Assembly (NCBI GenBank): GCA_020186115.1
Contig: WSYJ01000060.1
Span: 1,798,001-1,862,000, forward strand
Length of the DNA stretch: 64,000 nt
Direction of reading: 5' to 3'
Source of the DNA: Histomonas meleagridis
Taxonomy: Eukaryota; Parabasalia; Tritrichomonadida; Dientamoebidae
The position numbers were made by a program, and so were the translations under genes. Below the pieces are notes generated by a model, which was given only the letters and a program-made list of their open reading frames with translations, was not told the DNA's origin and did not search any database. Below are positions 1-64,000 of the stretch, one piece after another. Position 1 is the first letter of the stretch; every line of letters starts with the position of its first letter.

Positions 1-3000
1 AGTTAATGCGTCAATAGCATTTGTTACATAAGTTACTAAATTATCTTTATCTAAGTTAATTAATGTTACATTGATATCACTCCATTTACGTAATGTTTGT
101 ACATAATCAGTATCCATAGTTAATTCACTAAAGATTTGCATTGGTAAATAATAATTACCTTTTGTAGTGATATTATTATGTTTAATTTCATGATCTCGTT
201 TTACAATATCTTTTAAATGATTATATGCAGAGATAATACCTTCATATGTATCATTAGTTTCTAATATCCAACTTGCATATAAATAATGACATTTCATCAA
301 TAATGAAGGCTCTGTAACTATTTGTGTTAATTGTTCGATTTCTTGTATTGCAGATTGTTTATCTCCAACTGTCCAATGTGCTACAGCAAAACAAACTTTA
401 TGTAAATTTGGTGCTGTTTTAAAGTTGAAATGTGGGAATAATATATTTAATGCATTATAATGTGTTTTCGTACCTAAAATAGATGACTTTAATTGAAAGA
501 ATTTAATTAAATGATCATCTTGAATAGGTGTTAAACTTGCTCGATTAGCTATAATACCAAACCATAAATCGAAATCTCGTGGAGCTGTTTTAAGTCGTTT
601 ACTCCAGACATGTTCTATTTCATGTGGATGAATATTTTGGATCCATAATTTCATTTCATTGATTTCAATTAATTCTTGACAATATAACATAGTTTGTTTT
701 TGGATTTGATTTTCTCCCCAAAAAATTAATGGCTTTGAAGCTATTAATGAAAATCCTTTTGTTAAAAAGTTATCGACGTTTTCGAAATCTTTTTCATGTA
801 ATGCTGATAAAGCAGATAATATATTACAACGAATACAATCATCAGGTGCAAACTTTAATACTTCTTTCATTAAATCCCAATTCCCTAAATGTAATGAAGC
901 TTCTGCAAAATATCGTGATAATATTCTCTTATTAGATAATTCTAAATTATTAAAATATGGAAATAAATTTTGGATTTGTGACCAATTACTCATAGCTGAT
1001 AATGATTCAACTAAACCTAAAAATGAAGGTAAACTATGATTAGTCTTTTTAAATGCTATTTCATACATAGGTTCGACTTCATCCCATATATGTAATTGAG
1101 CTAAAATCTTTGGTGTAGTTAATGCAGAAGATTTCTTTTGATATTTCTTCCATACACTTAAAGCATTTTCTCGATCATCTAATTTCAAAAAAATTTCAAT
1201 AAGTTTTAAGATATTATTAATATTATTTGGATCTTTTTGTATTAATTCTGTTTGTAAATTTAATGCAAATGCATTAAAACCATAATTTAAACATGATGTA
1301 ACTAAATCATTAATTGATATATCTAATGGATTTTCAACTTTATGCATGAATTCTAATAAATTAATAATTCGTGTTGATACTAATGAACTTTCTTTAGATA
1401 ATAATAACTCATGAAATGATTGTGTAATTTGATATTTACATTTCTCACTCATTTTTAACCAACAACTTAAAAACGCCGGATTAAATAATTCAACTGATAA
1501 AGGATAATATGAATTAGCCATTGTAGAACAAGCTCTAATACCATTAGAAGGTGAATCATTAATAATTTGTAATACAAATGATTGAAATCGTTGTTCTAAA
1601 TTCCGACCAAATCCTAAATTTAATGATAAAATTTGATAAAAAATTGCGTTTTCACTAAAATGATAAGGGATTTCTACATTATTAACATTTAATGAAGAAT
1701 CTTCTTCAAGATAATTATCAATGAATATACTACTAACTCTTCTTAATTTTCGAGGTCGTTTATATTGTTTATTATTATCTTTAAATTGTGTAATGATTGG
1801 AATAAATTCTTCATTTAATAATTGGTTTTGTATTAATTCATTTAATAAATCAAATGCTGAATTAGAAGTTTCTTCATCTTGTGAATTAATACCTGTAATT
1901 AATGCTCGAATTATAGGTCCTAAATAATTACTTAAGTCTAATTTCGAAACTAAATACGCTAAAGTATTTAATGAAAATATTTTAACTTCTTTTAATGTTT
2001 GAATACATTCAATCGAATCACAAATTTGTGGTACTATTAAATATAATAAATCTGATGAATATAATGCAAATAAAGAAAATGCTGCTAAAACTCTTTGAGA
2101 TATTAATAAATTTGTAGTTTTACTATTATCTAAACAAACAACTAATGTACAAATAGTTTCAGAAGCATAAGGAGAAAATCCATCTCTAGTTGACTTTAAA
2201 AATGCTATAATTAAATTTAATAATTGGATATCTAATTCTGGTGTTGAATGTGTGAAAAGTTTTACAATTAATTTAACACTTCTTTCTAAAAATGGTAATG
2301 TATTATTCTTACTTTGCATTATTAATTTAGAATAAAATGGTAAATATTTTAACATTTCTTGATCATTTGAATTCTCTAAAACTGTTAATAATCGATTAAC
2401 AAATTGATCGAAATATGATAATGAATGCATTTTAGGATTCGATAATATAGTAACTAATGCTTGAATTGCATCATAATAATAATCTTTAAAATTATCATCA
2501 ATAAATATCTTTAATAATGATGATGAAGCTACTGATATGAAATATTGATCAGTTTGTTGATTTTGTAAAAATAATGAATCATCAATAATTACATCTGAAT
2601 CACGTGAAGGATGAAAAAATTGTCTTGTTAATTTTTCATCTGTATATTTCGGTGCTTGACAACTTGTTTCTGGTATATTTAAATGGAATTCTAATACACC
2701 TAATGCACCTATAACTTTCGAAATAGCTATTCGAGCTTTTCGTGAAGTAGTTTTAGTTAAAAATGTAGAAATAGTTGCTAATATTAAAGGTCCTTGAGCT
2801 CTATAATTAATATGTGAAGCAGGTGCACTTAATAATACTAAAAATAAATCTATAATACTTAATGTAATATTACGATTTTCTTCTACATTTAATATATTAC
2901 ATAAAATTGGTATAAATTCTAATGAATATTTAGATACTTCTCCTGGATCTAAAGGTGCTAATAATGAAAGACTTTTAATTAATATTGATATAAATGTAAT

Positions 3001-4875
3001 ATAAGAATTTGATTCCATGAAATTATCGAATTTTTGATTTTGATTATGATTTTTTATCGATTCCATAAATATATTCATGAAATTCTTAGAATATGCTTGA
3101 ATTGATTTACCCATAGCTTCAATTAAATCAGGTAATATTCGAATAGCTCTAGTTCTTTGTCGAATACTTGGAACATTTTTTATGATAAAGAAAGAGTCTA
3201 ATAAACTACTTCTTGTTAACGAGATTACAGCAATTGGATTAATTTTAGATAATATATTTAATATTTGGATTGCATCTTTACGTACAGTTACTGCATCATC
3301 ATTCACAAATTTGGTTAAATATTCGATATATTTTTGTTGTGCTAAAATCGATGTACATTTCTTTCGTAATACTATTAAAACCGATTTCCGAACAAACAAT
3401 GAATGATCGAATAATGCATATTTAAATAAATATGTAATAACTTTATCAATCGTAATTTCTTCACATGAATCAATTAAATTATATAATGCCTTAGGTATCA
3501 CTGATTTAATTTCTTCATCTTTCGAGACAAAAGATAAAGAAATTATTTGATCATATAATTCTTTATGTTTATTAAAGAATTGATTTGGTATTTCTGCAAT
3601 CATTTCTAATGAATATAATATTGATAATGAATTATTACTATTCATTAATTCAGTTAATATTATGTTTGTAAATTTCTCTTTAAATTCATTTGTAATAATT
3701 GATTCTTTATATGAATTAGTAAATGATATAAAGAAATCACAAAATGATTTACCAATAGGGAAATCAAGTAACTTAAACATATACTCTTGACTAATTTGAA
3801 GTTTATCTTTAAATGTATTCGAAATTATTGTTAATAACTTAAATAAACATTCCGGATTACCACTTAATAATAAAGGGATTTCTTTTTCATTTGTTAATTT
3901 AGGTCCGATATGTTCAGGAACTGTTTTACATAATATCTTAAAGATTTGTAATGCTTCTTTCGGATAATTTGTCATTATACTTTTGGTTTGCTCAAATAAA
4001 TCATCTAAAATGTTCTCAACAAATCGTTTCTTATCTATCATTGACATTAACGCTATTGTCTTATATGAAGCAACTTGTAAATCAATGGACTTATTACCAA
4101 CTTGTTCTGTGATCGATGTATACATTGGCTGCAAATTACGTAAAAAATAACTCGGATTACTTTTGATAAGTTGGTTAAATAATAACAAAGCCGCTAAATT
4201 CTTGTTAGAATCATCATAATCAAGTAATCGTGATGAAACATTCTTGAAATGCTTTAAGCAATTGTCAAGTTCACTTCGTTTATATCGCATTAATGCTCGC
4301 GTATACATAAAAATGGCTTTGGAAGTAGCTTTAAGGACATCTTTGGATGGACATGAGACTAAATTCCATATAATGGATTCTAATACTGGTAGAAATCGTA
4401 CAACATCATTTCCTGAATTGGTTGATAACGCTTTTAATAAATATGCTGCAGCAAGAGGACGGGCTCGACGACCTCGACCTTTGGTCCAGCCTATAAAACG
4501 ATTAAATAAATGTGAAATGTATTGAGATTGTTCAGTTGTGGGATAATGTATAAGATTTTGAATACACCAGCTCGTAAATTTAACATATTCAAGGTTTATT
4601 TGTGGGATAAGACGATCAAAAAGATTTGCTAATAAATTAAACTTGTTATATCCAATTTGATGTAAAGAAAGAATTCCTATGGCAGCTCGTATGATATTTT
4701 CTGAATAAGCTTTCTTACTTAAATCAGAAACAAGAGTTAAATAGGACTCAATATACTTGTTTAAATTGGAATTACTCATACGAACTGTTTCAAGATAAAA
4801 TTGATTATAGTAGGTTGAAAACGTCTTTTTGATCTCTTTACATGTTGAAGGTATCTCTAATGTTGCTAAGTTCAT
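1..4875 (-). CDS. TOR-type PI3K-related kinase, N-terminal HEAT and FAT part (partial)
   Basis: The minus strand is open from 4875 to the window edge (1625 codons), so the C-terminal FRB and kinase domains lie outside. Residues 1 to about 1100 are helical HEAT-type repeats. A block near 2700-2750 (RKARIAISKVIGALG) matches the TOR-specific stretch that reads like VKREAIRVLGLLGALDP in other TORs, and the last 400 residues look like a FAT domain (VWSKRLKTAPRDFDLW resembles the FAT segment before the TOR kinase). TOR kinases control growth and translation from membrane-bound complexes. The first in-frame ATG is at 4875, but the frame is open 56 codons further upstream, to a TAG at about 5024-5026, with coding-like sequence; a short 5' exon or a non-ATG start is possible. 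ATR or SMG1 are less likely alternatives. Confidence 0.75.
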   Translation of the reverse strand, partial: MNLATLEIPSTCKEIKKTFSTYYNQFYLETVRMSNSNLNKYIESYLTLVSDLSKKAYSENIIRAAIGILSLHQIGYNKFNLLANLFDRLIPQINLEYVKFTSWCIQNLIHYPTTEQSQYISHLFNRFIGWTKGRGRRARPLAAAYLLKALSTNSGNDVVRFLPVLESIIWNLVSCPSKDVLKATSKAIFMYTRALMRYKRSELDNCLKHFKNVSSRLLDYDDSNKNLAALLLFNQLIKSNPSYFLRNLQPMYTSITEQVGNKSIDLQVASYKTIALMSMIDKKRFVENILDDLFEQTKSIMTNYPKEALQIFKILCKTVPEHIGPKLTNEKEIPLLLSGNPECLFKLLTIISNTFKDKLQISQEYMFKLLDFPIGKSFCDFFISFTNSYKESIITNEFKEKFTNIILTELMNSNNSLSILYSLEMIAEIPNQFFNKHKELYDQIISLSFVSKDEEIKSVIPKALYNLIDSCEEITIDKVITYLFKYALFDHSLFVRKSVLIVLRKKCTSILAQQKYIEYLTKFVNDDAVTVRKDAIQILNILSKINPIAVISLTRSSLLDSFFIIKNVPSIRQRTRAIRILPDLIEAMGKSIQAYSKNFMNIFMESIKNHNQNQKFDNFMESNSYITFISILIKSLSLLAPLDPGEVSKYSLEFIPILCNILNVEENRNITLSIIDLFLVLLSAPASHINYRAQGPLILATISTFLTKTTSRKARIAISKVIGALGVLEFHLNIPETSCQAPKYTDEKLTRQFFHPSRDSDVIIDDSLFLQNQQTDQYFISVASSSLLKIFIDDNFKDYYYDAIQALVTILSNPKMHSLSYFDQFVNRLLTVLENSNDQEMLKYLPFYSKLIMQSKNNTLPFLERSVKLIVKLFTHSTPELDIQLLNLIIAFLKSTRDGFSPYASETICTLVVCLDNSKTTNLLISQRVLAAFSLFALYSSDLLYLIVPQICDSIECIQTLKEVKIFSLNTLAYLVSKLDLSNYLGPIIRALITGINSQDEETSNSAFDLLNELIQNQLLNEEFIPIITQFKDNNKQYKRPRKLRRVSSIFIDNYLEEDSSLNVNNVEIPYHFSENAIFYQILSLNLGFGRNLEQRFQSFVLQIINDSPSNGIRACSTMANSYYPLSVELFNPAFLSCWLKMSEKCKYQITQSFHELLLSKESSLVSTRIINLLEFMHKVENPLDISINDLVTSCLNYGFNAFALNLQTELIQKDPNNINNILKLIEIFLKLDDRENALSVWKKYQKKSSALTTPKILAQLHIWDEVEPMYEIAFKKTNHSLPSFLGLVESLSAMSNWSQIQNLFPYFNNLELSNKRILSRYFAEASLHLGNWDLMKEVLKFAPDDCIRCNILSALSALHEKDFENVDNFLTKGFSLIASKPLIFWGENQIQKQTMLYCQELIEINEMKLWIQNIHPHEIEHVWSKRLKTAPRDFDLWFGIIANRASLTPIQDDHLIKFFQLKSSILGTKTHYNALNILFPHFNFKTAPNLHKVCFAVAHWTVGDKQSAIQEIEQLTQIVTEPSLLMKCHYLYASWILETNDTYEGIISAYNHLKDIVKRDHEIKHNNITTKGNYYLPMQIFSELTMDTDYVQTLRKWSDINVTLINLDKDNLVTYVTNAIDALT

Positions 4876-5908
4876 GAAATTATATCTTGTATTTGTCACT
4901 TTTGATTTAATACATTCAATATGAATCTGCCAAGAACGATGAAAGTTGGGTGAAGTCACTTTTCCGTTTGGAGATATGGCAAAAACTAGTTTTCCAACCA
5001 AATGTAACAGTTCCTTATTTTGAAACTAAAATATTCATTTGAATTAACATTGAAATGATCGATTTTTGGTAGAGAGTAAACCATATATCACATGTCTTTC
5101 AGTGAATTCATTCGTCTATTTTTTGGATATTTTTATTTTATGATTTCAAATATTTATTTTTTACAAAAAGTTATTGTATACAAAAAGTTAACACCAAACC
5201 GCATTGTTTTATGCAACAACCTTTTGTCCATTTTTGTTGATATAGCATAATTGTTGAATGCAAAATTTATTCAACATATGCTTCTAAATCGAAGTTGCTG
5301 ATGCAATAATTATTATTGTAATAATTGTAATTGTTATTATCAATAGGGAAAAAGTTATAGAATCAGATTGTATTATTGAAAATGAAATAATGAGTACTGA
5401 TTCTTCTTCATTTCCAAAATCTGGAAATGAATAAATGAAGAAAGAAGACATATTAATTTAACATATCACAAAATGTTTATATTTAATAAATAATTTATTC
5501 TTATGATATCATATATGTAAAGTTTTATTTCATAAGAGTGTGATTAAAATAATCGGAATTAATTATGGATGAATTTTTTTACGTAGTGCGTGTTGTCGAT
5601 TGATAAACGGTCGCTAAAGACGTTATTTCGTCTTTATTATAGGTTCTTCCTTTTAAAATACTTCAGAAATATAATCATAATACTTTAAAACTTTAATTAT
5701 CTCATTTTCTTACATTCAAAGCGATTATGTTTAATGGACAAATAAATAGTTTGGGAGAATCAGATGATCATCCCGCTGTTGGATGCTCCACCTGCTAATA
5801 TAACTCTTATCAAATGAATAAAAAAAAAAAAAAATAACTACCACATAATTACGTATTGGAATAATTAAAAAAAAGTTGCTGAAAATAAATATCTAATATT
5901 ATTTTATT
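4876..5908. other. intergenic, TOR upstream and locus A downstream
   Basis: No gene is seen. The region is AT-rich and holds a 15-base A run near 5821-5836 and one small hairpin near 5615. The first 150 bases may belong to the 5' end of the TOR gene (see findings). Confidence 0.5.
5615..5636. repeat. small perfect hairpin
   Basis: TAAAGACG and CGTCTTTA form an 8-bp perfect stem around a 6-nt loop (TTATTT). It stands alone in an AT-rich spacer; role unknown, could be chance. Confidence 0.4.
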
Positions 5909-8050
5909 TTAAAATTGAGTGCATACATTTTGAGGGGGAATTTTGGCTTTAATTAGGGGACAAATTTCACTATTTTTCTTCGATGCATAAGAAATTGCTG
6001 TTTCAAATAGATTAAACAATTTCGAAATGTTTTTTTGAAAGAAAATATCATGTAAATCAATATCAAACAAAATGTATTAACATTTTTAGCAGTTACATCA
6101 ATTCCATTTTGTTCAAGTAGTATTTTAATTATTTCTATATTACCATTTTGAACTGCAAATATAAGTGCTGTATTAAAAAAATTGAAAAATTTCCGAATAA
6201 TACTAAATATAAAATTATTATAATAAATTTTAAACAAAATATATAAATAGTTTTAACATTAACATCAATTCCTTCTTGTTCAAGAAGTAATTTAACTATT
6301 TCTATTGAACCTTTATAACATGCATGCATAAGCGCCGTCGAAAATGGAATAAATGAATATTTTGAAATATTTTAAAAAGCGAAATTATTAAAATAAATAT
6401 TAAACAAACTAAATAAATTGTAGTAGCATTAATATCAATTCCTTCATGTTCAAGAAGTAATTTTACTGTTTCTGTTTTACCTTTTCTAGTTGCCCACATA
6501 AGTGTTGTATAAAATAATTTAAATAATTTCCAAATATTATTTTGATATATTAAATGATAGATGTAAATATAAAATAAAAAATATAAATATCTTTATCATT
6601 AATATCAATACTTTCATGTTCAAGAAGTAATTTAACTATTTCTGTGTGACCTTCTGAAGATGCCCAAGTAAGTGCTGTTTTAAATAATCTAAATAATTTC
6701 CAAATATTATTTTAAAATAAGAAATAATTAAAATGAATTTTAAATAAAACAAATAAATATCTTTAGCATTATAATCAATTCCTTCTTGTTCAAGAAGTAA
6801 TTGAACTATTTCTGTATGACCTTTTTCAGATGCTGAAATAAGTGCTGTTCGAAATGATTCAAATAATTTCCAAATATTATTTTGAAACATAAAATTATTA
6901 AAATAAATAATAAATAAAACAAATAAATATTTTTTGCATTAACATCAATTCCTTTTTGTTCAAGAAGTAAATTAATTATTTCTGTACGACCATTTAAAGA
7001 TGCATAAATAAGTGCTGTATTAAATAATTTGAATAATTTCCAAATATTATTTTAAAATAAGAAATAATTAAAATGAATTTTAAATAAAACAAATAAATGT
7101 CTTTAGCATTAATATCAATTCCTTCTTGTTCAAGAAGTAATTTGGCTATTTCTGTATGACCTTTCCAAGATGCCCAAATAAGTGCTGTATTAAATAATTT
7201 AAATAATTTCCAAATATTATTTTGAAATATCAAATTATTAAAATAAAATTTAAATAAAACAAATAAATATTTTTAGCATTAATATCAATTCCTTCTTGTT
7301 CAAGAAGTAATTTGGCTATTTCTGTATAACCATTAATAGATGCTACAATAAGTGCTGTATTAAAAAGTTTGAACAAATTCCAGACATTATTTTTGAAATA
7401 CTAGAAAATGATAAAAATAACTTTAAAAAGTAAACAAATATTTTTAGCATTAATATCAATTTTTTTCTCTTGAATAAGGGATTTTGCAATTTCTGTAAAA
7501 CGCTTTTCACATGCAAAGATAAGTGCTGCTATAAATTTTCGGCACAAATACGAATAGTTTTATTCAAACAAAAAACGTATTAAATGAATATCAAGTTAAG
7601 AAAACAAATATTTTCTTTATAGATATTAATTCCTTCTTGCTGAATAAGAATTTTAAGAATTTCCATGTGATTATTTCGAGATGCATATAAAAGTGCTGTT
7701 AAAAATTTTTTGAATAATTTCCAATAGTTATTTTTATATATAAAATTAATGATATAAATATCGAATTATATGAATTGGCATTTTTAGCATTAAAATTAAT
7801 TCCGTCTAGTTCAAGAAAGAATTTAACAATTTCTATGTAACCATTTTCAGCAGCTAACATGAAGGCAGTTCTAAATAAGTAAAATAATTTCCAAATTTTA
7901 TATTAAAACAGTAAATTATCATAAAAAATACAAAATAATACAAAAAAAATAGTTTTAGCATTGAGATCAATTCCATTTTGTTCAACCAGAAACTTAATAA
8001 TTTCGAGATTTCTAATTCTAGTTGCTAATAAAATTGCTGTTTCACACAAT
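5909..8050 (-). repeat. ankyrin module array of locus A, 170-nt period with frame-breaking spacers
   Basis: Downstream of the locus A ORF, twelve ankyrin modules plus a divergent final one follow on the minus strand. The conserved Gly-Ile-Asp site recurs at + positions about 8140, 7970, 7799, 7629, 7459, 7288, 7118, 6948, 6778, 6608, 6438, 6268 and 6101, a period of 170 nt (range 167-171). Each module has about 29 codons of the form xTALIxASxxGHTEIVKLLL then EQEGIDINAK, with no internal stop although copies differ widely. Spacers of about 83 nt contain stops and shift the frame; many carry the block CAAAATAATATTTGGAAATT. The last module continues open to a TAA at 5909-5911. Either exons of one gene joined by a process not obvious here, or a decaying array. 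Confidence 0.75.
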
Positions 8051-8114
8051 TTCAAAAAATTCCAAATATTGATTTGAAACATTAAATTAATCATATCAAT
8101 TTCAAATAAAATAA

Positions 8115-9371
8115 TTAAATATTTTTACCATTTATGTCAATTCCTTTTTGTTTAACAACATATTCAACAAGCTCAATATTTTCTGATTGTGAAGCATAAG
8201 CTAATATATTTTTTGGAATTTGATTTTTTTGCGACAAATACTTAACAATATATATGTTTCCAATTTTTGCCACCCGATTAACTAAATAAGAATTATACTT
8301 CACTTTATCTTCCTCCAAAAAAGAAAGAATTTCATAATTCCCACATTCAACACAGAAACATCTAATTTCATTAATATTAAAAAGTATATTACCAGTTTGT
8401 TGATCATGTAAAGTTTCATTTTGATCATTATCAATTAATTTTTTAATATTATTTTCGTAGAAAAACTTAAAGATATCGTTTCGATGAAATTCAATTGCTG
8501 TTTCATATGCTTTATCAAATGATGAATGATTTTGTTCACATAAATGAATAATTTCTTCATTTCCACCTGCAACTGCATATTTACCTGTGTTTTCTAATTT
8601 TGCTCCATTCATAAGTAAATATTTAAAACATTTAATTGAAGAAAAAAATGCTGCATAATCAATTAGTGTGACATTTGGTTTGTTAATAAATGAACATCTT
8701 TCATAAAGTGATGGTTTAATTCTTTGATCATAATTAAAATTACTTTGTGATGATATTTCTTGAAGTTTTTCGATTTCATCTTTTCGAATTATTTTTGCAA
8801 TTTCACTTGGATTATGCCCTTCTTCAATATATTTCTTATGAAGTTCAAAATCATTCTTTGAAAGTGTAGATACAAAATGAGAACGATATGCTTTAGGGAG
8901 TTTATAACAAATATCTTTGTTTTCTTTATCCGTTCTGGTATTATTTGTATCGATTAATTTTTCTTCAATAAATTTCTCGATTATGTAATATGATTCTTCA
9001 GATTCAATGTTTGATAAATATTTGACAAAAACTTCAATTAATTTTGTATTAATTTTCATTTCTTTTTCTTTCGCTTGAATTGATTTTATATATTTTATAT
9101 ATATATAAATATCACTTGAATTAGGCTGTGAACAAAAACCATAATAAATTAAATGACTTATAATAAGGTTATACGAATAAGGATGTCTGTGATCAAATAA
9201 TTTCATAGTTTGATGCAATGAAAAATCAAAATTTTCTTCAGTTAATTCAACAATATTTTGCTCGAGTGTTATAAATAATTCTAAGTTGGTACTTAGATTG
9301 TCTGTTGCTTCAATACCACTTTTTATAGAATTTGATACTGAAATTTCAAGGCTATTATTTTTGGGCTTCAT
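8115..9371 (-). CDS. DUF3447/ankyrin family protein, locus A first ORF
   Basis: This 418-codon ORF begins at the first ATG (9371); an upstream TTG in frame is ignored because this is a eukaryote. It carries the trichomonad DUF3447-type layout: a helical N-terminal half, then degenerate ankyrin repeats with the family signatures SLYERCSFINKPNVTLIDYA, FKYLLMNGAKLENTGKYAVA and NEEIIHLCEQNHSS around residues 230-290. It ends in the first half of an ankyrin repeat (EYVVKQKGIDINGKNI) and stops just where the first spacer of the downstream module array begins, so the annotated stop may be artificial. Homologues in this window are loci B (21.8 kb), C (60.6 kb) and D (34 kb). Function of the family is unknown; ankyrin repeats usually bind proteins. 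Confidence 0.8.
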   Translation of the reverse strand: MKPKNNSLEISVSNSIKSGIEATDNLSTNLELFITLEQNIVELTEENFDFSLHQTMKLFDHRHPYSYNLIISHLIYYGFCSQPNSSDIYIYIKYIKSIQAKEKEMKINTKLIEVFVKYLSNIESEESYYIIEKFIEEKLIDTNNTRTDKENKDICYKLPKAYRSHFVSTLSKNDFELHKKYIEEGHNPSEIAKIIRKDEIEKLQEISSQSNFNYDQRIKPSLYERCSFINKPNVTLIDYAAFFSSIKCFKYLLMNGAKLENTGKYAVAGGNEEIIHLCEQNHSSFDKAYETAIEFHRNDIFKFFYENNIKKLIDNDQNETLHDQQTGNILFNINEIRCFCVECGNYEILSFLEEDKVKYNSYLVNRVAKIGNIYIVKYLSQKNQIPKNILAYASQSENIELVEYVVKQKGIDINGKNI

Positions 9372-9805
9372 CAAAATATACAAAAAGGTGTTTTCACTGC
9401 TATTTTATACTGTCAACTAATCTACTTTAGGTTAGTTAACTAACCTACTGACCATTTATAAATGAAGTTAAGGTACATTAGCCAATTGGTGTGTATCATC
9501 AGTACTTATTGTTATAATTATCACCAATTTTTTTAAATCGAAAATATTATTATTGGTGGAATTAATCCTAAATCGAAAAATATTAATGAATATAAAATTT
9601 ATTACAGTAATAATTATATTTATGATTTTAAAAAATCATAATTTATTTTATATTAAAAAAAAAAAAAAAAAAAAAATTAATAATTGTTATAATTACAATT
9701 AATCTAAAATGAAATATACAACAAAAGCTTTTAGGGTATAGTAATACCATTTTTAAAAAACGTACAATATGGAACTGTTATTCAATACTATTCGTTGAAA
9801 TTGAT
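9372..9805. other. intergenic, AT-rich
   Basis: No gene seen. It contains a run of more than 20 adenines near 9654-9676, likely prone to length error, and a direct repeat of GTTAGTTAACTAACCTAC type near 9430. Confidence 0.4.
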
Positions 9806-10224
9806 AGTCCTATAAAAATATTATTAGAAGCTATGTATTTAATTGTTGTATTTCACTAGCAAGCATTAATAATATCCCATCTTCTGTTACATCAACTGAA
9901 ATATATGCATTTAAGGGTTGTTCTTCATTACCAAATATTACACTCCCATCTTCAATTACATCAACCAGTGAAAGTGTATTTCAAACCTGTACTCCTTTGA
10001 CTAGCTTTACAATTCCATGTTTAGTTACATTAATTGGAATAGATGCATTTCAAGGATGTTCTGCATTGGTAAATATTGAACTTCCATCTTCAGTTATAAC
10101 AATTTCTAAGAGAGCATTTTTTAAAAATAGTTGTTCTTCAATAACATATATAATAATTCCACTGTTGTTCAACAACGAAATTGATATAAATTTTGTATTG
10201 TGTAGAGAAATATTGAAAAATTGA
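9806..10224 (+). pseudogene. BspA-type leucine-rich-repeat fragment
   Basis: The + frame reads as about five LRR_5 (BspA/Treponema-type) repeats, for example IPSSVTSTEIYAFKGCSSL, ITLPSSITSTSESVFQTC, IPCLVTLIGIDAFQGCSAL and IELPSSVITISKRAFF. Just upstream the frame hits stops and there is no ATG, signal peptide or membrane segment, and it ends at a TGA after a loss of the repeat pattern. It is best read as a relic of a surface-protein gene, not a working gene. Confidence 0.65.
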
Positions 10225-10242
10225 TATTACTTAAATATTTAT

Positions 10243-10686
10243 TTATTTTCCTTGGCCATAAGCAGTAAGTACAATTGTTCGATTTCCAGCTTTACTTCGA
10301 TGTTCATTGAAGTAAATTCCTTGCCATGTTCCAAGAGCAAGAGATCCATTCTTAATAGGAATATCATGTGAAACTCCAATAAGTGACGATTTTACATGAG
10401 ATGGCATTGAATCTGGGCCATCTTTTGAATGAGTCCATTGATTCCCTTCAGGCGCCATTTTATTTAACCAAGCCTCAATATCGGATCTAACATCACTACA
10501 ACAGTTTTCATTTATTGTAAGAGAAGCATCTGTGTGCTTAAGGAAAATATTTAAAGATCCTGTTTTGAATTTCTTTATTTCGGGAAATGAATTTAACACA
10601 TCTCTTGTTATTAAATGGCATCCGCGTGGTCGTTGAATGTTCATTATTTTTTGGACAACAAGGAAACCTCCACCTGACGATTCCAT
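10243..10686 (-). CDS. YjbQ/UPF0047 family protein
   Basis: The 147-residue product has the full-length YjbQ (TIGR00149) fold signatures: a central FLKHTDASLTINEN segment, a DxExWLNKMAP-like stretch (DIEAWLNKMAPEGNQW), the histidine-containing MPSHVKSSLIGVSHDIPI, and the C-terminal LALGTWQGIYFNEHR. Bacterial members have thiamine phosphate synthase side activity; the eukaryotic role is unknown. The conserved histidines expected to bind metal are present. It lies 128 bp downstream of the Pumilio gene on the same strand. Confidence 0.88.
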   Translation of the reverse strand: MESSGGGFLVVQKIMNIQRPRGCHLITRDVLNSFPEIKKFKTGSLNIFLKHTDASLTINENCCSDVRSDIEAWLNKMAPEGNQWTHSKDGPDSMPSHVKSSLIGVSHDIPIKNGSLALGTWQGIYFNEHRSKAGNRTIVLTAYGQGK

Positions 10687-10814
10687 TTTTTTAACGGATT
10701 TTCTTCGAGCCCGATAAAAAACAATTCAATTAATTGAACCGAAACAGACCATGTCAAATCTCAAATCTCAAAAAAACAAATAATTTTTGCGTGTTTAGTT
10801 CAAACATTAGGAAG

Positions 10815-12017
10815 TTAGAATTCATACCCAAGGTTGCACAATCTGTTAATCACATGTTTTGCGTATGGAATTCTACACAATTCATCATAGTTTTCATACA
10901 CAACATAATAGATCGCTGTTTGCTGGCTATCACTTCCAAACTCAATGATCCTTTGGATCACGTAATTACCAAACTGATCACCGACCATTTTAGCGATTCT
11001 TTCTTCTTCGAACTCATCGTCATCACCTATGATTTCATTAAAAATCTCATTTCTTTGGTCTGCGTTTGCTCTTCTTATACATTTTTCGATTACATTTGAT
11101 GCGAATTTGTGAATTGAAAATTGATAAAAAGATCCTGAAAAATCTTTCAACAGGGCTGCAAACTCTTCATCTGTACCTGACTCTAATATGTTTTGTACGA
11201 CGTAATTGCCGTACTGATCTGTTGCTAATTCATTTGCGCACTTTAGTACTTCGCAAACTAACGGTTGTAACCGCTCCATCGGATACTTATCAAAAAGTTT
11301 CTGGATGACTCTGCAGCCGCAGTTATCAACAACAAGGGTAATAACGTGTGGTTTTAGCATTTTGACCATTTCATCAATACGGTGTGGAAGTATTTCAATG
11401 AATCTTTGAATAATGTGGTTCCCATTTGGAGATGAACACATTGGAATAATGTAGTTTTTAAGTGCTTCATATATGATTTCAACATTCTCCTTCGTGGTGT
11501 TTTCCATGTACTTTTGGAGAACTCTGCAGCTTGATTGTTGCTCAATAATTTTATGGAGATCTGAAAGAAAGAAATTAAGAAATCGCTTGTGCGTGTCTTC
11601 CGTTAGGTATTCACAGAGCTTTTGAATAACATAATTAGAACTGAGATCATATACTAACTCATCAAGATGTGGAATCAAACTGTTCATAATGACATTGCGT
11701 TCTGCTTGGTCACATGTATCGATTTTCTGTTGAAGTGTACGACAACCTTGTCGGTCTTTTGCCATATTATAATAATGAGTTGATATGAGGTTTTGATTAG
11801 GCGCTGCTACCGGATTAATCGAGTTGCAAAGTGTGCATATGTTTGCCGGTGATAGATGCTCACCTGTTATTGCTTCCCAAAGATCACTTTGAATCAAATG
11901 AACCTGGTGAGTTTCTGGAACATCCAGCTGGGGTATCTGACGTGAATATGGAATGTATGTTGGGGTTAAGCTCCTTGGAATGCTTTGTGGAATTATATCA
12001 AAGCTTTTCTGGTGCAT
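10815..12017 (-). CDS. Pumilio/PUF-family RNA-binding protein
   Basis: The 400-residue product has an 85-residue N-terminal region and a complete PUF domain of eight repeats. The RNA-reading triplets can be read directly: R1 CRTLQ, R2 NYVIQ, R3 CRVLQ, R4 NHIIQ, R5 CRVIQ, R6 NYVVQ, R7 SNVIE, R8 NYVIQ. By the known PUF code these favour A, U, A, U, A, U, G, U from R1 to R8, that is the classical site UGUAUAUA. PUF proteins bind 3' UTRs and repress or destabilise mRNA in the cytoplasm. The protein is nearly all RNA-binding domain; the long N-terminal regions of animal Pumilio are missing. Confidence 0.95.
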   Translation of the reverse strand: MHQKSFDIIPQSIPRSLTPTYIPYSRQIPQLDVPETHQVHLIQSDLWEAITGEHLSPANICTLCNSINPVAAPNQNLISTHYYNMAKDRQGCRTLQQKIDTCDQAERNVIMNSLIPHLDELVYDLSSNYVIQKLCEYLTEDTHKRFLNFFLSDLHKIIEQQSSCRVLQKYMENTTKENVEIIYEALKNYIIPMCSSPNGNHIIQRFIEILPHRIDEMVKMLKPHVITLVVDNCGCRVIQKLFDKYPMERLQPLVCEVLKCANELATDQYGNYVVQNILESGTDEEFAALLKDFSGSFYQFSIHKFASNVIEKCIRRANADQRNEIFNEIIGDDDEFEEERIAKMVGDQFGNYVIQRIIEFGSDSQQTAIYYVVYENYDELCRIPYAKHVINRLCNLGYEF

Positions 12018-12949
12018 AGTGCTGCCAACCCAATTGTAACCGAAAATTGCAAGTAATCAAAAAGCGGGCGAACGTTATTTTGTTTTAGCAGAACGTTTTT
12101 GTAAATTTTTCGATGGAGAAGAAAATATTTCCAATAAAAGCTAGAAAAGAAATAACACATTAAAATTAATATGTTTTCTTTGAATTTCTACTATAATTTT
12201 GATTATGTGTTTGCCAATTTTTCTTTTTAAACATTACCAATTTTTTAAAACTATTTATATTATCTTGGATAAAAATGACACCTATGTAACATTTACACTA
12301 GGAACTAAACTCTTCAACGGTGGCAATACTGCCATATTGGCATTTTAGAGATCTCTAAAGCTTGTCATGTACAACGATCATTTTTCACATCACAATTCCT
12401 TTAGAAATACAAAAGTGCTACTTTAAATAATTTTATTTTATTTATCAATATCTAATCGTTCAGTTTTGACTAAGTTTGTCGCCATATTTGAATAGGCATT
12501 AAATATATTTGTACGTCGGTTAGATTTCATGATAATTAATAATATTTCTTTGAAAAAGCGGGATCGTTTCCTATCGTTCGAAATTTACCCTTCAAAAATC
12601 GATTGAGAGGATTTGGAGGTTTGGTCTGCGGTTGTGTAATTGATCCCAAGAATATTTCTTTTTATGCGGTGGCATTAGAATTTTTCAAAAATCAAACGAA
12701 ACATTAATTTTAAAAGAAGAATACAAAAAACTCACTTTTATATTGAAACATTTTGTGATTACGATAATATCCGATAGAGCTTTTTTGTAGTCAAGTTGCC
12801 ATTTTTTTGTATACGTGCTTATCATTTTAGAATTTCAAGTGGCAATAAAAGAGTTAACTAGATACCAATTCGGAGGATGTTTTTACCTGTAATTAGATGG
12901 TTTTTAAAGAAGATTTTTTTGGTGAAGTGATTTGGTATACGTTAAAATA
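12018..12949. other. intergenic between Pumilio and centrin genes
   Basis: No convincing ORF or RNA gene is seen over about 930 bases; both flanking genes point away, so it must hold two promoters. A GGTTTGGTC string near 12618 resembles part of the ribosomal-protein promoter block described below but lies 330 bases from any ATG. A short TAGAGATCTCTA palindrome occurs near 12349. Confidence 0.4.
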
Positions 12950-13429
12950 ATGAACCAAAGCAAACAAGAGCTTTCTGAAGAACAAAAGCAAGAAATTCGA
13001 GAAGCTTTTGACCAGTTTGACTCAGACGGATCAGGAAGTATTGATGCTAAAGAATTAAAAGTAGCTTTGCGAGCACTTGGATTTGATTTATCTCGGGAAG
13101 AAGTTCGAGAAATGATTGCAAAGGTAGCTGGCAAAAATAGCCCATCCATAGATTTTAGTCAGTTTACTGAAATTGTTGGAGAAAAAATACTTCAAAGGGA
13201 TCCTTTGGATGAAATCTTAAAAACATTTGAATTATTCGATAAAGACAGAAACGGGAAAATATCGCTAAAAGACTTAAAAGCAGCCACTCTTGAGCTTGGT
13301 GAAAATCTTACAGATGAAGAACTTCGAGAAATGATTAAAGAAGCTGATCGTGATCTCGATGGTGAAGTAGGGAAAAATGAATTTATTGAGGTGATGAAAA
13401 AATCTGGATTATATGGTTCTTTTGAATAG
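12950..13429 (+). CDS. centrin
   Basis: The 159-residue protein starts at the first ATG (an in-frame TTG upstream is ignored). It has four EF-hands. EF1 ([12 protein letters not shown]) is canonical; EF2 ([12 protein letters not shown]) has lost the acidic ligands; EF3 ([12 protein letters not shown]) ends in Asp instead of Glu; EF4 ([12 protein letters not shown]) is canonical. The [19 protein letters not shown]-like start ([17 protein letters not shown]) and the C-terminal MKKSGLY favour centrin over calmodulin. Centrins are calcium-binding proteins of basal bodies and associated fibres, expected in a flagellate. Confidence 0.92.
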
Positions 13430-13612
13430 GGGAAAATCAAATTTTTAATTGTATAAAATAGAAAATTAATACAATTTCATCTTGAGACTGAACAAGAGAT
13501 ATTAAAACTATGGGTTTTTTAAGCATTAAATCTGGGCCTGAAGAATGTGTTTAAAATTTTAAAGTTCAAAATTGGATAAAAATTTCGAAAAGCAAAAAAG
13601 AAAATAAATCAT

Positions 13613-14290
13613 TTACTCAGCTGCATTTTTTGGTTCATCTTTTTGGAACAATTCTGGTGGAAATGTCGTTCTAAATTTTTGAATCTCTGTGAAAACTTGC
13701 ATTAAATATTGGGACATAATACATGTAAAGTTTCTGAATGGAATTTCCAACTCTTTTGCACGTCTTTCTGATAATGATTTAACATTTGTTATGAATTCTT
13801 GATTTAACTTTTCGTATTCTTCCCTGTCTTTTGCTTTTTGATCTTCTGTTGCATCTTTAGCGGAAAGAGTTTTTTGATACTTGTCTAAAGCCTTCTTTCG
13901 ATCTTTCTTCACTTTTTCCATATTTAATACTTCGGCCTGGTAATTTGACAATATGGAAATAACATGTGGCTCAAGCCTTGGATGTAGGAAGTTAACTGTT
14001 AAAGCATCAAAATGCTTGCCAACGCTTAAAAATGTTTTTGCCTTCAATTTCGATTCTTGAGGAGCATCAATAAACCATTTGTCAACATCTTCACCAAGGT
14101 TAGCTGAAGTTCTAGAAAGTTTTTCAAGATGCGTTTGTAACTTAATTAAATAACCAATAATTTTATCTGTTTCGAGTGAAAGTTTTTTTAATTCTTGCTC
14201 AGCTGCATCATATTCAGGATCCGTTATTTTATCGCTAGATATAACATAATTTACAGCATTTGATGCTTTTTCAAGTAGGTTTCGAAACAT
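13613..14290 (-). CDS. BAR-domain protein
   Basis: The 225-residue product starts at ATG 14290; the upstream GTG in frame is ignored. Almost the whole length is charged coiled-coil helix: KITDPEYDAAEQELKKLSLE near the start, a central KKDRKKALDKYQKTLSAK stretch, and a last helix FRNFTCIMSQYLMQVFTEIQ. This is the three-helix BAR pattern of the amphiphysin/Bin3 type. BAR dimers bend membranes in endocytosis and trafficking. No SH3 or other domain is attached. It faces the centrin gene tail to tail. Confidence 0.75.
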   Translation of the reverse strand: MFRNLLEKASNAVNYVISSDKITDPEYDAAEQELKKLSLETDKIIGYLIKLQTHLEKLSRTSANLGEDVDKWFIDAPQESKLKAKTFLSVGKHFDALTVNFLHPRLEPHVISILSNYQAEVLNMEKVKKDRKKALDKYQKTLSAKDATEDQKAKDREEYEKLNQEFITNVKSLSERRAKELEIPFRNFTCIMSQYLMQVFTEIQKFRTTFPPELFQKDEPKNAAE

Positions 14291-14618
14291 TTTATAATTA
14301 CGGTTTTTTGGCACCGAAATAGCACTTTTTTTGAAATAACAAGAATTTCAGAACTTCAACATAGTTAATATAACAACCATTTACAACCAATAAATCATAC
14401 ACTTGGAAATTCCCTCTGCTGATGTTTGGAGAATTAGCAAATTAAGATGATCAAATTAAGATCTTAATTTTTAAAATTTGAATCACGTTTAGTAAAATAA
14501 AATTTTTTTGATGGGAATCCTATTAAAATTTAAAGATAAAAAATTTAGGTTTTCTCATTTTAATTTAAATTAAAAAAATGTTAGAGAAGTACAATATTTT
14601 TCTTTTAGAAATGACTAT

Positions 14619-14924
14619 TTAAGAACATATTCCTAACATTTGGCCTTCACCTTGAAGTTTAACAATAAAATGAGGGTTTTTAAGATTTTCAAATAATTTG
14701 TAATTATCATTTGAACTCATCTCATATGCAACAAAAAACAAAGTAGGGTTGCCGTTCGGGTACACTTGATATAATTCATTAAGGTACTTATTTATACGTT
14801 GAATATGAAAAAGTTGATTTCTAATTTTCATATTTTGTACATAATGAGTAACTTCTGAATCAAGACCACTTAGAGGAGGAGAAATCAAGAATTCGACATC
14901 TTCAGGTTTTAGGTAATTTTCCAT
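14619..14924 (-). CDS. small hypothetical protein (101 aa)
   Basis: Not recognised. The ORF starts at an ATG 6 nt after a TCACA initiator-like element and ends in TAA. The product is soluble and mixed alpha/beta, with a helical middle (MKIRNQLFHIQRINKYLNEL) and a YPNGNPTLFFVAYE strand-like stretch. Codon use resembles neighbouring genes. A real small gene is likely because of the initiator and clean ends. Confidence 0.55.
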   Translation of the reverse strand: MENYLKPEDVEFLISPPLSGLDSEVTHYVQNMKIRNQLFHIQRINKYLNELYQVYPNGNPTLFFVAYEMSSNDNYKLFENLKNPHFIVKLQGEGQMLGICS

Positions 14925-14927
14925 TTT

Positions 14928-14932
14928 TGTGA
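14928..14932 (-). promoter_or_regulatory. initiator-like element TCACA
   Basis: TCACA on the minus strand fits the trichomonad TCA(+1)YW initiator; its A is 6 nt before the ATG at 14924, inside the usual short leader distance. Confidence 0.45.
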
Positions 14933-15108
14933 TGTGTTTTTTGTGCGATATATATTTAATTCAAAAATTGAAAGATTACGGTTTTGTGGGCAGAAAAATG
15001 TTTGAATTCTATCGTTTTTTATTTTAAGGGTTTGCAGTAGTCAAAAAGTGGAACTCTGTTTGTGTATTTTTGAACTTTATCATGTTATGAAACAAATTTT
15101 AGAGCAAA

Positions 15109-17220
15109 TTATATCCATTGATCATTTTCGTTATTGAGAGTATTATTAAATTCTTTGTCAATGAATTCAGTTTTTCCTTTTCCATCTGATGAAGAAAATT
15201 CATCGTTTTTATTAGAACTTTGAGATGAAATTTGTTTTTTACTTCGTCGAGTAATAAAAATTATAATTCCTATAATCAAAAGAAGAATTATAACTGATCC
15301 ACATGTAATACCAACTAAAACACTTTTTGAAATATTCGAATTTTGTTGTGATTCAGTTTGAATAATTGCATCAAAGAAATTATAATAATAAGAATAATAT
15401 GATGAATATCGATATATTGTGTAATCAAAAAATACAATTTCGGTGAAAATAAAAGTATAACTTGATAATATTAAAGTAAATGATAATGTATTTGATAAAA
15501 ATGAGTTGATAACAGTTAATGTTCGAGTAATGTATAAAGAATGAGTTAATGTTAGTGAATACAATCCTGAATTTACAAGAATTGTTTCTCTAAAAATATT
15601 TGATTTAGTAAATGAATCTGAATTAGAAAATGTATTCGACATAGTAAGTGTAAAAGAAATTGACATGCTGAAAGTATTTGACTTAGTAAAGGATTCTGAA
15701 TTAGAAAATGTATTCGACATAGTAAGTGTAAAAGAATTTGATATGCTGAAAGTATTCGATTTCGTAAATGATTTTGTTGATGTAAATGTAGTTGTTGGCC
15801 ATGGATATTGAAAGCATTCATCAATTGGCGTACCCAATGATACTTGAAGTGGGCCAAAATTTGTTCCATGGAATAACACAGATGTCATAACATATGTTGT
15901 ATTAACATTATCAAAAGCAAGACTATTTAAATTTGGACATTCATAACCTTTAAAATAAATACATTTGAGATTCTCACAGTTTTGAAATGCTCTGGATCCA
16001 ATTTCATTCACACTTTCTCCTATAATTAGTGTTTCTAATTCAGAGCAAAACTGGAATGCATAAGAATCAATGAATGTCACTTTATCTGGAATTGTAACAT
16101 TTTTTATTGATATACAGTTTTGAAATGCATTACTTTGAATAACATTTACATTTTCCCCCATTGCCACTGTTTTTAATTTGCTACAAGTATGAAAAGCATA
16201 AGACTTAATTGTTGTAACGGAATCAGGAATTATAATATTCATTATCGATGGATGACGATAGAATGAATAACCATAAATTATTGAAACCGTGTTTGGTATT
16301 TCAAATGTTTTGAATGAAATTCCTTCTGGATAAAAAACAATAATTGAATATTTATTGTTATATAAAATTCCGTTATTATCATTCATATAACAAGTATTTT
16401 GATCAGATACATTGATAAATTCAAGATGATTACATCCCATAAAAACATTATATCCAATTGATGTTACTGATTTTGGAATTGTGATATTTCTTAATGAAAT
16501 ACAATTTTGAAATGCATAATTTCCAATTTTTTGAACAAAAATTCCAAATAAAATAATTTCTAATTTTTTACATGATGAAAATGCATACTTCATAATTGAC
16601 GTTATTGTATGACCGATTTCAACAGAAACGAGAGACTCCCAGTTAGAGAAATCATAGGATTGTATATTCACTATTCCACCATAAATTATAACATGAGACG
16701 CATTTTGATAAACGTTTTTATTAGAATATTCGCTATAATTTGAAATCACAAGTGTTCCATTCGATAAATCAAAGACTTCAAAAGCTTGCTTAAAAAATAT
16801 TATAAAACAAAGAGAAATAATGTTGTTCTTAAAGTTCTCTTTGATACAAAATCTTTGAAGTATTAATTTAAAAAAATAGCTAATTACATTAAGGAAAAGC
16901 GCAGTAAAAACTAATATAATTAAATAGAATATAATTGTTCCAATAATTTTTGGTAGGATTTGAATGAAGTTGATAAAGAAATGAAAAAAAGTTGGATTTA
17001 TATATAACCAATGTTGTTTTACTATTTTTACAAGCGATAATTTTGATATAAAATTAGAGCTTTTTCCTTTATTTGGTTGTAAAAGTAAATCCAAATTTTT
17101 TAATGACTTCAAAATGATTATGTTCTTAGTGAAATTGCAATAGTTAAAAAAAAGTACTTTTTGGATATCCGCTAAACTTGAAGAAATCATATACAAAGAC
17201 ATATCTATTTTCACCACCAT
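15109..17220 (-). CDS. BspA-like leucine-rich-repeat surface protein with Ser/Thr stalk and membrane anchor
   Basis: Product of 703 residues from ATG 17220. Residues 1-150 are unusual for the family: hydrophobic helices, including a strong segment IIGTIIFYLIILVFTALF, before a second hydrophobic stretch (NNIISLCFIIFFKQAFE) that resembles the usual signal peptide. LRR_5 repeats follow (CISLRNITIPKSVTSIGYNV, IPDSVTTIKSYAFHTC, IPDKVTFIDSYAFQFC and others). Next is a Ser/Thr-rich stalk of 26-residue repeats (SFTKSNTF...SFTLTMSNTFSNS), a transmembrane helix (VGITCGSVIILLLIIGIIIF) and a 50-residue charged tail. Such proteins are displayed on trichomonads and suspected in adhesion. The N-terminal extension may be an upstream fusion, so the true start may be internal. 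Confidence 0.85.
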   Translation of the reverse strand: MVVKIDMSLYMISSSLADIQKVLFFNYCNFTKNIIILKSLKNLDLLLQPNKGKSSNFISKLSLVKIVKQHWLYINPTFFHFFINFIQILPKIIGTIIFYLIILVFTALFLNVISYFFKLILQRFCIKENFKNNIISLCFIIFFKQAFEVFDLSNGTLVISNYSEYSNKNVYQNASHVIIYGGIVNIQSYDFSNWESLVSVEIGHTITSIMKYAFSSCKKLEIILFGIFVQKIGNYAFQNCISLRNITIPKSVTSIGYNVFMGCNHLEFINVSDQNTCYMNDNNGILYNNKYSIIVFYPEGISFKTFEIPNTVSIIYGYSFYRHPSIMNIIIPDSVTTIKSYAFHTCSKLKTVAMGENVNVIQSNAFQNCISIKNVTIPDKVTFIDSYAFQFCSELETLIIGESVNEIGSRAFQNCENLKCIYFKGYECPNLNSLAFDNVNTTYVMTSVLFHGTNFGPLQVSLGTPIDECFQYPWPTTTFTSTKSFTKSNTFSISNSFTLTMSNTFSNSESFTKSNTFSMSISFTLTMSNTFSNSDSFTKSNIFRETILVNSGLYSLTLTHSLYITRTLTVINSFLSNTLSFTLILSSYTFIFTEIVFFDYTIYRYSSYYSYYYNFFDAIIQTESQQNSNISKSVLVGITCGSVIILLLIIGIIIFITRRSKKQISSQSSNKNDEFSSSDGKGKTEFIDKEFNNTLNNENDQWI
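15585..15775 (-). repeat. 78-bp in-frame tandem repeat in the BspA stalk
   Basis: Two near-identical 78-bp units (26 codons) plus partial flanking copies encode the Ser/Thr-rich stalk, with the marker AATTAGAAAATGTATTCGAC near 15619 and 15697. Length variation between strains is expected here. Confidence 0.7.
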
Positions 17221-17915
17221 TTCCAACAACCAAATTACAGCTGAGAGAAGTAGACAACGTGAATTGATTTAACGTTCTCCATTATTAAAATGAAATTATC
17301 TTTATACCAAATTTGTTAATAGATCTTATATTTAGAAAATATACTCCCAAATGTATCATATTAAATAAACAAAATAATGTTTTGATAAATTAATCCCTTA
17401 TGAAAAATCTAAATTAAATATTTTTTTTCTAACTTAATTTTTGAAATTTTACGCAGAAGTTTTATTATATAATTTATTGCAAATAGATGTGTAATACACA
17501 TAAAGTTTAACTGTGGGATAATGTATTGTTCATAATGTCTCATTCAGATTTTCATTAACTATTGCTACATATATGTATACATATATTATTTTCAGGATAA
17601 AAATCACTCGCTCACTTCGGTCCATCGAAGTTCTGGTATTTTGTTTTTAAACATTGATTATAACCATTTTGAAAATTGCTATTTTAACCATTTTAAAAAC
17701 CAGTTGATATAACTTTGGCATATTGGGCAACGAAGAGCACATAAAATTATAAATAGGAAACAAAATCAGAATTAATTTCACTCTCCAACGTTGGAGAGTG
17801 AACTTTACATTCGACAAATTTATGTTAAAAATGAACGTACATCCTCACCAAATTGATACAAACCCGAACACAGTTTCACAATTTTTCTTTATCATAAAAA
17901 GCAATATTTCTTTCA
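17221..17915. other. intergenic with palindromes
   Basis: No ORF of interest. It carries a TATATGTATACATATA palindrome near 17570, an ACTTCG-N6-CGAAGT hairpin near 17615, and a perfect 26-bp palindrome at 17777. Confidence 0.5.
17777..17802. repeat. perfect 26-bp palindrome
   Basis: The half-site TTCACTCTCCAAC is followed directly by its exact reverse complement, without spacer or mismatch. It lies 114 bases past the stop of the TKL kinase gene and has higher GC than its surroundings. It could be a protein-binding site or a cruciform; the role is unknown. Confidence 0.75.
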
Positions 17916-20900
17916 TCAAAATGTCTGCGTTTTCATTTCCTCTTTATCTTTCCACTTCTCCACGAACGATCTCATGTACTCCGCTCTCTTATCATTTTCT
18001 GGGAGGAACGTCAACACGTTTTCTACGTAATCGATCAGTCTAATTGATCTAAAGAAGTCGTCGAGTGCCACTTTCTCGGACATTGTTTCTAATATCATTA
18101 GCGCCGCCTTTATTATCTTCGGGTAATGGAAGTTTGGCTCTCTCAGAACCTGACTTATTGACTGGAGTATCTCGTTGAACACGTCTGGTTTTATCAGCTT
18201 CTCCTTATCTACAGCTGCGAGTAATCTGAATGATTGTAATACTATTACAGGTGTATCTTGTCTCGTTATCCTTAGTATGTACATCTTTAAGTCCTCCACT
18301 TGCACACAAGTTGGGTCTGCCTTTACTATTGCAACTAAGGTATCGAGAATTGTTTGTTTTAATGAGAACTCATATAATAATGAATGTAATAAACATGACG
18401 CAACTAAAGATATTTGAGGTATTTCAATGTTATATTGTATTACGTTCATGAGTATTGTATATGATGAATTAGTATCAATGATTGATGATGATATTAATAA
18501 TTGTACAAATATCTCTAAGATATCATTCTCATCTAAGATATGACATCCTAATTCATGCATAGACATTGATAATATTAAGCGTATCGCAGCATTGACCATG
18601 GTTTGATCTCCAGATAATGATGAAGCTAATAATAATACAATTCGTTCGATGGCTTCTTCATTACGACAAAATTCTTCAGAGATAGTTAACGCTGAAAGAA
18701 TTTGTAGTCGAGGTGTATTATATTCTTTCATCTCTAATAACGTTTTAAGGATTTCATGTTCACTTATTTGACGTGGTGCTTCATTACGTTTCGATAAACA
18801 AAATAATAAAAATAAATGTATCGAAGTGTTCTCGGATGATTTTATACAATTAGATAATATCGAAAGAAATGTGGAATCTAATATTAATTGATCTAAGACA
18901 TGTGGCGTATTCTTTTCGATGTCTAAGATTAAGTTACGGAATATTACACTTAAGTTTTTGTTCTTTGTTAATGACTCTAAAATATTACGTATTAATTTTG
19001 GTAATATTTCTGAATCATTCTTTAATAACTTAATAATACATTCAATGAACTTCTTTTTAACTTTATATTTCGGGATAATAAAATCTGCAAATATTCGTAA
19101 TTGTTCTTTTGTAAATTTGTTCTTAAAGTTTTGGGAACATAAATATTCCGAACATAATATTACGATGTTCGAAATAGCAGTAAATGTTTTCTCATCATTA
19201 ATATCATCTTTAGTAACATATGGTAATGATTCAGAGATAATTGGCATATAAGTTCGTGATTGAATAATATTATCTTTAAAACTTGATATGAATTTTAATA
19301 TATATTCATTAGGCGTAGGATCTCTTTCACCAATTAAATGTATAATTTGTGTTAAAAATATTAACATTCGTTGACATAATAAATCTTGTGGTATAGATGT
19401 AGCAAAGATTAACGCAGAGATGTTACCTTCTTTAGTATGCATTTCTAAGGTGGTCTTAAACATGTTTTCACCACCTTTACGAAGAAATGTCGAATATTCT
19501 TCGTAATCTTTGATGAGAATTTTACTTGCTAATAATAAGATCGATGGAAAATTGGTCTTGGAACTAACTAATTCATCAATGATTTTGGAGTCGCGTAACT
19601 TCTTCTTTAAGACACTGTCCATGTTTTTATAGATAAATGTGACAATACTAGAAAAATATTTATGTTGTGGATCATGTAATACTTTGAATAAATAGTCATA
19701 ATTAAGAGGAGGACAATGATGTTCATTCTTAATCTCTTTGAAATTAAGAGGCTCACTGTTAGGAAAGAAGATTTGACCACTATCAAACATGGAAACAATC
19801 TCTTTAAATGTGGGGCGTTCTTTGGGATTCTTACTCCAACATTGAGTAATGAGCTTTTTAAGGCCTTTGGGGGATTCTGGAGGTAAAAGTAGACGCCAAT
19901 TATGTGTAACAATATGATCATAAATTTGATCTTTTGTTAAGTCTGCAAATGGTACATTCTTCATTAACATCTCCCAAAGAACTATAGCATATGAATAAAC
20001 ATCAACTTTAGATCCATAATGATTTCGAGTTAAAATTTCAGGCGCTGTATAATTAGGTGTTCCAACATCAGCTACCATATCATTTCCTTCTGTTTTACCA
20101 CTTAATCCAAAGTCAGCTACATAAGCATTATCATATGAATCAAGTAAAATATTAAGAGTTTTAAGATCACGATGAACAATCTTTGTCTCATGGAGATAAG
20201 ACATCCCAACAGCAACTTGATAGGCGATTTTGGTGAGTTGGGATGGCGTTAACGGTGGGTGATCGATTTGTTTGGAGCGGTGAAGTCTCTCAAAAAGTGA
20301 ACGTCCTGAGCAATAACGAGTGTAAATCCGATTCGGGTAGTAAAGATGTGCACCAACGAGCTCAATAACAAAAGGGAAGCGAGCTTTATCCATGGTGAGA
20401 ACTTCAATACAAAACGATAAAATAGAGTTCACTGAAATTCTATCACTTCGAATTTCTTTAACTGCAACAATCTCTGATGTCTTAAGAACAGTACCACGGT
20501 AAACAGTGCCAAAACCTCCAGTACCTAGAATTTCATTTTCATGAATAAAAATATCTTCATTTTCAATATTGATGTGTTTAACACCACTTAACTTACGATC
20601 AATCTCCTCTTTCTTAGCACGTGTGATATAAAGCCTTTTGACTAGAATCGTTTTAAGAGTTAATTCTCGTTTTTTGGTTTCTTCATCTGATGTTGGTTTG
20701 TATTCTTGAAGATATTTGAGAATTTGATTGAAGTCATATGATAAATTAATATCATCTTGTTCAGCTTTATATTCTATTTGAAATTTTTCTCCAAATTTCG
20801 CTTCAAAATGAATTAATTCATGTTTGAATTCTTCACGCCATTTGGCAATACAATTTGGATAATATAGTATATCATCACTATGAACCATAACAAGTTTTTC

Positions 20901-21170
20901 AAACCAATTTTCAGGTAGAAAATCCTTGATTACTTCTAAAACTTTGTGTAAAATTTGCTCTATATTTGCAAGATAAGGAATTTCTTCTTCAGTTACCTTC
21001 TTATTTTCTTTATCAGCTTCTTCTTCCTTTTTAAGAGTATTGATAAATCCATTAACATGTTCATAAAAATAAACAATCATGTGATAAAATATATAACATA
21101 CTTTAGTTTCCTTTTTGAATTGACTTATTAAGTTCTTGATTTTGGCAATATACTCAGAGATGTTGCCCAT
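17916..21170 (-). CDS. TKL-family protein kinase with armadillo/HEAT-like C-terminal region
   Basis: The 1084-residue product starts at the second of two in-frame starts (ATG 21170; the other is TTG). Residues 1-200 are helical. The kinase domain (about 208-470) is complete: glycine loop GTGGFG (216-221), VAVK lysine 238, helix-C Glu 256, HRD at 333-335, DFG at 353-355, APE at 376-378 and a VDVYSYAIVLWEML motif typical of TKL kinases. Residues 480-1080 are leucine-rich helical repeats of armadillo or HEAT type. Trichomonads have a large expansion of kinases with this layout, likely in signalling; the substrate is unknown. All catalytic residues are present, so it should be active. Confidence 0.92.
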   Translation of the reverse strand: MGNISEYIAKIKNLISQFKKETKVCYIFYHMIVYFYEHVNGFINTLKKEEEADKENKKVTEEEIPYLANIEQILHKVLEVIKDFLPENWFEKLVMVHSDDILYYPNCIAKWREEFKHELIHFEAKFGEKFQIEYKAEQDDINLSYDFNQILKYLQEYKPTSDEETKKRELTLKTILVKRLYITRAKKEEIDRKLSGVKHINIENEDIFIHENEILGTGGFGTVYRGTVLKTSEIVAVKEIRSDRISVNSILSFCIEVLTMDKARFPFVIELVGAHLYYPNRIYTRYCSGRSLFERLHRSKQIDHPPLTPSQLTKIAYQVAVGMSYLHETKIVHRDLKTLNILLDSYDNAYVADFGLSGKTEGNDMVADVGTPNYTAPEILTRNHYGSKVDVYSYAIVLWEMLMKNVPFADLTKDQIYDHIVTHNWRLLLPPESPKGLKKLITQCWSKNPKERPTFKEIVSMFDSGQIFFPNSEPLNFKEIKNEHHCPPLNYDYLFKVLHDPQHKYFSSIVTFIYKNMDSVLKKKLRDSKIIDELVSSKTNFPSILLLASKILIKDYEEYSTFLRKGGENMFKTTLEMHTKEGNISALIFATSIPQDLLCQRMLIFLTQIIHLIGERDPTPNEYILKFISSFKDNIIQSRTYMPIISESLPYVTKDDINDEKTFTAISNIVILCSEYLCSQNFKNKFTKEQLRIFADFIIPKYKVKKKFIECIIKLLKNDSEILPKLIRNILESLTKNKNLSVIFRNLILDIEKNTPHVLDQLILDSTFLSILSNCIKSSENTSIHLFLLFCLSKRNEAPRQISEHEILKTLLEMKEYNTPRLQILSALTISEEFCRNEEAIERIVLLLASSLSGDQTMVNAAIRLILSMSMHELGCHILDENDILEIFVQLLISSSIIDTNSSYTILMNVIQYNIEIPQISLVASCLLHSLLYEFSLKQTILDTLVAIVKADPTCVQVEDLKMYILRITRQDTPVIVLQSFRLLAAVDKEKLIKPDVFNEILQSISQVLREPNFHYPKIIKAALMILETMSEKVALDDFFRSIRLIDYVENVLTFLPENDKRAEYMRSFVEKWKDKEEMKTQTF

Positions 21171-21828
21171 CAAGAAAAAGTTAAAAATTAACTATGAATG
21201 ATTGCATTTATCGTTATTTGTAAACAATTCAAATATCAAACGTTTAAGGTTGTACTCCAAACGGTCGCCACCGAAAAAATATTGTTTTGTCAAAATATCG
21301 ATATACATTTATAATTTTAATCTGTAAACCAAAAAAATATTTACAATTATAAATGCTATTTGTTAAATACTTCATTATTCTGATATTAATTTTTTTATGA
21401 TAGATAATCAATTTCACTATAAATTGAAAAGTTGGAATCTCTCTCTATCATACACATTTTTTAGAATTATATGATATATTTAAATTTTTTATCAATTTTG
21501 ATTTATATTCAGTTAATTTTGAGTTCTATTCATTTCAAAATCAAAAAATCATGAAAATTGATTTTGGAATATAATAAACAACATAATAATTCCAATTGAT
21601 GTTACCATATTATTATTTGATTTGGAGATAAAAATGTTTATAACAAGAAAATACGATCAAAAAGCATAGAAAAGTCCTAAAAAGTTGGAACATGAAAAAC
21701 CTGTTTTCAAATATATTTTTCTTATTATTATTTATATTTGAATATAATACTCTTGCATTAAATAAATAACATTGGTATATATATTTTAATTAATATCAAC
21801 TTTTATCAAACGTATTTCTACAATCAAC
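21171..21828. other. intergenic upstream of the kinase and ankyrin locus B
   Basis: AT-rich sequence between divergent genes with no supported feature. If locus B ever had the N-terminal 110 residues present in loci A and C they are not recognisable here. Confidence 0.4.
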
Positions 21829-22470
21829 ATGCAAGAATTATATTATATAATAGAGAAAATGATCATACAAAATTTGGTTGATAAAAATATTACTAAAAAT
21901 ATTAATTCAAAATATTTTGCTCATTATAAAACAGAAACAGAAAACAAAAAGAGAAATGATGGTCCATTTGAAAAATACTTTTTTGATAATTATGAAGAAC
22001 TATCAAAGAATGATTGGGAACTTCATAAGAAATTAATTATAGAAGGAGATAATCCAAATGAAATTGCGAAAATAATTCGAAAAGATGAAATAGAAAAACT
22101 TCAAGAATTATCATCACAAACAAATTTTGATTTTAATCAAACAATTGAACCATCACTTTATGAAAGGTATTCATTTATTAACAAACCAAATGTCACACTA
22201 ATTGATTATGCAGCATTTTTTTCTTCTGTTAAATGTTTTAAATATTTACTTATGAATGGAGCAAAATTAGAAAATACAGGTAAATATGCAGTTGCAGGTG
22301 GAAATGAAGAAATCATTCATTTAAGTGAGCAAAATCATTCATCTTTTCAAAATGCAGATGAAACAGCAATTAAGTTTCATCTAAATGATATCTTTAAATA
22401 TCTTTATGAAAACAAATTAGAGAAAATACAGCCATATTATTTGGTAAGTTTTTGTATTAAAAAAAGATAA
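21829..22470 (+). pseudogene. DUF3447/ankyrin family ORF, locus B, 5'-truncated and frameshifted
   Basis: The 213-codon ORF from ATG 21829 aligns with loci A and C from their residue 130 or so onward (SLYERYSFINKPNVTLIDYA, NGAKLENTGKYAVAGGNEEI), so about 110 N-terminal residues are absent. It breaks at a run of seven adenines (about 22459-22465): dropping into the next frame there restores the family sequence (DNYEIPKYFEEEGINVHADN, ASESGNIELVKYILDKEG) up to about 22690. A one-base homopolymer error in the assembly would also explain this. A module array follows immediately. Confidence 0.65.
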
Positions 22471-22740
22471 TTATGAAATTCCAAAATATTTTGAAGAAGA
22501 AGGAATTAATGTTCATGCTGATAATATAAATGAATCAGCAAGAAATGGAAATTTATATTTAATTAGATATTACCTTCAAAATAATCAAATTCCAATAGAC
22601 ATTTTGCTATTTGCTTCAGAATCAGGAAATATTGAACTTGTGAAATATATTTTAGATAAAGAAGGAATTAATGTTAATGCAAAAACTATTTATTTGAATA
22701 ATTTAGAATATGTTTTAATAATTTGTAATATGTTTTAATA
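22451..22740 (+). pseudogene. continuation of locus B in the second frame
   Basis: After the A7 frameshift the family sequence continues in the next frame: NGNLYLIRYYLQNNQIPIDI, then FASESGNIELVKYILDKEGI and NVNAKTIYLNNLEYVLII. It reaches a stop inside the first spacer. It corresponds to the last 80 codons of the locus A and C ORFs. Confidence 0.6.
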
Positions 22741-23915
22741 ATTTGGAACTGCACTTCATATAGCAGTTAAAAATAATAATATAGGAATAGTAAAATTACT
22801 ATTAGATAAAGGAATTGATGTTAATGCAAAAGATATTCATTTGAATAATTTGGAATATGTTTTAATAATTTTTTATATGTTTTAATAATTTTGGATACGT
22901 TTTAATAATTTGAAATATGTTTTAATAATTTGAAACAGCACTTCATATAGTAGTTAGAAATAATAATATAGAAATAGTAAAATTACTTTTAGATAAAGAA
23001 GGAATTGATGTTAATGAAAAAACTATTCATTTGAATAATTTTATATATGTTTTAATAATTTTTTATATGTTTTAATAATTTGAGACAGCATTTCATATAG
23101 CAGTTAGAAATAATAATATAGAAATAGTAAAATTACTTTTAGATAAAGAAGGAATTGATGTTAATGCAAAAAATATTCATATGAATAATTTTGGATACGT
23201 TTTAATAATTTGAAATATGTTTTAATAATTTGAAACAGCACTTCATATAGTAGTTAGAAATAATAATATAGAAATAGTAAAATTACTTTTAGATAAAGAA
23301 GGAATTGATGTTAATGAAAAAACTATTCATTTGAATAATTTTATATATGTTTTAATAATTTTTTATATGTTTTAATAATTTTTTATATGTTTTAATAATT
23401 TGAGACAGCATTTCATATAGCAGTTAGAAATAATAATATAGAAATAGTAAAATTACTTTTAGATAAAGAAGGAATTGATGTTAATGCAAAAAATATTCAT
23501 ATGAATAATTTATAATATGTTTTAATAATTTTATATATGTTTTAATAATTTGAAACAGCACTTCATATAGCAGTTAGAAATAATAATATAGAAATAGTAA
23601 AATTACTTTTAGATAAAGAAGGAATTGATGTTAATGCAAAATATATTCATTTGAATAATTTTGGATATTTTTTAATAATTTTATATATGTTTTAATAATT
23701 TGAAACAGCACTTCATATAGCAGTTAGAAATAATAATATAGAAATAGTAAAATTACTTTTAGATAAAGAAGGAATTGATGTTAATACAAAAGATATTCAT
23801 TTGAATAATTTGGAATAGGTTTTAATAATTTGGAATACGTTTTAACAATATTTAACTGAAATTCAAAATGCACAACAAAAAGGCTAAACAGAAATAGTAA
23901 ATTTATCGTAAAAAA
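22690..23915 (+). repeat. ankyrin module array of locus B with 20-bp spacer repeats
   Basis: Seven ankyrin modules (FETALHIAVRNNNIEIVKLL then LDKEGIDVNAK) are separated by spacers made of a 20-bp unit like AATTTKRWATRYGTTTTAAT. Unit numbers between modules are 2, 4, 2, 2, 3, 2 and 2, giving module spacings of 147, 190, 150, 150, 170, 150 and 150 nt. Each spacer carries in-frame stops (TTT TAA TAA just before the F-x-T-A-L start). Modules 2-3 are duplicated as modules 4-5. The last module is degenerate and has stops. Modules are nearly identical, so the expansion is recent. Confidence 0.8.
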
Positions 23916-24553
23916 AGTACAAACCAAAATTCTAATTAAATTTCAAATCTTCATTTTCATATAGAAATGGAAATGAAGCATATATCGCTAAGGATGTGGT
24001 GAATGACCACAAAAATTAAAAATAAAATAAATTTGTCTAAAAATATTCATTCAGACCGTTTAAAAAAGCATTCAGTATTGCAAAGAAACAGCTATCGGCA
24101 TTGGAACCTCACAAAGAGAATACTGTTAATGCTTCCTCATTCATTGAATAAAGCATCCTCAATAACCAAGTGAATGCTTGGGTAATCTCTGTGTGCGTTT
24201 TGGGTCAGTCCAATTTATTCTAAAACAAAATATTAAAATTAGTGTTTTTCGTCAAGGGCAGATTTCTCCCCACAAATGCGCTGCGTGTGTATATATAAAT
24301 ACATTATTTTTCCAAAAAGCAAAAGAAAATGTTTTATTTTTAAAATGGATAATATGTCTTTGGTACTTTTGCTTTTATCTGTGATAATACCTTAAACATG
24401 AGACGAATACCAAATTACTGTATGAAAAAGTTAAGCCACTTCAATTTACTTCTTCTTAATAATATAAATTAGATTATCTCAAGCAAAGACTTTCAAATAT
24501 TTTTAAGATTAGATAAATAAAAGCAAAATTGGTATTTAATAAATTAAAATATT
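23916..24553. other. intergenic
   Basis: No supported gene; a 68-codon + strand ORF near 24178 has no recognisable features. Region lies between the degenerate end of locus B and the 3' end of the SFT2-like gene. Confidence 0.4.
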
Positions 24554-25009
24554 TTAGCAATTGAATATCTTTTTAATTAATGCTTTGAAAGCAGTCCATC
24601 CAATTGTATATAATGTAAGCATAAAAAAGAATAATGAAATGACTTCAGCAATGACAAAAATAATAGCTAAAGGAGTGGACTTAATAGCTAAAGAAGAAAT
24701 AAAAACCATTATAATTGAACCTAAAAGAACACATGCTGATATTAAATGTGCCATTTCTTTTAACTTATGTATATGTTTTTTTGGTCCAGCAATGAAAAAA
24801 CTTCCACCAATTGATGCAATAATTCCAAGTGTATACACAACTGCAAAAACAGCTAAATCACCAGATGCAAAACTAATAAATGAAAGAAATGAAAAAAGAA
24901 CACCAACTCCGCTACATATTATCCCAGCAATAATTCTTGTTTTAAATGAAAGATTACAACATTCTTCATCATCTTTATCACCAGTAAGTGCTAATCCGAT
25001 TGTTGACAT
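24554..25009 (-). CDS. SFT2-like vesicle transport membrane protein
   Basis: The 151-residue product has four membrane helices in two pairs with short loops, and the family landmarks LSFKTRIIAGIICSGVGVLF at the start of helix 1, VVYTLGIIASIGGSFFIAGPKK after helix 2 (the YTLGN...FLxGPKK signature of SFT2) and a C-terminal helix pair. SFT2/GOT1-type proteins act in fusion of endosome-derived vesicles with the Golgi. Length matches small family members. Confidence 0.75.
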   Translation of the reverse strand: MSTIGLALTGDKDDEECCNLSFKTRIIAGIICSGVGVLFSFLSFISFASGDLAVFAVVYTLGIIASIGGSFFIAGPKKHIHKLKEMAHLISACVLLGSIIMVFISSLAIKSTPLAIIFVIAEVISLFFFMLTLYTIGWTAFKALIKKIFNC

Positions 25010-26005
25010 TTCTTTATGTCACTTTTTGTTTTATTATTCATGAATTACTTGTGAAAATTTCAAATATTTTTTTTTATCAAAAGACACAAAGGGCTTAAGA
25101 TATTGCAAGGGTTTTTATCAAATTTCAATTAAATAAAATGCCATTTTAACTTTTTCAATTTTATGTGATCGATTTTTTCAATTGGAGCTTTATACCTCTT
25201 TTGGGGCAATAACCCCAATGAAAAGTAAATGCTCTGATGAATTTAATTATTTAATTAACAAAAATAAGTAGACCCATGTGAAAACATCATTTTTCTTTAA
25301 TCCAGAAATAAGATTAAAAAATATTTTATAGTTTTTTACAAGATTCACGAAATTTTCTAAAAGATATCTGGTTATTTTGAAAATTTGAAGAGGTCGTAAA
25401 TCTTCATAAAATATCAATTAAGTGTTACTAATGCCACTGCCTTGTGTAACGAAACGCTTTTATCAGGCCAATCACTGATAGACCTTTGAGTCTTACACTA
25501 TATAACGTTTTGGTAAGAGATTAAATAGATATTGGTATCCACAACATGTTGTTACAATTGTTTTTCAATTTTTTCATAAAAATTAGATAAATCTTTCCCC
25601 GAGTTTTCTAGGAGTTGATTTATATAAAAAAGTTTCTTTGTTTCTTCCATTCTTTGTATGTAGATACATTTGAATCTTAGTGTATCAATTTAATTGAACG
25701 ATAGGACACCGATAATTCCCTATCTCTTGTTTAATGTCCATTATTTGTAGCTTTTAAAGATAGATTTTAACAAAGTAAGCATGATCAAAATATCTATGAT
25801 ATTTTTGATAGGATTAAGTTTGTGCAATCAATCAAAACTTTTAAATGTTTAAATTTTTGCCATAAATTCCAAACAAATTGGTAATTTTCTATGAATGATG
25901 AACTTTATCCCCTCATAAACAATGATTTGAGGCTACCGTCATTATTTAACATGTATGAAACATTTCATTGTGTTAACGTCTATCAAAAAGTGACAAAGCC
26001 CAGTC
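25010..26005. other. intergenic, about 1 kb
   Basis: No ORF over 60 codons with coding character and no tRNA-like fold noticed. Contains a GGGGCAATAACCCC mini-hairpin near 25202. Confidence 0.4.
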
Positions 26006-26440
26006 ATGAACCAGGAGGATGAAATGAAAAAATATCAGGCAAAGCTTGATGAACTAAAAAAAAAAACAGAGGAAGAAAAAGCTAAAGCAGAACAGCCACA
26101 AGAAAAGGTCACACAAGAAACAACAGAACTCACAACAGATAACAAATCCGATGAATGCTCAATTTGGGTCGGAAATGTTGATTGGTCTGTCAAGAAAGAA
26201 AAGCTAGAAGAATATTTCAGTTGTTGTGGTGCAATAAAAAGGAGTACAATTCCAACCGACCATTGGTCACACAAACCAAAAGGATATGCATACATTGAGT
26301 TTGAAGAAAAAGAATCTGTTCAAAATGCGCTTTCATATAATGGTCATTTATTAAATGGAAGAAATATCAAAGTTACTCAAAAGAAGGATGTACCGCATGT
26401 TCGTTCAATTAGGAGAAGGCGCGTTTTCCGTAGGCAATAA
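26006..26440 (+). CDS. PABPN1-like RRM protein
   Basis: The 144-residue protein has a charged coiled-coil N-terminus (residues 5-35), one RRM and an Arg-rich tail (RSIRRRRVFRR). RNP2 is IWVGNV (53-58) and RNP1 is KGYAYIEF (92-99). The order coiled coil, RRM, Arg-rich tail and the motif CGAIKRSTIPTDHWSHKPKG match nuclear poly(A)-binding protein 2, which controls poly(A) tail length. The gene ends CAATAAAC, joining stop and TAAA signal. Confidence 0.85.
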   Translation: MNQEDEMKKYQAKLDELKKKTEEEKAKAEQPQEKVTQETTELTTDNKSDECSIWVGNVDWSVKKEKLEEYFSCCGAIKRSTIPTDHWSHKPKGYAYIEFEEKESVQNALSYNGHLLNGRNIKVTQKKDVPHVRSIRRRRVFRRQ

Positions 26441-27349
26441 ACACATAAATAACTTATTTCTCCTAAACCATTAAGATTAATCTGAAAAATAATTTTCACC
26501 AAATTCATTCTTTTCATTAAATCTCTTTTTTGAATTGCTCTTAAATTATTTCTATTGTAATTAGGGAATTGGTGATAGGTTTCAAACATATTATGAAACA
26601 GTAGAAATATTTGATACATTAAACATGAAATATTATTATTGGAAATTTATATCAAAATATCAAATGCTATCATGTTAGCAAAAAAGATGTTAGAATATTT
26701 TATGAACATTTTATTTTCTATGAGCTCTTTGGTGCCGAAATTTCAATTACAGGTCGTACATCATTATATCAAAGGTCTTCATATTTCTTCAAATGTAAAA
26801 ATTTTTCATGTATTACAATTTTTACATGTAAACTTAATTTTTATTTTATTTTTTTTTAAAGCAAGGAATACTAAATAAGGTTCGTCTTATTTATCACAAT
26901 CATTTTTTGATCACAACGTATTACAGTTATTATTTACATAAATGAAGAACATAGTAAAATATTCCATTTATAAAATATAATAAACCACAAAAATCATAAC
27001 AATTGCTTGACACAAAAACCCATATATCAAAAAATAAAGGATTACATTCTGATCAATTTTACTGTATTTATTGCGAATATTAAATGAAAAAATTTGAATA
27101 ATATTATATATTAAAGTGGTTGCATAAAGGTTTCCCAAACACTTCAGTTTTTGAATATAAATCCGATGATTTTTTATTCATTCGATTCTATCGTTGGGAA
27201 ACCTTTCTGCAACCACTTTATTAAATTTGAACAAATTATGAATTTTGAAATTAAGCCAAAAAACAATATATGATGGTTATATGCTATAAACAAATTACAG
27301 AAAAATCAAATTTTATAAAAATTCTTTCCAGAACTTTTGAAAAATATTT
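26441..27349. other. intergenic containing a MITE-like element
   Basis: No gene is seen. A long inverted repeat at 27111-27221 is listed separately. The rest is AT-rich with small chance ORFs. Confidence 0.5.
27111..27221. mobile_element. MITE-like element with 27-bp terminal inverted repeats
   Basis: The left arm begins TTAAAGTGGTTGCATAAAGG and ends GTTTCCCAA (27111-27138). The right arm at 27194-27221 is its reverse complement with one mismatch. The arms enclose 55 bases of AT-rich sequence without an ORF. The edges are TA-rich, compatible with a TA target duplication as in mariner-type elements, but this cannot be proved because flanks are also AT-rich. It could also be transcribed as a hairpin RNA. 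Confidence 0.6.
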
Positions 27350-28117
27350 TTATTTGAGAACAAACGTGTACAGAGGCAATAAACCTTGATCCCATCCTGT
27401 TTGTTTCTGAGATTCGATTAATTTCAAACCAGCGTTTTTGAACAATTCGATATAATGAACATATGTTCTGCAGATTCCCCGATCTTCTTCATAAAAAGTT
27501 GCGTTTTCCTTCTTCTCCTTCAAATTTTTTGTTCCAATATTGTCCTTTACAAAAATGTATCCATTTGGTTTAAGATGTGCTTTACATCTTTTCAAAAATG
27601 AGATCGCATCTTCATCAGTTAAATACATAATGGCCCATTGGATCCAAAAGGCATCATAATCGCAGTCAGGAGTCCAGTCTTGGATACCTGAAACAATTGT
27701 ACGTATTGGAATATTAGAACTTTTGAGATTTTGAGTCGCGACTTCTAAAAATGAGGCAATAGGATCAATTAAATCAATGCTATCGAAGTACGAGGAAAAC
27801 ACATGTTGCGAAACACGCCCAATTCCAGCACCGCAATCAGCAATGATTTGGTGGCCCATTTTTGGAAGCTTCGTCTTTTGTGGTATATTTTGATATTTTT
27901 TAATTATGTCTTCAGTGTTTAACACGTCAATACCAGAAAGCCATTCATAACCACCAAGCATTCCATTGACATTTGGATTTTGCTTTGACCAATAATCAGT
28001 GGAAACATTGTACCAATTGCCTTGGAATTTCTTAAATACGTCGTCAGGATTTGCTAGACGAGGTGCATCTTTTGGATAGTCATCTGTTATAGAAGGATCG
28101 AACCTTATAACGTTCAT
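27350..28117 (-). CDS. protein N-terminal methyltransferase, NTMT1/TAE1-like
   Basis: The 255-residue product matches the alpha-N-terminal methyltransferase family: WYNVSTDYWSKQNPNVNGML (substrate channel region before motif I), SAM-binding motif I ADCGAGIGRVSQ, the DLIDPIASFL acidic strand, and the catalytic-side FWIQWAIMYLTDED, followed by KPNGYIFVKDNI. These enzymes trimethylate the N-terminal X-Pro-Lys of proteins including ribosomal and chromatin proteins. The first 50 residues are longer than in human NTMT1. Confidence 0.88.
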   Translation of the reverse strand: MNVIRFDPSITDDYPKDAPRLANPDDVFKKFQGNWYNVSTDYWSKQNPNVNGMLGGYEWLSGIDVLNTEDIIKKYQNIPQKTKLPKMGHQIIADCGAGIGRVSQHVFSSYFDSIDLIDPIASFLEVATQNLKSSNIPIRTIVSGIQDWTPDCDYDAFWIQWAIMYLTDEDAISFLKRCKAHLKPNGYIFVKDNIGTKNLKEKKENATFYEEDRGICRTYVHYIELFKNAGLKLIESQKQTGWDQGLLPLYTFVLK

Positions 28118-28310
28118 ATGAGTAGATAAAAAGTGTCAGGCTAACGTACACATTTTTTTTCCTGAATTACACACGGAATATATCAAATTAAATGTTAGTT
28201 ATGTTGTTAAAAACGACTACACTTTAAAATATCAATCTAAATAACCCAAAAAATAACATTTAATGAAATATGCTTACTCTTAAACAATTTGAGATTACAA
28301 GGAAGTGGTC

Positions 28311-28841
28311 TTAAAACAAAAAATTATGTTCTATGTAATCCATGAGAGCATCTGGGAAGAGACCAGATACAATGTCATAATCAAAAACATCTTCATTTCC
28401 ATTTGAATCACGCAACAAAACCATTAGCTTTTCATCTTCCTTGAATATTTTTTGTATGAAGTAGTCATTAGAAATTTCTTTATATGGTTCGGAATAATTC
28501 CAATTATTTTCTAAATCTATTTCTGTGGAAAACAATGACTCAGGCTTTAACATTACTGTATCTCCAATCTGCATTTGCCAAAACATTGCATCTTTTGCAT
28601 TAATATCAATATTTGGTAAAGTTTTTTTTTGTGTATTTGCTTGTCCTTTTGTTGCAAGATAAGCATTAAGGATATCCTGACAATTTACAAGGTTTTCTAT
28701 TGGTTCCCAAGTGAAATCTTTAGGATCATCATATCCAACCCATTTTATATAAAACTTTCGAATTCCATTTTTAAAAACTTTGTCATCCAGAATGGCTTCA
28801 ACTTCATAAATATTTTCTTCTTCTTCTTCCTCTTCATCCAT
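28311..28841 (-). CDS. chromodomain protein, HP1-like
   Basis: The 176-residue protein starts with an acidic run and then a chromodomain (about residues 11-65): YEVEAILDDKVFKNGIRKFY, IKWVGYDDPKDFTWEP and ENLVNCQDILNAY. The aromatic cage for methyl-lysine is present (Tyr12, Trp34, Tyr37). The C-terminal 90 residues could be a divergent chromo-shadow-like domain, but this is not clear from sequence. Such proteins bind methylated histone H3 in silent chromatin. It lies on the same strand between the methyltransferase and eL27 genes. Confidence 0.85.
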   Translation of the reverse strand: MDEEEEEEENIYEVEAILDDKVFKNGIRKFYIKWVGYDDPKDFTWEPIENLVNCQDILNAYLATKGQANTQKKTLPNIDINAKDAMFWQMQIGDTVMLKPESLFSTEIDLENNWNYSEPYKEISNDYFIQKIFKEDEKLMVLLRDSNGNEDVFDYDIVSGLFPDALMDYIEHNFLF

Positions 28842-28971
28842 TTCAAAATTTAATTAATAAACGTATTTCTATCGTACATCATTTCATTGGTTTATTACAT
28901 TTGGCGAATGTTTGTTAACTTCAAAAGAAAAGAATACCCTCAAGGAGATTAACTCAATTGAACCTGTTTAT

Positions 28972-29406
28972 TTAGAATTTGAGTGGCTTGAACAACCATG
29001 ACATCTTGCCATTGAGATACTTCTGACGAAGAACTTTTGAGATAGCTTGAAGTTCAGCCTTCTTTTGTTCAGTGTCCTCCATGGACTTGATAACTTGGTC
29101 TGGCTTGACCTTGTTCCAGAAGTCTTCATCTTTCATCATATGACGAGTAAGAAGAAGATGGTTGAAGTTGACAGTCTTAACAAAAACTTTGACTTGGGTG
29201 CGCTTGACAAGGGTCTTTTGTGGCATATCCTTTGTAAGCTTCTTTGGTGATTTTTGGATTCCTATAACAACTGCATGTGGATACTTACGAGCTTCAGTTG
29301 GTTCTGGATATGCTTGTAAAACAATTGCTTTCTTTCCGGCATGGCGGCCATTAAGAAGGATAACAAAACGTCCTGGTTGAAGAAGAGTCTTGTTTTGGGT
29401 AGACAT
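28972..29406 (-). CDS. RPL27: 60S ribosomal protein eL27
   Basis: The protein is 144 residues from ATG 29406; the longer frame upstream is not used because it begins at a non-ATG codon and covers the promoter block. Signatures of eL27 are LLQPGRFVILLNGRHAGKKA, VVIGIQKSPKKLTK (the KOW region and following strand), VKVFVKTVNFNHLLLTRHM and the C-terminal KYLNGKMSWLFKPLKF. It is a structural protein of the large subunit. The stop sits in TAAATAAA. The promoter block shared with uL2 and uL30 ends 5 nt before the ATG. Confidence 0.97.
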   Translation of the reverse strand: MSTQNKTLLQPGRFVILLNGRHAGKKAIVLQAYPEPTEARKYPHAVVIGIQKSPKKLTKDMPQKTLVKRTQVKVFVKTVNFNHLLLTRHMMKDEDFWNKVKPDQVIKSMEDTEQKKAELQAISKVLRQKYLNGKMSWLFKPLKF

Positions 29407-29433
29407 TCTCGAAAAGGGAGGACCACAACCGCC
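29407..29433 (-). promoter_or_regulatory. ribosomal-protein promoter block of eL27
   Basis: Read in the gene direction: GGCGGTTGTGGTCCTC, CCTTTT, 5 nt (CGAGA), ATG. The same arrangement precedes uL2 and uL30 in this window. The CCTTTT part resembles the start-site motif M5 described for T. vaginalis promoters. Confidence 0.65.
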
Positions 29434-31026
29434 GAAGACTTTATCGGTAAAACAAAAAGTAGACTTTGAAAAGTTTATATATTGACCAACCAATTAAACC
29501 TTCTTCATGAAAGAAATCTTCTCTCATAATGTTGGTATCACTGATTGAAACAAAGATTATTCTTCTTTAAGAGAAATGGATACTTACTTCAGATAACTCT
29601 GGTTGTATTACTTCGTTTCATTGTTGACGGAAAGATGATCCATTATCATCACATAATTATCCTTATTATGAAATATCCGAAGTCTCCGAATTTATTAATA
29701 AACATTATTATTGATTAAGCGTTCCATTACAACAATAAAAAATAAAATATATTTACTTTATTCATTTTATACATATCAAAATAAAATGAATTTTTGTTCA
29801 AAGAATAAATAAAGTGATTTTTCAATTTAGAAAAAGAAGTTAAATCGAAACAATTTTTAAAGATACCAAATAGTTTTATCAGTGTTTCATGCTATTATAA
29901 TTTTGGACAAAAACAAAGCAACAGCAATTGCATAAAACAAATACTTTAAAATTTTAATAATTTTTTGAAGAGGTTGTATTTGAATGATTATAATTATCTG
30001 GTGAGTTGGTTTTTACATAATTTTGTTCTTAACCAGGTTTCGTTCACATTTGAAGTAAAATCAAAGAAAAACATTAACTCTTCAGGCGGACCAACAACTC
30101 GGAGGATTGCACATTCAAAACAATGAGATAGTTTATCAAATGTTTTGAATGAAGCAATTACATGTTTGAGTTTTTTAGTTGTTACTTGAACATAAGGCAA
30201 GAGGGAATCGCAAATAAACGGCCGCTAATATTTTGAAAGTGACATTTTGCTCATGAAACTTTTTCTGTGTTTTAAGCGAAACATGAAACAATATTCTGTT
30301 CTCAAAAACCAGTCAATTCAATAACCTTTCAAAAACTTGGTTCTGGGTTTCCTCTTGAAAGTGTAATGCAAATGATGCTCTTTTCCAAAAAAAGAACACA
30401 CTCCTTCAGTTCCACAACGCTTTGAAAGGAACAAAACCCTCCGTAATGTGCCAAAATGATGATAAAAAAAAAAGTAGTGAATACAAATAAATTGATTAAA
30501 CTCATCCAAAGGTTAGAGTAGTAATCCAATACACTGTAAGTAAAAAAGGAAATAACATAAAGAAATCTTTAATATGAATATAAATAAATTCATGGATAAA
30601 GCTGTATATATTCTATGCTAATATTTCCGAGGTAATTCCATAAGTGCTCATTATATTTCCGTTCATGAATGAGCCGAAACTGGGACGAATCTGTTGATTT
30701 GGAAAAAATGATCTATTTGATTTATGAATGAATGTTGGTCGTGAAGGTCTAACCAAAGCGCAACCGATAACTTCTGGATCTGTTCTGTATGTTGATGAAA
30801 AGTTTGTTGACTCTGATGATGAAGAGCTGTCCTCCATTTGAAAATTTGAAATCGGTTTTTCCAACCGTTGCTGTCAATTTTGACACAAACCACCCGGAGA
30901 TTTATTTTGAATGGAATGGAAAATTTTGCAAAGAAAATATTGAAAAGTGGCAAATCCTGAATTGTGTTGAGACCAACAAATTCATGTGTCATTTATAAAT
31001 GTGGGGAGAAAAAAGCAAAAGAGTCA
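29434..31026. other. 1.6-kb region with only weak ORFs
   Basis: Several short frames occur. A minus frame at 29994-30200 (FDKLSHCFECAILRVVGPPE) and another at 30663-30992 (starting MTHEFVGLNTIQDLPLFNIF) read like protein but are interrupted by stops; a Ser-rich 74-codon frame lies at 30613-30837. They could be remains of one gene on the minus strand. No family could be assigned with confidence and none is annotated as a gene. Confidence 0.35.
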
Positions 31027-31932
31027 TTAAGGAATATGAGAAAATATAAAATCAAAAATGTCTTTGAGAACAATTGAACGTGATTTTGTTTTGACAAGAG
31101 CATGTGACGCACCAGGATAAAGCTTGAATTCAACAATCCCTTTTGCTGAAAAATCCATTAGATCTTGGATCCATGCAATATTTGTTTTGGTATCAACCAT
31201 CGAATCTGCTTCTCCTTGTAAAAATAAAACATGGATGTCGCTGGGCCAGTCACTAATGCTTTGTTGAATTTTCGTAATTGAATGAAGCATAGAGTCTACA
31301 AATCTTGGAGTTGAAAATGGAGAAAACAATGGCGTTGCATAAACTTTTTTTGCAAACTCTTCGCTAACGTCAGGACCATTGTAATCGTCCCAATAACTTA
31401 GTATTGTGAATGGAGCAAATTTTGAATAAATCATAATTCTAAAACTTTGCAAAAAATTAATTCTATTTCCAGCATTACTAGAAATGAAAGGAGACTCAAT
31501 AATAACATTGTTAATATATTGTGAAACAAAATGTGGTTTTTCAAATATTAATAATAAACAAGCTATGGAACCAGTAGAATATCCATATAGAAATATAGGA
31601 AGATCTGGAAATGATTCATGTGCTTTTGTGATTACTAGTTCTGTTTCTTGGCAAATTTCTTCAATTGTACAACCGCATCTTGGTCCAGGAGATCTTCCAT
31701 GACCCATATGATCGCAACCTAGAAACACTCCATTATTTTTTAAAACCATATCTATAATATCATGTTTTGTTGTAAGGAAAGATCCAAGTTCATGAACATA
31801 AATTAAAACAAATTCGGGTTGTGTTTCTGGCCTCCATTCACAACCACGAAGTATGTATTCTCCATCGTTCAATGGTATTGTAAAATCTTCGCCATCATAC
31901 TCAAAATTAAAAACAGCATCTTCTATTTCCAT
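31027..31932 (-). CDS. alpha/beta hydrolase, monoacylglycerol lipase-like
   Basis: The 301-residue protein starts at ATG 31932. The fold is the Hydrolase_4/lysophospholipase type: GCDHMGHGRSPGPR after strand 4, nucleophile elbow GYSTG with Ser119, acid-bearing VLFLQGEADSMVDTK and catalytic His in YPGASHALVK. All three catalytic residues are visible. It should hydrolyse a lipid ester, for example a monoacylglycerol, though the substrate is inference. No signal peptide or membrane helix, so probably cytosolic. Confidence 0.85.
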   Translation of the reverse strand: MEIEDAVFNFEYDGEDFTIPLNDGEYILRGCEWRPETQPEFVLIYVHELGSFLTTKHDIIDMVLKNNGVFLGCDHMGHGRSPGPRCGCTIEEICQETELVITKAHESFPDLPIFLYGYSTGSIACLLLIFEKPHFVSQYINNVIIESPFISSNAGNRINFLQSFRIMIYSKFAPFTILSYWDDYNGPDVSEEFAKKVYATPLFSPFSTPRFVDSMLHSITKIQQSISDWPSDIHVLFLQGEADSMVDTKTNIAWIQDLMDFSAKGIVEFKLYPGASHALVKTKSRSIVLKDIFDFIFSHIP

Positions 31933-32510
31933 ATAAGAAACAGAAATATCAAACAAAGTTTGTCAATTTACTTATTTCCTTAAATCATATGGATATTCAC
32001 TATGAAATATAAATGTGATTTACCGAATTGTATTTATTTTATTTCAGAATATGCTTTTTGATTTTACTTATTTTGTTGTTATGAAAATACGTATTTTTAT
32101 AAAATATTAATGACTACCTACAACATTACAGATGTTCAAAATAATGCATTACATTTTTTCTTGTTATGATAACTATCAGATATTTCCCAAATCAACAAGT
32201 CTCTCTTGTAGAAAATTAGATTCTTGTAAAGGCATCCAAAATTTTTTTAGTATTTTTGGATTATCATATAGTTTTTTTCCTTCTTCTTCAATTGTATATG
32301 TAAACTTAAATACATATTCATGTATGAAATAATAGATGCGTATATAATATGAGTTACATAATGTGAATAATAAATAATCAGGAAAAAAGAATCTGGAAAA
32401 ACTTATTTATTTCCACAATCATAAAAATCACATGTAACCCCTTTTTTCATTTAAATCCAAAATTCAAAAGCAAACGATAGACAACTGTCGTAACTGTTTA
32501 ATAAATTTTA
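31933..32510. other. intergenic between divergent hydrolase and Rab-like genes
   Basis: AT-rich, no supported feature. Confidence 0.4.
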
Positions 32511-33158
32511 ATGAAGCAATCGAAACATGATTTTCAGGAACAAATTAATACTAGTTTTAAATTTGTATTTTCTGGGTGTACAGAAGAAATGTCTTGTATT
32601 TTGTTGATGATAGATCCAGATCGATTTCAACCGATCCATGATGTTACAGTTGGAGTAACATTTTCTATAAAAACAATACAAATTGATGGAAGAGATGTTA
32701 AACTTCAATTATGGGATGCATCCCAAGTGAAACATATATTTAAAAGTCGTAAAAATTATTTTAATGAAAGCGCGTGTACTATTATTATTTATGATATTGA
32801 GGATCCATCAGCACTTAAAAATATTCAATCAGATGTTCAAGATGCTCGAGAATATTCACCAAAAGATTGTCATATTGTAATTGCTGGTAATCGCCAAAAA
32901 CAAGATGCCAAATCATATTACGAAGAGCAAGTAAAATCATATGCCAAAGCAGAATGTATTCCTTATTATGAAATCTCTTCTTATTATATTGGATTTGGGA
33001 TCAAAGAATTATTCGATGATTGTGTGAAAGAAGTATATGAACAATATATATTTAAGAAGAAAAACGAATTTGTGTCTAAATCAAAGAATGAAAAACTTAA
33101 CAACACCCAAACATGTTTAAATCGAAAGTATCAAAGAGATAATGAAAATAGAAAATAA
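32511..33158 (+). CDS. divergent Rab-like pseudo-GTPase
   Basis: The 215-residue product follows the Ras/Rab fold order: FKFVFSGCTEEMSCIL in place of the P-loop, VTVGVTFSIKTIQIDG (switch I and the following strand), LQLWDASQ where Rabs have WDTAGQ, TIIIYDIEDPSALKNI, then GNRQKQD for NKxD and YEISS for the SAK loop. The P-loop lacks the GK[S/T] needed to hold phosphates, switch II lacks the catalytic Gln in its proper place, and there is no C-terminal prenylation cysteine. It is therefore probably unable to bind or hydrolyse GTP normally. Role unknown. Confidence 0.8.
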   Translation: MKQSKHDFQEQINTSFKFVFSGCTEEMSCILLMIDPDRFQPIHDVTVGVTFSIKTIQIDGRDVKLQLWDASQVKHIFKSRKNYFNESACTIIIYDIEDPSALKNIQSDVQDAREYSPKDCHIVIAGNRQKQDAKSYYEEQVKSYAKAECIPYYEISSYYIGFGIKELFDDCVKEVYEQYIFKKKNEFVSKSKNEKLNNTQTCLNRKYQRDNENRK

Positions 33159-33169
33159 ACATAAAATAT

Positions 33170-34686
33170 AATAAATATATGGTTTTGGAATTAATATAAA
33201 TTCCTTTTTGTTTGAGAAGTAATTTAACAATTTTGATTTGACCATAATTAAATGCATTCACAAGAGTGGTATCAAATGAATGAAATAATTTCCAAATATT
33301 ATTTTGGAATATTAAATTATTAAAATTAGTTTTAAATGAAATAAATAAATAAATATCTTTAGTATTAATATTTATTCCTTCTTGTTTAAGAAACAATTTT
33401 ACTATCTCTTTGTGATCTTAACGAGTTGCAATAATAAAAATGATGTTTGAAATGATTTAAATAATTTCCGAATAGTATTTTGGAATCTTAAATTTAGAAA
33501 TTGAATTTTAATTAAGAAAAATAAATATTTTTAGCTTTAGTATCATTTCCTTTTTGCTCAAGAAGCAATTTAACAATTTCTGTGTGTCCATGATAAGTTG
33601 ATTTCATAAGTGCTGTATAACACAAATTATAAAATTTCCAAATATTATTTTGAAATAAAAAATTGTTAAGATATATATTGAATAATACAAATTATACTCT
33701 TTTGCGTTAACATCAATTCTTCTCTGTCAAAAAGTAACTTAACTCATTCTCTATTTGTTTTTTCAGATGCTAAAATAAGTGCTGTTCAAAATAATTTAAA
33801 GAATTTTCAAATGTTGTTTTGTGATATATTAATAAAATAAATACCATAAATTAAAAATCAAATCCAAATAAAACATACAAACATCGACAGCATTGAAATC
33901 GAATCCTTTTTGTTCTAGAACATATATTACAAGTTCAATATTCATTGAATTAGTAGCCAAAACTAAAATATCTTTAGGTATAGATAAACATAATTCATTC
34001 AGAAAATACTTTTCAAGAAACACATTTCCAATTATTACAGATTTTTTAATGATAGATTCATTAATTTTCAATCCATTATCCTGCAAAAATAAAAATATTA
34101 TGAATTTTTCATAATTATAATGTAAAAATTTTTCTAAACTATTAATTTTACTAATTTTATTTTCATAAAGGTATTTAAAGATATCATTTCGATGAAATTT
34201 AATTGCTACCTCATATGACCCACGAAATGACGAATGATTTTGTTCGCATAAATGAATGATTTCAAGATTTCCATATTTACCTGTATTCTGATTATAAGAA
34301 TTATTGACGTTAGTGCATTTTTTAATGAAATGAATTTGTTTTTTATTAAATTATCAAGAAAATAATTGGATTCTTGAGTATATTTACTCAGAAGAAAACT
34401 TGTGAATACATATAAGATTTTTGACTTACTTTTGTTATTCTCTAATATTTCAATTTCTTTTATTAAATCTAAATTTGTTATATATAAATATCATTCATCA
34501 TTGAAATAGATAATCCGTATATCATCTGACTAATAATTAAATTAAATGTAAAAGGGAATTTTTCATCAAATTTGTTTATTATTAAATTTGCTGTTTGCTT
34601 AATATTTTCTTAAAAAAACCAAAAATTATTTGTTCCAATGAAAGAAGTTTTTCTAATTCGTTTTGATTTTTCCCTTTTTGTTCCAT
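33170..34686 (-). pseudogene. DUF3447/ankyrin family pseudogene, locus D
   Basis: Reading from an ATG at 34686 the N-terminus (LEKLLSLEQIIFGFF, later FTFNLIISQMIYGLSISM) matches locus C, but stops follow, and about 70 residues before GKYGNLEIIHLCEQNHSSF are deleted. The frame recovers at 34086-33829 (MQDNGLKINESIIKKSVIIG, TNSMNIELVIYVLEQKGFDF). Three or four degenerate ankyrin modules follow to 33170 with the same type of spacer (AATAATATTTGGAAATTATT) as loci A and C, some with frame damage. It is a decayed copy. Confidence 0.75.
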
Positions 34687-34976
34687 ATGATGGAATTGTG
34701 ATATGTATTTTGACTGGAAGTTATTAAATTTGAATTAGTACAAAAATTGATCTTAATTCTTATCATTTCGGAAAGGAAAAAAATTTATTTCTATTGAAAT
34801 ATATAAGTGTAACTTTGAAACAAATAAACAAATATAGTTTTAATCAAAATTGAATAAATGATTTGATTTCTTTAAGCTTAAAATATATGATTATATAGAT
34901 GGATATTCGAGAATCAATAATCATCATTTTTTTTAGGTATATTAATATATTTTATACAAAATTTTGTAAGCAGTTC
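34687..34976. other. AT-rich spacer upstream of tRNA
   Basis: No feature seen; holds whatever promoter serves the tRNA externally. Confidence 0.35.
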
Positions 34977-35048
34977 TCTCCCGTAGTGTAATGGTTAGCA
35001 CATGGGACTTTGAATCCCGGGACGGAGGTTCGATTCCTCCCGGGAGAA
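34977..35048 (+). tRNA. tRNA-Gln (anticodon TTG)
   Basis: A complete 72-nt cloverleaf without intron: acceptor TCTCCCG pairs with CGGGAGA, D arm GTGTAATGGTTAGCAC (box A region), anticodon stem TGGGA/TCCCG around loop CTTTGAA with anticodon TTG at 35010-35012, and T arm GGAGG-TTCGATT-CCTCC (box B). Discriminator base is A. The D arm and anticodon loop match eukaryotic tRNA-Gln. A T-rich stretch follows the gene and can end pol III transcription. Confidence 0.97.
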
Positions 35049-35283
35049 CTAATTTTTTCGTTTTTATTCATGTTTTGTTTTTAGTTCATGTACTTACTCT
35101 TATTTCTTATACCATTAAACCTCCAAAAATATTTCCATTAAAATTTTCATCTTGAATATTCATCCTAATTCTAACTCTTATAAAACATTTGTATAATTAA
35201 AGAAATACAAATTTGAATTGTTAAAATTTAAGTTTTAGATCCAAAAAATATTTTTTACACCAAAAATAGAAATAAGATATTAT

Positions 35284-36210
35284 TTAATGATGATGATGTC
35301 CACCTGTTTCAGCTTCAATAATTGCAATCAAAAGCATCCACAAAACGCCAAATGTAAACATTCCGAGGTGCCAAAGCTTCTCAGAAGTCTTCCATTCGTG
35401 TTTATGATGGAACATTTCGGACCATTCATGAGAACCGACGAACAAAAATGTTCCTGCAGAAAGTGATTCAATTATTCCGAGAGCCAATGAATTACTTTTA
35501 GATCCGATATACATTGCTACAATGATAGCAGCAGGTGAAAGAACCGCATAAATGATAACCATAATCCAGAACACAATTTTTGTTGGTCTGCATTTGATGA
35601 TAATAAGTGAAAGTGCAAAGGCTTCGACTGGTTTATGGCCTATAATGGCACAGAAAATGGCAATGGCATTGGACAATTTGGGCAAAATACCAAGAGCAAT
35701 GCCTTCAATGGCTGAATGGATATCCATGATAATATAAAGTGATATGGTGGCTGCGGTGAGGAATTTATTGGTATTACCAAATTCAACCATTTTGGAACTT
35801 TGTTTGTTATCCTGTTTTGCGATATCATTATCATTATCAGATGTCATAAGTGAGGCATTGCCAATTGGATTATAATGGTCGTGCCCTCCTCCATGATCAT
35901 GACCATGATCACCAAAAGCATCTGCATCATGTTCAGAATACGTGAATAATTCAACAACAGATAGAAGTACAAGAAAAGCTAATGCAAGCGCAGGAGCGAG
36001 CGGATACGCAAGACCATCTACTTCTTCAAACTCTTCATTTGCCTCTGCAAGAAGATGAGCTAAACCTGCACCAAGAAATACACCTCCAGCTAAAGATTCC
36101 AAACGAGAAGTCCATCTAATTGTGGTAATAAACAAAGGGAGGATATTTCCGACCAGTGTTAAAATAAAAATAATAACTGCGAAAATGATTTTGAGATGAT
36201 CGAGTTGCAT
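35284..36210 (-). CDS. ZIP family zinc/iron transporter
   Basis: The 308-residue protein starts at ATG 36210. It has eight predicted membrane helices with a His-rich loop between helices 3 and 4 (HDADAFGDHGHDHGGGHDHY). Metal-binding motifs are in helix 4 (DIHSAIEG with His165 and Glu169) and helix 5 (GHKPVEAF with His192 and Glu196), as in ZIP transporters that bring zinc or iron into the cytosol. The C-terminus ends in four histidines. A TCACA initiator-like element lies 8 nt upstream of the ATG. Confidence 0.93.
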   Translation of the reverse strand: MQLDHLKIIFAVIIFILTLVGNILPLFITTIRWTSRLESLAGGVFLGAGLAHLLAEANEEFEEVDGLAYPLAPALALAFLVLLSVVELFTYSEHDADAFGDHGHDHGGGHDHYNPIGNASLMTSDNDNDIAKQDNKQSSKMVEFGNTNKFLTAATISLYIIMDIHSAIEGIALGILPKLSNAIAIFCAIIGHKPVEAFALSLIIIKCRPTKIVFWIMVIIYAVLSPAAIIVAMYIGSKSNSLALGIIESLSAGTFLFVGSHEWSEMFHHKHEWKTSEKLWHLGMFTFGVLWMLLIAIIEAETGGHHHH

Positions 36211-36666
36211 TTTAATGTGAACTGTTAACGGGGTTAGGTGCAACCGCGAAATTCAATTCATTTTTTGCGGTTAAAGTGTCGTTTCAGAAAGTTCTTTGTT
36301 TCAGTTCGAAATTCTGATGTCATTTACACAACCCGATTCAAATGGCTTGTGCCCCTGTGAAAATATAAAACGTTGCCGTTCTTTCTGTAGAAGAATTCAT
36401 TTTTTATTCATTTCTTGCATGTATCTTATGTTTAAGTCATCATAAAAAATGTGTAAATATTATGATCATCATTATTTTGTTTATGATTATTTTTTGAAGC
36501 TTCAAATCAATTATTCAAATTTGAAAAGATTTTTGATAAACTTCTTTAAGACCATACCAAAGTCCAATATTATGGATATTTTTTTGGTTAAATTTGTTAT
36601 ATACTTTGCTATTATTCTTATCGATGAGAAACAAATTTCTCACTGTGTTGGAGCACCCCAATGTAA
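36211..36666. other. intergenic between divergent ZIP gene and 865-aa gene
   Basis: Two promoters must lie here. A 90-codon frame from 36449 overlaps the next gene's start and looks like chance. Confidence 0.4.
36216..36220 (-). promoter_or_regulatory. initiator-like element TCACA of the ZIP gene
   Basis: TCACA on the minus strand places its A 8 nt before the ATG at 36210, as expected for the trichomonad TCA(+1)YW initiator. Confidence 0.45.
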
Positions 36667-39264
36667 ATGGAGAGATGCTTTTACTTCATCAATCCAAACG
36701 AAGATCAGCACGAAGTTATAAATGATTTACTAAATTTTTTAGATGGAAGTGAATGGAAAACTTTTGTTTCTTCTTTATCTTCAACAGATTGTAATTCGAA
36801 AATACAAATATCTTCAATAATGCAAAAAATTTTATCTGGTACATATTCACCTGAAAGAATTTTTACTTCTTATGATCATGTTGCCTTAGTTAATTCATTT
36901 ATTGTAGATACAAATCCTGATTTTTTTAAAATAGCAATAACATTATATTCTCAAAAAAAGACATGTGTTGTTCCATTTCTTGATACTCTTTTATATGAAC
37001 ATCCATTAATTGTTTCAAAAGTTTTACCCATTTTTACAAACACAAAATTGTACGATACTTTTGCAAATTTGGTCATTTTAACATACCACAGAAGTAAGAC
37101 CCCACAGCTTTACAACCTTGTTACCCAAATTCCAATTCCTGTACTAATTCCACAAATGTATAATATTGTCAATACAATTCAATCTCCAGATAGCGATGTT
37201 TTTGTATCCATTCTTTTAGATTTACCCAAGACCAATCAACTTATTCATCAAATTCATGTTCAAATAAAATTTTCTATTGAATTTCATGAACCAAATTTCA
37301 TTAACGTTATTCTTGATTATCTTCAAAAAGGCTCCACCCAAAACCAATTTTCATATTCCAATGTCTTTAACAGCATATTTGGGAATTCAACATCAAATTT
37401 TCTTGCTTCCATATTGTTGAGCAGGGCACCCCGAACCCCCAAAACCGTCGTTCAAGTTCAAGCAGAACTTATTGATAAGAGCGTATCGTTGCCGCTCAAA
37501 AAGTTCTTACAAAAGGAAAACAGCAGCGGCGGTTTGATGACTGAAGAAGAAATATTATCTTTAGCTAATGAGTTTGTTCAAAAGAAAGCCATTCCTACAT
37601 CAATTACAACATTGAATTTATTTAATCAAAAATTTCTTACAACAACTTTTGCAAATATGTTACGAAATCTAGCATTATCAAACTATAATGCGAATTTACT
37701 TCTCGAAGAACTTGAAAAAAAGAAAATATTACATCGAAATATTAGAGAACAAATACCAAATAAAACAAATTTAAGTCATTTGGAACAAATCGTTGATTTA
37801 ATAAATGATAATAATGTTGATCAAATGGCACCACAACTCTTTAATCAATTTCATATTTCATTATATCGAGAACATACGGATAATATTCCTGAATACATGT
37901 CTTATATTCAAAACAAAATTATTTCAAAAATTTCCTTTTCGACAATTGACAAACTTTCTCAAATTATCATCAACTTTTTGTGTAGTAATTTATCGGAACA
38001 GCATAGAAAATCACTATCGATCTTAGCTTTGAGGTGCCCCATTTCACGATACGTTCAAAGAATATTTGAATGCGATTTAAAAAGAGAAATCGACATTTTG
38101 ATAGGTTTACACGAAGCTGCTTTACAAAGTTCAAATTATTTACAGATCAATCAAACTTTAAAAAAACAAAATTCATTAACAACCGTCAAAAGTTCACAAG
38201 AAATCTCGTCCGAAATTATAACTTTTGATCGAAAAATTTTACTACGATTTCGATGGAGGACATTAAGAGGTGATACAAATTCGGAAATTTCATTTTTTCC
38301 AGAATTTATACAACTATCGGAATCAGATCCTGTGCTATTTTTAAATTGGGAAACAAAAGTTGATGAGCCAACTGGGCAACAAAGAATAACTATTTTATCA
38401 AAACTTGGAATAGTTACAAATTTTGAACTTTTCCCAAAACTTATATTTGAATTAATATCACAAGAATACGTTTCGCCATCAATTACAGAGATATTAATAC
38501 CTTTATTTTCAAACGTTGATCAGAAAAAAATAATTATTCCTGAAAAATCAAACTTTGAAATTTTGTTTAATTTTTCGTTTATCTGGTGTGGAGCTGTTCT
38601 TAATAATCCAAGAGTCGTACAAATATTGCGTGATCCTCCTCTATTTGTGTCTCAATCATTATTAAATCATTTGCCTCAATCGGAAACCGATTGCAATCAA
38701 CTTTTTGAACTGTTCCCGCACGGCTTTATGTCAATTCTATACAATTTCGATGAATTGTCAGGTGAAATACCCTCAATTTTCCACGTCTCAAATTCTATCG
38801 TCAACGAAAATTTTGACAACGTTACATTTAACGATACGCCAAGGTTTGCCATCATATCAATTGTTTATGTCATGATAAAACGTGGTAAAAACATAATTTT
38901 GATACCAAATGTTACAGATTCAAAAGAATGGATAACGTTTTGTTTCTTTTTTTCGATTTGTTTTCATCATTTTGAAGAATCGACAACGTTATTACGAAAT
39001 TTTCCATTTTTGTTTCCTTTTTTATGCCAGAATGTGAAAGAAGAAATTTTCTTTGTAGGTGCTCGTAAATGGGCGGACTCATTAATCGAGTATGCTATCT
39101 ATTGTGCGCGAAGTGAAATCTTCTTCGAACAGTCAGAAAGCTGGAAACGGTTTCTGGCGTCCGTTAAAATTGCGGAGTGGCCCGGCGAGCTATCGTTCAA
39201 CCAACAGAATTTGTGTTGCTTTCAAAATTATGAGAGACGATGCTTCAATGAAATTTATATGTAA
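36667..39264 (+). CDS. large uncharacterised alpha-solenoid protein (865 aa)
   Basis: Not recognised. The start ATG is followed by a continuous frame of leucine-, isoleucine- and phenylalanine-rich helices without membrane segments, suggesting an alpha-solenoid scaffold. A distinct central stretch (TFDRKILLRFRWRTLRGDTN) follows a Ser-rich linker around residue 510. It contains no catalytic motif I know. It ends 23 bp from the end of the Tra1/TRRAP-like gene on the other strand, so their 3' ends overlap in transcription. A subunit of a large nuclear complex is possible but unproven. Confidence 0.8.
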   Translation: MERCFYFINPNEDQHEVINDLLNFLDGSEWKTFVSSLSSTDCNSKIQISSIMQKILSGTYSPERIFTSYDHVALVNSFIVDTNPDFFKIAITLYSQKKTCVVPFLDTLLYEHPLIVSKVLPIFTNTKLYDTFANLVILTYHRSKTPQLYNLVTQIPIPVLIPQMYNIVNTIQSPDSDVFVSILLDLPKTNQLIHQIHVQIKFSIEFHEPNFINVILDYLQKGSTQNQFSYSNVFNSIFGNSTSNFLASILLSRAPRTPKTVVQVQAELIDKSVSLPLKKFLQKENSSGGLMTEEEILSLANEFVQKKAIPTSITTLNLFNQKFLTTTFANMLRNLALSNYNANLLLEELEKKKILHRNIREQIPNKTNLSHLEQIVDLINDNNVDQMAPQLFNQFHISLYREHTDNIPEYMSYIQNKIISKISFSTIDKLSQIIINFLCSNLSEQHRKSLSILALRCPISRYVQRIFECDLKREIDILIGLHEAALQSSNYLQINQTLKKQNSLTTVKSSQEISSEIITFDRKILLRFRWRTLRGDTNSEISFFPEFIQLSESDPVLFLNWETKVDEPTGQQRITILSKLGIVTNFELFPKLIFELISQEYVSPSITEILIPLFSNVDQKKIIIPEKSNFEILFNFSFIWCGAVLNNPRVVQILRDPPLFVSQSLLNHLPQSETDCNQLFELFPHGFMSILYNFDELSGEIPSIFHVSNSIVNENFDNVTFNDTPRFAIISIVYVMIKRGKNIILIPNVTDSKEWITFCFFFSICFHHFEESTTLLRNFPFLFPFLCQNVKEEIFFVGARKWADSLIEYAIYCARSEIFFEQSESWKRFLASVKIAEWPGELSFNQQNLCCFQNYERRCFNEIYM

Positions 39265-39287
39265 ATATATTTTATTTATTATTTTTC

Positions 39288-42200
39288 CTAATCAAACCAT
39301 GAAGGAACATATTCCCCGTTACTATATGATGTGATGTAATGATACCAATTAAATGAATCATCAATTGTTGCACCATCTGATTGTGGCGGACAAAAACTGA
39401 GTATACGATTCTCATATTCTGATGACTTACGTGAGATTGTTTCAAGATTTAAGTCATCTTTGTTCTCCTCAGCAATAAGAATTTCAAGACATGATTCAAC
39501 AGATTCAATGTTTTGAAGAAATGATTGTGCAATCGCACACATCTTAATGGTGATCTCTGCTTGATGATTTGGACCAAATAATATTCCAACACTTGGTGGA
39601 ATAGTTAACGGTTGATTTCGACAAACTTCATTTGTGAGCTCACCGATAGAAACAGGGAAAAGCGGTTTCTCTGAATCCGGTGACGATAGGACAACGTCTT
39701 CATCGGCCGGATCGGGAACGTTAAACAAAAACCGTAAAAAACTGTTAACCGCAAATGTAGAAACAAGAGATTTTCGAGCAAAGAAAAATTGTTTTCGTGT
39801 TCTATTTCTTGTATATAAGTGAAGTAAAGCATCTTCAGCTCCTTCGGTTTTACTATAAAGTTCTCCAATTGTTGATATTTTTGATCCTGCATTATATATA
39901 ATATATTTATTACCAATTTCATCAGAAATTGAACTTGGCATTTTTATGTCTCTTATTATTGTTGGATTGCTATCAAGAAGAACTTGGTTAAACAAATAGA
40001 GAGCAGCTGATAAATTTGATGCTTTGATTGAAGATTCAACTCTTTCAACAATAAATGAAGCATTGTGGATTTTATTTGTCATTGCTTCAAGCACAAAAGC
40101 GTTTTGAGACAATTTCTTTACATTACATGGATTAATAAAGTTCAATATTAAACCAGTTGGTGATCTTAATTGCATACATATTGGAAGTGCAGCATTAACC
40201 TCATTAATTTTTTGATTGTATTCATTTAACATTATATTGAAAGGAACATCAGAAGGAATAATTGAATCAATAAAAGCATCAATTTCAACATCTGGTACTT
40301 GCATAATTTTAGCATATACCTCTTCTATGTTTGTTTCTGCTTTCAAATGATTTGGTAATTCTTCGAAACTCTGTATAATTTGTGGTGTGATGCATTTTGA
40401 TTCTTTACAAAGGTGAATAAACCTTTGAAATTGTAATTGAAATTGGAACGATAGGAAATCAATTTCGAAAATGAAGTCGAAAAACTTTTCCAAATGTTGG
40501 ATTGCATTAAGATGCAAAATAACATCAGGGACACCAATTCTATACAGATTTACGTTTCTTAACATATTTTTCAGTGTGTAATAATATGGCTCATTTCCAA
40601 GATTATCAGGTAACTCTAACCAATTCTCATCAAGGATACCAAAAGCATTACTCAGCCAAAACTTAAGCATTTTCATTATACACTTAGTTACTCTTTGATT
40701 AAATTTTTGAACAATTACTCTGACCTCATCACTTTGACTTTTGCTTGCAAGTATTAATGTTGTTAATAATCTTGCTGCAGAGAAGAATCCTTGTGTATTA
40801 TTAATATATTGATTCTCAAGTAACTTAATATGCTGGCTAACGGTCCCCCAAACCATCTGCGGTGTCAAAACCTTTGAATTCTTCAGAATTGTGAAGGAGA
40901 AATTGGCAAATTTAATTAGAGCATCGATTTTGGCATCATGCTGCTGATTGCTTATGATGGAAACGACTTGTTGAATCGTTTGGAAGGAGGCAGCGACGTA
41001 GCCATGTGGTGAATAGCCTAATACTGTTCTAAATAATGAACTTAATGAAGGAGAAAAGAAAACAAGTTGTTGTGATTCATTTGGTAAAGCAAAGTCAAAT
41101 TTCCTTGTGTTCCCTGAGAGAATTCCTTTTAATAAATCGAGTGTATGGACAAAAACAGGATTTAGAACATGATATTTAAAATTACTTAAATTAATTTCTT
41201 TATGTGATTTTGTTCTTTCAGAATTACATCGTTCATTAATTAATAAAATGGCTGTTTGAGCCGCCGCAAATTTTTCTTTTTGGAATATTGATAATGTATC
41301 TTTGGTACGATGTAACATTGCATTTGCAAGTTCTGCATTTCGAATTTCATTTTTGATTAAATCTGGACTACCTTTCTTTAATAAAAGTTCTAAACCACGT
41401 TGGATATAAGGAATAAAATACATATCTGGTTTCTCACTTGAATTAAAAGCTTGTAAAAATTCGTCATTTTGTGTGTAAACCATTGAATTTGCAAGATAAT
41501 TCAAAATTCTATTCAATCTTGAAATAACCGGTGATTCAATATCACTATCGTCGAATCCAATTCCAATGGCCTCTTTGTAATTTGATAGGGCATATTGAAA
41601 AATTGAAATGGCGGTTTTTTCTTTAACGTCTGGTAATAAACTCGAAAATATTTGATCATTTAATTCGTTTGGTAATAAATACCAATCTTTTAATTCATTA
41701 ATTTCACTATTTTTATAAAACGACAAATTATTTGCACCCTTAATAATTTTTGATCTAAAAGTAAATGGAATTTTTATATCAAATTTATCTAATGCACTTA
41801 ACATTCCTGAAAGTAAATTCTTATTTTTACCATTAATATTATTAACTAAAAACTGAAATATAATTTGTAAGTTATCATTATTAATAATTCTTGAGAAGAA
41901 ATTTTCTGTAATAATTGAACCGTTTTTAATCAAAAAGTTTGACAACGGAATTAACGGTTCCCAATTTTCAATTGAATCCGTTAAAATCAAAATGATTAAT
42001 GGCAACAATTCATCATTCCACATTTCGATTGGTATGCAATTAATTAACAAAACGAATCTATCGAATTCATTTGGCGCGTTTAATTCTTTCCGTATTAGAT
42101 GAATTATATTAATTTTTTCTTTATATTCATATAAAATATTTGCATATTGTATTAAGGATTGTATTAAAAATTCTTTTTTATTTGGAATATCTAATTTATT

Positions 42201-45200
42201 TAATTCCAAAATGAATTTATGAACTAGTTTTGAATTTGCCATTGACAGTTTTGGTATTAAGTATTGAATTAAATTGACTTTAACCGAAATCTGAACTTTA
42301 TTTGAACCAATTATTTGAATTGAGCCGATCAATAATTGAGGGAACACGTGTTGAATTTTTTCAATGACGTATTGAATGTATTCCATTTGTTGTTCGAATT
42401 TTATGTATTTAATTGATGATATTAAATAAGTAATTAATGGATATGAATTATCATTAATACTAACTTTTTCCCAAATGTTAATTAAGAATTGTTTTTTCGA
42501 TAATTTACATTTCATTATTGATTTAATTATATAAATTAATTTTATAATTTGATTATTTGAATTATTGGAATTATTCGAATTGTTTTTATTATTTTTATCA
42601 TTCGGTACATCGGAATTACAAAGTTTATCAATGAAATTATTAATTTCATTATTAAATAATTGGAATAATTTATTATTATTAAAAATGGGCTTAATGAAAT
42701 AAGGTATAAAAGTATGAATTATTGAATTTGAAGGTTCATTATTAATTAATTGTAATGATTTTATTATAAAGTTATAATATTTCTCGATGAATGCAATTGA
42801 ACAATAATTTAATATAATGCATGATAAACTAAATGAAAATTTCGACTGAAGTTGTTCCAAAAATGTTTTTATTATGTTTTCGGTCAATATTTCACAATGA
42901 TTTTCTAAAAAATTAATGAAACAACGATCAATGAAATCATTAACTTGATATTTTAATGAAATTTTTATAACATCGAAAAATATCAAATGTAATTTATTTG
43001 ATTGATCCAAATTAATAATATTTTCTTTTAAGAAATTTCCGGCGAATTTTACAACAATATTAATTTTTTGCTGATTAATAAATTGTTGAATTGTTTTAAC
43101 AAACAATGAGAAGATATCAAATGGTAACAATTGGATAAAATGTGGAAACTTCGAAATGATATTTATAATAATTTTATAATTCGGGAAATTATCTTTTGTC
43201 GATGCGAGCTTTTCAATGAAGAATAATCGTATCGAGTCAATTGTATATGTTGAATAAGGTTGTTTTAAACTTGATATTATTTGATATGCGTATTTAAACA
43301 ATGAATTTTCATTATAAAAATTCAACGACAAAATTAGTTGAACAATTTTATCATGAATTTGATATGGTAAAAGTTCTTTCTTTAATAATGATATAGATAA
43401 TTTTAAGCCTTGAATATTAGTATAAGGTTCATTCGATTCTAAACATGAAGGAATTAACATTATAATGATACTAATTATTGAAGATTCCAAATTATACTTT
43501 TTAATGATTACATTTATACATTTTAATGATATTATGTTTAAGTTTTCATTATTATTATCTCTTAATTTTTGTAATAATAAATTCCAAATTTGTTTTAATA
43601 TCGTTTCATCAAGTGGATATAATATTTGTAACAAATATTTCAAGATGAAACTATATAAGTTATTATCAGTCAAAATACTTTCTAAATATTCAATATGAAA
43701 TTCTTTATTAAAACTTTTGAATATTGTCTTAAATTTTGTACTTAAATTAGTTTTAATGAAATTAGGGAAATTTAATATTTGTAGAAAATTGTTTATATTT
43801 GATATTGTCGGATATATTTTTATAGTATATAAATATAATGAAGTTGCTGCTTTTAATAAACCAAATTCTTGTTGCTCATGTGAAAAGTCATGATTTTTAA
43901 TATCTTTAAATATATTTAATAAGTCATCAAATTTCTTTCTAATTATTTCAAATATTTTCGAATCATTTGAAAACTTCTTTTTTTGTATTAATTTTTTAGT
44001 GATTTTAAATGTATCAATTGTTAAACAATTTAATTCGATTAAATGAAATTCTTCAATAAATATATCAACAAAAGGATTATAATCAAATAAATAATATAAT
44101 AATTTATACCCATAAAAATAACCAGGTTTAGAATTCTTAAGTATATAAATTATTGTTTCTTTTGCTATTGGCGTCAAAATTTTCCGAACTTTATTCGAAA
44201 AGTTCTGCAAAAACATTATATCATTATTACTAATTAATATATAAAAAGTTTGAAGTAATTTTTCAAAATATGTAAAATTACTATTTGGTATTGTGGAGAA
44301 AAGTTCTCTTTTTACTAAATTATAATTTAAATAATATACAGTTGAGAAATGATGTAAAATGTTCATAATTTGGAAATATAATTCGAAAATTTTTTCTTCT
44401 GTTTTAATGTTTTCGGCTAAATATATAATAAAATATTTAATTTCGGGATATATAAAAGTATTTGGTAAAAGTTTTGATAATGAATGAAAATAAGGGAATT
44501 TTCTAATTACATCATTACGTAAAATTTCATGAAAATTATTACTATTATTTTTCTTAATATGTGCAGTATCAGCTATTTCTTTTATTATATCTTTATTATT
44601 CTCATAATATTTGATGAATAACTTTAAACATTTCTCACTTTTATCTTTATAAACTGGAATACCTAAAGTAAATTGTATATATTTAAGAAACATATCAGGG
44701 AAATGTGATAAATCTCTTAACAAATTAAATTTTGTTTTTAGAACCGAATATATGAAATTTAATACAATTAAACATATCATGTTTTGATAAGTTTGTAATT
44801 GTTTTTGATCTTGAATTTTTTGTTTCGGTGATAAGAAATTATTAATACGTTCAATTAATTCTTGTGTAATATTAATTTCATTTTGTATTCCACATAAAAT
44901 ACAACAACTTAATGATGTAATATATGTAGAATCATCATTAAAGTTAGGAATCTCATTAAATGGTAATTTAACATTAAGTAATTTCATTACTTTTAAGATG
45001 TTAAAACGAATTTTCTTATTCCATGTTAATGTTAAATTATATAATTCGAAGTTTAATGTTTCTTTCTCATTTTGATCTAAATATTGTATTGTATTCTTAA
45101 ATAATTTATGGAATATTCGTTGAGATTGTTTATCGAAAATAAATGATTGATCTCCAAATGTTGGAATATGTATTAATCGTTGTAAATGTCGATATTTAAT

Positions 45201-48044
45201 TAAATTAGGTTTATAATTAGAAATAATTGATAATCCATATAATAATGTTTCAAATTGATATGAATTATTTGGATCTAAATATATTTCATCAGGTAAATTC
45301 GTAATTTCTTGATAATTTTGTATTAATTCTTTGGATTTCTTTATTACATATAATGAAACATTTGTTTTAGTTTGACATATAATTGTCATTAAAATTGTGA
45401 AATAATTTTGGATATTATTTTCCAAAAATTTTTGTTGAATTTGTTCAAATAAATTTTTCGTTGATTTTCGGATTTCTTTAAATTTATATAAATTCGTTAA
45501 AAGTGATATATATTTTAATAATAAAGAATATGAAAAACTTAAAATGTTTTCTTCTTTAAATATGATATCTAATAAATCTAAAAGAATTTTACCTTCGAAT
45601 TTATCATCTTCCATATTTTTCTCGATCTCAATTAATAATTCATTTAAAGGAATACCATTTTTTAAGAAATATTCATTTTTCAAGTTGATATTATCATCGA
45701 GTAAATCATTATTAACATTATTAATATTATTTACGAAAAATTGCAAAGTATTTGGAACCAAATTTATAACTTTTAATGAAGTTTCTTTTGATGGATAATT
45801 AATTAATTGATAAAAATAATAAAAAAATGATTGATATTGATATAATTCACTTATACATGCTTTAGTTTGTAATATTTTATTAATGAAATCCATTGCTAAA
45901 TCAAATGAATGATTAATAATTTCATTATCATTACTTTTAATACATTCTTTTAATTCATCGTAATAAAAATCTTTTTGATTTGATTCAATCAAATTATTTA
46001 AATATATCGATGAATATTTTAATCGTGCAGATGGATGTATATGATGATATTGAGTTTTAAATGCAATTCGTTGAGACTTATTAAAGTTTATAATTTCTTC
46101 GTTTTGTTTTATATGGAAATCCAAATTCTTTAAAAATATATAATATAATTCAAATGATGACTTTTGTAATGTAATCCTTCGATATAAACTTGAATAAATT
46201 GTTGCTAAAATTTTTGTTGAACATGATAATAATGAACCGAAAAAAGGCTCTTTAAAGTTTTGACTTAATGAATGTGGATTTACTAAATATACCATCAAAT
46301 AAAACCATTGTTGTAATAACAAAGATTTCGATTCATTCTTAGAGAAATTTAATGAAAGATTTGTGATGAAATAATTTTGCATTTCTGATAATAACATATA
46401 ATAGAAATTATTAGAATTCTCATCAGGTATCATTTGGATAAATAATGTCATGAAATAATATGTAACTTCTTGTTTTTCGATATATTTAAATAACGTTTTA
46501 ACAATTGCTTCAATTGTAATTTGTAATGATTTATCTTTGAAACTTGAAAATAATGATTTAATCATTGGTGGAAAATCAGATAATTTATTTATCGAATGTA
46601 CTTTAGTTTGAATCGCTCCATTCTTTTGTAATAGTTTTATATCAACGCCAATATAATATTGAATATGCATTGACTTATATGTAAACTTGATTAAAAACTT
46701 AATTAAACTATGTATTAATTCTTTAAACGCTGATATATCTAATGAATTAATTTCATTATTAGTCATTATTAAATTATTTAATACTTTAATTAACTCAATA
46801 CAAAAATTAAAATTTACTCGAATAGATGGTAATATACTTATATAAATTCGATAAAAATTATCAAACATTTGTTTGGATTCATTTTCATTATTACAAATTA
46901 TATATTCGAATTTTGTATATAATTTATTAGTGATCGCTGGTAAATCCCTTTTATCATTAGCTTGATCATTAAATGAAATTATTGAAGGTAAAACTTCATC
47001 AATTTCAGATTTAACGAATATATATTTTATTGAACGTATTATATGACAAAATTGTTGTAACGAAAATGAAAATCCATAAATACTATAATAAAATTTCCAA
47101 TTATGAAAATTAACAACAGTTTTACAAAACTCAGGAATCTCACCAATGATTTTCTTTATGGTCTCATTACCATATGTTAAGTTTAAACTATGTGAAAAAA
47201 TAAATGTTAACGCATGAAATGATTGTGAATCATTTTGGAATTTCTTGAAATTTGTTAAAATAAAATTTAACCACCATACTAAATAATAACCACCACTAAT
47301 GTCTTTGGTATAATTAGCTTTCTCTATAAGATATGAGAAAAATTCAATGTACTTGTTTTGGTTTCCTTGGTGATTGTCATGTGAACTGAAAAATTTTTTG
47401 ATGTTATTAAAATATAATGAAACGCTATTAAATTCATATCTCATTAATATGGATTGAACTATGGATACAGTATTGTCATGTGGATTATTAGAAAGAAATG
47501 GTAAAATGTTTATAAGTAATGATAAGTTAGATTTGGAATTTTCTAATTTTGAAAGTTGATTATTAACAAAATTTTGACAGATGGTGGTAAGCTCGGGTAA
47601 ATAAACATTGTTAAAACATTGGCATAATACTGAGGCACAATTGGCAAAACGTCGAGTATTAGAATCATTAGAAATGACTTTATCAATGCATTGACTAAAT
47701 ATACCAATTAAATATTTGGCTTCTTTGATGGAACTACCTCTGCTTGCATGTAATAATGAAATAACTTGAAATAAGGGAGAATATGTTGTATCAAATTGTA
47801 AACTTGAGGAAGGAATACTAGTTGGTGATAAAATATATATTAAAGAACACAAGATAAAACGAAAGCGATCCCATTCAAGATCACTGATATTTTCCGAACG
47901 AATTTCTCCAAATGAAAATAATTGATTAAAAAATTGTGGATCTTGAGTTTCACCAAATTCAATAGATAATTCCTTCATCTTTTCTGATATGGACTCAATA
48001 TTAACAGGAACTTCCTTAAGCAGACCCGCAATTTCTTCCATCAT
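39288..48044 (-). CDS. Tra1/TRRAP-like PIKK-related scaffold (pseudokinase)
   Basis: The 2918-residue product is HEAT repeats for about 2000 residues, then a FAT-like region and a C-terminal kinase-like domain. The final 250 residues fit the Tra1/TRRAP pseudokinase: LLHLYTRNRTRKQFFFARKS, then FAVNSFLRFLFNV, FPVSIGELTNEV and LTIPPSVGILFGPN follow the order of the TRRAP C-terminus, and no HRD or DFG is present. Tra1/TRRAP is the activator-binding scaffold of SAGA and NuA4 histone acetyltransferase complexes in the nucleus. A low-complexity Asn/Ser tract sits near residue 1815. Two adjacent ATGs (48044, 48041) are possible starts. Length is shorter than the about 3700 residues of other Tra1 proteins. 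Confidence 0.75.
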   Translation of the reverse strand: MMEEIAGLLKEVPVNIESISEKMKELSIEFGETQDPQFFNQLFSFGEIRSENISDLEWDRFRFILCSLIYILSPTSIPSSSLQFDTTYSPLFQVISLLHASRGSSIKEAKYLIGIFSQCIDKVISNDSNTRRFANCASVLCQCFNNVYLPELTTICQNFVNNQLSKLENSKSNLSLLINILPFLSNNPHDNTVSIVQSILMRYEFNSVSLYFNNIKKFFSSHDNHQGNQNKYIEFFSYLIEKANYTKDISGGYYLVWWLNFILTNFKKFQNDSQSFHALTFIFSHSLNLTYGNETIKKIIGEIPEFCKTVVNFHNWKFYYSIYGFSFSLQQFCHIIRSIKYIFVKSEIDEVLPSIISFNDQANDKRDLPAITNKLYTKFEYIICNNENESKQMFDNFYRIYISILPSIRVNFNFCIELIKVLNNLIMTNNEINSLDISAFKELIHSLIKFLIKFTYKSMHIQYYIGVDIKLLQKNGAIQTKVHSINKLSDFPPMIKSLFSSFKDKSLQITIEAIVKTLFKYIEKQEVTYYFMTLFIQMIPDENSNNFYYMLLSEMQNYFITNLSLNFSKNESKSLLLQQWFYLMVYLVNPHSLSQNFKEPFFGSLLSCSTKILATIYSSLYRRITLQKSSFELYYIFLKNLDFHIKQNEEIINFNKSQRIAFKTQYHHIHPSARLKYSSIYLNNLIESNQKDFYYDELKECIKSNDNEIINHSFDLAMDFINKILQTKACISELYQYQSFFYYFYQLINYPSKETSLKVINLVPNTLQFFVNNINNVNNDLLDDNINLKNEYFLKNGIPLNELLIEIEKNMEDDKFEGKILLDLLDIIFKEENILSFSYSLLLKYISLLTNLYKFKEIRKSTKNLFEQIQQKFLENNIQNYFTILMTIICQTKTNVSLYVIKKSKELIQNYQEITNLPDEIYLDPNNSYQFETLLYGLSIISNYKPNLIKYRHLQRLIHIPTFGDQSFIFDKQSQRIFHKLFKNTIQYLDQNEKETLNFELYNLTLTWNKKIRFNILKVMKLLNVKLPFNEIPNFNDDSTYITSLSCCILCGIQNEINITQELIERINNFLSPKQKIQDQKQLQTYQNMICLIVLNFIYSVLKTKFNLLRDLSHFPDMFLKYIQFTLGIPVYKDKSEKCLKLFIKYYENNKDIIKEIADTAHIKKNNSNNFHEILRNDVIRKFPYFHSLSKLLPNTFIYPEIKYFIIYLAENIKTEEKIFELYFQIMNILHHFSTVYYLNYNLVKRELFSTIPNSNFTYFEKLLQTFYILISNNDIMFLQNFSNKVRKILTPIAKETIIYILKNSKPGYFYGYKLLYYLFDYNPFVDIFIEEFHLIELNCLTIDTFKITKKLIQKKKFSNDSKIFEIIRKKFDDLLNIFKDIKNHDFSHEQQEFGLLKAATSLYLYTIKIYPTISNINNFLQILNFPNFIKTNLSTKFKTIFKSFNKEFHIEYLESILTDNNLYSFILKYLLQILYPLDETILKQIWNLLLQKLRDNNNENLNIISLKCINVIIKKYNLESSIISIIIMLIPSCLESNEPYTNIQGLKLSISLLKKELLPYQIHDKIVQLILSLNFYNENSLFKYAYQIISSLKQPYSTYTIDSIRLFFIEKLASTKDNFPNYKIIINIISKFPHFIQLLPFDIFSLFVKTIQQFINQQKINIVVKFAGNFLKENIINLDQSNKLHLIFFDVIKISLKYQVNDFIDRCFINFLENHCEILTENIIKTFLEQLQSKFSFSLSCIILNYCSIAFIEKYYNFIIKSLQLINNEPSNSIIHTFIPYFIKPIFNNNKLFQLFNNEINNFIDKLCNSDVPNDKNNKNNSNNSNNSNNQIIKLIYIIKSIMKCKLSKKQFLINIWEKVSINDNSYPLITYLISSIKYIKFEQQMEYIQYVIEKIQHVFPQLLIGSIQIIGSNKVQISVKVNLIQYLIPKLSMANSKLVHKFILELNKLDIPNKKEFLIQSLIQYANILYEYKEKINIIHLIRKELNAPNEFDRFVLLINCIPIEMWNDELLPLIILILTDSIENWEPLIPLSNFLIKNGSIITENFFSRIINNDNLQIIFQFLVNNINGKNKNLLSGMLSALDKFDIKIPFTFRSKIIKGANNLSFYKNSEINELKDWYLLPNELNDQIFSSLLPDVKEKTAISIFQYALSNYKEAIGIGFDDSDIESPVISRLNRILNYLANSMVYTQNDEFLQAFNSSEKPDMYFIPYIQRGLELLLKKGSPDLIKNEIRNAELANAMLHRTKDTLSIFQKEKFAAAQTAILLINERCNSERTKSHKEINLSNFKYHVLNPVFVHTLDLLKGILSGNTRKFDFALPNESQQLVFFSPSLSSLFRTVLGYSPHGYVAASFQTIQQVVSIISNQQHDAKIDALIKFANFSFTILKNSKVLTPQMVWGTVSQHIKLLENQYINNTQGFFSAARLLTTLILASKSQSDEVRVIVQKFNQRVTKCIMKMLKFWLSNAFGILDENWLELPDNLGNEPYYYTLKNMLRNVNLYRIGVPDVILHLNAIQHLEKFFDFIFEIDFLSFQFQLQFQRFIHLCKESKCITPQIIQSFEELPNHLKAETNIEEVYAKIMQVPDVEIDAFIDSIIPSDVPFNIMLNEYNQKINEVNAALPICMQLRSPTGLILNFINPCNVKKLSQNAFVLEAMTNKIHNASFIVERVESSIKASNLSAALYLFNQVLLDSNPTIIRDIKMPSSISDEIGNKYIIYNAGSKISTIGELYSKTEGAEDALLHLYTRNRTRKQFFFARKSLVSTFAVNSFLRFLFNVPDPADEDVVLSSPDSEKPLFPVSIGELTNEVCRNQPLTIPPSVGILFGPNHQAEITIKMCAIAQSFLQNIESVESCLEILIAEENKDDLNLETISRKSSEYENRILSFCPPQSDGATIDDSFNWYHYITSYSNGEYVPSWFD

Positions 48045-48050
48045 TAGAAA

Positions 48051-48055
48051 AGTGA
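48051..48055 (-). promoter_or_regulatory. initiator-like element TCACT of the Tra1/TRRAP-like gene
   Basis: TCACT in GCGTCACTTTTCTA, its A 9 nt before the first ATG; fits the trichomonad initiator consensus exactly. Confidence 0.55.
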
Positions 48056-49013
48056 CGCATCCCGAACTCTATCGTTCAAAAGTCCAAAATTTATTTATGT
48101 TCAAACTTTATTAAATAGCAGGATTTTATTGATATTTTTTTTTTCTGATAACAAAAGCTCGAATTAAGTTACAATTATATATTAATCATATTAAGAAACA
48201 AACATAATGATCATCATGTAAAGAAAAAAAATGAAATCATTGGAAAAATTACTAATTAATATGCATAGCTTATGAATGATAAAAAAATTGATTAGAAAAA
48301 TTATGTTAAAAACTTTTGACTTTTGGTATTTATTAAGGAAGTTTAAACACTTTTAAATTTTTTCAACATTTGTTCATTTATTATGTTTTCATCAACAAAT
48401 TACTCATAAAAAAATTTTTTGGATTGTTTAAATGTGAACATTTATTTTAATATTCGTTTCTGATTTATAATATATTTTTTCATAAGAAAATTATTTTCCA
48501 CCAAAATATTTCGTGTTTACTCTGATTTCTTCATGCTTTAACATAATCGATTACAAGCAAAGAAAAGATTTTAGTATTTCTCCTAAATGAAACAAATTTA
48601 AATATCAATTTAAACGACTATTTTCTTCAGTACAATACTTGATTTTACATCTTATATGTACACTCTCATTATATACAAACTAATTTTTACTTTATCAACA
48701 CAATATTCTTGTTACATCATTAAGAAGAGTTAAATTTTAATAAGTTAGTATATATCTCGCCTTATTTACTTTACATCAATGAAAAAACTTGAAATAAACT
48801 TTTATTCAACGATTTTGTGTATGAATTGTGTAGTAGAGTATTTTGAACTAATGATATTTTAATAATTACATTTTGATAAAAAAATAAAATATTTACTTTT
48901 GTGCATTTTTATAGCAATTTACAGATATCGCAAAAATTCAAATACTTACAATTTCAGTGAACTTTTAAGGAATTCCTTAAAACACATGCATGAGTATATG
49001 TATTTATTAAGAT
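48056..49013. other. intergenic, about 960 bases
   Basis: Very AT-rich. No coding frame, tRNA or long repeat was recognised. Confidence 0.45.
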
Positions 49014-50903
49014 TTATCCGAACATCCATTGTTCGAGATTTTTGTTTTGATTCATTACATTTGATCCAGATGTACCAATTAATATACCACCTCTTGCTAA
49101 CTTAATTTCAATCTTGTTTCCTCTGGCGATTTCAATTTCCAACTTTCCTTGGTCAACATTAATCATTGCAACATTAATTTCAATTTCCATGTTTGGAAGC
49201 AAGACGCCATTATCTGGTAAAACTTTAACAGTTTCTTTGTCGTAGTTAATTTGCCATTGGGCCCAAGCTTTTGACGTATTGATAAGTTTGAAAGATTTTG
49301 GATTTGAATCCAAAATTATATTTTGGTTACTAACAGTACATGTTGGGATGAGCTGTTTTTGAAGTTCTGAAATCCTATTCTTGATAGCTTCCTTTAGATC
49401 CATTAATTTTTGAACATCAATATCTGGAATTATGAACTTATATCCACAAAGCACTGATCTATGATCACTAAACTTACAAACGCCTGATTTGTATGTTACA
49501 CATTTTGGCATTGAAGGGAAATTTAATTGAATGTCAGGTTTTTGATCTAAAATTGGCGAAGCTGAAGTACCGATTGAAAGCCTCTTTCTTCCTCTGACTA
49601 GTAACACCCTATCAGTGTATGAAGGCACTCTGTGTTTTGGTGACGTGTCATAAACGTCGGATTCCTTATCAAATTTAAACGTTGGGAAGAACGTTATTTT
49701 CGGCTCCTTGAATCTTCTCAAAATCGGATCGTTATTCCTTGAAATTTGAAGCTGATCCCTCAAGTAAAGAGTGTCAGCATCCTTCTGGCTAATGAAGGAT
49801 ATACATTCTTCATATGTCATTTCTATTCGGTAGTTAAGATCTCCAATTATTGCCAAGAAATCAAAGTTCTTATCGGCAAGTTTCAAGAGATTTCTTAATT
49901 GTTGATCTCGAGATTGCCAATTCTCTTGATGAGGAGAGAGATGACAACCCATGAAAGTGAACCTAGTACCTCCAATAGTGAAAGGGTACATAATGGCTCC
50001 TTTATTGGCAGCAAGTCCATGTGCTCCTAATCTGATAGTTTTAACATCACCGCAAACAGGCTCAGGACTTAAACCATTGCGCATAATTAATGCAGTGTAA
50101 ACACCACCTAAAGAAAGTTCCGATTTTAGGTGATAACCTCCAGTTTTCGAGAGTGTGATGCTAATAATTTTACTCCATAAATCTTTGACTTTAGAAGATC
50201 CTTTAACAACAGATACAACACCCATGTCGATTTCTTCAAGTGCAATGAAAATGATATCTGTTGGTGAATCCCCAATTTGAAATGCATGAGATATCTCTTC
50301 AATGACAATGGGATGAGGTTTAACACTAGCAACATTCCAGGTAAGAAAAGCAACGCGGAGGATTCGTGGTTTGGTGACATATGAAGCGTTATTAAGAAGA
50401 ACTTGTTTCTCCCATAAATCGTAATGTGTCTTACTAGTAAGAATTGGGGTGGCAAAGGCACGTCCTGGGGTAGCTGCCATGAAGTTTTCTCGAGAAATAC
50501 TTTCAATTAAGTGATTTGGACATGAAATTGAATATAAATAAGCAGAATTAATCGAATATAACTGGTCACTTGTAACCTTCCCATTTTGAATAAAATCTGA
50601 TAGGTATGAAACCATTTGTTCTAATTGCTGTAGATTTGTGAAATTAAATACTACTTTGATATCTCCAAATTCTTTGAATGTCATATGTAAATGTTGAAAA
50701 TTAAACTTTGCTTCAACATTATTGTTCAATGGAATAAATGCAAAAGTTATGTTGTTTTGTGATATTGAAAAGTAATTAATTGAATCATTATTACGATCTT
50801 TGTATATAGATAACTTTAACATATAACTGTTCTGAATGAGGTTTGCTTCGCAAGAATACCAATTATCACATGAGTTCACAGCGTTTGTAACAGGATCCAC
50901 CAT
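49014..50903 (-). CDS. inositol polyphosphate 5-phosphatase, OCRL/INPP5B-like
   Basis: The 629-residue product has an N-terminal PH-like or divergent region (1-175), a complete 5-phosphatase domain (about 180-490) and a C-terminal ASH-like beta domain (about 510-610). Catalytic motifs are visible: LTWNVAS (Asn190), ALEEID (Glu223/224), ANKGAI, GCHLSPHQ, GDLNYRI (354-360), PSYTDRV (427-433) and SDHRSV (479-484). It removes the 5-phosphate from PI(4,5)P2 or PI(3,4,5)P3. The RhoGAP domain that ends OCRL is absent. It lies 92 bp downstream of BUB3 on the same strand. Confidence 0.93.
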   Translation of the reverse strand: MVDPVTNAVNSCDNWYSCEANLIQNSYMLKLSIYKDRNNDSINYFSISQNNITFAFIPLNNNVEAKFNFQHLHMTFKEFGDIKVVFNFTNLQQLEQMVSYLSDFIQNGKVTSDQLYSINSAYLYSISCPNHLIESISRENFMAATPGRAFATPILTSKTHYDLWEKQVLLNNASYVTKPRILRVAFLTWNVASVKPHPIVIEEISHAFQIGDSPTDIIFIALEEIDMGVVSVVKGSSKVKDLWSKIISITLSKTGGYHLKSELSLGGVYTALIMRNGLSPEPVCGDVKTIRLGAHGLAANKGAIMYPFTIGGTRFTFMGCHLSPHQENWQSRDQQLRNLLKLADKNFDFLAIIGDLNYRIEMTYEECISFISQKDADTLYLRDQLQISRNNDPILRRFKEPKITFFPTFKFDKESDVYDTSPKHRVPSYTDRVLLVRGRKRLSIGTSASPILDQKPDIQLNFPSMPKCVTYKSGVCKFSDHRSVLCGYKFIIPDIDVQKLMDLKEAIKNRISELQKQLIPTCTVSNQNIILDSNPKSFKLINTSKAWAQWQINYDKETVKVLPDNGVLLPNMEIEINVAMINVDQGKLEIEIARGNKIEIKLARGGILIGTSGSNVMNQNKNLEQWMFG

Positions 50904-50995
50904 TCTGTCAGTTTTCTATCGGCGCATAAACTTTCGTCTTACTTATACACAAATTTTATATATAAAGAAAGTAAAAAATTATCACTATATTTTTA

Positions 50996-51925
50996 TTAAA
51001 CAGATGAATATATTACAAGCATATCAGGCGCATGTTCGATGTCGCCATATTCAAAGCAATAGCTCACTGCAACAGCAAGAACATTACCATCACTTGAAAA
51101 AGATAAAGAAGCAACAGACGTATTAAATGGCCTCCCCTCTTCATCTCCAAGTGATACCACCTTTACTTTACGCGACAAATCCCATATCGAAACAACTCCA
51201 TCTGATCCGCCTGTAGCAAGGTGCCCTGTTCCAGGTTGGAACGCAAGTGAATTCACCGGAAACACAACTTTCGTATCATTTTCCGTCTTGGTATGTACGT
51301 GGAAACCAAACGTGTGACCATTCTGTTTACGTTCTCTAACCATTATTCTACCTTCATAAACGCCAATGGCAAACATATTCTCAGAAGCTGCTATACTTCT
51401 AGTTTGGTAATGAAATTGTGTTTCTCTATTTTCAACATTTCCGGTGTTTTGAGTATCAATAAATAAAAGGTTTTTGTCATTACACCCACATATAATTTGA
51501 GTTGGTGGTGCATATGCCATACACATTATTTTGAAATTTGTTGAATATTCATAAATGCAAACTTGTGAAAATGGATCCCATAACTTAACTTTCCCATCCC
51601 ACGACCCACTTGCCAGCATTTTGGAATTTGGAACGAATGAAAAGCATGAAATTGGTGCAGAATGATTTCCAAGAATATTTCCATTAATTGTGATTACGCC
51701 ATCACTTCCGCCACTTGCGTATAGTTCTGAGCTTATCCACTCAAAGCAAAGTTGTGGACAGTTCAAAATAGTTTTATATTTTGATGTTCCATTTTGTGTC
51801 TCGAAAATTTCATTTGTGCCTGCCCATGTACTAATACCAACAAGTGAGGCATCCCAAGGATTCATTCTAACGCAAGAAATACCTGGATTATCAGCAAGGT
51901 TTATTTCACATCTAATGTTGAACAT
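50996..51925 (-). CDS. BUB3: spindle checkpoint WD40 protein BUB3
   Basis: The 309-residue protein is a single WD40 propeller. Blades are seen in FVPNSKMLASGSWDGKVKLW and AFQPGTGHLATGGSDGVVSI, and the last blade has the BUB3/RAE1 signature ASLSFSSDGNVLAVAVSYCF followed by EHAPDM, which in BUB3 reads SYMYE...EHPED. VYEGRIMVRE resembles the BUB3 GRVAVEY strand rather than RAE1. BUB3 binds GLEBS motifs of BUB1-type kinases at kinetochores. Confidence 0.88.
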   Translation of the reverse strand: MFNIRCEINLADNPGISCVRMNPWDASLVGISTWAGTNEIFETQNGTSKYKTILNCPQLCFEWISSELYASGGSDGVITINGNILGNHSAPISCFSFVPNSKMLASGSWDGKVKLWDPFSQVCIYEYSTNFKIMCMAYAPPTQIICGCNDKNLLFIDTQNTGNVENRETQFHYQTRSIAASENMFAIGVYEGRIMVRERKQNGHTFGFHVHTKTENDTKVVFPVNSLAFQPGTGHLATGGSDGVVSIWDLSRKVKVVSLGDEEGRPFNTSVASLSFSSDGNVLAVAVSYCFEYGDIEHAPDMLVIYSSV

Positions 51926-52598
51926 AATTATAAACGGTCATTTCAAAAAAAAAAGGAGAAAAATTCACTCATTGGATGTTTTATTAATTCCAAATTACAT
52001 ACAGCTCAAAAGGACTTCTGTTTTTTTATTATTTTAGTTGTGATTATAAAAGTTACATATTCATATCAAAATAAAAGTTTAATTGGATTTTCAAAAGAAA
52101 CCATTTCGACTAACTGATAATAAAAAATAGTTACAACATTAAACTTAAAGAGATACAAAGTTATAAAAAATTTATCATTTTGTAAAGATTGATCATTTAA
52201 CAGAAATTGAAAATAAATAAAATGGAAAAAGTTAATGGACAAAAATATTGGTCATCCCAAAATTTTTCTTTATCTCTGCGTCAATTCCTTGCTCTAACAA
52301 TCCACTAATTTTTGTGTTAAATTGAAAATCGATCGCGATCAGCCGATAATTGGAATAAAAACCGTTTGTGTCGTGATTTTTGGAACTACTTTTTATAGAG
52401 CATTCAAAATTTCATAATGAATTGTGTAAGTCAAAACCTACAGGCCAATATGCCCCTCAAAAACATCACCTTTTGAAATTTGAGTTCCGGTGATTGCGTT
52501 ATTTGAATTGAACGGATTTGATTGACTTTAAACCGCTAAAGCCACCAAGCTGCTTTTTGAACTGAAAATTGAAACAAAGTGTTCAGTTCATTTAATTT
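51926..52598. other. intergenic between divergent BUB3 and tetraspanin genes
   Basis: No ORF supported. Contains CGATCGCGATC near 52331. The tetraspanin initiator lies at its right end. Confidence 0.4.
52588..52592 (+). promoter_or_regulatory. initiator-like element TCATT of the tetraspanin gene
   Basis: CAGTTCATTTAATTTATGG: the A of TCATT is 9 nt before the ATG at 52599, matching TCA(+1)YW. Confidence 0.55.
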
Positions 52599-53240
52599 AT
52601 GGCTTGCTGCAAAAACTTTGCAACCTTCCTCATAGTCATTGCAAACCTTGCAATTTTAATTGCAGTCGTTATCGCTGCTGTCATCATCTACAGGAATGCA
52701 GATATCTCTCTTTGGGTTGATCTCATCAAATCAAACATTCCATTCATCTTCATCCTCGTCGTTGCTGCTTTCGCTGTTGTTTCATCAATTATTGGTTTCC
52801 TCTTCTGGTGCTGCCACAAACACAAATGCTGGACAATCACATATCTCGTTCTCGTACTTATCGTTATCATCCTCGAAGTTGTTGCTGTTGTTTTAGCTTA
52901 CTTATATCCAGATACAATCTTCAACCAAATTGAAGAAAACTGGGGTCAAGAAGGATTCCTCAATGCAACACAAATCTTTGAAGCCAGCTTCAAATGCTGT
53001 GGATTCAGATCATACAATAAACAAAACCACACTTATCAATGTGGATATGTTAACTACACTGGCAGCGAGAACGAAACATGCTACAACAAAATTAAGGATA
53101 CAGTTAATGAAAACTTTGACAGCTTGAAGATCGCAGTTATCGTTTTAATTGTTCTCGAATTTATCCTCTTAATCTGCTCCATTGTTGTTTCTTGCAAGTG
53201 CAAGGGCAGCTCATCTGGTGGAATCACCAACTTCAAATAA
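52599..53240 (+). CDS. tetraspanin-family membrane protein
   Basis: The 213-residue protein has four membrane helices (about 8-30, 47-70, 79-103, 173-198) with short cytosolic ends. The loop between helices 3 and 4 carries the tetraspanin CCG motif (133-135) plus further cysteines (148, 161) and several N-glycosylation sequons (NAT, NHT, NYT, NET). Juxtamembrane cysteines (Cys3, Cys4, Cys71, Cys72, Cys199, Cys201) are likely palmitoylation sites. Tetraspanins organise plasma-membrane domains and extracellular vesicles in trichomonads. Codons use more C at third positions than neighbours, a sign of high expression. The stop lies in AAATAAAT. Confidence 0.9.
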   Translation: MACCKNFATFLIVIANLAILIAVVIAAVIIYRNADISLWVDLIKSNIPFIFILVVAAFAVVSSIIGFLFWCCHKHKCWTITYLVLVLIVIILEVVAVVLAYLYPDTIFNQIEENWGQEGFLNATQIFEASFKCCGFRSYNKQNHTYQCGYVNYTGSENETCYNKIKDTVNENFDSLKIAVIVLIVLEFILLICSIVVSCKCKGSSSGGITNFK

Positions 53241-53459
53241 ATTTTCCATCTGATTTAATTTACACTTTTTAAAAAGAAAATTTTTCTATTTCTAAGCTTT
53301 ATATCAACGGTGAATTTCCTCTTTTGTTGACCTTTTTCATCATAAAGTTATCTTTTTCTCGCGAATTCTTGTGTTGATTTGACTTTTCTGTTCTTTTCAG
53401 ATAAAATTGTGACGAAAACAACGATGAAAAAATAAAATTAAAAAATTATTTGTTATTAT

Positions 53460-54179
53460 TTAGATCATTCTAAGGACGAGGGCGTCAATTAAGTTTTCGC
53501 GGTTTCCAAAGTCTCCCCCTTCGACGTAGTGGCGTCTTGGCTGACGGAATCCACCTTTTGGTGTGTTAAGTTGGAATGGCCAAAGGAACCTATTAGCAAC
53601 TGTAAAGTTGGGTCCACAGGTATAGATTTCATGTGCGACATCTTCTACTGATTCAATACCAAACTTGCCTAATGTAGCATATACAATTTCATTTGTTGTA
53701 AGTGGAAGACGTTGGCCATTGACTGACGCAAATCCACGTTCGAAGATTAACTTACGAACAACTTCTGGTGATGGATAACCATAAGCAACATATGGTTCAA
53801 CGCGTTTAAGCATTTCAATTGATGCCTTGTTAAGACGAACAAAGACAGCATTGAGTCTTTGACGAAGACGGAAAAGTTGGAGGATCTTTCTTGTTTGTGG
53901 TGCAATTCCATTAAGACCACGGATACGAATTACAAGAGCAACCTTTGCTTCAGCTGGAACATAGAAAGCGCCATCTGCAGCAGCTTTATTTTTGGCTTCT
54001 ATGATAGCCTTTTCATTAGCAAGAAGTTCTTGAGCATATTGCTTTGATCGTGCTAAGATACGTTCAGCGCGTTCTTTTGCTTCTTGTGCAAGAGCATCAC
54101 GCTTCTTAGTGTATTCAGCAGATTCTTTTTGCTTACGCTCTTGGATTTTCCTTAGTGTTTCTGGTAATGGCTTCGACAT
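53460..54179 (-). CDS. RPL7: 60S ribosomal protein uL30 (L7)
   Basis: The 239-residue protein starts at ATG 54179, 4 nt after the CCTTTT block; the six codons upstream in frame begin at TTG. It has the basic eukaryotic N-terminal extension (KPLPETLRKIQERKQKE) and the uL30 core: VALVIRIRGLNGIAPQTRKI, LNAVFVRLNKASIEMLKRVE and the C-terminal IYTCGPNFTVANRFLWPFQL. It is a structural protein of the 60S subunit. Stop codon in TAAATAAT. Confidence 0.97.
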   Translation of the reverse strand: MSKPLPETLRKIQERKQKESAEYTKKRDALAQEAKERAERILARSKQYAQELLANEKAIIEAKNKAAADGAFYVPAEAKVALVIRIRGLNGIAPQTRKILQLFRLRQRLNAVFVRLNKASIEMLKRVEPYVAYGYPSPEVVRKLIFERGFASVNGQRLPLTTNEIVYATLGKFGIESVEDVAHEIYTCGPNFTVANRFLWPFQLNTPKGGFRQPRRHYVEGGDFGNRENLIDALVLRMI

Positions 54180-54204
54180 CAGTAAAAGGCCGACCAAAAC
54201 CGCC
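54180..54204 (-). promoter_or_regulatory. ribosomal-protein promoter block of uL30
   Basis: Read in the gene direction: GGCGGTTTTGGTCGG, CCTTTT, 4 nt (ACTG), ATG. Same layout as in front of eL27 and uL2. Confidence 0.65.
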
Positions 54205-54276
54205 TTGAGTACGTTAAAAAATGCTTTGAAAAAAAAAGATATTTATACTTTAATATTAACTATATTATGTGGACCT

Positions 54277-54804
54277 CTATTCGATTTGATGATATTTCTC
54301 AAAAGCACCAACAACCGCCATACATTGATTTAATGGATTCAATGGATATTTCGAAAAACATGCGTGCGTATACTGTCCACGACTATCGTTGAGTGAAAGA
54401 CAGAGAAGAACAGATTCATTTGCAATAGTATTTGGATCAATAACTTTATTTGCATGTGGAGATACTGTGAAACGACATTTGGGAATTCCTGTCATCGAAT
54501 TTTTTATAGTTAACAGATTTGTTCTGCCTGATTTTACACCTTCACCTCTAAATAATTGCTTTAATGAATGACGAAAATCTTTTAATGAAGAAGAAACACT
54601 AAAAAGAGGTGAAACTTCTATAATTACTTCTTTGGCTTCAAGGTAGAAGCGTATTTTCCCGCATTGCCATAAACTTGTTTTATTCATGCTGTATAGAATT
54701 TCATGAGCAAAATCAAGTTGAGCCAAGTGAGGGAGTTTCCCGTCATCTGTAAGTGCTACGTCTGAAAGATCAATTGTTATATAAAGAATTGATGGATTAG
54801 CCAT
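54277..54804 (-). CDS. hypothetical protein (175 aa)
   Basis: Not recognised. The frame runs from an ATG at 54804 to a stop 97 bases before uL30's start and has no membrane segment. It begins with a strand-like ILYITIDLSDVALTDDGK and includes ECVLLCLSLNDSRG-like hydrophobic strands (ESVLLCLSLNDSRGQYTHAC). It shares a 63-bp divergent promoter region with the Sel1-like gene, in which GGTGTCACTTTTGCC includes a TCACT on the + strand. Confidence 0.65.
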   Translation of the reverse strand: MANPSILYITIDLSDVALTDDGKLPHLAQLDFAHEILYSMNKTSLWQCGKIRFYLEAKEVIIEVSPLFSVSSSLKDFRHSLKQLFRGEGVKSGRTNLLTIKNSMTGIPKCRFTVSPHANKVIDPNTIANESVLLCLSLNDSRGQYTHACFSKYPLNPLNQCMAVVGAFEKYHQIE

Positions 54805-54867
54805 TTGTTGGTGTCACTTTTGCCTTTGCCTTTGGCTGTTTAAGAAAAATAAACCATTGAAATCATA

Positions 54868-55743
54868 ATGCTTTCAGTTTTCATATTGCAATGCAGATTT
54901 ATTCCAATGCAATGGGCTACAACACCAAATGCTAATGACACATTTCATAAATTTGCATGTAAAGGGTGGTCTTGTTTCCAAAATAGTTATTTAAAACATC
55001 AAGAAGATGAATTTAATGAAATCATTGAAATGTTTCAAAATTATACAATTAACGAAACTTTCCCAGCCAAGCTATTTTCTCTTTTGGATAGAGGTTATGA
55101 GCCAGCATATTGTGCAATTGGTCTATTCGAAATGATTGGATTTGGTTACTTTGAGAAAAACTTAACATCTTCCTATAACAACCTAATTGAAGGATCTAAA
55201 AAGGGTATGTGGTCATGTAATGAAGCTCTTTCATTCCATCCATTTGGAAATAAAAATTATACCAAAATTGCAGCTTCTCAAGGAGCAATTTGGTCCATGT
55301 TCCGCTTATCCCTCGAAACTTCCAATGCAACTGAATCACTTGATCTTTTGATGCATCTTGCAACAATTTCATCATATTATTGGTGGAAAAGAAGACTTTC
55401 TGGACCTGAATATTCGGATGCAATATCAGTAATTTTAGGTCTTACTTATGGTGACAAAGCAAAAGCATGGAAAATTTTGGAAAGATTAACTGATGAAGGA
55501 AATCTGCCATCAGCAATATGGAAAGCTGAAGGTTTGCGCACAGGTGAAATTGGAAGAGTCAATGTAACCGAGGCTATTGAGACGCTAAAACCTTTTATAT
55601 CAAGCTCACGATGGATGATTGATTTGAATGGAGCAATTAAGTCAAATGATAAATTTGACCTGAAAATGGTAATTGAAATTTCATCGCTTCTTGGGAACTC
55701 GAATGCGAAGGCTTTGTTATCTTTTCCTTATTTGTTTGAATAA
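54868..55743 (+). CDS. secreted or ER-lumenal Sel1-like repeat protein
   Basis: The 291-residue product starts with a short hydrophobic segment (MLSVFILQCRFIP) that may be a signal peptide and has several N-glycosylation sequons (NYT, NET, NLT, NAT, NVT), suggesting passage through the ER. It shows Sel1-like helical repeats: YEPAYCAIGLFEMIGFG, GNLPSAIWKAEGLRTGEIG, NVTEAIETLKP. A reduced Hrd3/SEL1L-like ER-associated degradation factor is a reasonable guess but no transmembrane anchor is seen. Stop in GAATAAAT. Confidence 0.6.
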   Translation: MLSVFILQCRFIPMQWATTPNANDTFHKFACKGWSCFQNSYLKHQEDEFNEIIEMFQNYTINETFPAKLFSLLDRGYEPAYCAIGLFEMIGFGYFEKNLTSSYNNLIEGSKKGMWSCNEALSFHPFGNKNYTKIAASQGAIWSMFRLSLETSNATESLDLLMHLATISSYYWWKRRLSGPEYSDAISVILGLTYGDKAKAWKILERLTDEGNLPSAIWKAEGLRTGEIGRVNVTEAIETLKPFISSSRWMIDLNGAIKSNDKFDLKMVIEISSLLGNSNAKALLSFPYLFE

Positions 55744-55916
55744 ATATTGTTTACATTCTACAACTACAATTGTTCAACTTTTAAAGAGAAAACAATTAAT
55801 TAATGGAAATGATTTCTTTACAAATGGTTAACAAACGAAAAAAACAATTTTTGAAAAAAATTAAATGGTGAAAAAGAGAAATGATATTTGAAATATATGA
55901 CATAAGTCAAAAGCAC

Positions 55917-56288
55917 TCATTCTAGTTCAGGAACGGGAATCCAAGAAATATTAAAATGCTCAAAGATATCAAATTTCTCTTTTGGATATATGAATTGTGG
56001 TTCAGCTGCTGACCCAAGTGATTCACCTCCTTCTGGTATTTCTTTTGGCGTAACGTATTCTAATGAAGCAAATTTAGTTGTTCCAGGAAGTTGGATGTGA
56101 ATTCTTGAAGGATCATATTTAGGGATTGGTTCTTCATCATTAACTTCTACATCAATGTCAACGTCATCAATTTCGAACTTATGTTGTTTATTCAACGCAG
56201 CAAGAGCCTTTTGATCTAACCAATTTTCCACCACTTTAAAAATGAGGTGCCCCACAAAGAAGAAAACATGTAAAACATCAGCAAACAT
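55917..56288 (-). CDS. hypothetical protein with N-terminal hydrophobic helix (123 aa)
   Basis: Not recognised. A hydrophobic start (MFADVLHVFFFVGHLIFKVV) could be a membrane anchor or signal, followed by an acidic stretch (EIDDVDIDVEVNDEEPIP) and a C-terminal part ending WIPVPELE. The ORF has coding-like composition and lies tail to tail with the Sel1-like gene. Confidence 0.5.
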   Translation of the reverse strand: MFADVLHVFFFVGHLIFKVVENWLDQKALAALNKQHKFEIDDVDIDVEVNDEEPIPKYDPSRIHIQLPGTTKFASLEYVTPKEIPEGGESLGSAAEPQFIYPKEKFDIFEHFNISWIPVPELE

Positions 56289-56537
56289 GGAAATTTGTTT
56301 TGATCAATGTTTTTATTTATTCTCACTTGTATTTATTTTAAATTTTGAAATTCATGTTATAATTTAAATCAAAAAATATATTTAATACCCATGTATATTT
56401 TTTAACATATACTAAAAATGAATAATTAGAACTAAGTGGCTATTTGTTTAATTTCGAAAAAAGCAAAATCAAGATGCTTATTCATTTCTTTATTGCTCGT
56501 CTATATTTTCACTATGTTTGTTTGAGAAAAATGGGAA

Positions 56538-57155
56538 ATGTTCGAGGGCGAAACATCCTTTCCATCAATATTAAGTAAAATAATTTTGTTTTCAGAATTT
56601 ATGACAATTGTTTTAGCTTCAGCGCAAGACCCAAACACTCAAATTTTAATACTTGATATACTTCAAACATTTTTCTGTTGGCCATCTAAATTTCAGGGAT
56701 TTCTTATTTTTGTTTTGACGTATTCTATGCGCAGTATTGAAAGAATATTGGGAACAACGTCTTTTCTGATATTTTTAATATACAATTTAATTTGTTTTAT
56801 TCCAGTGTTTTTATTGGTTATGCACTTTGAAGGAGCAACCCACCATTTCCCATTTTTGCTTTTTATCCCATTTTCTCTTTTCATTTATTCACTTTTCAAT
56901 ATACCCTCCACCTTCATTCATTTTCCCCTCACAGATAAAACTTTGGTGTGTATGATAATGTTCCTTTTTATTCTTCACCACATATTACCTTATGTATTAA
57001 CTTTAATTTCTGTATCATTTGGAAACTTTTTTTGGAATATTGACCTATTCAAGATGCGTTTTTTGTTAACAGGACATAGGGAAAGATCTCAAACAGAATC
57101 ACAAGAAAGACTTATAATTGATGATCAACATGATGAACAAGAAGCAGAGCCATAA
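56538..57155 (+). CDS. rhomboid-like membrane protein, UBAC2-like
   Basis: The 205-residue protein has five or six membrane helices. SIERILGTTSFLIFLIYNLI matches the ERxxGSxKF(x)xFL helix of UBAC2, and FPLTDKTLVCMIMFLFIL matches its ITNKTLVYILGLQL; the segment SVSFGNFFWNIDLFK corresponds to the final G...Y...N-F helix. No catalytic Ser-His pair of rhomboid proteases is visible, so it would be a pseudoprotease, as in UBAC2 and Derlins, which act in ER protein quality control. The tail is acidic. No UBA domain follows. Derlin is an alternative. Confidence 0.6.
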   Translation: MFEGETSFPSILSKIILFSEFMTIVLASAQDPNTQILILDILQTFFCWPSKFQGFLIFVLTYSMRSIERILGTTSFLIFLIYNLICFIPVFLLVMHFEGATHHFPFLLFIPFSLFIYSLFNIPSTFIHFPLTDKTLVCMIMFLFILHHILPYVLTLISVSFGNFFWNIDLFKMRFLLTGHRERSQTESQERLIIDDQHDEQEAEP

Positions 57156-57383
57156 ATTTCCAAACAATTACTTCACCGAAAATAATCAATTTAAATGCTT
57201 TGCTTGCATCAAAATTGATTTTTTTACGATTAGGTCAATCACTATTTTTTTTTTTAATTTATATAAAACTATACATTCTTTCATTTATTTTTTTTTGTGA
57301 ATTTGAAACAAATATTCCAATGTTTGTCTCATTTTTTGGTATCTTTAAAGAGAAACAAATTTCAATAACTTATCTAAAAGTGT

Positions 57384-58058
57384 ATGAAACGACCGTTAAT
57401 ATCCCAAGCGACCACAGATTTGATGGATTCTGATCTTCAATATTTTCTTTCTTTTAGTCAATATGTAGATGAAAATTTAATTAAAAACTTATCAAGTGAA
57501 AAAACAAAAGAATCATCTCAGCAAACAAAATCTAATAAAAAGAAACAAATCAAAGAAAAGAAGCCAAAGGAGCGCAAAATTAAAACAGTTACATTGGATG
57601 CTGCTGATATACCAATAGAACCTGAGGAAGAAAACAATAATCAACAAGAAGAACAGTCCGGATATTCAGAAAGTGAAACGGAAACTACAAAAGAATCATC
57701 TAAGCCACAATATCAATTTTCTAAACTTGATCTCCCGGTTCAAGTCAGTACTTCTATGAAGAAAGGCAAAAATAAATATCAAAAATTAAGAGAAGCCACA
57801 AAGCGTGAAAAACTAGAAGCTGCTGACCCTGAGGCTGCAGCATGGAACAAAGCTAAGATAGCAGCTGAAGGAGGAAAGGTTGATCCAAATGCAGCACAAA
57901 TTCGTAAGAGCATCAAGAAAGAAAAGAAGATGAAACAAAAGAAGTATGAAAAGAAGCTTGAAAGGGCCCAAAAGCTTGAGAAAATGGCTAATAATAAAAA
58001 CAAACCAAAGGGAGGAAAGAAGAACAAACGTCCTTCATTTAACAAAAAACGCAAATAA
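57384..58058 (+). CDS. SURF6/Rrp14-like ribosome biogenesis protein
   Basis: The 224-residue product is very Lys- and Glu-rich. The C-terminal half (about 125-200: KYQKLREATKREKLEAADPE, EAAAWNKAKIAAEGGKVDPN then KSIKKEKKMKQKKYEKKLER) follows the SURF6 domain pattern W-x-K-A-x-x-x-A-x-G-x-K-V-x-D-x-x-x-x-x-K-x-x-K-x-x-E-x-x-K. The tail (KPKGGKKNKRPSFNKKRK) is a likely nucleolar signal. SURF6/Rrp14 acts in pre-60S assembly. Confidence 0.7.
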   Translation: MKRPLISQATTDLMDSDLQYFLSFSQYVDENLIKNLSSEKTKESSQQTKSNKKKQIKEKKPKERKIKTVTLDAADIPIEPEEENNNQQEEQSGYSESETETTKESSKPQYQFSKLDLPVQVSTSMKKGKNKYQKLREATKREKLEAADPEAAAWNKAKIAAEGGKVDPNAAQIRKSIKKEKKMKQKKYEKKLERAQKLEKMANNKNKPKGGKKNKRPSFNKKRK

Positions 58059-58333
58059 TGAAATAAATTCTCAGTGTACAAGTAAAATAATTTTGTTGAT
58101 GTTAGTGTTCTTCGATAAGATTTTAAAAACTGTAAAATGAGATATTAATTAAAGTTTGAAAACATTGCAATTTAAAAACTCAAATAAATTTTTTGCCGAA
58201 CATAAACATAAGGAGTAAGCTTAAATAAACTTGATATTGAAGTATTGATGATAAATTTTAAGGATGAAAAAATTCTTTGCTGAAACAAAACCGTTTATTA
58301 TAACCGTTTTATTTAACGTACAAGCTAACAAGA

Positions 58334-59464
58334 ATGGAAGAAGAGGAAGAAAACCAAATTTTTAATTTTAAAGAACCAAACCTCATGCAAAAAATCGAAA
58401 ATGCGATAAAATATAGCTCATCAGATTCAAGTGATTCTTTTGATCATTCTTTTGAAAATACAACTTTGGCAAATGATTTCCCTGATTCATTTGTTTTAGA
58501 TAAAGAAATACAAGAAGAATCCTCTAATACAAGTGATATTTCGTATGAAGATTTCAAACATTTATATAATAAAATAATGCGACAAAAAAAATTAATAGAA
58601 TATCACAAAAAGCATATTCAAATGGAATATGATTGGATACAAAAAGAAAAAGCAAGAATCGCAAAAATGAAAAAAGAAACAGAAAAACAAGTTAATGTAA
58701 TTGAAAATTCAAATAAAGTTTGTGCAAATTGCCAACATCTCAAAGATGAATATGAACAAGAGAAAGCTCAATGGGCAATAGAAAAGAAAGAACTTCTCTT
58801 ACGTATACAAGCACTTCAATCATTTCTTTCATCTGATCTTGAATCCAAGAAAGTAACCAAAACTTATGATGAGAATGCCAAAAGTTCAAAGAAGCATTAT
58901 AAAACTAAATATGAAGTACACCAATTAAAGAAAGAAAAAAACCCTAAATCACAAAAAAAGATTCCACGCAAATCACCAATCAAATACCAAATAACTCCAA
59001 TTGTTGATAATATTCCAAATGTTTATAATCATACAAAAAAGCAAAAGATAATATTTCCTATTGAAAAACAACATCTTGACTTCAAATTGAAACTTAATCA
59101 ACCAACAACAGAAGAAATTAAGCCTAATGGTCAAATTGTTAGAAAGTATCGAAATGGAACAACAGAAATACAGTACAAAGATGGAACAAGAAAAGTCTGG
59201 TGTGGAAATGTTAATTATATTTTCTATACGAATGGAGATATCGAAAAAGAATTTGAAGATGGAGTTAAAAGTTACAAGTTCAAAGAAACAGGTACTGTTG
59301 AAATATCAAATTTAAATAATTCCACAATTTATGTATTTTCAAATGGCCAAAAGGAGATGCACGATATGAATGGAGAAATATCAATTCAATTTCCAAATGG
59401 TCATACTAAAATATTTAACCCATTATTTGATACAGATTCTTCTTCTGAAAAATCTATAGAATAA
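58334..59464 (+). CDS. short SAS-4/CPAP-like protein with TCP10 C-terminal domain
   Basis: The 376-residue protein has an acidic N-terminus, a coiled coil (about 78-180) containing a CANC pair (VCANCQHL) and the TCP10_C (G-box) beta repeat domain at the C-terminus (about 255-370): IKPNGQIVRKYRNGTTEIQY, KDGTRKVWCGNVNYIFYTNG and FPNGHTKIFNP. This repeating D/N-G-x-x-x-x-x-Y pattern is specific to CPAP/SAS-4 and TCP10. In CPAP the G-box binds STIL/SAS-5 in centriole assembly. The protein lacks the tubulin-binding region and is far shorter than CPAP. Confidence 0.8.
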   Translation: MEEEEENQIFNFKEPNLMQKIENAIKYSSSDSSDSFDHSFENTTLANDFPDSFVLDKEIQEESSNTSDISYEDFKHLYNKIMRQKKLIEYHKKHIQMEYDWIQKEKARIAKMKKETEKQVNVIENSNKVCANCQHLKDEYEQEKAQWAIEKKELLLRIQALQSFLSSDLESKKVTKTYDENAKSSKKHYKTKYEVHQLKKEKNPKSQKKIPRKSPIKYQITPIVDNIPNVYNHTKKQKIIFPIEKQHLDFKLKLNQPTTEEIKPNGQIVRKYRNGTTEIQYKDGTRKVWCGNVNYIFYTNGDIEKEFEDGVKSYKFKETGTVEISNLNNSTIYVFSNGQKEMHDMNGEISIQFPNGHTKIFNPLFDTDSSSEKSIE

Positions 59465-59554
59465 TGAATTTAAATGTTTTTATTTCTTGGAAAAAATAAA
59501 ATGTTTTTATTAACAGATAAATTTTTATTTTCATATAACATTTCTAACGGTTTT

Positions 59555-59579
59555 GACGGTTTGGTCCTGCCTTTTAGGA
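59555..59579 (+). promoter_or_regulatory. ribosomal-protein promoter block of uL2
   Basis: GACGGTTTGGTCCTG, then CCTTTT, then 4 nt (AGGA) and ATG. Same layout as the blocks of eL27 and uL30. Confidence 0.65.
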
Positions 59580-60338
59580 ATGGGTCATATCATCCGTGCA
59601 CAACGTAAAGGTAATGGTAATGTTTTCCGTGCCCACACACACCACAGGAAAGGCGCTGCCAAGTTCATGCCATTAACAGCTGCTCAAAGATCTGCTCAAA
59701 TTGTTGGTGTTGTCAAAGACATCATCCACGATCCAGGAAGAGGTGCACCACTTGCCCAACTTGTTTTCCAAAAGTCTGGTAAAGCAGGTCTTGAAAGGCA
59801 TCTTGTTATCGCTCCAGAAGGTATCCACACCGGTCAATTAATCCAAGTTGGTTCCACAGCCTCCCTTCATGTCGGTAACATTCTCCCACTCGGCCAAATC
59901 CCAGAGGGTGCTGAAGTTTGCAATGTTGAACATCATCCAGGAGATGGCGGTCGTTATGGCCGTTGCTCAGGCGATTCATGCCGTGTCATCACACACAATG
60001 ATGATGGTTACACACGTGTCCAACTTCCATCCGGTCGTAAAGTCGTTGTTTCCAGCAACTGCCGCGCATATCTTGGAGTTGTATCTGGTGGTGGTCGTCT
60101 CGAAAAGCCACTCCTTAAGGCCGGTACAGTTGCCCACAAATACGCAGCCAAGAGGAAGGCATGGCCAGTTGTCCGTGGTACAGCAATGAACCCAGTCGAT
60201 CACCCATACGGTGGTGGTTCACATCAACACATCGGTAAGCCATCAACAGTCTCTCGTAACGCTCGTCCAGGTCAAAAGGTTGGTCTCGTTGCAGCTCGTC
60301 GTACTGGTCGCAGGAGGGGTACAATCTCAGTCGTCTAA
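59580..60338 (+). CDS. RPL8: 60S ribosomal protein uL2 (L8)
   Basis: The 252-residue protein starts at ATG 59580 ([13 protein letters not shown], compare MGRVIRGQRKG in other eukaryotes); nine upstream codons in frame start at TTG and overlap the promoter block. Signatures: [36 protein letters not shown] and the C-terminal [20 protein letters not shown] with the conserved His that sits at the peptidyl transferase centre. Codons are rich in C at third positions, as in highly expressed trichomonad genes. The stop overlaps TAAAC. Confidence 0.98.
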
Positions 60339-60619
60339 ACAACAAAGCAAATTTTTTAATATATATGTTATTTCATGGTGAAAAGTGAAAATTTTGGAAA
60401 TCTTTATACACTGCTTAAGATCTATTGGTACGACTGGATGTTTTTGAAAAATAAAAAATATGCACAGGACGTGTCAAGATTGAGGTTCGTTATAATGTAG
60501 AACCAACACATATGGTTCGAAATCAATTTTGTAACAAGAAATTCATGTTTTTATGTGAGAAATTTAATAAACTTTTTGATAATGTAAAGCAGTGAAATTT
60601 CAAAAGTTTATTTTTTTAA
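60339..60619. other. intergenic
   Basis: Short spacer between uL2 and ankyrin locus C; no feature seen. Confidence 0.35.
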
Positions 60620-61834
60620 ATGAATCAAAATCAAACAGCAACAACAAACCAGAAATCACAAAATGAATGGGAAACATTTGCAGAGCTCGAAAACATAATC
60701 TTTGGTTTGAATATAGATAATTTTGCTCAATCATCAAATTTTATTATCAGCAAATTTTGTAAAGAATATCCAATATCTTATGATATCATTATATGCCGAA
60801 TGATATATACATCTCTTCTGATTAATAGTAATAATTTTGATATATATTTGAGATTATTACAAGAAATTGAAAAATATGAAGAAAATAATAAAATCAACTC
60901 AAAAATAATAAATTTATTTTCTCAATTTCTACTTAAAAAAAACACACAAGAATCATTTCATTTACTTAATTACATGATTGAGCATAATTTACTTGAATCA
61001 AAAATCATACAAAATATAAGTGAACCATTTTTTGTTCATATTAATCAAGATAAACCAGATAAATATGAATATTCATTTGATCAAGAAAATATTGCTTATG
61101 AAGAACTATCAAAGAATGATTTTGCACTTCATAAGCAATTAATTGAAGAAGAACATAATCCGAATAAAATTGCAAAAATAATTCGAGATGATGAAATCGA
61201 AAAACTTCAAGAAATGTCATCACAAACAAATTTTGATTTTACTCAAACAATTCCAAAATCAATTTATGAAAGATGTTCATTTATTAATCAAAAAAATGTT
61301 ACATTAATTGATTATGCAGCATTTTTTGGATCAATTAAATGTTTTAAGTATTTACTTATGAATGGTGCAAATGTGGAATACACAGGTAAATATGCAGTTG
61401 CAGGCGGAAATGAAGAAATCATTCATTTATGTGAACAAAATCATTCATCATTTGAAGATGCATATGAAACAGCAATTATGTTTCATCGAAATGAAATTTT
61501 TAAATATATTTATGAAAATAAAATTGAAGATATTAACATTTTAAAAAAATTAGGAAAAAAATGCGTTTCATGTTTTAATTATGAAATTTTTACATATTTA
61601 GAAAAAGAAGGAATGAAAATTAATGAAAATATCATTAACGAAGCAGCAAAAATTGGAAATATTTTTCTTGTAAAATATTTCATTAAAAATAATCATCTTC
61701 CAGAAAATATTCTAGTTTTTGCTTCATTTTCAGGAAATATTGAACTTTTTACATACATTTTAAAGCAAGAAGGAATTGATTTTAATGCTAAAGATATTTA
61801 TTTGTATTATTTAGAATTTATTTTAATAATTTAA
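60620..61834 (+). CDS. DUF3447/ankyrin family protein, locus C first ORF
   Basis: The 404-codon ORF is the most complete family member here. The N-terminal helical half (ETFAELENIIFGLNIDNFAQ, YPISYDIIICRMIYTSLLIN) is followed by the degenerate ankyrin section SIYERCSFINQKNVTLIDYA, FKYLLMNGANVEYTGKYAVA and FSGNIELFTYILKQEGIDFN. As in locus A it ends right after AKDIYLYYLEF, at the stop in the first spacer of a module array, so the protein may be longer if the spacers are removed from RNA. Function unknown. Confidence 0.85.
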   Translation: MNQNQTATTNQKSQNEWETFAELENIIFGLNIDNFAQSSNFIISKFCKEYPISYDIIICRMIYTSLLINSNNFDIYLRLLQEIEKYEENNKINSKIINLFSQFLLKKNTQESFHLLNYMIEHNLLESKIIQNISEPFFVHINQDKPDKYEYSFDQENIAYEELSKNDFALHKQLIEEEHNPNKIAKIIRDDEIEKLQEMSSQTNFDFTQTIPKSIYERCSFINQKNVTLIDYAAFFGSIKCFKYLLMNGANVEYTGKYAVAGGNEEIIHLCEQNHSSFEDAYETAIMFHRNEIFKYIYENKIEDINILKKLGKKCVSCFNYEIFTYLEKEGMKINENIINEAAKIGNIFLVKYFIKNNHLPENILVFASFSGNIELFTYILKQEGIDFNAKDIYLYYLEFILII

Positions 61835-62941
61835 TATTACAAAATAATATTTGGAAATTATTTGAATTATTTAAAACAGCACTTATTTGTGCATCTGAAA
61901 ATGGTCATACAGAAATAGTTAAATTACTTCTTGAACAAGAAGGAATTGATATTAATGCTAAAGGTATTTATTTGTTTTATTTGATATTTATTTTAATAAT
62001 TTTATATTCCAAAATAATATTTGGAAATTATTTAAATTATTTAAAACAGCACTTATTTGTGCATCTGAAAATGGTCATACAGAAATCGTTCAATTACTTC
62101 TTGAACAAGAAGGAATTGATATTAATGCTAAAGATAAAATTTATTTTAATAATTTGATATTTCAAAATAATATTTGGAAATCATTTAAATTATTTCAAAC
62201 AGCACTTATATTAGCATCTAGATATGGTCATACAGAAATCGTTCAATTACTTCTTGAACAAGAAGGAATTGATATTAATGCTAAAAATATTTATTTGTTT
62301 TATTTAGAATTTATTTTAATAATTTTATATTCCAAAATAATATTTGGAAATTATTTATATTATTTTGGACAGCACTTATTTGTGCATCTGTAAAAGGTTA
62401 TACAGAAATCGTTCAATTACTTCTTGAACAAGAAGGAATTGATATTAATGCTAAAAATATTTATTTGTTTTATTTGATATTTATTTTAATAATTTTATAT
62501 TCCAAAATAATATTTGGAAATTATTTATATTATTTAATAATGCACTTATGATTGCATCTTCAAATAGTCATACAGAAATCGTTCAATTACTTCTTGAACA
62601 AGAAGGAATTGATATTAATGCTAAAAATATTTATTTGTATTATTTAGAATTTATTTTAATAATTTTATATTCCAAAATAATATTTGGAAATTATTTGAAT
62701 TATTTAAAACAGCACTTATTTGTGCATCTGAAAATGGTCATACAGAAATCGTTCAATTACTTCTTGAACAAGAAGGAATTGATATTAATGCTAAAGATAA
62801 AATTTATTTTAATAATTTGATATTTCAAAATAATATTTGGAAATTATTTAAATTTTTCGAAACAGCATATGCATCTGCAAATAGGAGTGGTCACGATGAA
62901 ATCGTTAAATTACTTTTAGAAAGGACATGCTCGACTAAATA
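61835..62941 (+). repeat. ankyrin module array of locus C, 170-nt period
   Basis: Seven modules, e.g. TALICASENGHTEIVKLLLE then QEGIDINAK. The first six carry the GGAATT marker at 61941, 62111, 62264, 62434, 62604 and 62774; with the copy ending the ORF at 61771 the spacings are 170, 170, 153, 170, 170, 170. The seventh module, about 62862-62941, has the divergent end EIVKLLLERTCSTK and no marker; its stop TAA lies in AAATAAAC, the usual gene-end context. Spacers carry CAAAATAATATTTGGAAATT. Two spacers (after 62111 and 62774) lost 17-18 nt and there the frame reads through without stop into the next module. Confidence 0.8.
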
Positions 62942-64000
62942 AACGGCAACTTTTTCCTAATTTGCTACATTATTTCCTAATTTTTTATAAGGACTGTCCT
63001 TAATAATCTTTTTTTTTCAAAAGTGGTTCGATATAATTGAAGTCAAACACTGTCACGATTGTTATTCGAATGATAGCATGTAATTTACTATTATTATATC
63101 TTGTATCATCAAAATTCTATAAATTTTATGAACATTATAATTAAAGTGATTAAAAAGAAAGAGGAATATTTAACATTGAATAGTATTTCAAAATATATTC
63201 TTTCAAAGTATGATGTGTATACAATAGACTCTGGAAAATCAACATTAAAAATTTTGTATAAATTACAAAATAAACTATCATTTAATCATTACTATCTCAT
63301 TTTATCTCTTGATCATTTTTTTGTATTTTTGTCTAATTTGTTTAAATTTTTAGTATGTATCTTATAATAGTTTTTGTGTTTTTAAATCTTGAGTTATATG
63401 CTATTACTTGGTTTAACTTTCTTGATTTGCACAACAACAATTCCAGTTTATGAAAAATATCCTTATGCTAAGATGTGTATTCTTTTTTCCCATCCAATGT
63501 TATTTTACTATTATTCTTTCAACAGATATGTGAATTTAAATATTACAAGTTTCCCCGAAGTAAATTAGTACTTGAATTCGTTTTTAAATATTTCAAAAGA
63601 AAGCAAAATGAGAAGATAATAAATAATTTTTATATGAAATTTTATATGAAAGCTATTTATAAAAAATTCAGTATAATTATAATATTATAATTAAAAATTC
63701 AAAATTTCGTTTAGAAGAATTTAAAAATTATAAAAGATATAAAAGCAAAAATCGTGATTTGTTAAGGTTTTGATTCATTTTTTGCCATCGGCCGATAATA
63801 AAAGATAATTTATTTCTCAATTAGTTCAATAATTTCATAAATTTCAATCAACTTTTTTTATCTTATTTTGTCATTTGCATCTCATTTATTCATTGTTTGG
63901 TTCTCTTTTATTCATTTCATAGGTTTTGACATTCTTTTTTTTTCCTCATTTTTTCACATCTTATTTGTTCATTGTTAAAACTCTTTTACTCTTTTTTTTA
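62942..64000. other. gene-free AT-rich end of the window
   Basis: No supported gene. Two short frames (63101-63367 and 63475-63690) are low-complexity, hydrophobic or lysine-rich and look like chance. The last 200 bases are T-rich. Confidence 0.45.

What the first reader, a model, noticed from the sequence alone, without database searches (positions are those of the whole stretch)
5909..8140. Single ankyrin repeats at a fixed 170-nt period, each interrupted by a frame-breaking spacer (locus A)
Twelve ankyrin modules plus a divergent last one follow one long ORF. The roughly 29-codon ankyrin part of each is stop-free although copies are clearly diverged and the AT-rich background would give a stop about every 11 codons. 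The spacers contain stops and vary by 1-3 nt, so they are not constrained in frame. The Thr of x-T-A-L is kept through ACA, ACT and ACG codons and the preceding residue varies, as expected for translated ankyrin. Cutting each spacer from after the codons for D-I-Y to just before F-x-T-A-L removes 68 nt and restores a 34-residue ankyrin spacing. But these borders are not GT...AG, and two modules lack any AG near the junction. So either an unusual removal of short repeats (RNA or DNA level), strongly non-canonical introns, or an array kept by recombination.
Basis: partly seen in the sequence, partly recalled or inferred. Interest (0 to 1): 0.9.

Follow-up and report, generated by a model that had tools for sequence, protein, structure and literature searches.

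The report
Ankyrin genes split into single codons
In the poultry parasite Histomonas meleagridis, ankyrin genes are chopped up by large numbers of 17-base inserts that leave single codons stranded between them, and the protein only makes sense if a still unknown process skips exactly 17 bases each time.

Summary
The genome is Histomonas meleagridis. The "68-nt spacer" is four 17-nt elements with three single codons between them...N-A-K-D|17|x2|17|x3|17|Gly|17|x5-T-A-L... Leaving out 4 x 17 nt gives the ankyrin loop D-x-x-G-x-T-A-L. Exact 17-nt tiling fits 182 of 203 junctions in 23 loci. The stranded triplets behave as codons: 0 stops in 414, GGN at the glycine slot in 125 of 146, exon-like G+C, 2.7 times the substitution rate of the 17-mers. 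Genome-wide, one pair pattern matches 1,496 places (reversed control 8); stop triplets 1, TAT/TGT 68. In other or divergent ankyrin genes, with element length free from 13 to 22 nt, 39 of 53 came out at 17; control 2 of 42. None of 584 elements is GT-AG; no hairpin was found. Removal from RNA is the best guess (about 0.55), not shown; no RNA or peptide data were available. How 17 nt are skipped is open.

The parts
8115..9383 (-). N-terminal exon of locus A (422 codons, Ank_2/DUF3447); its reading stops inside the first 17-nt element
5909..8120 (-). array of locus A: 13 junctions, 12 internal modules, 1 terminal exon
8044..8120 (-). junction 1: elements 8104-8120, 8084-8100, 8064-8080, 8044-8060; single codons GAA, AAT, GGA between
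7951..8043 (-). module 1 (31 codons, x5 to D1)
7873..7950 (-). junction 2, one base long for exact tiling (old length 69)
7780..7872 (-). module 2
7703..7779 (-). junction 3: four 17-nt elements, codons GAT, TAT, GGA
7610..7702 (-). module 3
7533..7609 (-). junction 4: four 17-nt elements, codons GAT, TTT, CGT
7440..7532 (-). module 4
7362..7439 (-). junction 5, one base long (old length 69)
7269..7361 (-). module 5
7192..7268 (-). junction 6: four elements, codons AAA, GAT, GGA
7099..7191 (-). module 6
7022..7098 (-). junction 7: four elements, codons AAA, CTT, GGA
6929..7021 (-). module 7
6852..6928 (-). junction 8: four elements, codons ATT, TAT, GGA
6759..6851 (-). module 8
6682..6758 (-). 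junction 9: four elements, codons AAA, CTT, GGA
6589..6681 (-). module 9
6512..6588 (-). junction 10: four elements, codons TAT, AAT, GGA
6419..6511 (-). module 10
6342..6418 (-). junction 11: four elements, codons AAT, CGC, AAT
6249..6341 (-). module 11
6175..6248 (-). junction 12, not exact (old length 65)
6082..6174 (-). module 12
6005..6081 (-). junction 13: four elements, codons GAT, TTT, CGA
5909..6004 (-). terminal exon: part of an ankyrin repeat, a C-terminal tail of its own, then a stop codon
   Evidence: sequence
21829..22687 (+). locus B, N-terminal part; the ORF (21829-22470) appears broken by a one-base shift before the array (by eye)
22688..23855 (+). locus B array, 20-nt-unit type: junctions of 3, 5, 3, 3, 4, 3, 3 elements, all exactly tiled, then a stretch that looks decayed
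60620..61795 (+). locus C, N-terminal exon to D1 (the ORF reads on to 61834 inside the elements)
61796..62942 (+). locus C array: 7 junctions, all exactly tiled (4,4,3,4,4,4,3 elements), terminal exon from 62859 to its stop at 62942
33160..34690 (-). locus D: decayed-looking copy of the same family, a natural contrast (by eye)

Best explanation
Ankyrin genes of Histomonas meleagridis are interrupted between codons by intervening elements of 17 nt (consensus RTTTNTTT..N..TTT). The elements sit around the codons of the ankyrin hairpin loop (D|x2|x3|G|x5), so that single codons are islands between elements. In the largest family seen, the interrupted repeat has been amplified in tandem (3-16 modules found per locus) behind a ~410-residue N-terminal exon, closed by a terminal exon with a stop. 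The mature message or peptide must leave out every 17-nt element and keep every island codon; this restores ordinary ankyrin repeats whose ligand-facing positions are hypervariable. Most likely the elements are cut from the RNA one at a time as ultra-short introns recognised as a whole by length and by their U-rich ends (as the tiny exact-length introns of Stentor are), but by signals other than GT-AG. SHOWN by sequence: tiling, codon nature of the islands, selection, presence in several ankyrin families. INFERRED: that the genes are expressed and that removal is at RNA level. UNKNOWN: the machinery.
For: Exact tiling in 182 of 203 junctions (two long ones judged by length only); 10 of 23 loci have every junction exact, e.g. 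L029 with 12 junctions, L040 with 11, locus C with 7. One rule covers the classes of spacer length: 68 = 4x17; 51 = 3x17 with one element absent and two codons adjacent; 8+20n = n+1 units of 17+3. Island codons in 138 distinct spacers: 0 of 414 stops; TAT 40: TAA 0 and TGG 15: TGA 0, where AAT 58: AAA 53; G+C 0.32 against 0.05-0.16 at phases that do not overlap the islands. Glycine slot GGA 109, GGT 9, GGG 6, GGC 1 of 146. Islands x2+x3 change 2.72 times as fast per site as the 17-mers in 45 disjoint pairs, Fisher p=2e-9, and the phase scan peaks at this phase. 20-nt-unit arrays: 123 islands, ten different codons, no stop, while 85 of the 123 upstream elements are one identical 17-mer. Genome-wide pair pattern 1,496 against 8 control; stop islands 1, TAT/TGT islands 68. 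Other or divergent ankyrin genes: 39 of 53 elements are 17 nt with length free (19 of 27 in L061-L069, 20 of 26 in L050/L051), against 2 of 42 in the shuffled control, beside uninterrupted junctions in the same genes. Conserved core and hypervariable surface codons. Terminal exons with their own stops. Read from protein only, relatives in 'ena' contigs fit the same first junction: P0005 with glycine at the same place, P0041 with a reading that one 17-mer plus a codon would give.
Against: No transcript or peptide was seen. None of 584 elements is GT...AG, none ends AG, none has CTAAC, while the genome has a U6 candidate with ACAGAGA (43.7 bits, gathering score 44) and canonical introns GTATGT...CTAACACACAG (5 of 8 pieces looked at, 71-113 nt), so the known spliceosome should not see them. 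No hairpin (54 representatives, mean z +0.14). 21 of 203 junctions are not exact, mostly one base off. Elements of 18 and 19 nt were also called (4 and 2 of 53). Among the 27 database proteins whose sequences I fetched, none with the family N-terminus goes on into joined modules (by eye). Average module dN/dS is near 1. Outside ankyrin genes no tandem pair reached the scan threshold in the window.
Confidence: 0.55

Rival explanations
1. Translational skipping: the 17-mers stay in the mRNA and the ribosome passes over each, as over the inserts of Magnusiomyces mitochondria or the gap of T4 gene 60.
For: Precedent for many short frame-breaking inserts skipped at translation, some without matched codons (PMC5009743, passages). 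Exact short length; insertion between codons; no splice signals.
Against: The codon before the element equals its last three bases in 4 of 584 cases, so no matched take-off and landing codon. No hairpin. Up to 23 elements in a row in one junction would need near-perfect efficiency.
Confidence: 0.15
2. Silent or decaying cassettes: modules and spacers are an untranslated reservoir kept alike by gene conversion; the protein ends at the first junction.
For: Main ORFs stop in or shortly after the first junction, and so do the close database relatives fetched. Average dN/dS of modules near 1. Spacers diverge at about the synonymous rate. Locus D looks decayed.
Against: Island codons avoid stops and carry synonymous glycine codons; stop islands 1 against 68 genome-wide. 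Core codons conserved, surface codons hypervariable. Terminal exons with stops. Same elements inside otherwise ordinary ankyrin genes.
Confidence: 0.12
3. DNA-level excision: the 17-mers are removed from a working copy of the genome, like ciliate internal eliminated sequences.
For: Exact, codon-neutral inserts; precise absence of single elements, e.g. locus C junctions 3 and 7.
Against: The assembly holds the elements; no second nucleus is known in parabasalids (recalled).
Confidence: 0.05
4. One ordinary or non-canonical intron of about 68-77 nt per repeat, with the reader's cut between D-I-Y and F.
For: Right total length; canonical introns of 71 nt exist in this genome.
Against: It would discard three codons that behave as codons, cannot explain the shorter junctions of other genes, and the pieces have no AG end or CTAAC.
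Confidence: 0.03

Closest known systems
Tiny introns of Stentor coeruleus (15-16 nt)
   Same: Exact, ultra-short, AU-rich, many per genome; branch adenosine at a fixed place (PMC9505925, listing and two passages)
   Different: Stentor introns are GU...AG; here 0 of 584 are GT-AG, length is 17, and single-codon islands lie between them
Spliceosomal introns of Trichomonas (type A 56-196 nt, type B 23-28 nt)
   Same: Same phylum; a very short, uniform class exists (PMC12316389, passages)
   Different: Those have a conserved 5' motif and a branch motif fused with the 3' motif, and one or rarely two per gene; these lack the motifs and come by the dozen
Nonconventional introns of euglenids
   Same: Variable non-canonical borders, unknown removal (PMC4770533, start of abstract in listing)
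   Different: Euglenid ones rely on RNA structure bringing the ends together; here no structure, fixed 17 nt
Bypassed inserts of Magnusiomyces mitochondria; T4 gene 60
   Same: Frame-breaking short inserts, many copies, that leave the protein intact (PMC5009743, passages)
   Different: Nuclear-genome contigs, 17 nt, no matched codons, no hairpin, tandem with single codons between
Internal eliminated sequences of ciliates (recalled)
   Same: Short precise inserts inside genes
   Different: No evidence of a second genome; ends are not TA-bounded (recalled defining feature)
Ankyrin repeat families of trichomonads (DUF3447/Ank_2)
   Same: The encoded repeats and N-terminal domain
   Different: Tritrichomonas foetus relatives P0025 (663 aa) and P0042 (578 aa) are on record as uninterrupted proteins

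Membership tests
Spliceosomal introns (U2 type) | GT at the start and AG at the end | tested here: not met
   60 of 584 start GT, 0 end AG
Spliceosomal introns of this genome | GTATGT ... CTAACACACAG | tested here: not met
   0 of 584 hold CTAAC; canonical ones seen elsewhere, 5 of 8 pieces
Spliceosomal introns (U2 type) | Absent from mature mRNA | not testable with these tools
   no RNA data held
Stentor-type tiny introns | Exact uniform length near 15-16 nt, AU-rich | tested here: met
   17 nt in 39 of 53 free-length calls, tiling 182 of 203; 1-2 nt longer than in Stentor
Stentor-type tiny introns | Fixed branch adenosine | tested here: inconclusive
   A at position 11 in 0.62 and at 14 in 0.70 of weighted elements
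Stentor-type tiny introns | GU...AG ends | tested here: not met
   0 of 584
Euglenid nonconventional introns | RNA structure joining the ends | tested here: not met
   mean z +0.14 for 54 representative spacers, 2 of 54 below -1.5
[quoted passage not shown]
   4 of 584; not strict in Magnusiomyces either
Bypassed inserts (Magnusiomyces, T4 gene 60) | Insert retained in mRNA but absent from protein | not testable with these tools
   no RNA or peptide data
Internal eliminated sequences | Absent from a somatic genome copy | not tested
   no reads held
Ankyrin repeats | D-x-x-G-x-T-A/P-L-x-x-A ... consensus | tested here: met
   Pfam Ank_2 etc. for the N-terminal exons; loop seen junction by junction under the tiling

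The most novel reading that the evidence does not exclude
A nuclear genome carries thousands of 17-nt non-GT-AG intervening elements that isolate single codons, removed by a machinery not yet known. In the arrays each element-plus-codon (20 nt) is a unit that can be gained, lost and swapped, so the organism edits the ligand-binding loop of its ankyrin repertoire one codon at a time.
Probability: 0.5. Interest if true: 0.98.

Novelty: categorically new. Interest (0 to 1): 0.94.

Why it matters
Single-codon coding islands between uniform 17-nt inserts, dozens per gene and more than a thousand junctions per genome, fit no described gene structure that the searches made here listed. If the inserts leave at RNA level, it is an intron class at the lower limit of known size and without the two splice-site dinucleotides. 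If the ribosome skips them, it is massive bypassing in nuclear genes. Either is directly testable with existing or simple new RNA data; aligners that call gaps under about 20 nt deletions would hide it (general knowledge). The elements also hide a large ankyrin family: the published annotation reports at most one intron per gene (PMC8529796, passage).

Tried and rejected
Rejected: (1) single 68-nt intron with GT-AG or canonical Trichomonas signals. (2) Hairpin-based removal: a hairpin seen by eye failed the shuffle test. (3) -1 ribosomal frameshifting at T TTA AAA at the spacer end: fits 68 nt but not 48, 88 or longer junctions, and x5 is AAA, as the heptamer needs, in only 34 of 146. (4) Spacer cut at I...F (77 nt) by base composition: superseded when the island codons were recognised. 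(5) Helical-phase reading of the 8+20n lengths: superseded by 17+3. (6) A first collinear array comparison gave module dN/dS 0.99 with 62 stop-holding codon pairs, against 0.27 for the N-terminal exons; it ran past terminal stops and through misaligned units. Redone with 216 reciprocal best pairs: dN/dS 0.20, 1.02, 0.89, 1.06, 1.11 by rising divergence, no stops, but these modules were selected as stop-free. In one search spacers had 0.023 indels per substitution against 0.081 and 0.067 in the flanks, consistent with constrained length; the same alignment flaws apply. (7) Joined proteins in the database: none seen; only the 8,000 candidates sharing most words were scored (2 of 3 searches used). 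(8) Tandem elements outside ankyrin genes: in the window none above the threshold outside loci A-D (three isolated weaker pairs); two places off the main array in L033 and L041 proved to be further members of the ankyrin family. No gene-by-gene frame test of other genes was made.

In one search five junctions counted as '17-only' are 69-nt cases that the parser fitted with runs of extra codons; the stricter counts them as not exact. In one search, 42 anchors were tried and 34 parsed (one search gives the count); several non-17 lengths there look like parser slips. The control shuffled 80 nt three times at each junction that had elements (24 junctions, 72 shuffles); 14 parsed above the cut.
Full report
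WHAT THE WINDOW IS. The window is G000:C40:1798001-1862000 of a 43.28 Mb, 121-contig assembly. Contig lengths 3,384,422 and 673,467 equal the largest contig and N50 given for the virulent Histomonas meleagridis strain (PMC8529796, table passage; the paper counts 187 contigs and 43.41 Mb, so the copy held here is not identical), and database proteins named as H. meleagridis lie in contigs of 3,384,422 and 984,133 bases, both present here. The published annotation reports 573 introns and at most one per gene.

THE OBSERVATION. ORF 8115-9383 (-), with Ank_2 and DUF3447 matches, is followed by 12 single-ankyrin modules and a terminal one at a 170-nt period. The same plan follows each of 20 further loci fetched and loci B and C of the window: 226 modules in 23 loci. 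Genome searches list 179 DNA matches to a 401-nt piece, and 117 and 99 matches to two family N-termini, all lower bounds. The N-terminal ORFs stop in or shortly after the first junction. Relatives P0001-P0004, P0011, P0013 and P0040 from unnamed 'ena' contigs end at the same place.

FROM SPACER TO 17-NT ELEMENTS. Spacer lengths were too regular for junk: 147 of 182 exactly 68, with 48, 51, 65, 67, 69, 71, 88 among the rest, and 8+20n in 20 of 21 in the 20-nt-unit arrays. Per-codon rates showed the I, Y and F codons at the borders with almost no synonymous change, while D and x5 changed like codons. A divergent gene (L051) had shorter spacers. All of this is explained by one parse: D1|17|x2|17|x3|17|G4|17|x5-T6-A7-L8. 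The unit is 20 nt, 17 plus a codon; leaving out the 17-mers restores frame whatever the number of units, because each unit adds one residue. Exact tiling with stop-free islands holds in 182 of 203 junctions (the two longest judged by length only); 10 of 23 loci are exact throughout. The remaining 21 are mostly one base off.

THE ISLANDS ARE CODONS. In 138 distinct 68-nt spacers the three island triplets hold no stop in 414; AAA:AAT is 53:58 and GAA:GAT 14:52, but TAA:TAT 0:40 and TGA:TGG 0:15; their G+C is 0.32 against 0.05-0.16 elsewhere (0.19-0.31 at offsets 9, 10 and 12, which overlap the islands). Some other phases in the T-rich 17-mers also have few or no stops (offset -6: 0 of 438; 7: 1; -5: 2; 12: 3), so stop absence alone is not the argument; it is stop absence together with composition, variability and the glycine. 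The third island is GGN in 125 of 146, by all four codons. Islands x2 and x3 changed 49 times in 270 sites against 204 in 3,060 for the 17-mers in 45 disjoint close pairs. In 20-nt-unit arrays 123 islands use ten codons and no stop, although 85 of the 123 upstream elements are one identical 17-mer. Genome-wide, RTTTATTTN5ATTT-NNN-RTTTATTT has 1,496 matches against 8 for the reversed pattern; with the island fixed to TAA/TGA there is 1, to TAT/TGT 68. Many of these copies are related by duplication, so the counts are not independent. The pattern caught 29 of 203 sample junctions, so the true number of junctions is probably several times larger.

NOT ONLY THIS FAMILY. A T. foetus ankyrin protein (P0025) gave 68 matches, of which 22 end at query residues 451-458 and 13 at 483-490 (some are members of the same family). 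Nine pieces beside such matches were fetched (L061-L069). With the divergent loci L050 and L051, 42 anchors gave 34 parsed junctions. With element length free between 13 and 22, 39 of 53 elements are 17 nt (19 of 27 in L061-L069), 4 are 18, 2 are 19, the rest scattered; L067 gave no parsed junction. The same procedure on shuffled upstream sequence gives 2 of 42 at 17. Interrupted and uninterrupted junctions stand side by side in one gene, for example L061 RD-K-F|17|G|17|KTPLHFA and RN-N-E-G-WTPLHFA. The slot after glycine is used most (24 of 34). Starts are ATT 22 and GTT 21, ends TTT 37, of 53. In the window no tandem pair above threshold lay outside loci A-D (three isolated weaker pairs). 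Nineteen window ORFs, the family's own included, were scanned with Pfam without a sign of interruption in the others, but no frame test was made.

SELECTION. In 1,847 close pairs the ankyrin core positions hardly change their residue (for example L at module positions 4 and 18-20, N28), while x5 and the positions that correspond to ankyrin 10, 13 and 14 have pN 0.53, 0.62, 0.60 and 0.31 against pS 0.33, 0.29, 0.55 and 0.14. That these are ligand-facing positions is recalled, not from a call. Pairs are not independent. Arrays close with terminal exons that have tails and stops of their own in many loci.

HOW ARE THE ELEMENTS PASSED OVER? Not by canonical splicing: 0 of 584 elements end AG, 0 hold CTAAC, whereas canonical introns of this genome read GTATGT...CTAACACACAG (5 of 8 pieces looked at had GTATGT 71-113 nt upstream; 8 motif matches against 3 control; with a gap of at most 35 nt the full pattern has none). 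A U6 candidate with ACAGAGA is present, at 43.7 bits just under the family cut-off. Not by structure. Not by a matched-codon hop (4 of 584). What is left is a length- and end-defined removal. Exact tiny introns with a fixed branch point exist in Stentor, so I rank RNA removal first, translational skipping second. No transcript or peptide could be examined. Searches of the protein database gave no joined version; proteins over about 707 and 931 residues were out of range of those two searches.

RELATIVES. P0005, 45% identical to the locus C ORF, reads through its first junction with a spacer of the same length and a glycine at the same place; P0041 reads on after D-D as one 17-mer plus a codon would. 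Both are judged from protein only, since their DNA was not held.

NOVELTY. Searches listed nothing on such elements; most subscription papers and preprints are not in that library. I call the arrangement categorically new as a gene structure, and leave open whether the machinery is.

Noticed in passing
window 33,160-34,690 (-): A decayed-looking copy of the same ankyrin family (broken N-terminal part, damaged modules): a natural pseudogene contrast for rate tests.
   Followed up: partly
window 21,829-23,855 (+): Locus B: N-terminal ORF apparently broken by a one-base shift near 22,450; junctions still exactly tiled.
   Followed up: partly
L037 (G000:C9:162400-170500): Junctions with 18 and 23 tandem element-plus-codon units, which would insert long variable loops into single ankyrin repeats.
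   Followed up: partly
L052 1501-1608 (G000:C36:377228-377335): U6 snRNA candidate with ACAGAGA, 43.7 bits, just under the Rfam cut-off.
   Followed up: yes
L053-L060: Canonical-looking introns (5 of 8 pieces), some with an inner inverted repeat (seen by eye, not tested).
   Followed up: no
G000:C5:182605-183888 and L051: The NCBI protein named caskin 1,2 (P0016, 100% match) is a read-through into the first junction; about nine further ankyrin exons lie downstream.
   Followed up: partly
L033 3250-3750 (-) and L041 3350-3800 (-): Further members of the ankyrin family on the opposite strand, close to the loci fetched.
   Followed up: partly
L049 (G000:C82:5000-7700): Beyond the array a tandem repeat reading TECVLILSQRFFAAHQITSTQRRF in one frame.
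   Followed up: no
window 39,288-48,044 (-): A 2,918-codon open frame, not identified.
   Followed up: no
window 15,593-15,771 (-): A 78-nt tandem repeat inside a BspA-type leucine-rich ORF.
   Followed up: no
window 34,977-35,048 (+): A tRNA gene, the only Rfam match in the window at gathering scores.
   Followed up: no
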